Source: Thermococcus sp. JdFR-02 (lineage in GTDB: Archaea; Methanobacteriota_B; Thermococci; Thermococcales; Thermococcaceae). Taken from it: 45,442 bases of DNA. The DNA lies in contig MTLP01000001.1 in the NCBI GenBank assembly GCA_002009975.1, forward strand, positions 1 to 45,442. The letters run 5' to 3'. This document shows, in pieces, positions 1 through 45,442 of the stretch; within the stretch, counting starts at the first letter, position 1, and each line of letters opens with the position of its first letter. The notes beneath the pieces are model-generated. The model searched no databases, was not told the DNA's origin, and saw only the letters and a program-made list of their open reading frames with translations. The translations under genes and the position numbers were made by a program.

Positions 1-170
1 CCTAGGCTGTCGACGAGCATCTTATCCATACCCTTAGGACCCAAAGTAGTCCTAACAGTCTCAGCAACAATCCTAGCAGCCAAAATATTCAACCTCTGTG
101 CGTCTCTACCAACATACCTTTGAGTCCCCTCTGGGAGAATTAAAATTGGTTGACCTGCTAATTGAGCCAT
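1..170 (-). CDS. thermosome subunit, N-terminal part (cut by window edge)
   Basis: The first 56 codons of a group II chaperonin are visible on the minus strand. They begin [15 protein letters not shown] and continue with a GRDAQRLN stretch, an [17 protein letters not shown] segment and KMLVDS, which is the nucleotide-binding N-terminus shared by thermosome and CCT subunits. The complex is a cytosolic ATP-driven folding chamber. The start is fixed by a strong GGAGGTG ribosome binding site a few bases upstream of ATG at 170. The gene is divergent from the TPR protein at 356, with about 185 bases between them holding both promoters. Which subunit (alpha or beta) this is cannot be told from this fragment. 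Confidence 0.95.
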
Positions 171-355
171 CTAAGCCCACCTCCTTTAAATTTTTATTTG
201 TACTTACAAAAGTTTGTTAATTTTGGTGGGGCTCTTTATACAAGCTCCATTTTATAGATTCATTTAGACTATTTATAAATTTTACGCAAACAACCTTATT
301 TAACAATCACCATACATTTTTAACTACGAAGTAAAGATTTGGAGTGGTGAGAAAA

Positions 356-1369
356 ATGAGAGAGTTCATCGAAGCCTTAAAGAAAAAAGATTGTGAAAAA
401 GTTCTTGAATTGCTTGACTCTTATCTTGAAGAAATTGAGAGTGAAGAAGAACTTAAAGAGGTTTTAAAAAAGCTTGAAGAACTTGCAGTAGATTGTGAAA
501 GCTATGATCTAGCCCATGAAATAGCCCACATTTATGTTCATTTAGAGGAAGAGGAAAAGGGTTTGAAAATTTATGAGAGGATAGTCGAAAAAGCCAAAGA
601 TGATGAAGCAAAGTACACCGGGGCTTTATACTATTTAGCAGATGCCTATGATCATTTTGGGTTCCCAGATAAGGCTATAGGAGTTTATAAAAAGCTCTTG
701 GAAATAGAGAGACAGAGAAGGGACAAGAAAGAGGAAGCATTAACATTAGCCCACATGGCGATTATTTATGAAGAGCTTGGAGACGTTGAGAAAGCAATTG
801 AGCTTATGGAAAAGGCAAAAGGGCTTTTCTATGAGATGGAAGATAACAGGAATTATTTAACAAGTTTAGTCGACTTAGCTCACTTCTACTATGAAGAGGG
901 AGATGTAAAGAAAGCTAAAGAGTTAATTGATGAAGTTTTAAAGAGTCCTAGAGAAAGTGAAATTGAAATCAATGCAAGATTAGTTTCTGCAGAAATAGAT
1001 GCAAATGAGGAGAACTACAGAAAAGCCTTTAAAGAAATTAATTTGGCAATGCTAAAAGGCTTAGAAATTAACGAAGAGCTGTTTTTATTTGCATTCGAAA
1101 CACTGCTTGATTTTCTAAAGGAAATGTTCAGCGAAAAGCTCTTTAAAGAGATACATAAGAACGTTGATATCTTTGTAAACTCATTTGAGGACTTAAACAA
1201 AGAATACGCACTATTCTTTAAGGCAATAGGGGAACTGGCAAGATTTAAAGAAGGAGAAGAGAAAGCAAAGACAAAATTTGAAGAACTTTATAACTCCATT
1301 GAAAATGAAGAGCTTAGGGAAGTGTTGGACGAGTTTAAGAAAACCGGGGCGACTTTTCTAAGCTTTTGA
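356..1369 (+). CDS. TPR-repeat protein
   Basis: A 337-residue, highly charged, all-helical cytosolic protein. Consecutive helix pairs fit tetratricopeptide repeats: residues about 70-165 carry the A/G/Y/A/P spacing (ALYYLADAYDHFG, LAHMAIIYEELGD, LVDLAHFYYEEGD). It has no signal peptide or membrane segment. TPR proteins usually act as protein-protein adaptors; the partner here is unknown. I chose the ATG at 356 because GGTGA sits five bases upstream; an in-frame GTG at 344 lacks such a site. It is divergent from the thermosome gene, but a shared role in protein quality control is only a guess. Confidence 0.85.
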   Translation: MREFIEALKKKDCEKVLELLDSYLEEIESEEELKEVLKKLEELAVDCESYDLAHEIAHIYVHLEEEEKGLKIYERIVEKAKDDEAKYTGALYYLADAYDHFGFPDKAIGVYKKLLEIERQRRDKKEEALTLAHMAIIYEELGDVEKAIELMEKAKGLFYEMEDNRNYLTSLVDLAHFYYEEGDVKKAKELIDEVLKSPRESEIEINARLVSAEIDANEENYRKAFKEINLAMLKGLEINEELFLFAFETLLDFLKEMFSEKLFKEIHKNVDIFVNSFEDLNKEYALFFKAIGELARFKEGEEKAKTKFEELYNSIENEELREVLDEFKKTGATFLSF

Positions 1370-1418
1370 ACTTTATTTTTTAAGAATTTAAAAGATTGTA
1401 AAAAGAGGATTAAAAGCT

Positions 1419-1694
1419 TTAAATTCTTGAAACTGTTGTAACTTCTGCACTTTCGACGTTTTCAACTTTTCTAAATGCATCAGCAACCTCATCTAAAGAG
1501 TAGCCTTCCTCATCCTTGGCTAAAACATAAACGTTCAAAGCAACTAACCCAAAGGCTATTGGCTCTCTTTCGATTTTAACAAAGCCGTACTTCTCTGGAA
1601 TTGCTTTTTTGACGTTCTCTTCAAGTTCATCCAAATTTACCTCTGGATCTGTTGGCATAACCTTAATAACTCCAACAATGTTGAAATCGCTCAT
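1419..1694 (-). CDS. translation elongation factor EF-1 beta
   Basis: A 91-residue protein, the usual size for archaeal EF-1 beta, the guanine nucleotide exchange factor of EF-1 alpha. It starts MSDFNIVGVIKVMPTDPE and ends in VENVESAEVTTVSRI, which fits the compact ferredoxin-like fold of the family. The ATG at 1694 follows a GAGGTGAT site with four-base spacing; an upstream in-frame GTG overlaps that site and is not the start. The Zn-ribbon gene upstream ends only 10 bases before this ATG, so the two are co-transcribed, as is common in Euryarchaeota. Confidence 0.95.
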   Translation of the reverse strand: MSDFNIVGVIKVMPTDPEVNLDELEENVKKAIPEKYGFVKIEREPIAFGLVALNVYVLAKDEEGYSLDEVADAFRKVENVESAEVTTVSRI

Positions 1695-1704
1695 TTGTAT
1701 CACC

Positions 1705-1881
1705 TCAAGGTCCTTCCCATCCGCACTTGGGGCACTTGTAAGTTACCCCCAAGACTCTACAGCTTTCACATCTCCAAATTATTTCTTCCCCACAGTTGGG
1801 GCATAGGAAATGAGTTGCATTCTCTCTTGGACTTATCTCCTTTCCGCATGATGTGCATATGGGTATCTTAACTTCCTCCAT
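1705..1881 (-). CDS. small zinc-ribbon protein, possible RNA-binding
   Basis: A 58-residue protein with four Cys pairs of the C-x2-C type (CTSC, CPNC, CESC, CPKC), enough for two zinc ribbons. Archaeal proteins of this class (DUF1610-like, annotated as Zn-ribbon RNA-binding proteins) are commonly encoded just before EF-1 beta, as here. This placement suggests a translation-related role, but no specific function is established from sequence. The ATG at 1881 is preceded by GGAGGTGG. Confidence 0.9.
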
Positions 1882-2087
1882 CCAAACCACCTCCGAGAAA
1901 TGAAGTTTTTAGCAGTTATCGTGAGGTTCTTAACGCTCTAATGAAAAGGTATTTATAAATCTTTCCCTCAGCTTTTTTCTGGTGAAAAAGCTGGCAAAAA
2001 GTGTTAAACTACCAAGTGAAGGCAAAAATTAATGCATTATTCTTCCAAATGCGCATTTTCTAATGATTTTTCTAGATAAAAGTTTGC

Positions 2088-2146
2088 AGGTCAGACCATG
2101 CGAGTTTCATCACCGCTCGGTCGAAATCTCCGTCATCATCCCATTC
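2088..2146 (-). ncRNA. C/D box sRNA (2'-O-methylation guide)
   Basis: Read on the minus strand: C box ATGATGA (2139-2133), a 12-nt guide, D' box CCGA (2120-2117), a 3-nt loop, C' box GTGATGA (2113-2107), a second 12-nt guide, and D box CTGA (2094-2091). Two 12-nt spacers and a 3-nt D'-C' gap are the hallmark of archaeal dual-guide C/D sRNAs, which assemble with L7Ae, Nop5 and fibrillarin. The D' box deviates at one position from CUGA. The guide before D (AACTCGCATGGT) complements the CCAUGCGAGU segment that I recall near the 5' end of archaeal 16S rRNA. The N+5 rule would then target the U of that segment. I did not recognise the target of the D' guide. A TATA-like element lies about 25 bases upstream. 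Confidence 0.88.
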
Positions 2147-2165
2147 AAAACAAACTACTTTCGCG

Positions 2166-2176
2166 ACTTTATAAGT
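2166..2176 (-). promoter_or_regulatory. TATA box of the C/D box sRNA
   Basis: On the minus strand the sequence ACTTATAAAGT is centred about 25 bases before the predicted 5' end of the sRNA near 2146. This is the spacing expected for an archaeal TATA box and transcription start. It supports independent transcription of the sRNA rather than read-through from a neighbour. Confidence 0.6.
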
Positions 2177-2218
2177 ATTTGCTTTAGAAAATTAAAATTT
2201 GAATAAAGAAGAAGAGGC

Positions 2219-2558
2219 TTACTGCTCCTCAAACGAGAGCAAATTAAAAAACTTTTCTTTATACTTCAGAATTTCCTCTATCTGTTCTTCACTGATTTTG
2301 TTTGAGATGCTTACTTCTTTGTAAAGCCCTTCAAGTTCCTTTAAAAGCCTTTCAACCTCAAGCTGGACATTTCCTTTGCTTCCATTTAGCTTTGCTGCTT
2401 CACTCAAAAGCTTGCCCCTCAGAAACGGCAACACTTCAAAGGGCCTTCCCATAAAAGCCCAATAAATTCCTTCTCTTAAAATTTCACCTAAAATCTCTTT
2501 TTCAGAATAGCTCTTTCTAAATTTTCCGAATTTAGATGGTTTCGCCCTCCCTCCTCAT
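2219..2558 (-). CDS. conserved hypothetical protein with an apparent N-terminal frameshift
   Basis: The open frame runs from 2554 to 2219, but its first in-frame start codon is an ATG at 2452 (77 residues) with no ribosome binding site. The 34 codons before it read like real protein (KPSKFGKFRKSYSEKEIL, then LREGIYWAFMGRPFEV). An ATG at 2558 preceded by GGTGAT at four-base spacing lies in the next frame and ends after eight codons. Removing one G from the run in AGGAGGGAGGG joins them as MRRRAKPSKFGKF. So the gene is either frameshifted or carries a base-call error. The C-terminus is rich in charged helix (LEVERLLKELEGLYKEV). I do not recognise the family. Confidence 0.6.
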
Positions 2559-2574
2559 GGAAATCACCACACTT

Positions 2575-2591
2575 AACCCTGCTTTAGGGTT
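2575..2591. promoter_or_regulatory. inverted repeat upstream of the frameshifted gene
   Basis: AACCCT-GCTTT-AGGGTT is a perfect 6-bp inverted repeat with a 5-base loop. It lies about 17-33 bases upstream of the ATG at 2558, in the leader or core promoter on the minus strand. It could be an operator or a small hairpin; there is no T-run supporting a terminator. Confidence 0.35.
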
Positions 2592-2688
2592 AATTAAGCT
2601 TTTGGATAATATTTTGGCAAAAATTCAAAAATTTTGGAAATTTTAAAGAGAAATGACAAAGAAATAAGTGAACAAATGGACATAATTG

Positions 2689-3858
2689 TCATACTGCCAT
2701 TTTAACCCTTTTCACAGCCAGCATTATAAAGAGCGAAGCAATCAAAGTGAAACCTCCTGCAAAGAGGTATAGGTTACTCAAACCATAACCATCTGCAATC
2801 GCCCCTACTACAACGTTTGCCATCATTGCAAAGATGCTTGTAATCGTGCTTAAAGCCGAAGTTATTGTAGAGCGTCCCTTTGAGGAAATTATCTCGTTTA
2901 AAAACGTTCTCATTGCAGGTCCTCTTATGCTCATCACAACTTCAATCGCTATAAGGAGAATTATAAGCTGAACTGCACTTTGGGCAAAGGACATTCCCAT
3001 TAAAATGAGTCCAAAAAGAACTGTTGAAACAACTGCAACACCCTTATAGTCGGCTTTTTTAGACAATCTTACCGAAATAAAGCCACCCAATGAAGTTGAG
3101 AGAATTAAAATCGTATAAACATAACCCATGTAGCTCTCTTTTAAGCCGATATTCTTAGCTAAAATCATCCAGAACATGAAGAAAGTCCTAGCAGAGAAAG
3201 AGAGGAAGAAGCTTGCCATAAGGAATAGATGAAGGGTTTTATTTTCCAAGATGTGCTCAATTCCGTGCTTTAATATTTCCCAATAGCCTGCATCTCCATG
3301 ATGTCCGTAATTTTCTTCCAAGAGAAGGAGTGTTGAAATAGCGGTTAAAATTCCTAGTGCTCCTGAAGCTACTAATGGCAAGTTTAGATAGTAGTTTGAC
3401 AAAAGGCTCGCTCCAATTCCAGCCAAAGCCCCCAAAATTCCCCCAATTGCTCTCTGCTTGCTAAAGATACTGTATACTTTCTTTTTATCACCTACTGCAT
3501 CATAAAGCCAAGGACCTAAAGTACCGCTCATGAATGCTCCACCAACTCCACCCAAGAGCATTCCCACGAGAATTGGAGAAAAACTCCTCGAAATCCCTAT
3601 AAGCAAGACCCCTAAACCAAATAGAAACATTCCAAAAGCATAATTTAATCTTCGCCCATAGCGATCAGCCAATCCTCCTGTTGGAAAGTCAATTATTAGA
3701 GTTGCAAATGAGGAAACAGATTGAGCTAATCCTATTTGGGTGAAGGACAATCCTATATGCTTAAGCCATAGCGTTAGGTAGGGTCCCATTAGATGAGTGA
3801 CCCAAGAGCTTAGGGCTTCAATTGTTAGATACCCCTTTTCTGGCGAGAGCTTTTTCAT
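2689..3858 (-). CDS. MFS family transporter
   Basis: A 389-residue polytopic membrane protein with about 12 hydrophobic segments. Between helices 2 and 3 it has the signature motif A of the major facilitator superfamily (GGLADRYGRR, about residues 61-70). A cytoplasmic loop near residue 195 separates the two six-helix halves, and the length fits the family. Substrate cannot be read from the sequence; drug or sugar efflux-type MFS proteins look alike at this level. It is monocistronic and divergent from guaB. Confidence 0.9.
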   Translation of the reverse strand: MKKLSPEKGYLTIEALSSWVTHLMGPYLTLWLKHIGLSFTQIGLAQSVSSFATLIIDFPTGGLADRYGRRLNYAFGMFLFGLGVLLIGISRSFSPILVGMLLGGVGGAFMSGTLGPWLYDAVGDKKKVYSIFSKQRAIGGILGALAGIGASLLSNYYLNLPLVASGALGILTAISTLLLLEENYGHHGDAGYWEILKHGIEHILENKTLHLFLMASFFLSFSARTFFMFWMILAKNIGLKESYMGYVYTILILSTSLGGFISVRLSKKADYKGVAVVSTVLFGLILMGMSFAQSAVQLIILLIAIEVVMSIRGPAMRTFLNEIISSKGRSTITSALSTITSIFAMMANVVVGAIADGYGLSNLYLFAGGFTLIASLFIMLAVKRVKMAV

Positions 3859-4000
3859 TAATCTTCCTCCTTCTGGCTTCCTTGAAATTACTATTGCTGA
3901 TTTTTAAATTTTTTTGGTTTTTAGTATTACTAGTATCCATTTTGAAGAAAGTTGCATAAAGCTTAAAAACCCCTTACCAGGTTTATGTTAAAAAGGGTGA

Positions 4001-5473
<1,473 letters not shown>

Positions 5474-5555
5474 GCTTTCTTTTTACATGTTTTTGTCAAA
5501 AATAGCAAAATTTTTAAGTAAAATTTACAAATTTATGGTGAAGGAGGTAACGATC

Positions 5556-6479
5556 ATGTGGAAAGAATTCATAGAAGAGAAAGTTAATGAGATAAAAGAA
5601 ACTGTTGGAGATGGGAAAGCAATAATTGCCCTTTCGGGGGGAGTTGATAGCTCAACCTGTGCCATATTAGCTCACAAAGCCATTGGGGATAAGCTTTATG
5701 CTGTTTTCGTTAATACAGGATTTCTAAGAAAGGGAGAGCCAGAGTTCGTTATTAAGACCTTTAAAGATGAGTTTGGATTAAATCTAATCTACGTAGATGC
5801 TCAGGAGAGATTCTTTAATGCTCTAAAGGGAGTAACAGATCCAGAGGAAAAGAGAAAGATAATAGGAAAAGTTTTCATAGACGTCTTTGAAGAGGTTGCA
5901 AACGAAATTAAAGCGGATTTCTTGATTCAAGGAACAATTGCTCCAGATTGGATTGAGAGTCAAGGAAAAATTAAAAGCCACCACAACGTTGGTGGTTTGC
6001 CAGAGCGTTTGAATTTGAAGCTAATTGAACCAATAAGGGATTTATACAAGGACGAGGTTAGGGAAGTTGCTAAGGAGCTAAACCTGCCAGAAAAGATCTA
6101 CAAGAGAATGCCTTTCCCAGGACCGGGGTTAGCGGTTAGAGTTTTAGGGGAAGTTACCCCCGAAAAGGTGGCAATCGTTAGGGAAGCAAATGCAATAGTC
6201 GAGGAAGAAATTGAAAAAGCAAACCTAAAACCTTGGCAAGCTTTTGCTGTGCTTTTAAACGTAAAGACAGTTGGAGTTCAAGGAGACATAAGGGCATATA
6301 AAGAGACCATAGCCGTTAGGGTCGTTGAGAGCTTAGATGGAATGACTGCCAATGCTATGAACGTTCCTTGGGAAGTCTTGCAGAGAATAGCATTTAGAAT
6401 AACGAGCGAGATTCCTCAAGTGGGGAGGGTTCTTTACGACATAACAAACAAGCCTCCAGCTACTATTGAGTTTGAGTGA
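5556..6479 (+). CDS. guaAB: GMP synthase (glutamine-hydrolysing), ATP pyrophosphatase subunit
   Basis: 307 residues. This is the subunit B type of the archaeal two-subunit GMP synthetase, which adenylates XMP and accepts ammonia from the separate amidotransferase subunit encoded at 7267. The PP-loop motif SGGVDSS is near residue 25. The C-terminal GMP synthase dimerisation domain carries [14 protein letters not shown] and ends in KPPATIEFE, the conserved terminus of the family. The start at 5556 has GGAGGTAA upstream; the open frame extends further into the guaB end but has no such site there. Unusually, its partner subunit is not adjacent: an MNT/HEPN pair lies between. Confidence 0.96.
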
Positions 6480-6555
6480 CTTCTCATCCTTTCTTTATTA
6501 ATTCCTCTAAGAAAAAGTTTAATGCAACAAACACATTAGTTAAATTGGTGGGAGT

Positions 6556-6879
6556 ATGTCAAGCATTAACATCAATAAACTTTTAAAAGAGCTAAAAAGA
6601 GAGTTAGAAAAAGCGTTAAGAGACAGGTTAGAGGGAATCATCCTTTACGGTTCTTATGCTCGGGGAAATTTCTCAGAACACAGCGATGTTGATATCATTC
6701 TCCTTGTGCAGAGACGGTTGACACTTGATGAATATGAACTGACAAATAAAATAATTGCCGAATTATCATTAAAGTATGGAGTTGTGATTTCGGTTATTGA
6801 CTATCCCATGGAGATATTTGAAAGATGGAATTCACCATTTTTAAGAAACATCAAACGGGAAGGGATTAAAGTTGAATGA
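6556..6879 (+). CDS. MNT-type nucleotidyltransferase (antitoxin-like)
   Basis: 107 residues with the minimal nucleotidyltransferase signature: YGSYARGNFSEHSDVDI, giving Gly32-Ser33 and the metal-binding Asp44 and Asp46. MNT proteins paired with HEPN proteins form toxin-antitoxin modules in which the MNT protein can neutralise the HEPN partner, by AMPylation in the MntA/HepT case. The stop overlaps the following HEPN gene by eight bases, supporting a bicistronic unit. A GGTGGGAG site precedes the ATG. The pair is inserted between the two GMP synthetase genes. Confidence 0.92.
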   Translation: MSSININKLLKELKRELEKALRDRLEGIILYGSYARGNFSEHSDVDIILLVQRRLTLDEYELTNKIIAELSLKYGVVISVIDYPMEIFERWNSPFLRNIKREGIKVE

Positions 6880-7270
6880 ATTTGAGGCACTGATAAAAAA
6901 AGCGGAAAAAAGTTTAGAGGCGAGCAAAGAACTTCTTAAAAGAGGATTTTATGATTTTGCTGCAGCAAGAGCGTATTATACCATGTTTTACTGTACTGAA
7001 GCTCTTCTCTTAACAAAAAACATTCAAGTATCAAAGCATTCCTCACTCATTGCACTTTTTGGAAAGGAGTTCATTAAAACTGGAGAAATTCCCTACAAAC
7101 TTTACACCTCTCTAGTGATGGCATTTAATTTGAGACATGAAGCAGACTATGATGTTATGCTTGAAGTTCCAAAGGAAAGGGCTGAAGAAGTTATAAAGCT
7201 CTCAGAGGAATTTTTGGAATTTACAAAAGAATTTCTCCATAATATAAAAGTTTTGGAGGGGGAAGGATGA
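6872..7270 (+). CDS. HEPN domain protein (toxin-like partner of MNT)
   Basis: 132 residues, all-helical HEPN fold ([16 protein letters not shown], then [19 protein letters not shown]). It has an LRHEADYD motif with Arg88 and Tyr93, the R-x4-Y form found in many MNT-linked HEPN proteins; the R-x4-6-H catalytic motif of HEPN RNases is not evident. The start is TTG at 6872, inside the end of the MNT gene and behind GGGA. The stop TGA overlaps the ATG of the GMP synthetase amidotransferase (ATGA), so translation of that essential-pathway gene is probably coupled to this one. Whether the module is active as a toxin is not known. Confidence 0.88.
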
Positions 7271-7836
7271 TAATCATAATGGATAACCACGGACAATACG
7301 TCCACAGAATTTGGAGAACATTAAGATATCTTGGAGTTGAAGCAAAGATAATCCCAAATACCACACCTTTAGAAGAAATAAAAGCGATGAATCCAAAGGG
7401 CATAATTTTTAGCGGTGGACCAGATTTAGAAAGAACAGGGAACTGCGAAGCAGTCTTAGATCATTACGAAGAATTCAACGTTCCAATACTTGGAATCTGT
7501 CTTGGACACCAATTAATAGCCAAACACTTTGGAGGAAAAGTTGGAAGGGGAGAAAAAGCAGAGTACAGCCTAGTTGAAGTAGAGATTTTGGAAGAGAATG
7601 ATATTTTCAAAGGAATTCCAAAGAGGCTTAAAGTCTGGGAAAGCCACATGGATGAGGTTAAAGAAATTCCAGATAAATTCGAGCTTTTAGCAAAGAGCGA
7701 ATTCTGTGAAGTTGAAGCAATGAAGCACAAAGAGCTGCCAATTTATGGAGTTCAATTCCACCCCGAGGTAGCTCACACAGAGAAGGGTAGTGAAATTTAC
7801 AGAAATTTCGCTAAACTTTGTGGAGAGCTTGAGTAA
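7267..7836 (+). CDS. guaAA: GMP synthase glutamine amidotransferase subunit
   Basis: 189 residues. This is the class I glutamine amidotransferase that supplies ammonia to the XMP-aminating subunit encoded at 5556. The catalytic triad is visible: Cys78 in GICLGHQ, and His165 and Glu167 in QFHPEVAH. An oxyanion-strand motif IIFSGGP lies near residue 50. Length matches the archaeal stand-alone subunit. Its start overlaps the HEPN stop by four bases, and a GGAGGGGGAAGG site lies at the end of the HEPN gene. Confidence 0.97.
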
Positions 7837-7936
7837 TTCTTTTCTACTTTAAAATTTTTAACCTTGAATTGTAAAATCGAAAATTTTTTATAGTTTCTTT
7901 TCTTACTAATTTTGAGAGTACTGATGGGGGTCTGTT

Positions 7937-8227
7937 ATGGGATATACTTTTTATTATAAAATTTCCCTGAGAGATGAGAACAAGATGTTAAGAGTCCTAA
8001 AACCTATAATAAATGAACTAGGATTTGAAATTTATGAAAAAGACGGTACTATAGTAATAAAGCCAGATCACGATTATGTGGAACTATTGATAATTAAAAA
8101 TGGAGAATGGATGAGTGTGAAAACCTATAAAAGAGAACCGTACACTGCAATTTATAAGCTAATACTGCTCTCATTTTCCTCTTTTGGCTCTGTTGAAGTA
8201 TTTGATGATGAAGGCTGGTCTAAATAA
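7937..8227 (+). CDS. hypothetical protein
   Basis: 96 residues, mixed alpha/beta, with alternating strands (TIVIKPDHDYVELLIIKNGEWMSVKTY) and no signal peptide or membrane segment. The ATG at 7937 follows GATGGGGG. The last 76 bases overlap, on the opposite strand, the 3' end of the DUF2101-like gene. Both overlapping ends encode poorly structured tails, so the overlap is plausible. I do not recognise the family. Confidence 0.65.
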   Translation: MGYTFYYKISLRDENKMLRVLKPIINELGFEIYEKDGTIVIKPDHDYVELLIIKNGEWMSVKTYKREPYTAIYKLILLSFSSFGSVEVFDDEGWSK

Positions 8228-8916
8228 ACCTCAATTATCTTTCTTGGAATTGCTCCTCTAAACATTCTTTCTTCAACCAGGACTTTTACTAATGAGCCAA
8301 CTTTTAAGTCTGGCACTGCATCAATCCAGTATTCACCGCTCTTCACATTTGCACAGATATCGTAGTGAGTACTTATCTTAACAACCTCTCCTCTTATCTC
8401 CTCAACTACCGCATAGGTCCAATCCCTTCCGTATTTCATTTTAAACCACTTGGCAAGAATTAAAACAGCCACGAAGATTACAATCGAATAAACTAGGAGA
8501 TATTGAAGCGTTGGATTAAACCTTCTGAGCACTGAGTATCCCATAAAGGCTCCAAGGGAGAGTATTGCCAATAAATAGAAAAATACCTGATAGGGCTTGT
8601 ATTCAATGAAGAACTCTTTGTAATTAATTAAAATAGCTCTCATGTACATAAAGAACAAGATAAAGAGCAATACCAAATACAGGGGATTACGTGAAAGCAC
8701 TGTTGAAATTAGAGATGCAATTAGATAGAGAATAAATGAGAGCTGAATTTTTAAAATTAGCATCTCATGTGCAGTAACCTTTCTCCTAACTATTTTCCTT
8801 AAAAATTTAAATGTTGGAGGGGTTTCTTTGGGTCTCGGGAGTATAATGTTCCTTATTGAGCCAAACAGGGACTCTATCATCTCGCCAATTTTATAGAACA
8901 AATTTTCTATCCTCAT
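8152..8916 (-). CDS. membrane protein, DUF2101-like
   Basis: 254 residues with four transmembrane segments at about residues 54-75, 78-100, 108-128 and 135-158. A cytosolic beta-rich domain follows (VVEEIRGEVVKISTHYD to LVKVLVEERMFRGAIP), resembling a small OB-type domain, and then a Ser/Glu-rich tail. The overall layout recalls the archaeal DUF2101 family. It is the last gene of the pilin-like operon, four bases after the preceding stop, with GGTGAAATC ahead of the ATG. A supporting role in the surface structure is inferred from position only. Confidence 0.75.
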   Translation of the reverse strand: MRIENLFYKIGEMIESLFGSIRNIILPRPKETPPTFKFLRKIVRRKVTAHEMLILKIQLSFILYLIASLISTVLSRNPLYLVLLFILFFMYMRAILINYKEFFIEYKPYQVFFYLLAILSLGAFMGYSVLRRFNPTLQYLLVYSIVIFVAVLILAKWFKMKYGRDWTYAVVEEIRGEVVKISTHYDICANVKSGEYWIDAVPDLKVGSLVKVLVEERMFRGAIPRKIIEVYLDQPSSSNTSTEPKEENESSISL

Positions 8917-8920
8917 GATT

Positions 8921-11425
8921 TCACCTCTTTAACAAATCTTGAGCACCTTGAGTTCCAAATATAGCAACAGCCGTTTGATTGTCAAGGAAGAAATACACAT
9001 TACTCAGATCTTCTTGAGAAACTACTCCATAGGAGATACCATAAACCCTGTACCCCTGTACTTGAGCGGTTGCATCATTTGCAAAGTAGTATTTTAGGAA
9101 GTAATAGTCGAAGCTTGTTTGGTTTTCTTCTAAGTTTATGTTTAAGCTATATACAAGGTTAAACAGCTTTTCGTCATACGCAGTATTGGGTATCATGAAA
9201 CTCACTAAGCCTATCGGATAATAGCTGTTTCCAAATTTTAAACCAAATTCATCCTGCATTTGTCTTGCCAGCTGTTCATAAGCATCATGATTTACAGTAC
9301 TTCCCTCTAGGCGTTCAAAGAATGAAACTCCGCTGTAAATACCAAAATATCTGTTGTCTGAAAGGCATTCTATAAATGGTTGAATATCATAGGCTCTTGA
9401 AGCGGCATAGCCGCCACTTGGTGTAGGTGGGGTGTATTGTTCTATATCATTCTCTGTTTTCATAGGAGATGTTATGTATATCCCACTAAAGTTAGTTGAA
9501 TCTTCTAAGGAGATTCCGTTTAAGTCAGGATACTTGCGCACAAATAGAAAATCATAGTAAGTTTTTCTCGCTTTTCTCTCGCTATCTGTTACGAGATAGA
9601 TGTATTTCAAAGGAGGATCAAACAGTCTTGGATAGTAATCATCATTGCTCCAGCTGTCTGTTATGTCCCTAAACTTGGCATCAGAGAATATCAAGCCCTG
9701 AACCACTATACTCTCATATATGTGGAAAGTTTTGACATCTGATCTGCCGATAGTATAGGTAAGGAAACTCCACCAAGGTCTGTGAACGGCTAATCCCTGA
9801 CCATTTGTACCGTAATCATCCGTGAACAAAAGCTTTAAGCCACTGCTGTCCTCTATTCCAATACCACTGTCCCAATCCCTGTTCTTTGCCGCCTTCATTC
9901 TAAACCTTACCGCAAATGAACCATCGTAGTTTATTTGATTCTTAGTTTTAACAACCTCAACTTCGTTCCCACCATTAATGACAAGCTCTCCATTGATTAC
10001 ACTTGGATTTTGGTCAACTTTCACCCATTTATCATTCCACGTTCCATCTTCCCAGTCATCAAAGAATATGAAGACACTATCTCCATCTCCTTTGGTTGTC
10101 ACACCTGAACCAAAGTATATTGAGTAAGTTTTTGACTGTCCAGCATTCAAAGAATCCCTAATCCAAATCAGAGCTTTTTTGTTAGTTGCATCCCAATACT
10201 CTATCCAGAAAGGTATCCTAGTTCCGCTTGTGTCATAAATGTCAATAGCGGCTTTGATCTTATAGATATCGCTTCCTTCTGTTTGGGTATTTGAAAATAG
10301 GAAATTAAGAACCTGAACTGTGAGGTCTTTTGACGTTGAAAGCAATATTGGAATTTGATAGTCAGCTAAATTCTGTCCAACATCGTTCCTAACGGTAATG
10401 TTGAGCCTATACTCAAGAGACGTGTTTGCCCAATTTGCTGTTCCTCCTCCACCGCTGGCATTTCCAAAAACTAAAACCCCTCTATCTCCCTCATCAAAAA
10501 CATCAGCTGGGGAAGTTTCAACCCCATTTAGTGTAGTGTTCACGATAACGTTATCTAATGTCGCACTTGGCTCATTTTCCAAGACATATCCCTTTGCAAG
10601 GGCACTTCCATCGGTAGGATACGTCTTTCCAAAGTATATCTCTGTAGTATCAACATCCCTCGATAACAGCCCGACAACGACTTGAGTGGTACCACTGCCA
10701 TTGCCTTCCAAGACTTTGAAAGGTCTATCCAACAATTCTGGAAAACTGTAATCACAAGCTTTTACCGAGCGATAATATCTACCCCCTGTTAGGGCTGAAA
10801 AAATTGGATCTTCTATGTTTTGCAAACTTACAATGGAATATAAATATCCATCCTCTGGAATTGAGCCAGTATACACAATCTTACCAGAAACGTCTCTAAT
10901 AGTAACATTTGGTATTTTAGCCTTTATGATAACCCTAAAAGAATCCAAAGGAGCTACAATTATCTCTATGTTATTCAAAATATCATTCACACTTGGATAG
11001 ATTGTAAAACCCTGCTTATTCAGCTCTTGAGTTAAATTGATCAGCCACCTCTTAATAGTTTGGTCTCCCATAATCCTTTGTGGATTATATCCAGTTAAGC
11101 TTGAAGAATTCCCAGTTAATATTAAATCTCTGATGGTGTTGTTTACCATATAATTTGGATCCACAAAGTCACCAGTATATGACACGTAATCAACCACAGT
11201 TATGATAGCCCTCTTACCCGAAATTTCTAAAGTATTCTGAAAATCTAAATCAAGATATGAAATTGTTCTATATGTTCTCTCAGCTTGTGTTCTTATACTT
11301 TGAGCGTGGAGAATTTGAGATGAGACGTCTTCATAAGTAGCCAAAAGCAGCACTAAGGGAATCAGGAGGAGCAGGACAAAAGAGTTTAGGAAGAATCCCT
11401 TTCTTCTCACTATTCTTCCCTCCAC
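8921..11425 (-). CDS. large surface protein with DUF2341-type domain
   Basis: 834 residues. One N-terminal membrane anchor (FLNSFVLLLLIPLVLLLATY, about residues 12-31) is preceded by basic residues, and the rest is predicted outside the cell. The DUF2341-type beta-sandwich spans roughly residues 335-465 (NITVRNDVGQNLADYQIPI, then FWIEYWDATNKKALIWI). DUF2341 is often found in archaeal surface proteins and may bind ligands such as carbohydrates. A further beta-rich segment and a C-terminal region follow. The N-terminus resembles prepilin-like anchors of its neighbours but lacks their Q-x-S-x-E motif. It overlaps the preceding gene by 16 bases. Confidence 0.8.
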   Translation of the reverse strand: MEGRIVRRKGFFLNSFVLLLLIPLVLLLATYEDVSSQILHAQSIRTQAERTYRTISYLDLDFQNTLEISGKRAIITVVDYVSYTGDFVDPNYMVNNTIRDLILTGNSSSLTGYNPQRIMGDQTIKRWLINLTQELNKQGFTIYPSVNDILNNIEIIVAPLDSFRVIIKAKIPNVTIRDVSGKIVYTGSIPEDGYLYSIVSLQNIEDPIFSALTGGRYYRSVKACDYSFPELLDRPFKVLEGNGSGTTQVVVGLLSRDVDTTEIYFGKTYPTDGSALAKGYVLENEPSATLDNVIVNTTLNGVETSPADVFDEGDRGVLVFGNASGGGGTANWANTSLEYRLNITVRNDVGQNLADYQIPILLSTSKDLTVQVLNFLFSNTQTEGSDIYKIKAAIDIYDTSGTRIPFWIEYWDATNKKALIWIRDSLNAGQSKTYSIYFGSGVTTKGDGDSVFIFFDDWEDGTWNDKWVKVDQNPSVINGELVINGGNEVEVVKTKNQINYDGSFAVRFRMKAAKNRDWDSGIGIEDSSGLKLLFTDDYGTNGQGLAVHRPWWSFLTYTIGRSDVKTFHIYESIVVQGLIFSDAKFRDITDSWSNDDYYPRLFDPPLKYIYLVTDSERKARKTYYDFLFVRKYPDLNGISLEDSTNFSGIYITSPMKTENDIEQYTPPTPSGGYAASRAYDIQPFIECLSDNRYFGIYSGVSFFERLEGSTVNHDAYEQLARQMQDEFGLKFGNSYYPIGLVSFMIPNTAYDEKLFNLVYSLNINLEENQTSFDYYFLKYYFANDATAQVQGYRVYGISYGVVSQEDLSNVYFFLDNQTAVAIFGTQGAQDLLKR

Positions 11426-13506
11426 ACTCTGAGAGTTATTGTTATAGGTTCAAAAAGCTTGGGTATATTTCCCATGTTGGCAAAGCTCATTTGTATTCCA
11501 GAAGTTAGATTAACGTCAATTGGATTTGTTAAAGAACCATCGTAAGGTATTGATGTCCATTCATTTGGATTGACATCATTTTCATAGTTCAATCTGTTAA
11601 ACAGCCTTAGAATTGCATCATCAACAGCATAAGTTGTCGGAGCTAATGAATCAACTGTTATGTTGCTATAGGGAGACTCTCCAACTAATATCTGTCTCTC
11701 ATAAGTATTTTCTCCATCACTGTACCAATAAGTTAGGTTATATCCTTTATAGATTGGATAACCCTGAAGAAGCTTTGGAAAAACATCCCCGTAACCTACA
11801 TATCCCTGAATGAAGTATTTAATGATTCCCCTTGTGTCGCCATTTCTAACATATGAACCTCCACCCACCATCTTTATTTCAAAGTTGTTTGTCTGTCCTG
11901 GAACCATCATCCAATCGTAAAGCTTAGTATATGCTACTCTAATAGCGTACCTTCCAAGGGGACCGCTGTAAAACTTTTGGTTGTTCTCCCAAAGCTCTTG
12001 GGTTGTAGAACCACTAAATGTGTAACCTACCCAGAAGTCAGCATACCAAGGAGTGCTGTTTTGTGGAAGATCATATGTTACCTGCAAGCCTCTCCCATTA
12101 TATGTTACTCTGCTATCTCCATAGGGGAAATAGATTGAAAGGGGAATGCTGTACTGGGTTGTAACGGTTTTTGAAACATAGTTGATTCTAAGATATGAAT
12201 CGGGGTAGCCATATAACATTCTCTGCCTGTTAGCAGCATCATTATAGGTGTCACCTTCATAATACCAATAACCGCCAGAATAATATGCATCAAAGCCTAC
12301 AACAAAATCAAAAACCATCTTACTCAAATCATCATAAGAAACACCCAGATTATTCAGTGCTGTCCTTATTTCACTATCCGTGAATTCAACAATAGCATCT
12401 CCATTGGTGTTTCCATTCTTTGTGTACAATAACGTTAAGTCTCCTCCAAATCCATAATAGAGTCTCACTTTACCAACATTCCTAACCTTAAATCTCATGC
12501 TTATGGATGTTATATTCCCAGGCACAAAATTTTCAAATAAATACATAAAACCTGTTCTTTTTGATATGACGTCATAAACCTTAATAATGTCAAGATCTTC
12601 CACGCTCAAAGAACTTGTTTCATACTTTATGTATAATGTTGTACCACTTGCCGAGCCTATTTCGCTTCCCCAAAGAATTCCTCCATATGAAAATACCAGC
12701 TTTATATTGTTCTCTCCACCTGAGAGATACGATGCCAAGTCGTCTCTATTTATTTCACCATATTCCCAGTCAACAAATTTGCCGTTTATGTATAAAGTAA
12801 TCCTTTCCCCTTGTCTGCTAACAAATTTCCCATCTGCACTTAATATGTTAGCATCGCTTGGCAAGGTTATATTCCTGCTAATCGTAAGTTCATTTATTCC
12901 ATTATCAGACCCTGCTGAAACCCTCATCCATCCATAGAGCTCTTTTCTGATAGTTTCAACTTTTGTTAAGTAAGCTCTCGCCATATACCCCCTTGGTGTT
13001 TGATTGTACGCATAGCCGCTCAAAACTAAAGTTGCTGGAGAAACATCTTTAGCTTTCGAATAATCACTTCCGACTTTCCTCAAATATGGACTCGTATAAT
13101 TATTTATCAAAAGCTCATAGTTGTAATCCTTTAACGTTCTGTTCAATACATATCCCAAAATTACCTCTGCTTTATGGGTTAAATTCTTAGAAGGATATAG
13201 AGGATCGGTAGCCCAATAGGTCGCAACAATCTCTAATGGGGACATGTCCTCATTTACCAGCTCAGAAAGTAATAATGGGTCACTTCCACTCTTCCATTCC
13301 TCAATTCTCTCCTGAGGAACTAAATCTCTTAAGCTAACAGTTCTTAATGTAGTTAATGTATCCTCGGCTACATATTTATCTTGCTCTCTAAGATAAGTTG
13401 AATAAACCTCTGTGTTGCTCTCTATTATAACGATGCTCGTAACAAATATGCTTACCAAAAGCAGGGAAAGTAATGCGTCTAATGTGAAAACATATCCCCT
13501 TCTCAT
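11410..13506 (-). CDS. pilin-like large surface protein
   Basis: 698 residues. The N-terminus MRRGYVFTLDALLSLLLVSIF has a short basic lead, a Gly, an acidic residue five positions later and then a hydrophobic helix, matching a type IV-prepilin-like signal with processing after Gly. The extracellular part is rich in Tyr, Ser, Thr, Asn and beta structure with many N-glycosylation sequons. Its start overlaps the stop of the gene upstream by four bases (ATGA). I infer a minor pilin or adhesive tip-type component; no enzymatic motif is seen. Confidence 0.78.
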   Translation of the reverse strand: MRRGYVFTLDALLSLLLVSIFVTSIVIIESNTEVYSTYLREQDKYVAEDTLTTLRTVSLRDLVPQERIEEWKSGSDPLLLSELVNEDMSPLEIVATYWATDPLYPSKNLTHKAEVILGYVLNRTLKDYNYELLINNYTSPYLRKVGSDYSKAKDVSPATLVLSGYAYNQTPRGYMARAYLTKVETIRKELYGWMRVSAGSDNGINELTISRNITLPSDANILSADGKFVSRQGERITLYINGKFVDWEYGEINRDDLASYLSGGENNIKLVFSYGGILWGSEIGSASGTTLYIKYETSSLSVEDLDIIKVYDVISKRTGFMYLFENFVPGNITSISMRFKVRNVGKVRLYYGFGGDLTLLYTKNGNTNGDAIVEFTDSEIRTALNNLGVSYDDLSKMVFDFVVGFDAYYSGGYWYYEGDTYNDAANRQRMLYGYPDSYLRINYVSKTVTTQYSIPLSIYFPYGDSRVTYNGRGLQVTYDLPQNSTPWYADFWVGYTFSGSTTQELWENNQKFYSGPLGRYAIRVAYTKLYDWMMVPGQTNNFEIKMVGGGSYVRNGDTRGIIKYFIQGYVGYGDVFPKLLQGYPIYKGYNLTYWYSDGENTYERQILVGESPYSNITVDSLAPTTYAVDDAILRLFNRLNYENDVNPNEWTSIPYDGSLTNPIDVNLTSGIQMSFANMGNIPKLFEPITITLRVWREE

Positions 13507-14903
13507 CTGTCATCCCATACCCAAAGCTTTACTTTAATCGGCTCAAACTTTGGTTCTAAGAGCAATCCAATGTTGTTTAAGTCTGTTAAAGTAACGCTGC
13601 TAAAGAATGTTTCATAAAGCCAGATTTCTACAATCTTTGCACCGTTTTCTGAATCGAATTGTCCAAAGATGTCACTCCATGGAATTCTTACAGTTGTTGT
13701 ATTTCCCCTATAAACTTTCGTGATGTTTTGATTCCCCGTTTTCCAGTGTAAAATACCCACAACATTTGAAGATGCATTGCTCTTGTATACTAAAAGCCCT
13801 TTTACCAAGCTTCCATCCAAAATCACAAATGTTACGTTTCCACTCTCATCACTTGGCACGTCTATTTTTAAGTATGAGTAACTCGGGACATTTTGCTTTA
13901 ATTTCCCAGCCATTAATTCTTTAGTCGAGCTTTGATTAATGTGTACAGTTTGGTTATAAATTAGTTTAGCAACAACAAAGCTCCTTTCTTGGTATTCGAT
14001 CCAAGGAGAACGATCTTTTGAAGCCTCTATTATTGCACTATTTTCCACAAGCGTTCCATTTATCATCACAATGCTGAAAGTTGCATTTGTAAGGTCGATT
14101 GGATATGTGAAGTTTTGGGAGAGTGTGAGGGTTCCCTGGGTGTAGCCGCTGGCTATTATGGCAACTTGTCCCTTTCCACTAACGTGGAGTTCTCCATTAT
14201 CATATGTAGCCTGCAAATTTGAAGTCCTTCCAGTAACGTAAACTTCTATATAGGAATATGCATCAATTTGATATTTCTCTTCGATCGTTCCTTTTTTTGC
14301 ATATATCCATATGTCCTGCAGTGCTTTAAAGGCCAATACACTGCCCACCTCTAAATCATAGGGTTGAGGTCTCTCAAGCAGAGGTTCTCCATTTAAAGTT
14401 ACATTAGTTGCGCTGAATGCTTCATTTCCAACCTGGTCCCCAGCTATGAAAATATTAACTTGATTTTCCCCATCTCCAAGGGTAATGTAGATATCCGTGG
14501 GAAAACTTCCGCTGATATTGATATCTTTCTTTAGCAGATAGAACTCCAATTGAAAGTCTTTCCAATAACTTAGGTTGAAGAGACTGTTTTTAATCCTGGG
14601 AGAATCTTTGGAGGAGTTTAGGGTTAAGAGCTTATCATAATCCAGAGCATTTGAATACTCAGAACTTCTTAGTCCCAAAACCTTCAACCCTTCGATATCA
14701 TCTTCCCAGTTTTCAGGATAACCTGGGCTTTTGGTCAATACATCAAGCATATTATTCGCAATGTTTGCCCTATCATACCATTCAATTAGATTTAGAATGT
14801 CAGCTTTGATAATGTCTCCCGTATTTAATATTATCCCAATAATCATGATGATTAGGATCAACGAAAGTAGGGCATCTACGGATAAGATTTGAGCCCTCCT
14901 CAT
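13503..14903 (-). CDS. pilin-like surface protein
   Basis: 466 residues. The N-terminus MRRAQILSVDALLSLILIIMI combines basic residues, an A-Q junction, an acidic residue at +5 and a hydrophobic helix, as in archaeal prepilin-like proteins. The remainder is extracellular, beta-rich and has many N-x-S/T sites. Four-base overlaps with both neighbours show tight translational coupling. It is paralogous in layout, but not closely in sequence, to the protein encoded next (11410-13506). Confidence 0.78.
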   Translation of the reverse strand: MRRAQILSVDALLSLILIIMIIGIILNTGDIIKADILNLIEWYDRANIANNMLDVLTKSPGYPENWEDDIEGLKVLGLRSSEYSNALDYDKLLTLNSSKDSPRIKNSLFNLSYWKDFQLEFYLLKKDINISGSFPTDIYITLGDGENQVNIFIAGDQVGNEAFSATNVTLNGEPLLERPQPYDLEVGSVLAFKALQDIWIYAKKGTIEEKYQIDAYSYIEVYVTGRTSNLQATYDNGELHVSGKGQVAIIASGYTQGTLTLSQNFTYPIDLTNATFSIVMINGTLVENSAIIEASKDRSPWIEYQERSFVVAKLIYNQTVHINQSSTKELMAGKLKQNVPSYSYLKIDVPSDESGNVTFVILDGSLVKGLLVYKSNASSNVVGILHWKTGNQNITKVYRGNTTTVRIPWSDIFGQFDSENGAKIVEIWLYETFFSSVTLTDLNNIGLLLEPKFEPIKVKLWVWDDR

Positions 14904-15373
14904 CTCTCAACCCTCACGTTTATTCTCACTATTGTATCGTCATAGAAGAGGGTTCCATTAATTTTAACAAAGTTCATTTTTGTTATAAGCTCTTCTTCAA
15001 TAAAAGTTTCTATGCTCTCTGCAAGCGTTTCATTGTTTATACTTGAATAGGGTGTTGATATCAAGATAGAGATGTTTAATTCATTATCATTTTGCACAAG
15101 ATTAAGCCTAACAACTCTTAAACGCGGATTTTGGCCATCTAAAGACATCAATATGCTGTTCAAAGTTGAATAGGGATATTTGTCTGAAAAGACACCAGTA
15201 TTTAAATAATCGCAGGCATGAGAAGCGGAAGCTCTAACATAGCTAACTACCGAAATAATCTTATTTTCTTCAAAATAGCTTGGGGTAAGTAATGCCACTA
15301 CCATTAGTATCAGGATAAATATGAATAGCATTTCTATAGCGCTCTGGGCTTTTTTACCCTTCAACTTTAACAT
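14900..15373 (-). CDS. class III signal peptide pilin-like protein
   Basis: 157 residues from the ATG at 15373, chosen because AGGGAT lies four to five bases upstream; two earlier in-frame starts lack a site. The N-terminus MLKLKGKKAQSAIEMLFIFI contains the Q-S-x-I-E core of archaeal class III signal peptides (DUF361-type), predicted to be cut after the Ala before Gln. A short extracellular domain follows. Size suits a major or minor pilin subunit. Confidence 0.82.
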   Translation of the reverse strand: MLKLKGKKAQSAIEMLFIFILILMVVALLTPSYFEENKIISVVSYVRASASHACDYLNTGVFSDKYPYSTLNSILMSLDGQNPRLRVVRLNLVQNDNELNISILISTPYSSINNETLAESIETFIEEELITKMNFVKINGTLFYDDTIVRINVRVER

Positions 15374-15782
15374 AAAGCATCCCTTCATTCTCATCATAAT
15401 AAGCTACGAGCCAAAACTCCTCTTCACTGCTTAAGGTTACATTGGAAGTATATAATGGGACGGTTGAATTCCTTACAATCCAAAAGCTCCTGCCATTTAC
15501 ACTCGCATTTACGGTGATTGTATTTTCTGTTCCATTGAATATTACCCTAATACTACCCCCATCCAAATTTGGAGCAATCTCTTTTATCTTATACCCTCTA
15601 CCAGTCGCATAAACCTTGCTCACATGATCAGAAAGCGATATTGAAAATATCTTAACATTAGTTAATACATCAAGTTCTTCAGAATGGGAAATTTCAGTAG
15701 TAGCTAAGTAGGTGAGGTTTGTAATAGTCACGATTATCATCAACACAGCAAACATCAAATCTATGCTAAGCTGTCCCCTCAT
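15354..15782 (-). CDS. class III signal peptide pilin-like protein
   Basis: 142 residues. MRGQLSIDLMFAVLMIIVTI has the class III core (G-Q-x-S-x-D), with Asp replacing the usual Glu, followed by the hydrophobic assembly helix. A compact beta-rich domain makes up the rest. The 3' end overlaps the next gene by 20 bases, and the upstream gene ends two bases before its ATG, so these are co-translated. Confidence 0.82.
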   Translation of the reverse strand: MRGQLSIDLMFAVLMIIVTITNLTYLATTEISHSEELDVLTNVKIFSISLSDHVSKVYATGRGYKIKEIAPNLDGGSIRVIFNGTENTITVNASVNGRSFWIVRNSTVPLYTSNVTLSSEEEFWLVAYYDENEGMLYVKVEG

Positions 15783-15784
15783 AT

Positions 15785-16414
15785 CTACCCACCAGGGTTA
15801 ATGTTTATCCTTAACTCGCTAGAAGTTATATTAAACGTCCACATTTCATTCCTATCTGGATTCCATTCAACTACTATCTTTACTTTGTTAGGAAGTTGAG
15901 TTGCATTCAAAACTATTCCATAATAGGTATTGCTTCCTGAAGTTACACTTCCGCTTGGATCATAAGCTGTTGGATCATTCAAGGTTTTTGCATATAATGA
16001 GAGTGCCCTAAAGACATTTTTCTTAATGGTACCATTATCCGCGAAATACAACTTACGGGTTGTGCTGTCCACTATTGCTACGTAAGTGTAATTTGACTGG
16101 TAACTTATGAAAATTTGAGGAGTTCCTGTCATGTTGAAAGCTTTTTTTAGTGAATCACTATTTCTTAAGTATCTCAATGTGACATAGGTTGTTGCTTTAG
16201 AACCTGAGCCTTGAGCATAAACTTGAGAGATTGTGTTGGAAATAGAGTTTGCAAAGCTTCTAGCCTCTAAACTAGCATCCACCCTCAAAAGTTCAACAGC
16301 TTGAGATTCTTGGGTGAATGTTACGTTGCTGAGAGAATAAGCTAACATCATGAGTATTATGCTGAATATGAACATAAATTCCAGGGAAATTTGACCTTTT
16401 TTCATAATCCTCAC
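15785..16414 (-). CDS. class III signal peptide pilin-like protein, probable major subunit candidate
   Basis: 209 residues. MRIMKKGQISLEFMFIFSII carries the canonical archaeal class III motif K-G-Q-x-S-x-E-F, predicted to be processed between Gly and Gln by a prepilin peptidase. The following 25-residue helix would form the filament core. This is the best match to the motif in the operon and the first pilin gene in transcription order, so it may be the main subunit, which is inference. A 41-base gap separates it from the membrane protein gene upstream. Confidence 0.85.
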   Translation of the reverse strand: MRIMKKGQISLEFMFIFSIILMMLAYSLSNVTFTQESQAVELLRVDASLEARSFANSISNTISQVYAQGSGSKATTYVTLRYLRNSDSLKKAFNMTGTPQIFISYQSNYTYVAIVDSTTRKLYFADNGTIKKNVFRALSLYAKTLNDPTAYDPSGSVTSGSNTYYGIVLNATQLPNKVKIVVEWNPDRNEMWTFNITSSELRININPGG

Positions 16415-16455
16415 TTCTCAGAATACTATACGGTCAAAAAAGTATTTAATAATTG

Positions 16456-17076
16456 TTATTCACTATTGCTGGTATCTTTCTCATTTTTGACTATTGCAAA
16501 AGTCGTCATGCCAACTCTTCTTATCAAGACTCCAAAATATCCATGGGTGAAGATTTTAAATTTGTACTTATTGCTATCGAGAGAGTGCGTTTTTATCAAT
16601 TGCCTCAGCTCATCTATGAAAAACTGGGTCAATTGGTAGTATCCAAAATCTAGAACTTCCCTCTTGTACCTCTGCAAAAACAAGATCAAAGGTAAAATAC
16701 TAATGCCTAAAATAAACAGAGGTTCATTTAGTAGAACTGAAGCTCCAATGCTTGAAATAAACAGAATTAGTATAAGCAAAATCCCAACATTGACGTAATT
16801 CTTGGTTTTCTTTATGTAACGAACTTTTTTCTCCCATATGTTCAGCAGCGCTGGATTATAGAAATCAAATGCCGTATGCCTCTTTCCTTTTTGAATCCTC
16901 TTTTTAATCAAATCATCCCAATCATCTTCATAATAAATAATCTCTCCCCTGTTTTTTGCTCTCTCAGCATCAAGAGATGAAATTATCCTTATTATATCTT
17001 CAGCACTTTCGTGGGCTATATGCGAATACACCTCTTTTTCATCAAGGTCTAAAGCAACATCTATTGAGTCCTTCAT
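16456..17076 (-). CDS. two-helix membrane protein of the pilin/CetZ operon
   Basis: 206 residues. An acidic cytosolic N-terminus of about 95 residues is followed by a hairpin of two membrane helices (VNVGILLILILFISSIGA and PLFILGISILPLILFLQ). A basic cytosolic C-terminal domain follows. Its ATG overlaps the cetZ stop (ATGA), so the two proteins are made together. A role linking the tubulin-like protein to the membrane is an attractive inference. I do not recognise the family. Confidence 0.75.
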   Translation of the reverse strand: MKDSIDVALDLDEKEVYSHIAHESAEDIIRIISSLDAERAKNRGEIIYYEDDWDDLIKKRIQKGKRHTAFDFYNPALLNIWEKKVRYIKKTKNYVNVGILLILILFISSIGASVLLNEPLFILGISILPLILFLQRYKREVLDFGYYQLTQFFIDELRQLIKTHSLDSNKYKFKIFTHGYFGVLIRRVGMTTFAIVKNEKDTSNSE

Positions 17077-18164
17077 TTAACCCCACCTGCATAAATATCA
17101 TCAAAATCTGGCAATCCGGACAAAAGCTCTGTCTTTTTCGTTTTAGCCTCTTTTTTGGCTTCAATAAAAGATTGGGCATATTTCTTAGCAGTTATCACTA
17201 TATCCTCAATGCTTTTGCTCTCATATATTCCGCTTAATAAAGTCACAACCTCTATTTCCTTCTCCCTCGGATCTGGATAAAAGCCTCTAAAGATCTGTCT
17301 TCCCTTAATTTTGTTTGTTAAGTAGCTTAAAGCATCAAATATCTCATCAGCCCTTAACACATATGGAGGACCGTGTACAGCAACTAAAGCATATAACGCT
17401 GACTCTATGCTCGCATCTAAGTAAAGCCCTTCGTTTTCAAAGGATTTTAGAATCAATCTTGAGAGGTTTTTAACACGAGAAGGTTCTTCCTTTGCATAAC
17501 CAATTGTTGCAAAGCTTCCAAATGCCTTTAGAACAAACTTCAAATCACTCGCATCTAAAGTCTGCTCCCCAGGGACATCGACTAAGCTCAAAAGAGAAGC
17601 TATCCTCTCCACTATCGTGTAGTTTATCTTCTCATAAGCTTTGCTTATATCGTAAGCACTTTCTTTAAGCTTGTTGTTGTCAATTGCTATAATAGAGTCT
17701 GCAATTTTTGAAAGCTTATCTATTGTAATTGCAGCGTTTATCGTAGGTCTTATACCCTCCTCTCTTAGTGGCAGCGCTCCAATAGCAACCACTAAAGAGT
17801 CTGGATATTCACTTTTTAGGGCTTTGGCTAACACAGGGGTTCCTCCAGCACCAGTACCTCCACCAAATCCGAAGGTTAGGAAAAATATATCCACGTCTTC
17901 ATAACCAACTATGGAATCTATTTCCATCATAACTACGTTTAAGTCTCTCCTCATAGCATCTCTTCCTAACACAGGATTTCCATTTACTCCCTTTCCTCCA
18001 ACTATGCTCTCACCAATCAAGATTCTACGCTCATGAGGGATGTGCTTTAAATACTCTAAATCACTCTTTGAAGTGTTTATAGCAATAGCTTCAAAGTCCA
18101 CGAGGGAGAATATGTCTGCAATTTTAGTTCCGCATTGACCGATTCCTATTATTAAAGCCCTCAT
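17073..18164 (-). CDS. cetZ: CetZ-like tubulin/FtsZ superfamily GTPase
   Basis: 363 residues. The tubulin signature loop GGGTGAGG lies at residues 101-108, preceded by the GIGQCGTKIAD nucleotide-binding loop at residues 7-17. The sequence diverges from canonical FtsZ and fits the CetZ group (FtsZ3-type in Thermococcales), which polymerises with GTP and in haloarchaea controls cell shape and motility-related structures. It lacks the long FtsZ C-terminal tail. It sits between a secreted toroid protein (4-base gap) and a membrane protein in an operon of pilin-like genes, pointing to a role in placing a surface apparatus rather than in division. GGTGATGAA precedes the ATG. Confidence 0.88.
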   Translation of the reverse strand: MRALIIGIGQCGTKIADIFSLVDFEAIAINTSKSDLEYLKHIPHERRILIGESIVGGKGVNGNPVLGRDAMRRDLNVVMMEIDSIVGYEDVDIFFLTFGFGGGTGAGGTPVLAKALKSEYPDSLVVAIGALPLREEGIRPTINAAITIDKLSKIADSIIAIDNNKLKESAYDISKAYEKINYTIVERIASLLSLVDVPGEQTLDASDLKFVLKAFGSFATIGYAKEEPSRVKNLSRLILKSFENEGLYLDASIESALYALVAVHGPPYVLRADEIFDALSYLTNKIKGRQIFRGFYPDPREKEIEVVTLLSGIYESKSIEDIVITAKKYAQSFIEAKKEAKTKKTELLSGLPDFDDIYAGGVK

Positions 18165-18168
18165 TTCA

Positions 18169-20421
18169 TCACCTCACAAACTCCACACTCAAATCGCTCA
18201 GATCAACAACACCATTCGAGTTCTTATCCTCGTAAGATACTACCAAAGCTCTTCCTTTGAGATACTTGATTAGACCAGACTCAAAGATCTCAACTACAAC
18301 ATTATCCAACCCTTTTTCATAGAACACAAACAGCACATATCCCATCTCGGTCTTTCCTGGAGCCAAGATCACAGTGTTTGAAACATCGTAGGTTTTGTTC
18401 TCCAGGTTTATAGTTCCATTTTTAACCTCTAACTTTACATATGGGTTATATTCCTCCAAGTTCAGGCTAAAGTCCGTCAATATTATATAATTCAAGTCCC
18501 CAATTTCCTCGAACTTCTCAACGCTGACGTTTGCCTCAAAGAACTTCTCTATTGAATCTTTCACCTTTATTGCGGTATCTTCTCTATCATCGATATAGAG
18601 CACGGCAAATTTTTCATCCCTTATTCTTCTCACAACATCGTAAAGGTTCGTCTTTGGTATGAACTTGAATTGAGAGAGATACATGGTAGCTAAGGCTAAG
18701 TCGATTACCGTTTTACCCCACACGCCATCATGCTCTTTTTCCATAACCCATTCCAAGGTTTCTTGTTTGTAATCATAGCCAAATTTAGCCAAAACCTCTG
18801 TAGCCCTGATAGTCAGCTCAACAGTAGGCTCTTCCTTGTATTGGAAAACTCCAAATAGATAATGCTCTTTCATGTTAGCCCATCCACCATCGGTTCTTTG
18901 CTCGATAAGCCACTCTAAATGTGATTGAAGTTCTTCCTTTGTTGAAATGTTTTGAAGGGCTTCAAGAACCTCCAAAGTTACTGAAACTTCTGAAGGTAGC
19001 ATGTAGGAATAGCTTTTTGTTTCAATATACGTTCCCCATCCCTCACTGGAAATTGAGAGTAGCCATGATTTTGCTTCTTCAATATCTGGATCATCTGATG
19101 AAACTCCCAATGCCATCAAAGCTTTCACAGCAAGTGCAGTATCAAAGGGCTGAGGACCTAAAAAGTTGCCCCATTTACCATTGCTAAGCTTTATGCTCTT
19201 TATTAATTCTATATGCTCCTTCTTTTCCTCTTCACTCAACATATCAAACTCTGAGAGCGTCAATAAAGCGTATATGTATGGCGAATAAATTTCTCTCTCT
19301 TCTTTAACCATCAATGTTAATGTGGGAAGTCTTTCTTTCATCCAGTTAAGCCCATTCTCTATGCTCACATCTCTAAAGTAGCACAGCCTTAAAGCTTTTA
19401 GTGCATAATAGGTTGTTTTTTCGTTTGAGGGGAATCCCCTAATATAGCTCCATCCACCATCAGGATTTTGGGCTTCTTTTAAAGCACCGCAGGATTCCTT
19501 GAAGGGATTTTCTAAGCCAGAGCTTAATTTATCACTAACCAGTGAAAAGCTCAAAGTTGCATAGGCAGAGGCTTTGACGATTTCACTTGATTTGAACAAT
19601 CCGCTCTCATCCTTCCAGTAAAACATCTCTTCTCCTTCTTTTAAATCCTCAAGCAAAATCAATGCCTTTGCAACATCAAAGTTTACATCCTCATAACTCA
19701 CAAGAACAAAGGTCAAAAATGCTCTCTCAGATGTTGGGATACCCTTTTCAGAGAAGAGATACTCCTTTACGAGACCTACCATAAAATCATAATCATAGGG
19801 ATAACCAACGCTTTTGTACGCCAAGATTCTTAATCCAAGGGCAGTGTAGTTGCTAATTCCACCGATGTCTGCATTTTTCAAGTAAATTATGGCATTTTTG
19901 ATAATCGGATTCCTCCATATATAACCATTCTCTCCTAAAGCCCACACCGCAAGTACAGTTGGATAAAACTCAGTGCTGGTATCTTTTACGTAGCCCCAAG
20001 CTTCTCCATTATAGGCTTCCAAAAGGAAATCAATCCCATGATCAAGAGAATGCGAAACTTTAGAATACATCAGAGAGCCTTTTTCATAGACGTTTAATGC
20101 TCTTTTAAGGGCAATGAGAGCGTAGGAAGTGTCAACGACATTACTCGCACTTCCATTTGTATAACCCCATCCACCATCATCGTTTTGATATTCCAATAAA
20201 GTGTTCATGAAATAGTCAATATCTCCTGAGATATTGCCCTCAACTTTTTCCTTTGCATCTATTAAAGCCAACAGAGATAGGCTTAAATCCTGAGTGCGGA
20301 CTATAAGCGTTTCAGCCTCGGATAAAAACTCAACTGATCCATCTAACAAAGGCTTAGCACTCACAGGTACGTAAGAAATAACCATGATTACAACCAGTAT
20401 TAATGAAAGCACGCGCTTCAT
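18169..20421 (-). CDS. secreted prenyltransferase/squalene-cyclase-like repeat protein
   Basis: 750 residues with a signal peptide (residues 1-22, ending VPVSAKP). It has many alpha/alpha-toroid repeats containing Q-x-x-D-G-G-W motifs: QNDDGGWGY at 79-87, QNPDGGWSY near 315 and a TDGGWAN copy near 515. This repeat belongs to the squalene cyclase / protein prenyltransferase beta / complement C3 TED superfamily. Secreted archaeal members are of unknown function and may bind ligands or surface polymers. A C-terminal region of about 150 residues ends in VVDLSDLSVEFVR, a dockerin-like or calcium-loop-like stretch (DKNSNGVVDLSDL). It is the first gene of the operon, with a TATA-like element near 20460. 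Confidence 0.82.
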   Translation of the reverse strand: MKRVLSLILVVIMVISYVPVSAKPLLDGSVEFLSEAETLIVRTQDLSLSLLALIDAKEKVEGNISGDIDYFMNTLLEYQNDDGGWGYTNGSASNVVDTSYALIALKRALNVYEKGSLMYSKVSHSLDHGIDFLLEAYNGEAWGYVKDTSTEFYPTVLAVWALGENGYIWRNPIIKNAIIYLKNADIGGISNYTALGLRILAYKSVGYPYDYDFMVGLVKEYLFSEKGIPTSERAFLTFVLVSYEDVNFDVAKALILLEDLKEGEEMFYWKDESGLFKSSEIVKASAYATLSFSLVSDKLSSGLENPFKESCGALKEAQNPDGGWSYIRGFPSNEKTTYYALKALRLCYFRDVSIENGLNWMKERLPTLTLMVKEEREIYSPYIYALLTLSEFDMLSEEEKKEHIELIKSIKLSNGKWGNFLGPQPFDTALAVKALMALGVSSDDPDIEEAKSWLLSISSEGWGTYIETKSYSYMLPSEVSVTLEVLEALQNISTKEELQSHLEWLIEQRTDGGWANMKEHYLFGVFQYKEEPTVELTIRATEVLAKFGYDYKQETLEWVMEKEHDGVWGKTVIDLALATMYLSQFKFIPKTNLYDVVRRIRDEKFAVLYIDDREDTAIKVKDSIEKFFEANVSVEKFEEIGDLNYIILTDFSLNLEEYNPYVKLEVKNGTINLENKTYDVSNTVILAPGKTEMGYVLFVFYEKGLDNVVVEIFESGLIKYLKGRALVVSYEDKNSNGVVDLSDLSVEFVR

Positions 20422-20454
20422 TTTGATACCCTCTTACATAAAATGCTTTCCAAA

Positions 20455-20470
20455 AATAAATAAGCTTTTC
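20455..20470 (-). promoter_or_regulatory. TATA region of the pilin-like operon
   Basis: On the minus strand GCTTATTTATTTTTGG lies about 40 bases upstream of the ATG at 20421, which has AGAGGG as ribosome binding site. It is the only clear TATA-like element before a set of genes whose later junctions are short or overlapping, so the nine genes down to 8152 are probably one transcript. Confidence 0.45.
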
Positions 20471-20500
20471 CAATAGCTTAGGCATGAGAAAAATAAAAGC

Positions 20501-21478
20501 TTAGTGTTTAATGAATCTGTCCCTTTTATCTAAGTCATTCCTCATTAGCATAACGACTCTGCTTGGAGCGTATTCATCCTCTATATGATACTCTGGGAGA
20601 TATTTTGCCAACTGCTCAGCAAATTCTCTAATATCCTCATGACTTGGCATGTTATTTATCGTTAGTCTATTCCTTGAAAAGCCCACGAACATGTAAGCCT
20701 TTGCCTCAACAAACATCGGCATCGCTTTTTTAATCAATTCGGCATATTTTTCTGGACTGTGCATGTTTTCACCCTTAACGAGGGTTAACCTAATAACAGT
20801 CCTCGTTGGCAAATCCCTCATTAATTCCAATGTTCTCATTATTCTCTCCCATCCATCGGGTATCATCGGAATGTTGACTTTGTTATAGGTTTCAATATCT
20901 GGTGCTGTAAGTGAAACGTAGAATTGAGTAGGGAGCTTATCTTCTCTTATCATCTCTTCTAAGCGCTCTGGAGCTGTTCCATTCGTAACTATGAAAGTTG
21001 TAAATCCTCTCTTGTGAAACTCTTCTACCAAGTCGCCTATTTTTGGATATATCATGGGCTCTCCAGATAAGCTTATGGCAGCATGCTTAGGTTCTTGAGC
21101 TTCTTCAAGCTTTTTAACATTTATTTGGTCTTTTATCCCCCAGTAGCCGCTTAGAAGCTTTCTTTGAGCTTTAATGCTCTCTTCCACTATTAATGCTGGG
21201 TCATCTAAAGGTTCGGGGACTTCAGTCCCTAAGAAACCTTCCATTGGGCGCCAGCAGAAGATACAATTGTGAGTGCACCAAGCTACAACTGGAGTCATTT
21301 GCAAGCAGCGATGAGAGTGAATTCCATAAAATATCTGCTTGTAGCAAACCCTATCATGCTTTATACTCTCCTTTAACCAATGACAAAGCTTTACACCACT
21401 ATGATTTCCCACAAGAGCGTAATGTTGCTTTTTAAATAGAGCTTCAATTTCAGGGGGCATCGGTCTCACATTAACCAT
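20501..21478 (-). CDS. taw1: 4-demethylwyosine synthase (radical SAM, TYW1 family)
   Basis: 325 residues. It condenses pyruvate with N1-methylguanosine-37 of tRNA-Phe to form 4-demethylwyosine. The radical SAM cluster motif is C68-x3-C72-x2-C75 (WCTHNCIFC). A second cluster is supplied by Cys32, Cys45 and Cys58, spaced 13 and 13 residues, exactly the pattern known in archaeal Taw1. Length matches archaeal enzymes, which lack the flavodoxin domain of eukaryotic TYW1. GGTGAGCC precedes the ATG. Confidence 0.96.
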   Translation of the reverse strand: MVNVRPMPPEIEALFKKQHYALVGNHSGVKLCHWLKESIKHDRVCYKQIFYGIHSHRCLQMTPVVAWCTHNCIFCWRPMEGFLGTEVPEPLDDPALIVEESIKAQRKLLSGYWGIKDQINVKKLEEAQEPKHAAISLSGEPMIYPKIGDLVEEFHKRGFTTFIVTNGTAPERLEEMIREDKLPTQFYVSLTAPDIETYNKVNIPMIPDGWERIMRTLELMRDLPTRTVIRLTLVKGENMHSPEKYAELIKKAMPMFVEAKAYMFVGFSRNRLTINNMPSHEDIREFAEQLAKYLPEYHIEDEYAPSRVVMLMRNDLDKRDRFIKH

Positions 21479-21581
21479 TTAGGCTCACCTAAAGCAAAGT
21501 ATTTCAATTGACTTAAAAATCTTTGGAAACCATTTTTGTTTACCTTATGTTATTTCATCGTCGTAAAATAATTCGACAAAA

Positions 21582-21592
21582 AACTTAAATAC
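21582..21592 (+). promoter_or_regulatory. TATA box of the small leaderless gene
   Basis: AACTTAAATAC is centred about 27 bases upstream of the ATG at 21614, with an A-rich stretch (ACAAAAA) ahead of it resembling a BRE. That distance would place transcription start at or next to the ATG. Confidence 0.5.
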
Positions 21593-21613
21593 CTAAAGGG
21601 ATTATGCACTTTC

Positions 21614-21757
21614 ATGTTCAGCGAGATAAAGCCTGTGTTAATAATCAAAACTAAAGAAAGGGAATTTGAGGTAGACTTTTTTGAAGAGGGAGAAGAGGTT
21701 GAAAAGAGACCTAAGGTTAAGTTTGTCCAAGAGATTAGACGCTTTTATTTAGCTTAG
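21614..21757 (+). CDS. small hypothetical protein, probably leaderless
   Basis: A 47-residue protein starting MFSEIKPVLIIKTKEREFEV and ending in IRRFYLA. The N-terminal half would form two beta strands, then an acidic stretch (FFEEGEEVEK) and a basic end. There is no ribosome binding site, but a TATA-like element lies about 27 bases upstream, as in leaderless archaeal mRNAs. The 3' end overlaps the converging methyltransferase gene by 23 bases. Codon use looks like that of the neighbours. Function unknown. Confidence 0.7.
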   Translation: MFSEIKPVLIIKTKEREFEVDFFEEGEEVEKRPKVKFVQEIRRFYLA

Positions 21758-22331
21758 CACTTATAACAACAATCTCCTCAAAGAAATATCTTTCCCTAGC
21801 TGTTATTTCTACGTTGAAGCCTTTAGCGTTGAGCTTTTCTAAGGTTTCTTCTATGCCAGTTAAAGAAGATTGCACGATTTGGACAACACCATTTGGAGTT
21901 AAATAATTTGAAACTTCTTCGATAAACCTGTCCAAAACTTCCCTTCCACTTTCTCCTCCACTCCATGCCCTTTCTATCATTTCTTTTGGCTCTTCATCTG
22001 GTAAGTAAGGGGCATTGAAGGTTATGATATCAAACTTTCCATCAATGTTTTCAAATAAATCACTTAGACGAAATTCAACGTTCTTTATGTTGTTGATTTT
22101 TGCATTTTCCTTTGCTAATTCTACAGCATAAGGATTTACATCAACACCTAAAACAAATTTAGCTTTTTTGCTCATTAAAAGAGCAATTATTCCAGTTCCT
22201 GTTCCAACATCTAAAGCTAAATCACCTCGCTTAATTTTCAGATTTTCTGCTAAAAGAAAGCTATCCTCTGCTGGAGAATAGACTTGAGGATGAAGCTTGA
22301 TTTTTAACCCCTTATAATATAAGAAATCCAT
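21735..22331 (-). CDS. HemK2/MTQ2-type protein methyltransferase
   Basis: 198 residues, Rossmann-fold SAM-dependent methyltransferase. Motif I is LDVGTGTGIIALL, an acidic loop follows (GVDVNPYAVELAKENA), and motif IV reads FNAPYLP, the N-x-P-Y signature of enzymes that methylate Gln (or Lys) side chains. It is shorter than PrmC because it lacks the helical N-domain. The archaeal/eukaryotic HemK2 type acts on the GGQ glutamine of release factor aRF1. It lies just downstream of ribosomal protein genes, consistent with a translation role. Confidence 0.9.
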   Translation of the reverse strand: MDFLYYKGLKIKLHPQVYSPAEDSFLLAENLKIKRGDLALDVGTGTGIIALLMSKKAKFVLGVDVNPYAVELAKENAKINNIKNVEFRLSDLFENIDGKFDIITFNAPYLPDEEPKEMIERAWSGGESGREVLDRFIEEVSNYLTPNGVVQIVQSSLTGIEETLEKLNAKGFNVEITARERYFFEEIVVISAKLNKSV

Positions 22332-22367
22332 AATTCTGACCTCAAGTGTTAAAGAGAGAAAAGAAGG

Positions 22368-22520
22368 TCACTTCTTCCACTCAGTGTAGCCGCATCTTCC
22401 GCATGCCCATCTATCCTTGTGGTTTGCCATAAATATCCCTGGTCCGCATCTTGGGCAGTATTTGTTCTTCCTCGTTGCTTTTCCACCTTTAACTTCATAG
22501 AGCTTCCACTTTTGTCCCAT
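22368..22520 (-). CDS. rps27ae: 30S ribosomal protein S27ae
   Basis: A 50-residue zinc protein: [13 protein letters not shown], then CPRCGPG and [11 protein letters not shown]. The two C-x2-C pairs form the single zinc ribbon of S27ae. Size matches archaeal S27ae, which lacks the ubiquitin fusion seen in eukaryotes. It starts 10 bases after the S24e stop. Confidence 0.97.
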
Positions 22521-22530
22521 TTAAATCACC

Positions 22531-22827
22531 TCATTGGCTTTCCTCTTGGATTAACCCATCTCTTTTTAAAATATATTCGGGCTCTATATAGAGCATTCTC
22601 TCCTTGCTTTCATAGGATTTTGCAAATCCCCTTGAAACCCTGCTACCAAAGTATGAGCGAATGTATTGAACGATGGTTGTCTCTGGGTTTAAATCCAACA
22701 TAGCGACAAGCTTTCCTTTAACGTCCTTTCTTGAAGGTGTTGGCTCTCCTTCGTGAACGACTTCAAAGTAAATCTCCTTCCTTCCAACTAATGGATTTTC
22801 TTTAACTTCAATAATCCTAATCTCCAT
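22531..22827 (-). CDS. rps24e: 30S ribosomal protein S24e
   Basis: 98 residues beginning [19 protein letters not shown], with the family pattern [16 protein letters not shown] and the [15 protein letters not shown] segment. The start at 22827 follows a GGAGGTGG site located inside the end of the upstream dephospho-CoA kinase gene; the two genes overlap by 11 bases. The in-frame extension upstream is not supported. Confidence 0.97.
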
Positions 22828-23368
22828 CGGTAACCACCTCCATTTCTCTAAGCAGTTTTGCAAATCTAAGCTTAGTTTCAGGAGTCACATTTATAAGCAC
22901 TATGCCCTCTTTGGGCTGTCCATAGATAACCAAACTTCCAACAGGAGCATAAATCACAGCAGGTATAGCCGCTAAATCTTCCTCGCCACAGATTTTGATA
23001 TGAACTTCTTTCCCTCTTTTGGCAAGCTCAATTGATTTTTTAATTGCATTTAATAAAGCTTTCGTTATTGTTGCCGGAGGATTATTAGCGGTTAGTATCA
23101 CAGCATTGGAATTTACCTCTGGATTGTAAACTTTGCGTTCAGTCTTATGGTCATAAATAGCCACGTTTGGCTTTATTCCAAGCCTAATAACGTTCTCAGT
23201 TACAACATCACCAACGGTTATTAAATAAGGAGCTGATTTAAACTTCTTTAGCGAATCAAAGTAAGGCTTAGGCAGTGGACCTTTAACTAATTGACCTAAT
23301 GGGATTTTCAACTTACTCCTGAGCTTTTCTGGCAGTTTATAGTAGATATCCCTTGTCATCTCGCCCAT
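22817..23368 (-). CDS. GTP-dependent dephospho-CoA kinase
   Basis: 183 residues, DUF359 family. It phosphorylates dephospho-CoA with GTP, the last step of CoA synthesis in Thermococcales, replacing ATP-dependent CoaE. Family features include [16 protein letters not shown] with the conserved GDxVT, a following IYDHKTERK acidic/basic cluster, and [11 protein letters not shown]. Two starts are possible (23368 or 23359); I used the first ATG. It is wedged between spt4 and rps24e with 13-base and overlapping junctions, the usual Thermococcales arrangement. Confidence 0.92.
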
Positions 23369-23381
23369 CAACTCTCTTACT

Positions 23382-23567
23382 TCATCTTACCCTGATAGCA
23401 TACTTGCCAGGAACTTTCACATCTAATGCTTGAGCAATTTTAGAGGTTTCGGGGTGTAGTATTATCACCAAATCAAACCATTCATCACTTAAATCCCTAC
23501 TACCGCAAACGGGACATCTGTCTTCTGTGGTTATATAGTGGCAGTGTCTACAGGCTTTTCCACTCAT
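23382..23567 (-). CDS. spt4: transcription elongation factor Spt4 (RpoE2)
   Basis: 61 residues. The zinc ribbon C-x2-C ... C-x2-C is formed by KACRHCHYI and DRCPVCGSR. The region DEWFDLVIILHPETS and the terminus GKYAIRVR are typical of Spt4. It binds the NGN domain of Spt5 and clamps RNA polymerase for processivity. Its ATG shares one base with the rpoE stop (TGATG arrangement), so the two are translationally coupled. Confidence 0.96.
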   Translation of the reverse strand: MSGKACRHCHYITTEDRCPVCGSRDLSDEWFDLVIILHPETSKIAQALDVKVPGKYAIRVR

Positions 23568-24127
23568 CAAGCTTCACCTTCTTTACGCTTTTCCTTCTCG
23601 ATCCAATCGAACTTTCCTAGACCCGGTTGCCTCATCGTTAAACCTATCTTATTCTCCCTAATTATTTTGCTCTTGACACTTATAGCAATAATCCTCGCCC
23701 TAACTTTATCTCCCACTTTAAGAATACGCTTGCTTTCTTTTCCCACAAACTGCTTGTTCTTCTCATCAAACACAACATAATCATCCATTAACTGTGAAAC
23801 GTGAACTAAGCCATCCATCGGGCCAATTCTTATGAAAGTTCCGTATTGAACAGCATCTATAACTTCTCCCTCAACAACCTCATGAAGCTCAGGCTTCCAA
23901 ACTAAAACGTCAAAGACAGCTTCATGGTAAGTTGCCCCATCTCCAGGGACAATGATACCCTCACTAATCTCCTTGACGTCAAGAACAGCTAAGATGACAC
24001 CTTCATCCTTATCATAAATTCCCTCATAAGTTTCCCTCAACTCTTCCTTAGCGGCTTCTTTTGGATCCTTCATGAACTTTTGTGGTGGAATCCTAACAAC
24101 GTCTTTAACTGTAAGCAGTTTATACAT
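23567..24127 (-). CDS. rpoE: DNA-directed RNA polymerase subunit E' (Rpo7)
   Basis: 186 residues. The N-terminal domain (MYKLLTVKDVVRIPP) is the part that docks Rpo4/Rpo7 on the polymerase. It is followed by an S1 RNA-binding domain from about residue 80 (VVEGEVIDAVQYGTFIRIG, then GLVHVSQL). Rpo7 with Rpo4 forms the stalk that binds nascent RNA and aids open complex formation. GGGAGG precedes the ATG. It heads the operon with spt4, the CoA kinase and two ribosomal proteins. Confidence 0.97.
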   Translation of the reverse strand: MYKLLTVKDVVRIPPQKFMKDPKEAAKEELRETYEGIYDKDEGVILAVLDVKEISEGIIVPGDGATYHEAVFDVLVWKPELHEVVEGEVIDAVQYGTFIRIGPMDGLVHVSQLMDDYVVFDEKNKQFVGKESKRILKVGDKVRARIIAISVKSKIIRENKIGLTMRQPGLGKFDWIEKEKRKEGEA

Positions 24128-24163
24128 AGCTTTAACCTCCCAAAATTTTAAAAATAGAAAGGA

Positions 24164-24697
24164 TCACTCCTTCCCAAACTTCTCTTTGTATAGCTCAATT
24201 GCCTTAAGGATTTCTTTCTTTGCAGTCTCGGCGTCCTCCCAACCTTCAACAATTATCTCTTTTCCTTGCAATTCCTTGTATCTTCTAAAGAAGTGGGCAA
24301 TCTCATCTAGGAATGCTTTTGGAACATCGCTTATGTCCTTCCAATCATTGAAGTAGGGATCCTCAACTGGAACTGCTAAAATCTTATAGTCTTTATCTCC
24401 GCTGTCTATCATTTTGAACAAGCCAATTGGTCTTGCCTCTATTAAAACTCCAGGATAAGTTGGTTCCCTCATAATTACCATGATATCAAAGGGATCGTCA
24501 TCGTCATACCATGTTCTTGGTATTATACCATAGTCAACTGGGTAGTGGAATGGGCTGTAAAGCACTCTATCAAGCTTTATTAATCCACTCTTTTTGTCAA
24601 GCTCATACTTGTTTCTGCTTCCCTTTGGAATTTCAATAAATGCATAGACGACTTCAGGAACCTCTGGTCCTGGCTCTAAGTCATGGAACGGATTCAT
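24164..24697 (-). CDS. ppa: inorganic pyrophosphatase (family I)
   Basis: 177 residues. It hydrolyses pyrophosphate to phosphate with Mg2+, pulling biosynthetic reactions forward. Active-site motifs are visible: the E/K/R set in [15 protein letters not shown], Tyr residues in PVDYGIIP, and the D-x-D-P-x-D signature in [11 protein letters not shown]. Length suits archaeal family I enzymes. I used the ATG at 24697, preceded by GAGGTGG; an upstream GTG lies in that site. TTTATAACC at about 24732-24740 on the minus strand is the likely TATA box. Confidence 0.97.
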
Positions 24698-24913
24698 CTC
24701 AACCACCTCATAGCGTTTTTAAAAGACAAGGTTATAAATTTACCTACGCTATCTGCATTTAGCTTTTAAGGTTAGCTTTTAAAGTTGTCGCCTCCTTGTT
24801 TATTTGAAATTATTATTGTCACTTAAATACTGACGTTTTCTGAATTCTTTTAATGTCAGCTGATTGTATTAGATACAAAGAGGATTAAATGAAAGCGTTT
24901 TGGAAAAATACAT
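24698..24913. other. AT-rich intergenic gap at the core/array boundary
   Basis: This 216-base stretch separates the core genome from the toxin-type array. It holds the ppa promoter on the minus strand and an 11-base direct repeat (TTAGCTTTTAA, twice at about 24760-24790). No gene, tRNA-like cloverleaf or strong inverted repeat was seen, so there is no evidence of an integration site. Confidence 0.5.
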
Positions 24914-25015
24914 CTAAAAATAACTCATGTTGAATACTAGACTGAGAGTATTTTTAACTTGTTCCCTTACTGGACCAATACTTTTTCTGTATTCACGATT
25001 CAGTATCTTTTCCAT
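24914..25015 (-). CDS. small overlapping reading frame MEKIL..., possible array remnant
   Basis: Starting inside the last codons of the 24993-25244 gene but in another frame, ATG at 25015 opens 33 codons (MEKILNREYRKSIGPVREQV and on to FNMSYF). A parallel frame exists at 25512-25562 (MEKILSREYRESMGDD), because both lie in a duplicated DNA segment. Expression is uncertain: no clear ribosome binding site is present. Confidence 0.25.
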   Translation of the reverse strand: MEKILNREYRKSIGPVREQVKNTLSLVFNMSYF

Positions 25016-25090
25016 GTGCAAGCCTCTCTTTCAGCTCTCCCTCCGTAAGATACTCAATTTTGTTTGAATCACCAATAATGTACGGTTCTC
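24973..25090. repeat. direct repeat, copy A (paired with 25522-25632)
   Basis: This segment covers the 3' end of copy 1 and its downstream frame. It aligns over its length with 25522-25632; the block from CAGTATCTTTTCCATGTGCA onward differs at only a few positions by eye. It shows a recent duplication of the small membrane gene. A more diverged third copy lies at about 25268-25342. Confidence 0.75.
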
Positions 25091-25244
25091 TATGTTTGTG
25101 TTGTATTTTCTGATCAATGTAAAATGCTGTTAGAAGTATTATAACACCAATAATTTCAAATGACCCAACTTTCTCGTTTTCGGATAAAGGAATGCATAAA
25201 AGAACATAAAAAATAAAGATTGCAATCCAATATTTTATTTTCAC
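24993..25244 (-). CDS. small membrane protein, array immunity-type, YIIGDSN family copy 1
   Basis: 83 residues: two hydrophobic segments at the N-terminus (IKYWIAIFIFYVLLCIPL and IGVIILLTAFYI), then a cytosolic tail with YIIGDSNKIEYLTEGELKE. The tail recurs in the genes at 25251 and 25540. It starts with GTG behind GGTGAGG, five bases after the preceding stop. I interpret it as an immunity-type gene at the distal end of the array; that function is inferred from context only. Confidence 0.7.
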   Translation of the reverse strand: MKIKYWIAIFIFYVLLCIPLSENEKVGSFEIIGVIILLTAFYIDQKIQHKHREPYIIGDSNKIEYLTEGELKERLAHGKDTES

Positions 25245-25250
25245 AATTCC

Positions 25251-25493
25251 TCACCTTATCTTTTTGTTTAGGATTTCTTCAAGCTCATCTTGAGTCAAAT
25301 AAACCACCTCATTCGAATCCCCAATAACATATGGAGTTTTTATGTCAAAACCACCCAAAATTATATACGCTATGATAAGTGGAGTGCATAGGAATACTGC
25401 AATTAAGGCAAAACCAACAATCAAAGACTCCATTATATAACCCGCTCCTAATGAAGTCATAAAATACAGAAAAAAACAAGAAAAAGAGAGCAT
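25251..25493 (-). CDS. small membrane protein, YIIGDSN family copy 2, possibly frameshifted start
   Basis: 80 residues with two membrane helices and the tail PYVIGDSNEVVYLTQDELEE. The ATG at 25493 has only a weak upstream site. Another ATG at 25512, directly after GGGGATGACTG, opens a different frame reading MKRRVKNALFFLFFSVFYDF. That resembles the basic-plus-hydrophobic N-terminus of copy 3 (MRRIKILLAISFLILL). So the gene may carry a frameshift between its true start and its body. Confidence 0.6.
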   Translation of the reverse strand: MLSFSCFFLYFMTSLGAGYIMESLIVGFALIAVFLCTPLIIAYIILGGFDIKTPYVIGDSNEVVYLTQDELEEILNKKIR

Positions 25494-25511
25494 TCTTAAC
25501 TCGTCTCTTCA

Positions 25512-25562
25512 TCAGTCATCCCCCATACTCTCCCTGTACTCACGACTCAATATCTTTTCCAT
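25512..25562 (-). CDS. 16-codon overlapping reading frame ending in SMGDD
   Basis: ATG at 25562 opens MEKILSREYRESMGDD in a frame different from the gene it overlaps. The end (GGGGATGACTGATG) supplies a GGGGATGA site directly before an ATG, as at other junctions of the array. It may be a relic of a toxin tip or a coupling peptide; expression is unproven. Confidence 0.25.
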   Translation of the reverse strand: MEKILSREYRESMGDD

Positions 25563-25632
25563 GTCCAAGCCTCTCTTTCAGCTCTTCCTCCGTAAGATAC
25601 TCAACCTTACTTGAATCGCCGATGATGTATGG
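25522..25632. repeat. direct repeat, copy B (paired with 24973-25090)
   Basis: Second copy of the segment encoding the IIGDS-x-KVEYLTEEELKERL tail and the overlapping MEKIL reading frame. Conservation continues past the stop codon of the membrane gene, so the unit duplicated is larger than the gene tail. Confidence 0.75.
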
Positions 25633-25776
25633 ATTTCTCTCTTTTCTTTTGTCTTTTTGCAATAGACCAACTACAATCATGCTGGCAACTAATATATAAA
25701 GTACAATTTCCCTGGTTTCGACTAAATATAATAAAATTAAAAAGGAAATTGCAAGTAGTATCTTAATTCTCCTCAT
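25540..25776 (-). CDS. small membrane protein, YIIGDSN family copy 3
   Basis: 78 residues: basic start MRRIKILLAISFLILLYLV, a second helix (IVLYILVASMIVVGLL), then the tail NPYIIGDSSKVEYLTEEELKE. GGTGAT with four-base spacing precedes the ATG and overlaps the stop of the amphipathic fragment 25782-25928, so the two are coupled. This is the expected layout of a toxin tip followed by its immunity protein. Confidence 0.75.
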   Translation of the reverse strand: MRRIKILLAISFLILLYLVETREIVLYILVASMIVVGLLQKDKRKERNPYIIGDSSKVEYLTEEELKERLGHGKDIES

Positions 25777-25781
25777 TTAAA

Positions 25782-25928
25782 TCACCCAAATAGCTGTTGT
25801 AATATTTCCTTGACAATCTTACTTCCATATTTGGCAATTAACGGCAAACTTTTTTGTCCTACCGATTTAACAAAAGGTATTATAGCTCCAGTGCTGAGCT
25901 CATATGAATTTGTTGATTTGTTGTTTTC
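25782..25928 (-). pseudogene. startless fragment encoding an amphipathic C-terminal tip
   Basis: An open stretch in another frame from the end of the 25880 gene codes for ENNKSTNSYELSTG followed by GAIIPFVKSVGQKSLPLIAK and YGSKIVKEILQQLFG. The last 35 residues form a cationic amphipathic helix pattern like membrane-active peptides. No ATG, GTG or TTG is placed for its translation as a unit. It directly precedes a small membrane gene. I interpret it as a silent toxin tip; the upstream part of the same frame, back to an ATG at 26063, is only a shadow of the overlapping gene. Confidence 0.5.
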
Positions 25929-26422
25929 AAAAGTTTTAATGCACCGAGGATGTGAATTGTGCCAAAGGCTAAAATTGCCAATGTTTGGAAAGGTGACTCT
26001 GTAAATGTCAGTAGCATCCCACTCCAGAACAAGAGGAGGTAAGTCATTATACTGCCTTTCCACTTACCTGTAAGCTGTACAATCAGATAAAACGCAACAC
26101 TCACCAAGACAATTCTTGATGAAAATGCTAAGTATATTAATGCTCCAAGGGTCAATCCATCCACCAGATGAAGAGGTCTTAATGCCTTGGCGAGTATTAG
26201 GAATCCAAAGATTACAAGCCAGCCCAATATGCTACTTTTTGTTCCTGCCATTATTGTACTCCAGAATAAGAGAACATGTGGCAAGCCCAAATAAAGATTC
26301 AGCAGATACTCAAGCCGCTTCTGCTCAAGGGCACTAAATGTAGCAAAGTATACTAACATAAAAACAAGCAACAACACAGGAATAAAAACTAAAAGAAAGG
26401 CAGGAATTTCCCCAAAATTCAT
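25880..26422 (-). CDS. polytopic membrane protein, array immunity-type
   Basis: 180 residues with about five or six membrane helices and short loops, and no recognisable family motif. Its ATG at 26422 overlaps the stop of the NNLIVGDES reading frame (TCATGA), and GGGGATGAG in that element serves as ribosome binding site. The position after a tip fragment suggests an immunity role. The 3' end is followed in another frame by the amphipathic fragment 25782-25928. Confidence 0.7.
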   Translation of the reverse strand: MNFGEIPAFLLVFIPVLLLVFMLVYFATFSALEQKRLEYLLNLYLGLPHVLLFWSTIMAGTKSSILGWLVIFGFLILAKALRPLHLVDGLTLGALIYLAFSSRIVLVSVAFYLIVQLTGKWKGSIMTYLLLFWSGMLLTFTESPFQTLAILAFGTIHILGALKLLKTTNQQIHMSSALEL

Positions 26423-26454
26423 GACTCATCCCCCACTATAAGGTTGTTGTCTCC
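26419..26454 (-). repeat. IIGD element (encodes GDNNLIVGDES)
   Basis: GGAGACAACAACCTTATAGT followed by GGGGGATGAGTCATGA. The reading frame is bounded upstream by TAG, so it is cut off from any gene, yet its sequence is kept. It ends at the start codon of the next membrane gene and supplies its ribosome binding site. Related copies lie at 26695, 26983, 27474, 27960, 28953, 29520 and 30894. Confidence 0.7.
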
Positions 26455-26476
26455 CTAGTTCTGTTATTTCCTTTTA

Positions 26477-26518
26477 GATTCATCTCAATCACGTAAGTAA
26501 ATCTTCTGTTGGTGTTAG
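26477..26518. repeat. direct repeat, copy A (paired with 26742-26808)
   Basis: Covers the 3' end of the 68-residue membrane gene and the spacer after it: AGATTCATCTCAATCACGTA then GTAAATCTTCTGTTGGTG. The same sequence recurs at 26742-26808, where about 22 extra bases are flanked by ACGTAA. In both copies a side frame encodes TYV-x-EMN-x-KG. Confidence 0.65.
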
Positions 26519-26695
26519 GAGATATGCTATGAATATTAAGCCTGCGAACACAATGAAAACAAAGTGAACTACGAATAAGATTTCTGAAAGAGTCATGTTT
26601 TCAAACAAATCCGTAGCTAGTGCTGCAACAAACCAAATAAAAATGTAAAGAATAAGGAGCCATCTAGAAAGGACTTTAGGTATCTTGACCTTCAT
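26489..26695 (-). CDS. two-helix membrane protein, array immunity-type, paralogue 1
   Basis: 68 residues: basic N-terminus MKVKIPKVLSRW, two membrane segments (LLILYIFIWFVAALATDLF and ILFVVHFVFIVFAGLIFIAYLL), then LTPTEDLLT. It is paralogous to the next gene upstream (26780), sharing the T/A-PTEDL end and DNA beyond the stop. The ATG at 26695 overlaps the stop of the NNLIVGDN frame and uses its GGGGGAT site. Confidence 0.7.
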   Translation of the reverse strand: MKVKIPKVLSRWLLILYIFIWFVAALATDLFENMTLSEILFVVHFVFIVFAGLIFIAYLLTPTEDLLT

Positions 26696-26724
26696 CAATT
26701 ATCCCCCACTATTAAGTTGTTACC
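26695..26724 (-). repeat. IIGD element (encodes GNNLIVGDN)
   Basis: GGTAACAACTTAATAGTGGG then GGATAATTGATG. The frame is closed upstream by TGA, leaving a nine-codon relic. It abuts the start of the 26489-26695 gene and provides its ribosome binding site. Confidence 0.7.
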
Positions 26725-26741
26725 TCATCTAATATTCCCTT

Positions 26742-26808
26742 TGGATTCATTTCACTCACGTAAGTTAGTTGATCAGGTTCTAACGTAAATCTTCTGTTGG
26801 TGCTAAAA
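26742..26808. repeat. direct repeat, copy B (paired with 26477-26518)
   Basis: Second copy of the junction repeat downstream of the 67-residue membrane gene. The side frame reads RRFTLEPDQLTYVSEMNPKG followed by ILDEVTT and a stop. The TYVSEMNPKG portion resembles FVIQMNPEPTG in the module at 27960-28451, suggesting both derive from the same toxin-type domain. Confidence 0.6.
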
Positions 26809-26983
26809 GATTCCAAATATACAAGAACACTAGTATTACTAGGAATGTTATAGTAGCTAATCCTAAAATCTCTTTAATACTGGCTTTCTCTGGCCATGCA
26901 AAAACAGAGAGAAAAAGAGAAATTATGTATATCTTGAGGAGATTTTTTGCATCTTTCAAGTCCGTACTCAAACTTAGAGGCAT
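26780..26983 (-). CDS. two-helix membrane protein, array immunity-type, paralogue 2
   Basis: 67 residues from the ATG at 26983: LKDAKNLLKIYIISLFLSVF, a second helix (ILGLATITFLVILVFLYIW) and the end NLLAPTEDLR. It is paralogous to 26489-26695. GGGTGATGA of the preceding IIGD element is its ribosome binding site, and start and stop codons overlap (TGATG). Confidence 0.7.
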   Translation of the reverse strand: MPLSLSTDLKDAKNLLKIYIISLFLSVFAWPEKASIKEILGLATITFLVILVFLYIWNLLAPTEDLR

Positions 26984-27033
26984 CACTCATCACCCACTAT
27001 TAAGTTGTTATTCACATTTGTGACGGCTTCTGT
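26983..27033 (-). pseudogene. startless tip remnant ending NNNLIVGDE
   Basis: A frame offset from the 3' end of the 27012 gene encodes TEAVTNVNNNLIVGDE and stops at the ATG of the next membrane gene. It is another copy of the IIGD element (AATAACAACTTAATAGTGGG then TGATGAGTGATG). No start codon is placed for it. Confidence 0.55.
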
Positions 27034-27461
27034 CCCACCTCTTTCCGTATTATGTGAGAGTAAAGTGCTAGGACTGAGTAGGCGAAGTACACCACACCTA
27101 ACGCAATCCCTACTTTCACTGAACCAAGCTTCCAGTAAGTCATGACAAACGACAGTGCACACAGGCCGATCAAATACATCACACACAGTGCTGGACTCTC
27201 TGAGATTTTTCCAAGCACTCTCCCATTTATTTTGTTCTTCGCTATTAACAGCATGGACGCAAACGCCCCAACATATCCAGCGAGTTCATAAACTAGACCA
27301 AGGACTAACAGGATAGTCATAACCGTTGCTAGAGAGAGCACAGGTATAGTTTCATTTTTCCAATTCTTGGAGACTCCTTCTGCTACAATCATATAACTTA
27401 CTGAAACAATGAAAATAAAGTTAAGGACAAAGTAAACTAGGAATATGTCCACTAGACCCAC
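27012..27461 (-). CDS. polytopic membrane protein, array immunity-type
   Basis: 149 residues from GTG at 27461, chosen because GGTGAT lies four bases upstream; a GTG at 27470 overlaps that site. About four membrane helices are visible (VDIFLVYFVLNFIFIVSVSY and others), with a basic end RKEVGQKPSQM. It follows the IIED-type element at 27474. No family recognised; immunity role inferred from the array pattern. Confidence 0.68.
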   Translation of the reverse strand: MGLVDIFLVYFVLNFIFIVSVSYMIVAEGVSKNWKNETIPVLSLATVMTILLVLGLVYELAGYVGAFASMLLIAKNKINGRVLGKISESPALCVMYLIGLCALSFVMTYWKLGSVKVGIALGVVYFAYSVLALYSHIIRKEVGQKPSQM

Positions 27462-27473
27462 TAATATCACCCC

Positions 27474-27548
27474 TTAATCCTCAATTATTAAGTTATTATC
27501 TCCTGAATCATTGGGAAGTTCCACGTCAAATCTTAAATTATTTAGTCC
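27474..27548 (-). pseudogene. startless tip remnant ending DNNLIIED
   Basis: The frame encodes GLNNLRFDVELPNDSGDNN then LIIED and a stop, overlapping the end of the 27538 gene in the +1 frame. The element (GGAGATAATAACTTAATAAT then TGAGGATTAAGGGGTGAT) lacks the usual GGD but keeps the NNLII core. It leads into the GTG start of the next membrane gene. Confidence 0.55.
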
Positions 27549-27945
27549 TTAGGAGCAGTGCCATATAAGCTCCGTGAATCAATGCTGAAGTCAATATGGC
27601 GAATTTCACTGGGAGTTCGAAGGTTGTTAGTATGTATGCACAGATCAATAACATGGTCAATATGTATAGAATGCTGTAGTTGAATTTTCTGGCTAGGATT
27701 CCTAAGGTCTTGTCTTCTAGGCTGGTCTTAGTCATTGCTATTCCATATGCTAGGAAGGCAAGGGCCCCAGCTCCTTCGTGAAGTTTGCCAAAGATTAAAG
27801 TTATTGTCAGCATTGTGGGGGCGGAGAGGATGGGAGTCCTGGTATCAACCTTGGACTTCGGAGTTCCAATCACCTGAAGGATAAAAATTAGGAGAATAAA
27901 GAAAGCATTTGCAGAGATATAGAATCCAACAATTCCAACTCCCAT
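27538..27945 (-). CDS. polytopic membrane protein, array immunity-type
   Basis: 135 residues with four hydrophobic helices, the first at the very N-terminus (VGIVGFYISANAFFILLIFI). GGTGATATTCG precedes the ATG, 12 bases after the stop of the toxin-type module at 27960, so it is the clear candidate partner for that module. No enzymatic motif. Confidence 0.7.
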   Translation of the reverse strand: MGVGIVGFYISANAFFILLIFILQVIGTPKSKVDTRTPILSAPTMLTITLIFGKLHEGAGALAFLAYGIAMTKTSLEDKTLGILARKFNYSILYILTMLLICAYILTTFELPVKFAILTSALIHGAYMALLLRTK

Positions 27946-27959
27946 CGAATATCACCTTG

Positions 27960-28451
27960 TTAGTTATCTCCGATAATGAGGTTGTTATCTCCTGGGTCGT
28001 CTGGAGGTATTGGTTCATTCATTACATGCCATACGAATTCTATATATAATACAAATATCCCTGCAATACCCCCAGCTGTTTTTGATGATACCTCAAGACC
28101 ATACCTCTCTGCAGATTTTTGAATTGCTTTGGTAAGACCTACCCATCCAGCTACTGTCTTGTAGTCACTAACTTTTCCCACTACCTCATTCTTAATTTTA
28201 ACAACTACACCGTATGCTCCCTTTACAACATCCCAAACCCCAGTTGGCTCTGGATTCATTTGTATTACGAACATTGTTGGGTTTTCTAGTTGATTTAGAT
28301 AAGCTTTGATTGCTATTGGTGTTCCTGGGTTCATGTCACTTAAATCCACTGGAATCCTCTCCTGTAATTCATCATTAATCGGAATCGTGAAAGTGAACGT
28401 TCCAGTGGAGTATGAGCTTAAACTCAAACTGCTCGGATTCGGAATTACCAA
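27960..28451 (-). CDS. silent toxin-type C-terminal module ending DNNLIIGDN
   Basis: An open frame of 163 codons without an ATG start; only TTG at 28451 is available and it lacks a good site. The first 70 residues are beta-rich (SSYSTGTFTFTIPI, then PTMFVIQMNPEPTG) like the Ig-type domains of secreted proteins. Next comes a helical region (VWDVVKGAYGVVVKIKNEVV), then a hydrophobic segment (GGIAGIFVLYIEFVWHVM) and PPDDPGDNNLIIGDN. It has no signal peptide. It looks like the 3' part of a secreted toxin that must be recombined onto an expressed gene to be made. Its partner is the membrane gene at 27538. Confidence 0.6.
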   Translation of the reverse strand: MVIPNPSSLSLSSYSTGTFTFTIPINDELQERIPVDLSDMNPGTPIAIKAYLNQLENPTMFVIQMNPEPTGVWDVVKGAYGVVVKIKNEVVGKVSDYKTVAGWVGLTKAIQKSAERYGLEVSSKTAGGIAGIFVLYIEFVWHVMNEPIPPDDPGDNNLIIGDN

Positions 28452-28951
28452 GTTATCACTTCTTGGATATTGCCTGTTTTATAATTATGTAAGTATCTGA
28501 TTGATAGGAGAGCATAAACTACCAGAGGAGGTATTATTCCGATTATGTGGCTGGTTCTTAGTTTTCTGCAGAGCAACTTTAGCATTCCCACTGACATTAG
28601 TCCAAGTATGAGAGTGTTCACGAGTATTATACGTTCCTTCAAGTTCATTGAGAACCTTATAAACCTCTCACGCTGGTATTTTAGTCTAGCTGCTAAAATC
28701 GATGCCAAAGCAGTTGTCATAAGGATTCCCATTATTGCCGGGATTGAGTTGTTTAATCTTATTGAGAGTAGCATTCCAAAAATTCCCATCAGTACCAGGT
28801 ACGGAAAAACAACAATATCCACACCAAACTCTGGCAACTTACTTTCCACTTCGCCAACCAAGGGACGCATCCCCTCGTACTTAAAAACCAACACTAAAAT
28901 GAGAAAAACAAAAACAAAAAGAACCATGCCAAAATATACCTCACACATCAT
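28445..28951 (-). CDS. polytopic membrane protein, array immunity-type
   Basis: 168 residues from the ATG at 28951, which follows GGGGATGG of the preceding element; the frame stays open upstream but has no site there. About five membrane helices are seen (VYFGMVLFVFVFLILVLVF and others). The 3' end overlaps the start of the module at 27960 by a few bases. A frame on the opposite strand of this gene is a shadow. Confidence 0.68.
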   Translation of the reverse strand: MMCEVYFGMVLFVFVFLILVLVFKYEGMRPLVGEVESKLPEFGVDIVVFPYLVLMGIFGMLLSIRLNNSIPAIMGILMTTALASILAARLKYQRERFIRFSMNLKERIILVNTLILGLMSVGMLKLLCRKLRTSHIIGIIPPLVVYALLSIRYLHNYKTGNIQEVITW

Positions 28952-28952
28952 T

Positions 28953-29048
28953 TCAACCACCATCCCCACAGATCGAGTTTCCGTCAGTTTTAGTGTAGTT
29001 GTGTAGAGAATCATAAGATACAGCTAAGTTGTCAGTCTCGTTGATCTT
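28953..29048 (-). pseudogene. startless tip remnant ending DGNSICGDGG
   Basis: A frame distinct from the 29024 gene encodes KINETDNLAVSYDSLHNYTK then TDGNSICGDGG. The end is a diverged IIGD element (GATGGAAACTCGATCTGTGG) whose GGGGATGG acts as ribosome binding site for the gene at 28951. The frame extends further upstream only as a shadow of the membrane gene. Confidence 0.5.
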
Positions 29049-29515
29049 TCTTGGAGTGTTAGTATTTTTAGTGTAATAATGTACTGTGATATATAAATTA
29101 GTGTGAATAATAGCAATGTTCTTGTCAAATTGCATTGTTCTCTTAGCTCCCAGTATACTTGAAGAGGAACTAGGTAAATAAAGAAGTACAAAACTGTGAC
29201 AATGACTTTTATTAGATTGTCTGAAATATGGAAGTGTCTTAGTAACAGGTATATCCCAAACCATATCATGAAAGATAGTAACAAATTCCAGACTACCGAG
29301 GCATCTGGAGTTAAGTAGTATGTAACATATGTAGAATTAATGTACACGAGAATTGGAAGAGATATCCCAAATGCTTTAAGCAACTTTGTATTTCCCTTTT
29401 CCCGCTTCCATTTTTCCGAATAGTACCAGATTGTTAAGATAAAACCAAAAATAAGTGAGAAATATAAGAAAGCAGACACAAATTGATACTCATGAAATAC
29501 TTCAAAGCACGACAC
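29024..29515 (-). CDS. polytopic membrane protein, array immunity-type
   Basis: 163 residues, about five membrane helices, starting with GTG at 29515 behind GGAGGTGATGAT. It begins directly after the stop of the large silent module at 29520, so it is the probable partner. The sequence has no conserved catalytic residues. Confidence 0.7.
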   Translation of the reverse strand: MSCFEVFHEYQFVSAFLYFSLIFGFILTIWYYSEKWKREKGNTKLLKAFGISLPILVYINSTYVTYYLTPDASVVWNLLLSFMIWFGIYLLLRHFHISDNLIKVIVTVLYFFIYLVPLQVYWELREQCNLTRTLLLFTLIYISQYIITLKILTLQERSTRLTT

Positions 29516-29519
29516 ATCA

Positions 29520-30461
29520 TCACCTCCTAACGGTGTCCCCTATAATTTCATTGTTATCCTGTTCTTGACCTCCGGGTATTGGTGGTCCAATGATACCCTT
29601 GTACATAAAATAAAAGAAGTCAATAGTTAAATGTTTCAAGGTAGAGAGGATAAATCCCACACCCTCTGGAATATCTGCAAGTATATGTATCTTTTCTCTT
29701 GTGTTTTCAGTCTCATAATAAGGAACTAAGGTTACATCATCCCCAATATAATTAGGTAGTACAGTTAAGTTTACATAGATCCTATAAGACATCCCATCCG
29801 GTTGTGTTAGGTACATGGTGTAAAATTCATCGCTAAATATATCTGTTGCCAAAGAACTATCAGCACTTATAACAAAAGAGAGAGTGTCTTCAACATTGCT
29901 CTGAGTTAAATTTGTTGCTCCAGTATCTATTCTTACACTTTTAGGTGGTCGATTAAACCTTGTTTGGGGATACAATGGATATTCTCCAAAAAATATCTCT
30001 CTGATGCTCACTTCCACTGAATTACTAGGTTCAAATATTGTACTCACATAGATCTTACATGAAATTATAGATTCAGTTCCAGGAGCACTCACTTGTACAA
30101 TTTTTGGAGTACATATCATCCAGGCTTCTATCTCTTCCTGTGAATTCACCGTTATCACTTTTTCATCCTCCTCCTGACCGTTAACTACGAGGTAAAACTT
30201 GTAAGTGCCCGGATTTGCGAAAGTGAAGTCAAACCAGTCCTGGTATTCCTCAAGAGGATCAAAGTCAACCTCAGCCTCCTTGACCTTAATAACACTGTGC
30301 CACACATCATCTGGCGAAGTGTAAACATAATACACCCTAACTGGAATAGAGTACCTTGGGGCGTTTTCATCATTCCTAACAGTAAGAGTGAACCTCACCT
30401 TAGCACCCACTGAGACATCACCACTAACTATACTGTTTTTGCTTTCTCTCCAACGCTTCAA
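29520..30461 (-). CDS. large silent toxin-type module with Ig-like domain, ending DNNEIIGDTVRR
   Basis: 313 codons without an ATG (TTG at 30461, overlapping the upstream membrane gene by 38 bases). Residues about 15-105 form a CARDB-like Ig domain (SVGAKVRFTLTVRND, then FANPGTYKFYLVVNGQEED), close in pattern to the repeats of the 1002-residue protein (NEPVEFTFTITNY, FNTPGERTYYAKVDG). A second beta-rich domain follows. The end has a hydrophobic tip (VGFILSTLKHLTIDFFYFMY) and then PIPGGQEQDNNEIIGD. No signal peptide is present, so as it stands it would not be secreted. Confidence 0.62.
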   Translation of the reverse strand: MKRWRESKNSIVSGDVSVGAKVRFTLTVRNDENAPRYSIPVRVYYVYTSPDDVWHSVIKVKEAEVDFDPLEEYQDWFDFTFANPGTYKFYLVVNGQEEDEKVITVNSQEEIEAWMICTPKIVQVSAPGTESIISCKIYVSTIFEPSNSVEVSIREIFFGEYPLYPQTRFNRPPKSVRIDTGATNLTQSNVEDTLSFVISADSSLATDIFSDEFYTMYLTQPDGMSYRIYVNLTVLPNYIGDDVTLVPYYETENTREKIHILADIPEGVGFILSTLKHLTIDFFYFMYKGIIGPPIPGGQEQDNNEIIGDTVRR

Positions 30462-30888
30462 TTTCCTTAATAGCCTGCTGAAGCATCCTCAAGGACTTCC
30501 AATAAAGAATGAATGTAAGCACTGCCACTATCCAGACAAGAATTTCTTTTATTCCTGCTAGGAAAATCATCACTAAAACCATGAGTGCTGGAATGTGAAT
30601 ATGTTTCCATTTCTGTCTTAGATAATCGACGTCTAAAATGCCCCTTACAACTCTATAAATCAAGTAAATTGCGAGAATAGAAGCAAGCACTGGTGCAGCT
30701 CCTTTTCCTTGGGCTGCTGAAACATTACTGAATGCATATAGTAAAGAGAACCACGGGGCTAGTGTCATTAAAGTAACACTACCTTCATAATTCCCCCTCA
30801 TGCTCTGAAGTACCCATGTAATTATTAGAATAACAACATAAAATAGTGAGATTGCAAAAAATACAAAAAAAGGAAACTCTCCGTACAT
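30424..30888 (-). CDS. polytopic membrane protein, array immunity-type
   Basis: 154 residues with about four or five membrane helices (FFVFFAISLFYVVILIITWV at the N-terminus) and a basic coiled end (EIEALERKQKQYS). GGAGGG in the preceding tip fragment precedes the ATG at 30888. It would be the partner of the 30894-31061 fragment. Confidence 0.7.
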   Translation of the reverse strand: MYGEFPFFVFFAISLFYVVILIITWVLQSMRGNYEGSVTLMTLAPWFSLLYAFSNVSAAQGKGAAPVLASILAIYLIYRVVRGILDVDYLRQKWKHIHIPALMVLVMIFLAGIKEILVWIVAVLTFILYWKSLRMLQQAIKEIEALERKQKQYS

Positions 30889-30893
30889 GCCCG

Positions 30894-31061
30894 CTACCCT
30901 CCTATGACTTTGTTTCCATCAGTTTCTACAAAATCTTCTGAATACTTCCACAACCACCACACCTCTTTTGCAATTCTAACTAACTTTTCAATTGCAATCC
31001 AGATAGCATTTTTAGGGGTTTCTATGACAGATTTATATTCCTCCTTTTTGCTCTTGTTGAG
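30894..31061 (-). pseudogene. startless 55-codon toxin-tip fragment ending DGNKVIGG
   Basis: Open for 55 codons between TAA and TAG with no usable start: LNKSKKEEYKSVIETPKNAI, then WIAIEKLVRIAKEVWWLWKY, then SEDFVETDGNKVIGG. The middle is a Trp-rich cationic amphipathic helix. It overlaps the end of the 31033 gene in the +1 frame. Its last codons (GATGGAAACAAAGTCATAGG) are an IIGD element and provide GGAGGG for the next gene. It reads as intact protein but cannot be expressed on its own. Confidence 0.55.
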
Positions 31062-31413
31062 TTAGATACCTTAAACTATTTCTAATGTGGATAAGTTCTT
31101 GTCTGATTTGCCATCTCTCAATTAAAGAGTACAACAACACGAGAGCGACAAAGTCTCTTAGACTTCCACTCATAGCAAAAGATATTGCAATAATCCCTAA
31201 CAAAATATACCTAACTACTAATTCTCCGGGATCCTGGTCAATATTTCCAAGATTAAGCTCCTTTTTAAGACTTTGAATTTCATTTTTAACCGGATAAAAA
31301 GCTGAGAGGAATGCAAATAGAATAAAGGATAAAAAATGAATCTCCTGTTTACTAAAAGCATATGTCAGTAGTGATAACACTGAAATCCCTATTGAGATAA
31401 TATCAAACTTCAT
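31033..31413 (-). CDS. membrane protein, array immunity-type
   Basis: 126 residues from the ATG at 31413; GGAGGGTGG lies upstream. About four hydrophobic helices in pairs (IISIGISVLSLLTYAF, FLSFILFAFLSAFY, then YILLGIIAISFAM) and a charged end. It follows the orphan module at 31435 by about 20 bases and is its probable partner. Confidence 0.7.
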   Translation of the reverse strand: MKFDIISIGISVLSLLTYAFSKQEIHFLSFILFAFLSAFYPVKNEIQSLKKELNLGNIDQDPGELVVRYILLGIIAISFAMSGSLRDFVALVLLYSLIERWQIRQELIHIRNSLRYLTQQEQKGGI

Positions 31414-31434
31414 ATGTACCACCCTCCAAAATTG

Positions 31435-31998
31435 TCACTTTCCAGATATATCTTTCCAAATACCTTGACCAATATTTCTAACAAACAGAAATACTTGGAT
31501 AGCTGTTTTTACTGGTTCTGGTATTGGGGTCATTTCGACCATCACAGTTCCAATGTATTCTACTGGAGCATATGCCAATCCAAGGGGTGCAACTATCATT
31601 AATCCACCTTTTTTAATACCTCCTTCGGCATCCTCTCTCCAGTACTCACTTCCTTCATACCTTGCTATTATAACGTTGTCTAGGATTTTATCCCCGAGAT
31701 TTTCTATCCACAAGGTTATGCTTAAGTAGTGTGGTGTGTCTGGTCTGTCCCTGGTATAGTAACAATTCCCGCCAGAACAACTCCAGTGAGTCGTATAAGG
31801 TGTCAAGTCTCTGACGTCATCTAATCCTAAGGCACTTGCCAATCTTTCATCCAAAGGAACCAATGATGGATTACAATTCATGCTTGCAATAACGTTCCCC
31901 ACGGGTATCACTTCCACCCTAACCTCGCTCCAGTGCTCTTTCCCTTTTTCATTTGGCTTTCCGTTATAGTTGTTAAGTGTAAATAAAAGCCAATCCAA
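31435..31998 (-). CDS. orphan toxin-type C-terminal module homologous to the junction of the 1002-residue protein
   Basis: 187 codons with only TTG available as start and no signal peptide. It begins LFTLNNYNGKPNEKGKEHW then SEVRVEVIP, which matches LFLDNYDGEPNGIGEEHW then DEVRVIVHP of the 1002-residue protein just before its tip. After this the sequences diverge. The remainder has a Cys-containing segment (HWSCSGGNCYY), a beta-rich region and a hydrophobic end (VKTAIQVFLFVRNIGQGIW). This is the layout of an orphan cassette that can replace the expressed tip by recombination. Confidence 0.68.
   Translation of the reverse strand: MDWLLFTLNNYNGKPNEKGKEHWSEVRVEVIPVGNVIASMNCNPSLVPLDERLASALGLDDVRDLTPYTTHWSCSGGNCYYTRDRPDTPHYLSITLWIENLGDKILDNVIIARYEGSEYWREDAEGGIKKGGLMIVAPLGLAYAPVEYIGTVMVEMTPIPEPVKTAIQVFLFVRNIGQGIWKDISGK
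31915..31985. repeat. recombination-type homology block, silent copy
   Basis: DNA encoding LNNYNGKPNEKGKEHWSEVRV. It aligns without gaps to 32948-33018 in the large gene (DNYDGEPNGIGEEHWDEVRV), including a shared CCAGTGCTCTT core on the plus strand. The similarity stops soon after, marking a cassette junction. Confidence 0.7.
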
Positions 31999-32011
31999 AG
32001 GGCACCTACTA

Positions 32012-32356
32012 TCACTTGGTTATATTCGATTTATCCTCGGGCCTTCTTGTTAGTATTGCAAGAATTCCTAAGCCTGTTGAGATGCCCCACAACGTTCCAA
32101 GGGAGAGAGCCAGAATTAGATTATCGGTTACTGCCCATGCTGGAAGGACATAGAGTGGAAAGCTAACTACAATGCCTATAATGGCTTTCTCCTTTAGGGG
32201 CAACGCTTTCTTCCAGTAAAATGTAATGAACCCGATAAGATATGCAGTAATCAGGAACTGTGGGAGTAAATATTTCGCAAGATAAAACGCGCTCGCTACC
32301 GCGATAAGAAACATAAAAAAGGCAGGAAGTACAAATTTGTTCTTGGTTATCGGCAT
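32012..32356 (-). CDS. four-helix membrane protein, immunity candidate of the expressed toxin
   Basis: 114 residues from the ATG at 32356, chosen because GGTGAG lies four bases upstream (that site contains the stop of the large gene). Four membrane helices are seen (FVLPAFFMFLIAVASAFYLA to LGTLWGISTGLGILAIL) with a charged tail RRPEDKSNITK. It lies immediately after the complete toxin-type gene. Protection against the adjacent tip is inferred from this position. Confidence 0.72.
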   Translation of the reverse strand: MPITKNKFVLPAFFMFLIAVASAFYLAKYLLPQFLITAYLIGFITFYWKKALPLKEKAIIGIVVSFPLYVLPAWAVTDNLILALSLGTLWGISTGLGILAILTRRPEDKSNITK

Positions 32357-32361
32357 TGTAC

Positions 32362-35300
32362 TCACCTCCAGCTCCATGCTCGTCTGATAAAGTCAGCGAT
32401 TACTGGTGCCAACTCTCCAAGTCCCTTTAGAACCTTTCCTGCACGTATGAGCTTTGCTGAAACAATAATTGCTTTAACTTCACCACCAATTAATACAGCA
32501 TTCGTTCCAACGTCCACTATTACGTCACTGTTGTCCTGCTTTATATTCACCACATCGAAGCCTGTGAAAGTAATGTCTTCTGCGTTCTGTGGAGAGATTA
32601 TGTATTCTATTGATACTCCAACGTAAGTTCCAAACAAGTCTTTCTCAAGTGTTATTAATCCCGTATGGGCAGTGTTTTTGAAAACTATTTCTGCAGTTTG
32701 GGAAGGTTCCACCTTAGCTGGATATTCAATCATCCATGCAGATTCTAATGATTCCATGAACTCTTGATTCTCAATTGACCAGTTTTCAACACTTACAGAG
32801 TTTATACTAACATCATTTTGAGTAGGATTGTAAATAATAGCCCTACAAACCAATTTAGCCTTGTATTCTATGCCGTTCCAGTTAAATTCGGGATCATTGC
32901 ATTCGAATGCTACTTGTTGTAGTTCTGTTTCGTTGCTTGGGTGTACTATCACTCTTACTTCGTCCCAGTGCTCTTCGCCTATTCCGTTAGGCTCACCATC
33001 GTAGTTGTCGAGGAAGAGGGTGTAAGTGTGGGTTCCAACGCCAGAAACTTGCAGGCTGAATGAAGTTAAAGTGTAATCCTGAGCACTCGCTGGTAATGTT
33101 GTACTAACCCTCTTGATCACTGCACCATCCTCATCCACAACATAACCAAACAATGAATAAGCATTGCCCAAGTAATTCGAAGCTTTAACCGTAAAAACCA
33201 CAGTACCACCACCCACAATCTCCGTTGGCATTGCCTCCAAACTAACACCAAACTGAGCATTCGCCGGCACTACATTTACAGTGCCCTCCCTGTAAGACGC
33301 AGTCCCCCAAGGCACCGAAACCATAACCCCCCACACATATCTTCCCACTTTTTCCGGAGTCCAGTAAAGCTTAAACGTTGCACTCTTTCCACCATTCAAT
33401 GAAACAGACTCACTATAAACTTCAGAACCATTAACTTTTAACTTTAGTGTGAAACTCTTAGACGAGCTGTAAGTATTCTTAACTTTGACCCTAAATTCTG
33501 CAGTGTCACCAACTCTCGGTGGATTTGGATAAAGTTCAACGCTTTCGATTGTTAAGTTGCCGGAGTCTGTACTACTGTCATCGTCTTCCACCTTTATTGT
33601 TCCCACTGCATATGTTGTCCCATCAACCTTTGCGTAGTAGGTTCTTTCGCCTGGTGTATTGAAAGTTAACTGCAGAGTCTTGGTTTTAGTTTCGCCAGCT
33701 GGAACTGTGAGTGTATCCTCTTTAGATTTCCCGCCAGCAGTGACCAGCAAATTGAACGTTTTATCACTCGTCATGTAATTGGTTATCGTGAAGGTAAACT
33801 CTACTGGTTCATTAACTTTCACAATAGCCTTTGAAACGGAAACTTGAGAATCGAACAGCTGAATTGTTTTTGAGACTGTTTTTATAACCATTGCCTCCTC
33901 ACCACAGCCTGCTGGAGCGCTTAAAACTTCCTCTCCACCGGGAACACTGTTTATATTGTTGCACCATTTTGTGTAGGTGACTTTTATGGTTTTGCTGAGC
34001 GTTATCTCCTGAGCATTGCTTGGAATGTCCTCAGTGAAGTAACTTCCCACGGGCAAAGTTATTGCTCTACTTTCCCCAGCTCCCAAGTCAAATGGTCCGT
34101 ATTCTTTATTCCCATCAATGTAAATGTTGATGTTTGTTGCCTGAGCATTCTCTGCCCTAACAGTGATCTGAACCTTATAGGAAGCTTTATCTGGAGTTAT
34201 TGAATTAGCAATAATTTCACCATTGATGTACAGAACAGTCTCTCCAGTGTTTGGATCTAAGGCTTCTTGGGTAAGTGGATCTTCTAGGTTTTCACCAGTG
34301 GTGAAAGTGCTTGGAGGCTTAATTGGTGGGAATGGCTTGATAGGACTGTCACATGAATAGCTTATCATCGAAGAAACTTTAACTGCGATTAATGCTTCCT
34401 TCAACTCTGCAATCTTTCCGTTTAAAATTAATTTTAACTCCTCATTATCATTCCCAAAGTCTTTTGCTAACAGTAGCGTTTTTATTTGTGAAGCCTTTTC
34501 GTAAGATTCTAAAGCCTTCCAGTAATATTGTACTTTGTATGTCTCATAGCATATAACTCCATTCTTAATCTTACTTCTTTTTTCTGTGCCACCATCTAAG
34601 ATCAAAATACCGTTAGAACTGTAAGTACTCCCAGAACTACTAATCACTCCATAAATTTTATCCTTAAGCCTTTGAATTGTCGTCAATTGCTCATCAAGCG
34701 TTCCATTATAGTAAGCTTTGTAAAAATTAGTCCACTCCCCCTGAAGTTGGGGCAAAATTATATTCTCTCCTTCGGGAATGCTAGCATTCTCCGCATTACT
34801 CCACTTCCATTTCTCCAGTGCCCATGTTTCGTAGTAGTTGTATTTGAAGCCAACCTCAATGAAAGCTAAGCTGAAATCTTCCAAAAACTTGGTTAAATTA
34901 AAATCTTCATTAATTTGATCAGAATTCTCAATAATGTACTGTTCTAAGGCTTTAATCTCATCATCACTCCAGCCCTGTTCCTTCAAAGCCTGGATTGTCT
35001 CCTCAGGCAAACCATTTTGAGAAATATTTTGAGCCAGCTCCCTAAGCTCCTCTGCAGTATAGTAAGTCTTAACTCCCGAATTTTTAATCTCCTCCAGACT
35101 CTGCCATATTAATGCTGAAATTTGAGCAGCATTTTGTGAACCATTTTGAGAATTCTTGATTAGCTCCTGAGCTAAATTTTCAATTTGATTTGGGTCATTA
35201 GTATTGTTCAGCTGAACTATTAATTCTGCTTCTCTGTTTAAGATTTTCCAGAATTCTTCATAGGCTTGGTTATCTAATGCTGAGACATAAATACTCTGAT

Positions 35301-35370
35301 TTTCTGCTACAATAAAACTTAAACTAATCATTAGATATATTATGACTAAGCTTACTATTTTTCTCATCAT
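32362..35370 (-). CDS. secreted multidomain protein, expressed polymorphic-toxin candidate
   Basis: 1002 residues. A signal peptide covers residues 1-22 (IVSLVIIYLMISLSFIVAEN). A helical, Asn/Gln/Glu-rich region of about 320 residues follows, with a Pro-rich linker (PIKPFPPIKPPSTF). Several Ig-like/CARDB domains come next (NEPVEFTFTITNY, RVGDTAEFRVKVKN, VGGGTVVFTVKASN). Near residue 790 is the junction block DNYDGEPNGIGEEHWDEVRV, then a final beta domain. The tip is DVGTNAVLIGGEVKAIIVSA, KLIRAGKVLKGLGELAPVIA, DFIRRAWSWR. The long stalk and variable short tip are typical of polymorphic toxins; a membrane-active tip is inferred. It has its own promoter. Confidence 0.78.
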   Translation of the reverse strand: MMRKIVSLVIIYLMISLSFIVAENQSIYVSALDNQAYEEFWKILNREAELIVQLNNTNDPNQIENLAQELIKNSQNGSQNAAQISALIWQSLEEIKNSGVKTYYTAEELRELAQNISQNGLPEETIQALKEQGWSDDEIKALEQYIIENSDQINEDFNLTKFLEDFSLAFIEVGFKYNYYETWALEKWKWSNAENASIPEGENIILPQLQGEWTNFYKAYYNGTLDEQLTTIQRLKDKIYGVISSSGSTYSSNGILILDGGTEKRSKIKNGVICYETYKVQYYWKALESYEKASQIKTLLLAKDFGNDNEELKLILNGKIAELKEALIAVKVSSMISYSCDSPIKPFPPIKPPSTFTTGENLEDPLTQEALDPNTGETVLYINGEIIANSITPDKASYKVQITVRAENAQATNINIYIDGNKEYGPFDLGAGESRAITLPVGSYFTEDIPSNAQEITLSKTIKVTYTKWCNNINSVPGGEEVLSAPAGCGEEAMVIKTVSKTIQLFDSQVSVSKAIVKVNEPVEFTFTITNYMTSDKTFNLLVTAGGKSKEDTLTVPAGETKTKTLQLTFNTPGERTYYAKVDGTTYAVGTIKVEDDDSSTDSGNLTIESVELYPNPPRVGDTAEFRVKVKNTYSSSKSFTLKLKVNGSEVYSESVSLNGGKSATFKLYWTPEKVGRYVWGVMVSVPWGTASYREGTVNVVPANAQFGVSLEAMPTEIVGGGTVVFTVKASNYLGNAYSLFGYVVDEDGAVIKRVSTTLPASAQDYTLTSFSLQVSGVGTHTYTLFLDNYDGEPNGIGEEHWDEVRVIVHPSNETELQQVAFECNDPEFNWNGIEYKAKLVCRAIIYNPTQNDVSINSVSVENWSIENQEFMESLESAWMIEYPAKVEPSQTAEIVFKNTAHTGLITLEKDLFGTYVGVSIEYIISPQNAEDITFTGFDVVNIKQDNSDVIVDVGTNAVLIGGEVKAIIVSAKLIRAGKVLKGLGELAPVIADFIRRAWSWR
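32948..33018. repeat. recombination-type homology block, expressed copy
   Basis: DNA for LFLDNYDGEPNGIGEEHW then DEVRV in the large secreted protein. It matches the start of the orphan module at 31915-31985. A crossover here would swap the 210-residue C-terminal part of the expressed protein. Confidence 0.7.
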
Positions 35371-35411
35371 CCATCACCCTATCAGTAATCATGAAAGAAA
35401 TAACTACGAGC

Positions 35412-35476
35412 AAATATAAATACTTTTTCTATGCAAATTTTGCTTATCACTTTAGATAGTATGCAAAATATGCATA
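35412..35476 (-). promoter_or_regulatory. promoter and operator-like repeats of the secreted toxin-type gene
   Basis: On the minus strand AAAAAGTATTTATATTTGC (about 35411-35429) is a strong TATA/BRE candidate, about 45 bases before the ATG. Immediately upstream TTTGCATA occurs twice: at 35430-35437, and at 35460-35467 within the inverted repeat TATGCATATTTTGCATA. Paired sites abutting the TATA box suggest binding by a dimeric regulator. Apart from this one I found no comparable promoter down to 24914. Confidence 0.5.
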
Positions 35477-35513
35477 AATCCCTCTTGGTGATAAAAGATA
35501 ACAAAAGTAGAAT

Positions 35514-35927
35514 TCACTTCAGGATACCTTCCAAAACCAAAATCTTTTTCTGTCTCAAATACACAACGGGAATCCCCCTTTCTCTAAGCTTTTTCTTTAA
35601 CCCCTTATCATTAGTGCACACTATGACATTTGATCTTTTTAGTGCAAACTCATAAATCTGCTCATCAGTAGGCTTTTCTCCAAATTTTCCGATATCTATT
35701 ATTTCAAACCTCTCAATTAACTGTCTCGCCATTCTAATGGCAACTAAATCTTTCCCTCGTGATTTCTTTTCTATAAGGTCTAACTCTTTAATCACAACAT
35801 TAGGAATTACAACTTTGAAATTAACGTCAAGAACTCTCTTTAGTTCGCCAATTATATCAACACCAAACTGACCGGGAATCAGGAGAAAATTCGTGTCCGG
35901 AACAACAAGATAGCCTTTCTTTTCCAT
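35514..35927 (-). CDS. PIN domain protein (VapC9/FCF1-like)
   Basis: 137 residues from the ATG at 35927, behind GGTGAG at four-base spacing. PIN nuclease acidic residues are visible: VPDTNFLL near the start, VIKELDLIE mid-protein and CTNDKGLKKKL near the end, followed by the strand PVVYLRQKK. This form, encoded next to aIF2-gamma, is conserved in Thermococcales and may be a single-strand RNA nuclease of rRNA processing rather than a toxin. No antitoxin gene is adjacent, which supports that view. Confidence 0.9.
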   Translation of the reverse strand: MEKKGYLVVPDTNFLLIPGQFGVDIIGELKRVLDVNFKVVIPNVVIKELDLIEKKSRGKDLVAIRMARQLIERFEIIDIGKFGEKPTDEQIYEFALKRSNVIVCTNDKGLKKKLRERGIPVVYLRQKKILVLEGILK

Positions 35928-35956
35928 ATAACTCACCAAAAAAGAAGTAAGAAATG

Positions 35957-37189
35957 TCACTCCTTAATTAAGCCATATCCAATTAAGCGCCATCTTGATC
36001 CTACTTGCCTGCTTATTGCCACCCTTTCTCCAACTTCTGCACATATGGGTATTTGGAGCTTTAGCTCAATCTCGTCTTTTCCTAAGCCTGTGACAAGTCC
36101 CATTGTTCTTGCAGTTCCAACGTTCAAAAGCAAAACTTCTCTTTTCTTTATTGGTTCAACTTTAAGCTCTTCCTCAGTTCCAACAACCCTATCCAGAAGA
36201 TGAACTTCTATTCTAAGTGTATCCCACACTGGTGGCAATTTTCCAGGCTTTCCTACTACATTTCCAGCCATTAAATCGTTCTTAGTCAAGAAGGGATCTA
36301 ATTTAGTTCCAATTCCAACCAATCCACCGGGATAAGCTTCATCTACGAAACGACCTCCAGCTTGAAGGGAAACTATCTCAGTAACTATTGGCTCATATCT
36401 AATCCTTCCATGCTCCTCATATGGAACACCTGGTCTTATTTCAATTTCGTCCCCTACTCTTAACTTCCCTTGGATTATTGAACCACCTATTACTCCCCCA
36501 ACAAGTTTTTCTGGTGGAGTTCCAGGCTTATTCACATCAAAACTCCTTAAGACAAGCATTTTAGGTGGCTTATTTGGATCCCTCTCTGGAGTTGGGATAA
36601 AATCTTCAATTGCTTTAATTAAAATGTCAATGTTCGCTCCATGCAAAGCTGAGATTGGAATTATTGGAGCATTTTCTGCAACAGTTCCTTTAACAAACTC
36701 CTTAATTTGCTTGTAGTTTTCTAAAACTTGTTCTTTTGTAACTAATTCAATCTTATTTTGAACTATGATGATGTTCCTATTTCCAATGATTTGAAGAGCC
36801 ATTAAGTGTTCTTTAGTTTGAGGCTTTGGGCACGGTTCATTTGCCGCGATAACCAAAATTGCACCATCCATTAATGAAGCACCAGCCAACATTGTTGTCA
36901 TCAAAGCCTCGTGTCCCGGAGAATCTATGAAAGAAACTCTTCTTTCAAACTCAGTTTCATGCCCACAATAGGGACAAACTGGAGAAGTAGAATATTTCCC
37001 ACAATTTGGACATTTCCTTATCTCGGCATCGGCAAACCCTATTTTTATTGTAATTCCTCTCCTCAGCTCTTCACTATGAGTGTCTGTCCAGATACCAGTT
37101 AATGCCCTTGTAAGCGTCGTTTTACCGTGATCAACGTGACCAACCATACCAATATTAACTTCAGCTTGCTTAAACTTCTTTTTTGACAT
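35957..37189 (-). CDS. translation initiation factor aIF2 gamma
   Basis: 410 residues. GTPase of the aIF2 heterotrimer that delivers initiator Met-tRNA to the small subunit. The G-motifs are GHVDHGKTT (G1), DSPGH (G3), NKIE (G4) and SALHG (G5). A zinc knuckle is inserted between G2 and G3 (CPNC and CPYC). Domains II and III form the C-terminal beta barrels. The ATG at 37189 follows GAGGTGATTC. The PIN gene starts about 30 bases downstream. Confidence 0.98.
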
Positions 37190-37331
37190 GAGAATCACCT
37201 CACCTACACTATACCATGAAAGCTGACTTTATTAATGTTACCACATCTTGAATAAATCCATCCCAAAACTCGCAAATTTTAGAATTAAATGACACGATAT
37301 AATATGGGAGAAAGATAGAGAGGAGCCATTA

Positions 37332-37715
37332 TCACTCCTCATACACAATAACCGTATTTATTTGAGCAATTTCTGGGCTGATAGTATTTCCTCTTACTGT
37401 TTTCTTCCTTCTTTCACCTTTCTTTTCTGGTCTAAATCCTGGTCCTCTTGAAACTAAGATCCTAACTCTCCTTGGACCATGGACATCTGGTCTCATTGGA
37501 AATCCATCTTTATCAGTTCCGCCCGTGATCTTTATCTTTACTTTTCCTTTGATCTCTATGTCAAATATCTTACCTAGATCAAGACCCAGTGCGCTTGGCT
37601 CAATTGTGTCCCCAATCCTTAATCCAATTAAGTTCTCAGCTTGAGCACCACTAATTTCAACTTGCTTTGCAACTCCACTTTTAGGGTCTGAAATCACAAC
37701 CTTAAAAGTTGCCAT
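37332..37715 (-). CDS. rps6e: 30S ribosomal protein S6e
   Basis: 127 residues, the usual archaeal length. It starts [20 protein letters not shown] and contains the family signature [20 protein letters not shown] near residue 80. The ATG at 37715 follows GGTGGGAGG. It is upstream of aIF2-gamma with a 140-base gap, so co-transcription is likely but not shown. Confidence 0.97.
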
Positions 37716-37863
37716 TTCCTCCCACCTCCAGATCTTCATAAGCGGGATTCACTCGAACCCCTTCCAAGATGGCTAAAGTCCATGCATTTAAAAATTTTCC
37801 TATCGAATAGGCAAAACTTTTTATAGAGATAGTATTTAAATCGCAAACAAGAGGTGGAATATC

Positions 37864-38034
37864 ATGGCTAAGGAAAAAGCAACATTACCCCCCACTGGTG
37901 CGGGATTGATGAGGTTTTTTGATGAAGATACGAGAGCAATAAAGATAAGCCCAAGAGGAGCAATAGCAATAGTTTTGATTTTTGTAGCCATAGAGATACT
38001 CCTACACGTCTTTGGGGTTCAGCTACTCGGCTAA
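37864..38034 (+). CDS. preprotein translocase Sec61 beta subunit
   Basis: 56 residues. A short cytosolic N-terminus with LPPTGAGLMRFFDED and ISPRGAIA is followed by one C-terminal membrane helix (IVLIFVAIEILLHVFGVQLL), the tail-anchored layout of archaeal Sec61-beta (SecG). It joins SecY and SecE in the membrane. GAGGTGG precedes the ATG, and a TATA-like GTATTTAAA lies about 35 bases further up. The 3' end overlaps the converging coiled-coil gene by four bases. Confidence 0.96.
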   Translation: MAKEKATLPPTGAGLMRFFDEDTRAIKISPRGAIAIVLIFVAIEILLHVFGVQLLG

Positions 38035-38693
38035 ATTAACGTCCTCTTTAATCCTCTCGCATTTAACTCTTCGTTTACTATTCTCCTCACTGAGTCCTCT
38101 ATATATCCCTTTACCAACTTCTCAACATCTGCTTTTATTTGATCTATATCATGCCTTAAGCCTTCTAAAAGCCTTATATATTCCTTAGCCATCTCCAGCT
38201 GTCCTTCTTGCTTTATTAACTGCTCTTTTAAGTGTTCAAAGTCTTCTTTAATAACCTGCAGTTTTTTAAGTTCCCTCCTTAGCTCCTCAACTTGCTTTGA
38301 GAGTTGGTAGTTTTCTTCCTTGTACTTATTAATGACCTTTTCCTTTTCTTCCAGCTCTCTAACTAAGGAGTTGTATTCCATAGCAATTTGGTTTAATCTT
38401 TCTATCTCTCTAAGTGGAGGAACCATCCCATTTCCTATGATTATTGCATCCCTTCCAACGTTCACAATGTCGTTTGGCTTTATCTTAATCTTTTTCTCTG
38501 TGGTAAACATCCCTGGATGGAATTCGCCTGTTTTTCCAATATTTTCAAGTACTTTCATCTTTAATATGAAATAGAATTGATCCCCTTCCACTTCAACGTT
38601 AATCCCTGTAACATAGCCCAATATCTTTCCATCAGTAAGAGAGATAACAAACCTATTCACCAATTGATTCCCCTGACCCTGTTGTTCAGACAT
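38031..38693 (-). CDS. PRC-barrel-like plus coiled-coil protein
   Basis: 220 residues from the ATG at 38693 (GGGTGAG upstream). Residues about 10-90 look like a small PRC-barrel-type beta domain (NRFVISLTDGKILGYVTGIN, then DIVNVGRDAIIIGNG). Residues 100-200 are a long coiled coil (ELEEKEKVINKYKEENYQL and on). There is no membrane segment. The architecture recalls CdvA, the PRC-barrel/coiled-coil protein of the crenarchaeal division system, but homology at sequence level is not evident to me. Function unknown; a scaffold or nucleic-acid-associated role is possible. Confidence 0.72.
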   Translation of the reverse strand: MSEQQGQGNQLVNRFVISLTDGKILGYVTGINVEVEGDQFYFILKMKVLENIGKTGEFHPGMFTTEKKIKIKPNDIVNVGRDAIIIGNGMVPPLREIERLNQIAMEYNSLVRELEEKEKVINKYKEENYQLSKQVEELRRELKKLQVIKEDFEHLKEQLIKQEGQLEMAKEYIRLLEGLRHDIDQIKADVEKLVKGYIEDSVRRIVNEELNARGLKRTLI

Positions 38694-38813
38694 AATGCTC
38701 ACCCGAAATATTTTTGAAATTTACATACTTAAGTCTTTTCAAATACTATTTCTGCAAATCCCAAACACTTTAAAAGGAGCAAGCAAAAACTAACTAACCT
38801 TCAGGTGAGACAA

Positions 38814-39386
38814 ATGATAATATTCGTAGGTCGCTCAAACGTTGGAAAAAGCACTTTGATATATCAGTTAACTGGAAAAGACGTTAGAAGGGGTAAGAGA
38901 CCCGGAGTTACAAGAAAACCTGTCGAAATCAAGTGGAGAAATAGAACTATAATAGACATGCCAGGCTTTGGATTTATGCATGGAGTTCCAAAAAAAGTTC
39001 AAGAGAAAATTAAAACAGAGATAATTCACTTTATCGAAAATAACTCAGATAAGATTGAGCTTGCGGTTTTAGTAATTGATGGTAAAAGCGTTTTAGAAAT
39101 AATTGAGAGATGGGAAAAAAGGGGAGAGATACCTATTGATGTCGAGTTTTTTCAATTCCTTCAGGAGTTGAATATACCCACAATAGTCGCAGTGAACAAA
39201 ATGGATAAAATCAAGAATTTAGAGAGGGTTATGAACAGAATAATGGAAAAATTTGGACTAAATGGGAGTTGGAGCGACTATAGAGAAATTTTTATTCCGA
39301 TATCTGCAAAATTTGGAACTAATTTGGACGAATTAAGAAAAATAATGGAAAAGAAGATCAGAGAGTTTCAAGAACGACATGGGTAA
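38814..39386 (+). CDS. engB: EngB-like GTP-binding protein
   Basis: 190 residues. It has the full set of TrmE/Era-type G motifs: GRSNVGKST (G1), PGVTRKP (G2), DMPGFG (G3), NKMD (G4) and SAKFG (G5). EngB proteins act in ribosome assembly. The ATG at 38814 follows GGTGAG with four-base spacing. The last 29 bases overlap the converging Lrp-type regulator gene. Confidence 0.93.
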   Translation: MIIFVGRSNVGKSTLIYQLTGKDVRRGKRPGVTRKPVEIKWRNRTIIDMPGFGFMHGVPKKVQEKIKTEIIHFIENNSDKIELAVLVIDGKSVLEIIERWEKRGEIPIDVEFFQFLQELNIPTIVAVNKMDKIKNLERVMNRIMEKFGLNGSWSDYREIFIPISAKFGTNLDELRKIMEKKIREFQERHG

Positions 39387-39825
39387 TTGTTTCTCTAACA
39401 CCTTCAAGAGAAGCGACTTCTTCAAGAATTTCGTCAAGCTTTGTTTTGTCAGCTTCAACAATTAAATCAATATCTCCTGTAACCCTATAGATGCGCTTAA
39501 CCTTTAATTTTCTAATAGACTCGTAAACATCTTTCCTTTTTGTGGGTTCAATTTTCACAAATATAAACACATCTCCCTTCTTTTCTCCAAGAAGTTCCAA
39601 TGCTTTTTCCGTTAAGTCAATGAATCCCCTTCCAGTCCTGATATAGTTCAACTCCTTTAGAACTTTTAGATGATTGCTTAAAGCCTGTCTTGTTATTCCA
39701 AGTTCTTCTGCAAGTTCATCTTGAGTTTTCTCTACTGTATGTACTTCGATAGTTTTACCTTCTTTGTAAAGCTTCCTTAAAAGCTCAATTTGTCTAGTTG
39801 TGAGTGAAATTTTTTCATCTACCAT
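39358..39825 (-). CDS. Lrp/AsnC-type transcriptional regulator
   Basis: 155 residues. N-terminal winged helix-turn-helix (KTQDELAEELGITRQALSNH, then LKVLKELNYIRTGRGFIDL) and a C-terminal ACT/RAM-like domain (DVFIFVKIEPTKRKDVYESI, then VTGDIDLIVEADKTKLDEIL). The fold resembles Lrp proteins, with an extended wing. Two perfect palindromes upstream of its own gene suggest autoregulation. GGGAGG precedes the ATG. The effector cannot be told from sequence. Confidence 0.88.
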   Translation of the reverse strand: MVDEKISLTTRQIELLRKLYKEGKTIEVHTVEKTQDELAEELGITRQALSNHLKVLKELNYIRTGRGFIDLTEKALELLGEKKGDVFIFVKIEPTKRKDVYESIRKLKVKRIYRVTGDIDLIVEADKTKLDEILEEVASLEGVRETITHVVLETL

Positions 39826-39854
39826 TCATGTTCCCTCCCAGTGATATCTTTGCC

Positions 39855-39891
39855 AATTATAAGTTTAAACTTTCAAAGTTTAATAAACTTT
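39855..39891 (-). promoter_or_regulatory. TATA and paired palindromic operators of the Lrp-type gene
   Basis: A perfect 12-bp palindrome AAGTTTAAACTT (39861-39872) and a perfect 17-bp odd palindrome AAAGTTTAATAAACTTT (39875-39891) lie two bases apart. They share the half-site AAGTTTA. They sit on and just upstream of the probable TATA box ACTTATAATT (minus strand, near 39855-39864), about 30-65 bases before the start codon. Tandem sites of this kind fit a dimeric or octameric Lrp-type protein. Confidence 0.65.
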
Positions 39892-40006
39892 TTGGTTTTT
39901 GTAAAATTAAAATTTGTCAAGGAATAATAACCTAACCTTTCAATTATAAATTTTTCCATATCCTAATGGAGTTAAGTTTTTATTAGTTTTACTAAGATTT
40001 TAAAAC

Positions 40007-41077
40007 ATGAACAAGACCGTTTATACAAAAGATGTTCCAAGCGACAGATTAGAAGTGCTTGGGGTTATAAAAGCTCATAAAAAACCAGTAAAGGTAATGA
40101 TCATAGGAGGAACAGATAGCGGAAAAACTACTGCAATGGTATTTTTTGCAAATGAACTTCTCTCATTGGGCTTTAGAATTGCAGTGATTGATAGCGACAT
40201 TGGCCAAAAGGGCATTTTACCCCCAGCAACCATAACTCTAGGATTTCCAGACAGATTGTTCAACTCACTGGATGAGATAACTCCTTACAAACACTATTTC
40301 ATCGGAAGCATAACCCCAAATCAATTCTTCGGAGAAATGATAACAGGAGTTAAGGTTTTAATTGATGAAGCCTTGAAAAAAGCGGATGTTATTTTAATAG
40401 ACACTACTGGATTTGTTCATGGTAGTGGAGTAGACCTGAAAAGGATGAAAATTGAAACAATAAAACCCGATATAATACTCGCATTAGGAAGAGAAAATGA
40501 GCTGGAACCAATATTAAAGCCATTTGAGAATAAAATAAGAATCTTTAAGCTCAAAGTCAGTGAGAAGATAAGGAAACACAGCAGAGAAGAAAGGAGAGAG
40601 ATAAGGAGAGAAAAATGGAGAACATATTTCAAAAATTCAAAGAGCTACTTGTTGAATTTGAATGAATATTACATCAGCGGGACATCACTATTCCATGGAG
40701 AAGAAATAAGAGAAGAAGAGAAAAAGCTCTTAGAGTCTCTTTTTAAATGGCTCATCATTTATGGAGTAAAAATAGATGGAAGGTACTTTGTTGTGAAAGT
40801 TGATCTAGTAAACTTTCCAAGACAGGTAGATAGGAGTACTCTTCATTACATTGATTTTGAGAGATTGAGTAATCTGATAGTGGGACTCATAGACGATAAA
40901 GGATTTTGCGTGGGTTTGGGGATTTTAAAGGTCATCAACTTTAAAGAAAAAACAATTGAAATCTTAACTCCTTTAACTGAGGATGAAATGAAGAAAGTTA
41001 GAGAGATAAGATTTGGAAGAATTAGGGTAAGGGAAGATGGAGAGGAATTGGGTTTACTTGACAGAAATCTGCTTTAA
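40007..41077 (+). CDS. Clp1-type polynucleotide 5'-hydroxyl kinase
   Basis: 356 residues. P-loop GGTDSGKTT at about residues 34-42, Walker-B-like strands (VIDSDIGQKGILPPATITLG, then VILIDTTGFVHG) and a C-terminal beta domain match the Clp1/Grc3 family. A Thermococcales member is known as an RNA/DNA 5'-hydroxyl kinase acting in RNA processing or repair. No ribosome binding site precedes the ATG; a TATA-like GTTTTTATTAG about 30 bases upstream suggests a leaderless or nearly leaderless mRNA. Confidence 0.9.
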   Translation: MNKTVYTKDVPSDRLEVLGVIKAHKKPVKVMIIGGTDSGKTTAMVFFANELLSLGFRIAVIDSDIGQKGILPPATITLGFPDRLFNSLDEITPYKHYFIGSITPNQFFGEMITGVKVLIDEALKKADVILIDTTGFVHGSGVDLKRMKIETIKPDIILALGRENELEPILKPFENKIRIFKLKVSEKIRKHSREERREIRREKWRTYFKNSKSYLLNLNEYYISGTSLFHGEEIREEEKKLLESLFKWLIIYGVKIDGRYFVVKVDLVNFPRQVDRSTLHYIDFERLSNLIVGLIDDKGFCVGLGILKVINFKEKTIEILTPLTEDEMKKVREIRFGRIRVREDGEELGLLDRNLL

Positions 41078-41454
41078 TATTGCTCTCTCATAGTTCTAAT
41101 CGTGCTATCATGAATTAATGTGGCTGATATGCTGTCAACCATCTTAAAAAACTCTTCTTTCCCCTCTTCAAACTCAAGATTGTCAATCCTTATGAGCTTA
41201 CATTCATTGCTGAGTATCCATCTTCCCAGAACTATCTTTTCCCTTTCCCCCTGCGAAATATCAATTCTGATTAGACCATAGGGAATTTCAGAAGTCCACC
41301 AGTTTGCTTTAAATCCCACTTTCCATCCAAGTTTTTGTATTTCTTCTGCTAATCTATCCATAGTTTCCCTTGGACCATAAGGGGTTTTGAATGTGATAAC
41401 CGTCCAAAACTCCTCACCTTCTAAGTGCTTTCTTAATTCATCTTTAAACTTCAT
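41074..41454 (-). CDS. hypothetical protein
   Basis: 126 residues, alpha/beta, soluble, with several Trp residues (KANWWTSEIPYGLIRIDISQ). Its ATG overlaps the stop of the UbiA-family gene (four bases), so they form an operon; the 3' end overlaps the converging Clp1-type gene by four bases. I do not recognise the family. A link to lipid synthesis is suggested only by the operon. Confidence 0.75.
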   Translation of the reverse strand: MKFKDELRKHLEGEEFWTVITFKTPYGPRETMDRLAEEIQKLGWKVGFKANWWTSEIPYGLIRIDISQGEREKIVLGRWILSNECKLIRIDNLEFEEGKEEFFKMVDSISATLIHDSTIRTMREQY

Positions 41455-42296
41455 AATCTCACCCCCTGAGTGATTGAACCAAACAAAAAGCTGAACACGG
41501 CTAAATAAATAGCCAATTTAAGCTTTCTCTGAGACCTTCCAGCAACTTTTGGAGAGGGATTTTTCAAAATATCAAAGATAGCAGACAAGATCAAAAAATC
41601 AACAAGCAATATTGTGAAGTATCCAACTCCAATACCCAACTTTACAGGGAGTATAGAAGCTATTATTGTTGCTATTCCAAAAATCGAAGCCAAATATGCG
41701 GATTTTTTAACTCCCCAAACAATTGGCAGAGTTTTTGCCCCTTCAGCTTTATCCCCTTCCATATCCTCTATATCCTTGATAATTTCTCTTGCGACATTAA
41801 CCAAGAAGGCACAGATTGCCAAATATCCAGCAAACCCTATTTTTCCTACAGACACTGCTCCATAAATTGGGGTTATACCTGCTAAAAATGCCACAGCTAA
41901 ATTTCCAATAAAAGGCAAGGGTTTAAGCTTCCATGCATAAACTATCATGGTCACATAAGCAACTAAGGCTAATAAGAAAGCATTGGTGTTAATTCTTGAG
42001 GCAAGCACTAATCCAACGGCAAAAAGCACAATAGCATACCAAAATGCAGTTTTTCTCGAAATTGCACCTCTCGGCAAAGGTCTTTTTGGTCTGTTTATTC
42101 TATCGATCTCATAATCAAAATAGTCATTTATTGTATCTCCGCCGCCACATCCAAGAAAGACAACCGAAAATATCAATAGAGCAAGTTTAAGCTCAGGGAA
42201 CTTCCCTATAGCTACAACAGAGCCAAGAATACCAACTAATCCAGCAATAAAGCAATTGTGAGGTCTTAATATCTCTATGAAGGCTTTTAACTCCAT
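41451..42296 (-). CDS. UbiA-family prenyltransferase, probable digeranylgeranylglyceryl phosphate synthase
   Basis: 281 residues, about eight or nine membrane helices. The two Asp-rich active-site motifs are NDYFDYEIDRINRPKRPLP and DIEDMEGDKAEGAKTLP. DGGGP synthase attaches the second geranylgeranyl chain to GGGP in archaeal membrane lipid synthesis, and size and motifs fit that enzyme. Other UbiA members cannot be fully excluded. The ATG at 42296 follows AGGTG. Confidence 0.9.
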   Translation of the reverse strand: MELKAFIEILRPHNCFIAGLVGILGSVVAIGKFPELKLALLIFSVVFLGCGGGDTINDYFDYEIDRINRPKRPLPRGAISRKTAFWYAIVLFAVGLVLASRINTNAFLLALVAYVTMIVYAWKLKPLPFIGNLAVAFLAGITPIYGAVSVGKIGFAGYLAICAFLVNVAREIIKDIEDMEGDKAEGAKTLPIVWGVKKSAYLASIFGIATIIASILPVKLGIGVGYFTILLVDFLILSAIFDILKNPSPKVAGRSQRKLKLAIYLAVFSFLFGSITQGVRL

Positions 42297-42347
42297 TAGG
42301 CGCACCTAATATAAAGAGAAAGAAAGGGATTAAAAAAGTTTGGGTCG

Positions 42348-43163
42348 CTATTCGATGATCTTGTAGTAGCCAATCTCTGGTTCGTAAATTTCCCCTTCAC
42401 TCAGCAATTCCCGTATAGCGTCATCTATTGTATCAATATCAAATTTATCTTGAAGTTTGCGCTCTATGTATTTCCTCGATACAGGAGTCCCTGTTTTAGC
42501 CCTCAATATCTCAAGTACAGCTTTCTTAGCCTCTTCCAGCTTTTCATCAACTTCTTTTTCTTTTACTTCAAGCTCCTCTTCAAACATTTCAGCTTCTAAC
42601 GTTTCCTCCGCCTTTTGCTCCATCAAAATAGCATAAAGCTCGTCAATTGTCTCTAAAAGATCCTCAGTAACTCCTTTATTTTTTGCAATCACCTTTGCCT
42701 TTGCTGTAATACCATAGGTGTTGTAGATTTCAAAAGCGATTTTTGCTTTCTTTACATGCTCTATCTTATCCTTTAAAGTTTCATAACGGTGCAATATCCA
42801 CATGTTGGGACTTACCTTTGAAACTCCCTCAATTAGAATTTGCTTATCCCCTCTCCATTCTGCTATTTTTCCGATTATCTGTACCAAATCACCCTTATTT
42901 ACAAGCTTTATGAATTTTGTATCATCCCTAAATCCAAGAACCCATATCACTCCAGTTCCATCATCAATTTGAAACTTCCCATAGGTTTCATCCTCAGCTA
43001 TGGCTGGTTCTCTCACAACAGTTCCAACTACTTTTGCCCTGTAAACCTTCTTTGCATCTTTTGTTATTAGGTAATTAGGCTCAAAATCACCCTCACTTTT
43101 AACAAAGAATCCATCCAAGATGTCCTTAATATAAACTCTTGTTGCAGGCAATCTCTTCTTCAT
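42348..43163 (-). CDS. rpa32: replication protein A, 32-kDa subunit
   Basis: 271 residues from the ATG at 43163. N-terminal OB fold (YRAKVVGTVVREPAIAEDET, then GKFQIDDGTGVIWVLGFRDD), a charged coiled linker (EAEMFEEELEVKEKEVDEKL), and a C-terminal winged helix (KYIERKLQDKFDIDTIDDAI). It is the third subunit of the heterotrimeric euryarchaeal RPA that binds single-stranded DNA in replication and repair. The start overlaps the RPA14 stop by four bases. Confidence 0.95.
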   Translation of the reverse strand: MKKRLPATRVYIKDILDGFFVKSEGDFEPNYLITKDAKKVYRAKVVGTVVREPAIAEDETYGKFQIDDGTGVIWVLGFRDDTKFIKLVNKGDLVQIIGKIAEWRGDKQILIEGVSKVSPNMWILHRYETLKDKIEHVKKAKIAFEIYNTYGITAKAKVIAKNKGVTEDLLETIDELYAILMEQKAEETLEAEMFEEELEVKEKEVDEKLEEAKKAVLEILRAKTGTPVSRKYIERKLQDKFDIDTIDDAIRELLSEGEIYEPEIGYYKIIE

Positions 43164-43528
43164 TCTGACCACCATATAAGAGCATTTTCAATTTTAGGCA
43201 AAATTCTTCTTTCCAAATCTTGAATCTCTTCCAAAGCATCTAAATCAGCATCACTGAAGTCTTGAACAACCTCTGCATATATGTGCATCTCCTCATTTCT
43301 TATTATTCTCCCGATAACCCTAACAACTTGCCCTATTTTTGGAAGAATATTTTCTTCACTCTCTATTATTGCAACACCTGTGCCATCGTCGAGCCAAAAG
43401 AGGTAATCAAGCTTATCAACTTTGACGACTTTGCCAATTAAAGCAACCCTTGTATCTTCCTCCCTTATCTCGCTAATTTTTCTCTCTACGGCAGGTTTTC
43501 TACGTCTAATTTGCACTATTTCCTCCAT
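43160..43528 (-). CDS. rpa14: replication protein A, 14-kDa subunit
   Basis: 122 residues, a single OB fold (RVALIGKVVKVDKLDYLFWL, then DDGTGVAIIES) with a C-terminal helix (LEEIQDLERRILPKIENALI) for trimer formation. It is encoded between RPA41 and RPA32 with one-base and overlapping junctions, as in Pyrococcus. Confidence 0.95.
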   Translation of the reverse strand: MEEIVQIRRRKPAVERKISEIREEDTRVALIGKVVKVDKLDYLFWLDDGTGVAIIESEENILPKIGQVVRVIGRIIRNEEMHIYAEVVQDFSDADLDALEEIQDLERRILPKIENALIWWSE

Positions 43529-43529
43529 T

Positions 43530-44585
43530 TTAAGCGACCTCCCTTAGCTCTCTCCTAATCCTCTCAATCTCACTCTTGTAATCAACTTCTTCCCATGAAG
43601 AAGCCCTTAATATTAAGCCCAAAAACCTGTCCTCCAAGACATTTCCTCTAATTATTATCTCCTTTCCAAGCAAAGAGTAAAACTCATCTTCAGCTAATTT
43701 CCTTCCAGCCTCTTTTATTGTCATTCCCATATTGATTAGCTCCTTAAGCTTCTCACTTATCTCCTCTGGATCTTTACCCAACAGCTCTGCTGCATCGTCA
43801 CCGAAGAGTGTAGCCCTAATATATCCTGTACAATCATCCAATCCAAAGTCCACTATAACCATTTTAATCGCTTCAACCTCTCCATGCTCTGGACAGATCC
43901 ATACCCCCATTCCAGGGTCGTAATCAACTTTCCTCTTACACTCTGGGCATGCATCGTAAACCACAACTCTATACAACCTAGCAACAGTTCCTCTAACTTC
44001 AACAAACTTTTCTCCACCAATTAACTCCCCAATGTTCCTCCTAACATAATTATAGGCTCTAACCTCTGAAATCTCTGGAATTTCTTGAACTCTTGGATCT
44101 TCGGGGTTAACTATTATCCTACTTCTAAAGCTAACATGCAATTCTGGTAGACCAGTAAGACTTTCTTTAACATTTGCATCAATTATCTTTACAACATCCC
44201 CTACGCGAATATCATTGTAGTATTTATCAACTTGAGTATCCCAGAGAACAACCCTCGCCCTTCCAGTGCTGTCATAAATTAGCAAACTTGCAACTTTTCC
44301 AGTGGTTTTGTCCTTCTTAGTGTATGTCCTAATTGGGTACTTCCTTAAAACCCTGCCAACTATGTTAATTTCCCTCATACCTGGAACCAAATCTTCTATA
44401 TGCATTAAACTTGGGGCTTCTTCTAAGCTAATTCCAAGTTGTTCTGCAAGGAGTAAAGCAGCAGCATGTTCGGAAATTTCATGCCTTTTAGCAATTTCCC
44501 TTATTTTACTATCTATTTCACGAATGCTAAGGCCTTTTTGTTTCTTAATAAGCCCTATAATCTGTTCCTTAGTTAACACCACCAT
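43530..44585 (-). CDS. rpa41: replication protein A, 41-kDa subunit
   Basis: 351 residues from the ATG at 44585; GGTGAG lies upstream, and an in-frame GTG two codons earlier is less well spaced. An N-terminal helical domain is followed by an OB fold (IVGRVLRKYPIRTYTKKDKT, then ASLLIYDSTGRARVVLW). A second OB fold carries an inserted zinc finger of C-x2-C and C-x2-H type (CPECKRK and CPEHGE). It heads the RPA operon. Confidence 0.96.
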   Translation of the reverse strand: MVVLTKEQIIGLIKKQKGLSIREIDSKIREIAKRHEISEHAAALLLAEQLGISLEEAPSLMHIEDLVPGMREINIVGRVLRKYPIRTYTKKDKTTGKVASLLIYDSTGRARVVLWDTQVDKYYNDIRVGDVVKIIDANVKESLTGLPELHVSFRSRIIVNPEDPRVQEIPEISEVRAYNYVRRNIGELIGGEKFVEVRGTVARLYRVVVYDACPECKRKVDYDPGMGVWICPEHGEVEAIKMVIVDFGLDDCTGYIRATLFGDDAAELLGKDPEEISEKLKELINMGMTIKEAGRKLAEDEFYSLLGKEIIIRGNVLEDRFLGLILRASSWEEVDYKSEIERIRRELREVA

Positions 44586-44708
44586 ATACACTCACCTAAA
44601 TAGTAATTTATAATTTAGGTATTTAAACTTTTTGAGAGCTTGATATTAGGTAAAGAGTTATTTAATTTCTCATTTATTGAGAAATAGTAAAAGTAAGTCT
44701 CTAAAGGA

Positions 44709-45284
44709 TTACTTATCCTTAGTTTGACTTTTTTCACTCTTTTCAATCTTTTCCATTAAATCAGCGTATTCAGCGTGAATAACCTTTTTAAATGCTTCTT
44801 TTATTAAAAGTGGATCATTTTCTGGAAATCCATAAAGTTCGGCAAATTTTTGAGTTGTTCCCAACAACTTTGTCTTTTCATAGGGTTCAGCATATATCAA
44901 GCCCATACTAAGCAAATGCTTTACATGTTCATAGGCTTGACTCCCTCTTAGCTTTACTAATTTACTTTGTTCAATAGGTTGCAAATACGCAATCAAGGCC
45001 AATGTCTTTAGTTCTCCAGTTCTTAGATCTGGCTTTGGCATTAAATGAAAAACTCTTTGAGAGTATTCTTGCTTAAGCTGCATTACATATTTATCCCCCA
45101 AGACCCTAACAACCTCTATTGCACTCTTTCTCTCAGCGTATTCAGCAGCAATTAGCTCAATGAGCTTTTCAAGATAGTCTGAGGATCTTATACCAAGCGC
45201 TCTTGATAGTTCCTTTATACTTAAAGGTCTCCCAGCAACAAAAAGAGCGGCTTCAACTAATGCTTTATCCTCCATCAATCCCAT
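44709..45284 (-). CDS. scpB: segregation and condensation protein B
   Basis: 191 residues. Tandem winged helices (DKALVEAALFVAGRPLSIKE, then LSRALGI; and LKTLALIAYLQPIEQSKLVK, then LRGSQAYEHVKHLLSMGLI) are the ScpB kleisin-partner fold that works with ScpA and SMC in chromosome compaction. A charged tail follows. The ATG at 45284 has GGTGTGGTGA upstream. ScpA and SMC genes are not in the window. Confidence 0.94.
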   Translation of the reverse strand: MGLMEDKALVEAALFVAGRPLSIKELSRALGIRSSDYLEKLIELIAAEYAERKSAIEVVRVLGDKYVMQLKQEYSQRVFHLMPKPDLRTGELKTLALIAYLQPIEQSKLVKLRGSQAYEHVKHLLSMGLIYAEPYEKTKLLGTTQKFAELYGFPENDPLLIKEAFKKVIHAEYADLMEKIEKSEKSQTKDK

Positions 45285-45350
45285 ATTCACCACACCTAAA
45301 AAATTTTAGAGGTTTTTTGTTATTAATGTTGTCCTAGAGCACACCGTAAA

Positions 45351-45360
45351 GTTTATAAAT
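45351..45360 (+). promoter_or_regulatory. TATA box of 5S rRNA
   Basis: GTTTATAAAT, preceded by the purine-rich CGTAAA as a BRE, lies about 25 bases before the predicted 5' end of the 5S rRNA. This shows the 5S gene has its own promoter. Confidence 0.75.
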
Positions 45361-45380
45361 TGGCTTGGTATGAGTAGTTA

Positions 45381-45442
45381 TCGGCACGGCGGTCACAGCG
45401 GCGGGGCCACACCCGGACTCGTTTCGACCCCGGAAGTTAAGC
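45381..45442 (+). rRNA. 5S ribosomal RNA, 5' part (cut by window edge)
   Basis: The sequence CGGCACGGCGGTCACAGCG, then GGGGCCACACCCGGACTCG, then TTTCGACCCCGGAAGTTAAGC is the 5' half of an archaeal 5S rRNA, including the near-universal CCGGAAGTTAAGC of helix III/loop. No 16S or 23S lies nearby, as expected for the unlinked 5S of Thermococcales. The exact 5' end is estimated from the promoter spacing. Confidence 0.93.

Follow-up and report, generated by a model that had tools for sequence, protein, structure and literature searches.

Loci that combine an FtsZ-family GTPase gene with a squalene cyclase gene have been described within the clade-1 type IV pilus (T4P) loci of most Thermococci by Makarova 2016 (PMC4858521), where DUF2341 proteins were also proposed to be tip adhesins, and Methanococcus maripaludis requires the minor pilins of this clade to form its pili (PMC4858521). 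According to Brown & Duggin 2023 (PMC9856176), every Thermococcales cetZ region analysed is associated with pili, CetZ-T4P neighbourhoods recur in Halobacteria, and CetZ is found without adjacent pili in other archaea and orders; the same study gives the placement of Thermococcales proteins in the CetZ clade. In Haloferax, CetZ1 helps to position the surface motility machinery, that is, archaellum and chemotaxis proteins (PMC11621097).

The linkage of cetZ to pili was thus already known from Makarova 2016 and Brown & Duggin 2023. The locus described here lies in a 45,442-nt stretch of DNA from Thermococcus sp. JdFR-02 (hereafter the window, one of the contigs of a 2.36 Mb genome) and is the same as the cetZ/type IV pili-like region of Thermococcales, with cetZ beside arCOG-defined pilins (PMC9856176). 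To the part of that description available to us we add the predicted promoters of two modules, a genome (G202) in which the locus is split, a match between the tail of CetZ and the membrane protein tm2, and exchangeable protein cores. The locus has minor pilins and DUF2341 proteins, the proposed tip adhesins, in common with the clade-1 T4P loci that Thermococci share with class I methanogens (PMC4858521), but differs from them in having no ATPase, TadC or peptidase genes; these are encoded at other places in the genome. CetZ also stands beside T4P genes in the cetZ2 - pilB2/C2 regulon of Halobacteria, although there the genes for the ATPase and the platform protein are neighbours (PMC9856176). 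The VARTIG islands of Thermococcales (PMC8416519) likewise encode hypervariable surface proteins, within the same archaeal order, but involve different genes (a large Ig/CARDB protein), whereas the present locus varies by core replacement in pilin-like proteins.

Results

A ten-gene locus conserved in Thermococcaceae

An earlier note, made from the sequence alone, had listed nine minus-strand genes between positions 8152 and 20421; the ORFs, their strand and their coordinates were recovered, and their number is ten. First in the direction of transcription is the squalene-cyclase-like repeat protein tor (18169-20421, 750 aa), a secreted-type alpha/alpha toroid protein with SQHop_cyclase_N/C and Prenyltrans domains above the Pfam cut-off, followed by the CetZ-type GTPase (17073-18164), which matches the tubulin-superfamily domain PF00091 with 105 bits, and by tm2 (16456-17076), a membrane protein with hydrophobic helices at residues 97-115 and 116-134. 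At the other end, the four-helix protein (8152-8916) matches DUF2101 (PF09874, 201 bits) and has four hydrophobic helices, and it is preceded by the DUF2341 protein (8921-11425), which Pfam likewise identified. The five genes in between encode pilin-like proteins and are treated below. PHROGs gave no virus-like match that would explain the other genes tested in the window.

The comparison set comprised 61 genomes, 37 from Thermococcaceae and 24 from outside the family. Orthologues of cetZ with 80-85% identity were found in 36 of the 37 family genomes, the remaining one being 75% complete, and in none of the 24 others, where the best match reached 37% (G058). The closest CetZ relatives (L081-L102) carry the labels Thermococcus, Thermococci, Thermococcales or Thermococcaceae, and the family is accordingly treated as Thermococcaceae. 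Of its 32 full-length loci, 30 preserve the order of all ten genes, which is far beyond chance, and each of the two deviating loci is one gene short (L066 of genome G021 has no tor, L060 no recognised DUF2101 gene). Within the family, where almost every genome has cetZ, tm2 and the pilins, their co-occurrence says little. The encoded proteins differ strongly in conservation, with a mean majority-residue frequency of 0.90 for CetZ against 0.47-0.60 for the pilin-like proteins.

Two probable modules with separate predicted promoters

The earlier note had read the genes as a single operon and had named separate promoters as evidence that would speak against it. A single operon is now doubtful, since one TATA-like element precedes tor, a second lies between tm2 and pilA, and the two halves are found apart in G202; the promoters themselves are predictions from motifs. 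At the tm2-pilA junction (16415-16455, minus strand), the element TTAAATA occurs in 46 of 47 loci against a background of ~2%, and in only 0-2 loci at each of the other nine junctions. It sits 39-46 nt from the pilA start in 30 of the 31 loci measured, while its position relative to the tm2 stop varies from -36 to +56, a pattern expected from a TATA box that belongs to pilA. TATA boxes of Thermococcus lie ~20-30 nt ahead of the start site (PMC4247193, PMC5316973). A different element stands upstream of tor, in the gap between tyw1 and tor (20422-20500, minus strand), where the window has TTATTTATT after GGAAAA; most loci have TTTATTTATT, or a sequence very like it, after GGAAAA, and TTTATT or TTATTT is present in 45 of 50 windows upstream of tor. 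A sigma-70 promoter scan is uninformative for archaea.

In genome G202, the locus is split exactly at the tm2-pilA junction and both halves are kept. One contig (L097) carries tyw1-tor-cetZ-tm2 followed by unrelated genes, and another (L118) carries pilA to the DUF2101 gene beside guaA, with GTTAAATAG, which includes TTAAATA, retained before pilA; the DUF2101 gene thus stays with the pilin module. Together, these observations suggest that the locus consists of two adjacent modules with a predicted promoter each.

The same observations are what one would expect if tor-cetZ-tm2 were a module of its own, serving the envelope or cell shape and only by position a neighbour of a minor pilin operon, the arrangement being inherited synteny and the products forming no joint machine. 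The occurrence of CetZ without adjacent pili in other orders (PMC9856176) fits such independence too. Against it, every other complete family locus examined retains the linkage, and neighbourhoods of CetZ and T4P genes recur beyond the family, both in Halobacteria (PMC9856176) and in G058, a genome from another archaeal phylum in which a CetZ-like gene lies near TadC-like genes (L108). We regard independence of the two modules as a serious possibility, though a minority one.

CetZ and its candidate membrane partner

The assignment of the GTPase to CetZ is supported by the C-terminal domain PF21011 (CetZ_C; 54.4 bits against a cut-off of 21.6) and by the GTPase signature GGGTGAG, which reads GFGGGTGAGG in the alignment. 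The source genome has three tubulin-family genes, and cetZ is distinct from its FtsZ genes, the two others being stronger Tubulin-family matches on contigs C3 and C9. After a charged linker, CetZ carries the C-terminal peptide LLxGLPDFDDxY in 33 of 33 aligned proteins, with a conservative change of D to E in one of them as the sole deviation.

The neighbouring tm2 combines a near-invariant cytosolic N-terminus of ~85 residues with variable membrane and C-terminal parts. The 36 family genomes with cetZ are also those in which tm2 occurs, with one further match (E=9e-4) among the 61 genomes, and a search with the tm2 model in the phylum of G058 returned nothing, while the same model recovers the family members. 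The AlphaFold model is mostly helical (pLDDT 79), and a fold search gave no significant relative in the PDB. In FtsZ proteins, a conserved peptide in the tail is what binds the membrane anchor; given this precedent, the near-invariant N-terminus of tm2 and the conserved tail of CetZ, our best inference is that tm2 is the candidate membrane tether of CetZ, with the tail peptide probably contacting tm2.

Separately, G058 carries three nearly adjacent CetZ-like genes (L070, contig C37, 7001-11127) with one membrane-protein gene between them and no T4P genes nearby.

Pilin-like proteins with exchangeable cores

Three small class III signal-peptide pilins had been proposed, and they differ in how clearly Pfam recognises them. 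The first, pilA (15785-16414, minus strand, with a likely ATG start at 16405), has a variable core and scores above the cut-off (Class_IIIsignal, 31.4 bits); pilC (14900-15397, minus strand) shows the motif KAQSAIE, a helix and a weak Class_IIIsignal match below the cut-off, and pilB (15354-15782, minus strand) is recognised by motif only, having RGQLSID and a single helix at its N-terminus and being syntenic across the family. The two larger proteins with prepilin-like anchors, big1 (13503-14903) and big2 (11410-13506), both on the minus strand, have no Pfam family, but each has one N-terminal hydrophobic helix (residues 6-24 after RRAQ in big1) and a variable core. Both have D rather than E, displaced by one position from the usual +5, and the DUF2341 protein lacks an acidic residue at this place. 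Full-length relatives of big2 are confined to the family; candidate relatives outside it were discarded because the matches are short and almost all of them cover the N-terminal (prepilin) end.

The variability is concentrated in the cores. We screened 15 pairs of loci whose CetZ proteins are at least 95.5% identical, counting a core replacement where both ends share 75% identity or more and some stretch of the core falls below 40%. Among these pairs, which are not independent of each other, core replacement was found in 4 for pilA, 2 for big1, 3 for big2 and 6 for the DUF2341 protein, and in none for the other six genes of the locus. At the DNA level, identity between L036 and L040 is mostly 90-100% along the locus and drops to 38-59% in the DUF2341 core; the same pattern is seen in the big2 core of L056/L059, and in pilA, big1, big2 and the DUF2341 gene of L042/L046. 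Such core exchange may have been reported before.

The DUF2341 domain, which 14 of 17 members carry, spans residues 394-467 of the window protein (62 bits, Pfam) and lies within its variable core, flanked by conserved ends. The predicted structure of this anchored candidate tip adhesin (pLDDT 77, pTM 0.52) matches lectin-type domains over ~200 residues, among them the carbohydrate-recognition domains of Emp46/47 and ERGIC-53, and we infer that the lectin-like match falls in the DUF2341 core. The combination suggests sugar-binding tips under diversifying exchange. A second DUF2341 domain is encoded in the source genome (G000:C7:34548-34787) within a 690-aa open frame.

Elsewhere in the window, an island (25880-35370, minus strand) whose membrane and soluble proteins are for the most part without matches lies downstream of a 1002-aa secreted CARDB-domain protein and resembles the published VARTIG islands.

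Candidate assembly machinery

The ORFs and their Pfam matches contain no ATPase and no platform protein within the locus, as had been stated before. Contig C2 of the source genome encodes a T4P ATPase and two T2SSF (TadC-like) proteins, all conserved in the family, with an ATPase homologue in nearly all family genomes, and this machine would build the pili in which the products of the locus are used. The C2 ATPase (L078, 3493-6615, minus strand) contains an intein with a LAGLIDADG domain, and its family homologues occur as frames of either ~600 aa or >800 aa, which suggests that presence of the intein varies.

A second T4P system on contig C29 (L076, 1401-7370) comprises a 1084-aa protein that fuses two T2SSE ATPase domains, along with a pair of TadC-like proteins and a pair of small class III pilins. 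Beyond the source genome, G058 is the only one of the 61 genomes to have the double ATPase at full length (71% identity), which suggests transfer. As a partner machine this tandem-ATPase system was rejected, because its full-length form is shared with G058 only and the C2 ATPase is family-wide.

The absence of assembly genes from the locus, together with the displaced or missing acidic residues of big1, big2 and the DUF2341 protein, would also agree with a pilin module that forms a short pseudopilus or an anchored adhesin complex displaying the large proteins at the surface, rather than the tip and base of a true pilus. The canonical class III signal of pilA and the requirement for clade-1 minor pilins in the pili of M. 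maripaludis (PMC4858521) argue otherwise, and we consider such a complex unlikely.

The toroid protein

A hydrophobic segment at residues 4-22 of tor suggests export, and nearly all of the protein is replaced between L042 and L055. Although tor matches SQHop and Prenyltrans above the Pfam cut-off, its function as an active squalene or terpene cyclase in a lipid-making locus is highly improbable and was rejected, because the catalytic DxDD motif is absent from the window protein, the only 3 members out of 32 in the family that contain it have it at positions unrelated to one another, and the putative export signal also speaks against it.

Discussion

We give a probability of roughly one half to the reading that this is an accessory locus of Thermococcaceae CetZ and clade-1 T4P, composed of two separately promoted modules, in which CetZ organises the site of the pilus. 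The first module (tor-cetZ-tm2) would provide a CetZ polymer and a secreted toroid protein, together with tm2 as the probable membrane tether of that polymer, the GLPDFDD tail of CetZ docking on the cytosolic N-terminus of tm2. The second module (pilA to DUF2101) would add a lectin-like tip adhesin and minor pilins, both with outer cores that can be exchanged, for use in pili that the C2 ATPase and the two TadC-like proteins assemble, and CetZ would organise the site or cell pole at which these pili are built. Judged by the precedent of CetZ1 and the archaellum (PMC11621097), a role of CetZ in placing or orienting the pilus is plausible. A more specific version, in which the tm2 tether couples the CetZ polymer to the pilus site and lectin-like cores are swapped between relatives for recognition or virus escape, is offered tentatively and remains rather doubtful.

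The observations of the earlier note are partly confirmed and its interpretation partly supported: the connection that it drew of CetZ to a type IV pilus-like system has good support and has been published (PMC4858521, PMC9856176), while the single joint machine that it proposed is weakened by the separate predicted promoters and by the split in G202.

If tm2 is the membrane partner of CetZ, the gene pair gives a direct handle on CetZ anchoring outside the haloarchaea. The exchangeable cores of the pilins and the adhesin point to recombination-driven variation of the archaeal surface, with a logic akin to that of bacterial pilin variation.

What the first reader, a model, noticed from the sequence alone, without database searches (positions are those of the whole stretch)
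24914..35370. Polymorphic toxin locus with an array of silent C-terminal cassettes and membrane immunity genes
One gene (32362-35370) has a signal peptide, a long stalk of Ig-like domains and a short hydrophobic tip, and is followed by a four-helix membrane protein. Downstream on the same strand, fragments without signal peptides or ATG starts (31435, 30894, 29520, 28953, 27960, 27474, 26983, 25782) alternate with unrelated small membrane proteins. This is the architecture of an expressed toxin/immunity pair plus orphan tip/immunity cassettes known from bacterial polymorphic toxins. Seen: order, missing starts, repeated pattern. Inferred: toxin and immunity functions. Since every partner is a polytopic membrane protein and the tips are amphipathic, the targets are probably membranes.
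Basis: partly seen in the sequence, partly recalled or inferred. Interest (0 to 1): 0.92.

Follow-up and report, generated by a model that had tools for sequence, protein, structure and literature searches.

The report
Archaeal toxin locus with swappable tips
This stretch of a heat-loving archaeon's genome is one example of a published but functionally unexplained gene module (VARTIG), and comparison with about 50 related genomes shows that its interchangeable protein tips travel together with one matching small membrane protein each, which is what a weapon-plus-antidote system predicts, probably one that attacks cell membranes.

Summary
On the minus strand, window 24.9-35.4 kb carries a secreted Ig-stalk protein of 1002 aa, an overlapping small membrane gene, then tip fragments and tip stumps alternating with 12 more small membrane genes. 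This is a VARTIG module (Makarova et al. 2021, PMC8416519), so the kind is known; its function is not.

I tested the toxin/immunity reading on 67 regions from about 50 Thermococcaceae genomes (178 tip-neighbour pairs). Tips at least 65% identical between species are followed by a homologous membrane gene in 147/149 comparisons; unrelated tips in 61/14,707. The gene after that one shows little linkage. The first silent tip here is joined to the stalk in G008, and the expressed tip here is silent in G003 and G069. In 36 of 48 stalk genes the tip has a silent counterpart elsewhere, with nucleotide-level crossovers and some within-locus homology. Several membrane genes here keep only a short stump of a tip that is intact in relatives: immunity retained after toxin loss.

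Membrane targeting is supported by polytopic partners, glycine-zipper tips and one colicin-K-immunity-like partner family, but remains inferred. Toxicity, immunity and silence of the fragments are unproven.

The parts
32362..35370 (-). VARTIG stalk protein, 1002 aa: hydrophobic signal-like N-terminus, all-helical N-domain (about aa 28-260), CARDB/Ig stalk, last Ig domain plus C-terminal helical tip (tip0)
   Evidence: N-domain found only in Thermococcaceae
32365..32979 (-). Variable C-terminal region (tip0) from about the conserved EHW motif of the last shared Ig domain: Ig-like sandwich plus two C-terminal helices
   Evidence: A2 alignment, AF2 model of low confidence in the helices; silent in G003 (86% over 59 aa) and G069 (70%)
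32012..32356 (-). mem0: partner membrane protein of tip0 (predicted immunity); four hydrophobic stretches by eye
   Evidence: Homologues only in loci holding tip0-class tips; follows the tip0 relative directly in G069 (60%) and G003, second gene in G017, G061, G077 and G008
31435..31998 (-). tip1: orphan tip beginning inside the last Ig domain; 72% identical to the stalk over 64 nt
   Evidence: joined to the stalk in G008 (tip 66%, partner 75%), orphan in G004 (93%/93%) and G003 (79%/85%)
31033..31422 (-). mem1: partner of tip1
   Evidence: dN/dS 0.14 against G004
30894..31035 (-). Remnant tip ending DGNKVIGG
   Evidence: partial match in G004
30424..30888 (-). mem2: membrane gene
   Evidence: no homologue in the fetched loci
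29520..30461 (-). tip3: orphan Ig plus tip, ends DNNEIIGDTVRR
   Evidence: first part 59% identical to a G004 fragment
29024..29515 (-). mem3: membrane gene after tip3, 4 predicted TM segments
   Evidence: no homologue in the fetched loci
28953..28990 (-). Remnant tip end DGNSICGDGG before mem4
   Evidence: longer tip (103-aa frame, ends DGNLICGDGG) before the mem4 homologue in G004
28445..28951 (-). mem4: membrane gene
   Evidence: 47% in G004
27960..28451 (-). tip5: orphan tip, ends DNNLIIGDN
   Evidence: class joined to the stalk in G062 (L066)
27538..27945 (-). mem5: partner of tip5
   Evidence: 31% in G007, after a related tip
27474..27503 (-). Tip stump DNNLIIED before mem6
   Evidence: stump plus mem6 89.6% identical over 509 nt to the tip end plus mem6 of G004; longer tip present in G004 and G014
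27012..27464 (-). mem6: membrane gene whose tip is reduced to a stump here
   Evidence: 86% in G014 and 91% in G004, each directly after a longer tip
26983..27015 (-). Tip stump NNNLIVGDE before mem7
26780..26983 (-). mem7: small membrane gene
   Evidence: 64-67% in G002 and G082, there after a mem9 homologue
26694..26720 (-).
26489..26695 (-). mem8: small membrane gene
   Evidence: 59% in G024 and G036 after intact tips (299- and 189-aa frames)
26420..26452 (-).
25880..26422 (-). mem9: membrane gene
   Evidence: homologue in G082 after an intact tip frame (143 aa) with the same ending
25782..25925 (-). Short tip fragment (tip9) overlapped by the 3' end of mem9; coding limits approximate
24993..25776 (-). 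mem10, mem11, mem12: three related small membrane genes with shared tail PY[IV]IGDSn.[IV].YLT
   Evidence: mem12 homologues follow intact orphan tips in G004 and G105 and a stalk-joined tip in G112
24164..24706 (-). Flanking gene: inorganic pyrophosphatase (assigned from the sequence)
   Evidence: Adjacent to the other flank, about 80 nt apart, in G009, G018 and G022
35514..35960 (-). Flanking gene: PIN-domain protein (assigned from the sequence), next to eIF2 gamma

Best explanation
A VARTIG module working as a surface- or secretion-delivered polymorphic toxin system. The stalk protein is exported, the conserved helical N-domain and Ig stalk present it, and the exchangeable C-terminal tip (last Ig domain plus 60-90 aa of hydrophobic, amphipathic or glycine-zipper helices) inserts into the membrane of related cells. 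The membrane gene directly behind the tip encodes its specific immunity protein. Downstream cassettes are alternative tips with their immunity genes. Recombination in the shared last Ig domains joins another cassette to the stalk or inserts a new one, pushing the old pair downstream, where the tip can decay while the immunity gene is kept as protection against relatives. Shown: order, co-inheritance, exchange between joined and orphan state, stumps, island insertion, breakpoints. Inferred: toxicity, immunity, membrane insertion, delivery, silence of orphan tips, direction of each rearrangement.
For: Co-inheritance rises with tip identity: 0.4% of pairs with unrelated tips have homologous partners, 48% at 45-55% tip identity, 75% at 55-65%, 98% at 65-80%, 65/65 at 80% or more. 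It is specific to the next gene: 241/311 against 23/310 for the gene after it, shuffle mean about 7; near-complete genomes only 58/66 against 13/3,316. 36/48 stalk-joined tips have an orphan counterpart with a homologous partner in another species, and 60/130 orphans a joined one. G104's joined tip plus partner is 94.8% identical over 1,794 nt to an orphan cassette of G012, and the G104 stalk continues directly into it, while G012 has another tip plus partner in between. Stalks of G063, G082 and G033 are 92-97% identical over about 2,400 nt and then carry unrelated tips. Within-locus arms: 390 nt at 94.6% (G003), 164 nt at 99.4% (G085), 245 nt at 94.7% (G036). Partners: 163/192 have at least 2 predicted TM segments against 63/395 control ORFs. 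Glycine-zipper matches above Pfam cutoffs in two tips; colicin-K-immunity match in two related partners, below cutoff. Stumps here match tips that are longer or intact in relatives. Empty site in three relatives.
Against: No toxicity or immunity measured here or in the literature found. Only 48 of 192 tips hold a clear hydrophobic segment in their last 70 aa, and the tip helices in the AF2 model are of low confidence. The N-domain matches no solved fold, so delivery is unexplained. Tip0 relatives at 50-58% identity have a different first partner, with the mem0 homologue as second gene. Purifying selection on orphan tips sits uneasily with lasting silence unless re-joining is frequent. Tips and partners could also be a ligand and its matched receptor.
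Confidence: 0.75

Rival explanations
1. Self/non-self recognition or adhesion: tip and membrane protein are an allelic ligand and its matched receptor (hypothesis iii of Makarova et al. 2021); no killing is involved.
For: Polymorphic matched pairs and a surface Ig stalk fit equally well.
Against: Several membrane genes are kept behind decayed tips and many partner-like genes lack a called tip (185 of 382 full-length matches, a set that still contains some stalk fragments); a receptor without its ligand gene has less reason to be kept than an immunity gene. Glycine-zipper tips and a colicin-immunity-like partner favour toxins.
Confidence: 0.14
2. Innate-immunity or complement-like capture protein whose variable tip binds invaders (hypothesis ii of Makarova et al. 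2021).
For: The published comparison found Ig-region similarity to thioester proteins.
Against: Does not explain one-to-one co-inheritance of each tip with one polytopic membrane gene; no thioester domain was found in the stalk.
Confidence: 0.05
3. A decaying island: the downstream fragments are neutral pseudogene debris of past exchanges, and tip and partner stay together only because they are physically close.
For: Stumps, frameshifted stalks and missing clear starts.
Against: The next gene out, nearly as close, shows little linkage (23/310); partners and orphan tips show dN/dS of about 0.1-0.5 in all but one of the measurable comparisons of each kind.
Confidence: 0.06

Closest known systems
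VARTIG module of Thermococcales (Makarova et al. 2021, PMC8416519)
   Same: Large Ig/CARDB protein first in the operon, variable C-terminus, smaller downstream proteins matching that C-terminus, membrane genes, D[ND]NxxxG[GD] ending, restricted to Thermococcales
   Different: The paper saw no recombination within loci, found no toxin candidate, named partner association for two tip branches as examples, and read the ending as a possible sortase signal. Here: quantified partner specificity, within-locus arms, empty site, stumps with retained partners, glycine-zipper tips, and the GG/GD codons doubling as the partner's ribosome-binding site (53 of 60 motif tips)
CDI orphan cdiA-CT/cdiI arrays and Rhs (PMC3150448)
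   Same: Orphan tip/immunity pairs behind the main gene, mostly without start signals, sharing an upstream homology stretch; orphans joined to full-length genes in other strains
   Different: No CdiB partner, no VENN or Rhs repeats; unrelated Ig stalk; archaeal host; partners mostly membrane proteins
CDI ionophore toxins with polymorphic immunity proteins (PMC11630599)
   Same: Membrane-acting tips with highly polymorphic cognate immunity proteins
   Different: Five-helix ionophore domain plus entry domain; the tips here are shorter and no sequence relation was found or specifically tested
MafB silent cassettes of Neisseria (PMC4287609)
   Same: One full-length gene followed by C-terminal cassettes, some without start codon, each followed by an immunity gene
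   Different: Toxin types and delivery unrelated
T6SS orphan immunity arrays of Vibrio cholerae (PMC5361080)
   Same: New effector-immunity pair displaces the old effector while the old immunity gene is kept downstream
   Different: Injection machine; no such machine was seen in this locus
Cdz system of Caulobacter (PMC5380434) and TelE (PMC10434224)
   Same: Glycine-zipper toxins; small transmembrane immunity protein (CdzI) in the first, membrane-damaging activity in the second
   Different: Other secretion routes; no sequence relation tested

Membership tests
VARTIG | Large secreted protein with CARDB/Ig domains at the 5' end of the operon | tested here: met
   PF07705 at 45 bits against 22.7; N-domain shared with 50 other Thermococcaceae genomes. 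arCOG07710 assignment itself not run
VARTIG | Hypervariable C-terminal region while the rest is conserved | tested here: met
[quoted passage not shown]
VARTIG | C-terminal D[ND]NxxxG[GD] motif | tested here: met
   In two orphan tips and several stumps; absent from the expressed tip; the paper reports it in 31 proteins, not in all
VARTIG | Two conserved cysteines in the distal Ig domain | tested here: met
   One invariant and one nearly invariant Cys in the tip0-class alignment
VARTIG | GN motif between N-domain and Ig region | not tested
   Not examined
VARTIG | Found in Thermococcales only | tested here: met
   N-domain in 51 of 115 genomes of the class, all in this family
Polymorphic toxin system (Zhang et al. 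2012, PMC3482391) | Variable C-terminal domain exchanged by recombination with stand-alone cassettes | tested here: met
Polymorphic toxin system (Zhang et al. 2012, PMC3482391) | Each C-terminal domain coupled to a specific adjacent gene | tested here: met
Polymorphic toxin system (Zhang et al. 2012, PMC3482391) | C-terminal domain is a toxin | tested here: inconclusive
   Glycine-zipper families above cutoff in two tips, weak Bacteriocin_IIc matches in two, nothing in most
Polymorphic toxin system (Zhang et al. 2012, PMC3482391) | Adjacent gene gives immunity | not testable with these tools
   Only a sub-threshold colicin-K-immunity match: 25.1 and 21.8 bits against 27
CDI (CdiA/CdiI) | CdiB two-partner transporter and CdiA stalk | tested here: not met
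   Pfam finds CARDB/Ig in the stalk and no CdiA-type domain; no transporter-like neighbour seen among the ORFs

The most novel reading that the evidence does not exclude
VARTIG is an archaeal polymorphic toxin system whose whole tip repertoire (dozens of classes) acts on the membrane and is countered by cognate polytopic membrane proteins, diversified by recombination in the last Ig domain and leaving arrays of retained immunity genes. The absence of nuclease tips, the published objection to a toxin role, would then follow from its target.
Probability: 0.5. Interest if true: 0.78.

Novelty: new member of a known kind. Interest (0 to 1): 0.6.

Why it matters
The 2021 description left three hypotheses open (toxin system, innate immunity, self-recognition) and named the lack of any toxin domain as the main objection to the first. 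The one-to-one coupling of tip and next gene, the exchange between joined and orphan state and the retained membrane genes behind decayed tips favour the toxin/immunity reading. They give named tip/partner pairs for a direct test in genetically tractable Thermococcales, where weapons between cells are hardly known.

Tried and rejected
Fold search of the N-domain model against PDB: no match at E <= 0.001. Sequence profiles of the N-domain and tip against PDB: only weak hits to designed or unrelated proteins. Tip model against PDB: matches to beta-sandwich domains only; the helices are too uncertain. NCBIfam and PADLOC on tips, NCBIfam on partners: nothing convincing. The idea that the DNNxxxGG ending is only a ribosome-binding site: the GG/GD codons fit, but Asp/Asn codons vary freely (GAC 36, GAT 22), so that part is kept as protein. 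Start-codon test of silence: not decisive. The named genome scan gave three relatives only, two titled Thermococcus sp. and one Thermococcaceae archaeon. Two apparent own-stalk arms at 100% (L070, L092) come from split stalks and were discounted. Some entries in the partner list are stalk fragments; the cleaned set (at least one predicted TM segment) is used. The tip0 query was out of frame and was redone in later calls; likewise the mem0 TM count was out of frame and is not used. The 2019 archaeal toxin survey (10.1128/mBio.00715-19) is not held in the paper library, so its content was not checked.
Full report
What is there. The minus strand from 35,370 to 24,993 holds a co-directional series between two housekeeping genes (assigned from sequence: a PIN-domain protein next to eIF2 gamma, and inorganic pyrophosphatase). 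The first gene encodes a 1002-aa protein with a hydrophobic N-terminus and CARDB/Ig domains. Its last codons abut or overlap the next gene, a small protein with four hydrophobic stretches. Downstream follow four tip ORFs or fragments (starting at 31,998; 30,461; 28,451; about 25,925), several tip remnants or stumps, and 12 more small membrane genes.

It is a known kind. The layout, the CARDB stalk, the orphan C-termini, the membrane genes and the D[ND]NxxxG[GD] endings are those of VARTIG, described in Thermococcales in 2021 (PMC8416519). No later functional work on it was found in the paper library: the other hits were an editorial and an unrelated use of the word. The paper offered three hypotheses, said no recombination within loci was detected, and named the absence of toxin domains as the main caveat to a toxin role. 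The stalk's N-domain occurs in 51 of the 94 Thermococcaceae genomes held and in none of the other 21 genomes searched in its class.

An island with an empty site. In G009, G018 and G022 the two flanking genes lie about 80 nt apart; in G004, G014 and the window they are 14.3, 7.3 and 10.8 kb apart with a VARTIG module between them. G014 and G004 carry different tips and repertoires at this same site.

Tips and next genes are inherited together. I fetched 67 regions and collected 178 tip-partner pairs, 48 joined to a stalk and 130 orphan. Between different genomes, homologous partners follow 0.4% of unrelated tips, 48% of tips at 45-55% identity, 75% at 55-65%, 98% at 65-80% and 65 of 65 at 80% or more. 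At 45% or more the count is 241/311, with shuffles averaging 7 and never above 19. For the gene one further on it is 23/310. Restricted to 22 genomes in one to four contigs it is 58/66 against 13/3,316. Conversely, of 174 pairs of partners at least 45% identical, 164 follow homologous tips. Pairs are not independent, because species share ancestry and clusters are uneven, so the shuffles give a direction rather than an exact probability. The graded relation and the sharp fall one gene on are the stronger arguments.

Joined and orphan forms interchange. 36 of 48 joined tips have an orphan counterpart with a homologous partner in another species, and 60 of 130 orphans have a joined one. For this window: tip1 and mem1, orphan here, form the stalk end and first partner in G008 (66% and 75%); tip0, joined to the stalk here, is orphan in G003 (86% over 59 aa, in a disrupted frame) and in G069 (70%, partner 60%); the 27,960 tip has a joined relative in G062 with a weakly similar partner.

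Nucleotide evidence of exchange. In G104 the stalk runs into a tip and partner that are 94.8% identical over 1,794 nt to an orphan cassette of G012; G012 has its own tip plus partner between stalk and cassette, so the two arrangements differ by one inserted or deleted cassette. Stalks of G063, G082 and G033 are 92-97% identical for about 2,400 nt and then end in three unrelated tips. The joined tip of G082 is identical over its last 205 nt to an orphan of G064. Within single loci, orphan arms match their own stalk better than any foreign stalk in G003 (390 nt, 94.6%), G036 (245 nt, 94.7%), G110 (166 nt, 95.8%), G085 (164 nt, 99.4%) and G069 (310 nt, 90.3%). That is evidence for exchange within loci, which the 2021 paper did not see. 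In the window itself the arm is only 64 nt at 72%.

Immunity genes outlive tips. In the window mem6, mem8 and mem9 are preceded by frames of 24, 9 and 11 codons ending in DNNLI-type stumps; their relatives directly follow longer or intact tips with the same kind of ending: mem6 in G014 and G004, mem8 in G024 and G036, mem9 in G082. For mem6 the window stump plus gene is 89.6% identical over 509 nt to the tip end plus gene of G004. This is the pattern described for T6SS immunity arrays in Vibrio cholerae (PMC5361080) and proposed for CDI orphan modules (PMC3150448).

What the tips may do. Partners are polytopic: 163 of 192 have at least two predicted segments, against 63 of 395 opposite-strand ORFs (simple hydropathy). 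One tip class matches a glycine-zipper family above the Pfam cutoff (L079, 26.5 bits against 25), as does a second class (L094, 26.3 against 24.2); two more tips match Bacteriocin_IIc weakly. Two related partners match colicin-K immunity just below its cutoff (25.1 and 21.8 bits against 27; E 2.6e-5 and 2.8e-4). The AF2 model of tip0 gives an Ig-like sandwich followed by two helices, the latter at low confidence. Glycine-zipper toxins with a transmembrane immunity protein (Cdz, PMC5380434), a membrane-damaging glycine-zipper toxin (TelE, PMC10434224) and CDI ionophores with polymorphic immunity proteins (PMC11630599) are functional precedents from bacteria; no common origin is claimed.

The C-terminal motif. 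In 53 of 60 motif-bearing tips a ribosome-binding-like sequence for the partner starts inside the last tip codons, so the conserved Gly-Gly/Gly-Asp doubles as the partner's likely translation signal. The Asp-Asn-Asn part varies at silent positions and is therefore kept as protein. The sortase idea of the 2021 paper is neither proved nor excluded.

Limits. Nothing here measures toxicity, immunity or expression. Whether orphan tips are silent is open, and most comparisons show purifying selection on them. How the stalk leaves the cell and reaches a target is unknown; the helical N-domain has no structural match. Several genomes are draft or metagenome assemblies, but the result holds in near-complete genomes alone.

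Noticed in passing
24993-25776: Three related small membrane proteins share the tail PY[IV]IGDSn.[IV].YLT..EL; the same family appears to partner several different tip clusters in other genomes (partner cluster 0).
   Followed up: partly
17073-18164: A tubulin/FtsZ-like protein (motif GGGTGAGGTP, judged from sequence) lies between a prenyltransferase-repeat-like secreted protein (18169-20421) and a run of secreted or pilin-like proteins (8921-16414).
   Followed up: no
L031 (G004), L032 (G014) against the window: Three species carry different VARTIG modules at one chromosomal site that is empty in three relatives: a natural series for dating cassette exchange.
   Followed up: partly
L039, L045, L057: Tip0-class tips at 50-55% identity are followed by another membrane gene first and a mem0 homologue second, perhaps two immunity genes for one tip class.
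   Followed up: no
L053, L067, L070, L092 and others: Several stalk genes are frameshifted or split, so some species may have lost the expressed copy while keeping the array.
   Followed up: no
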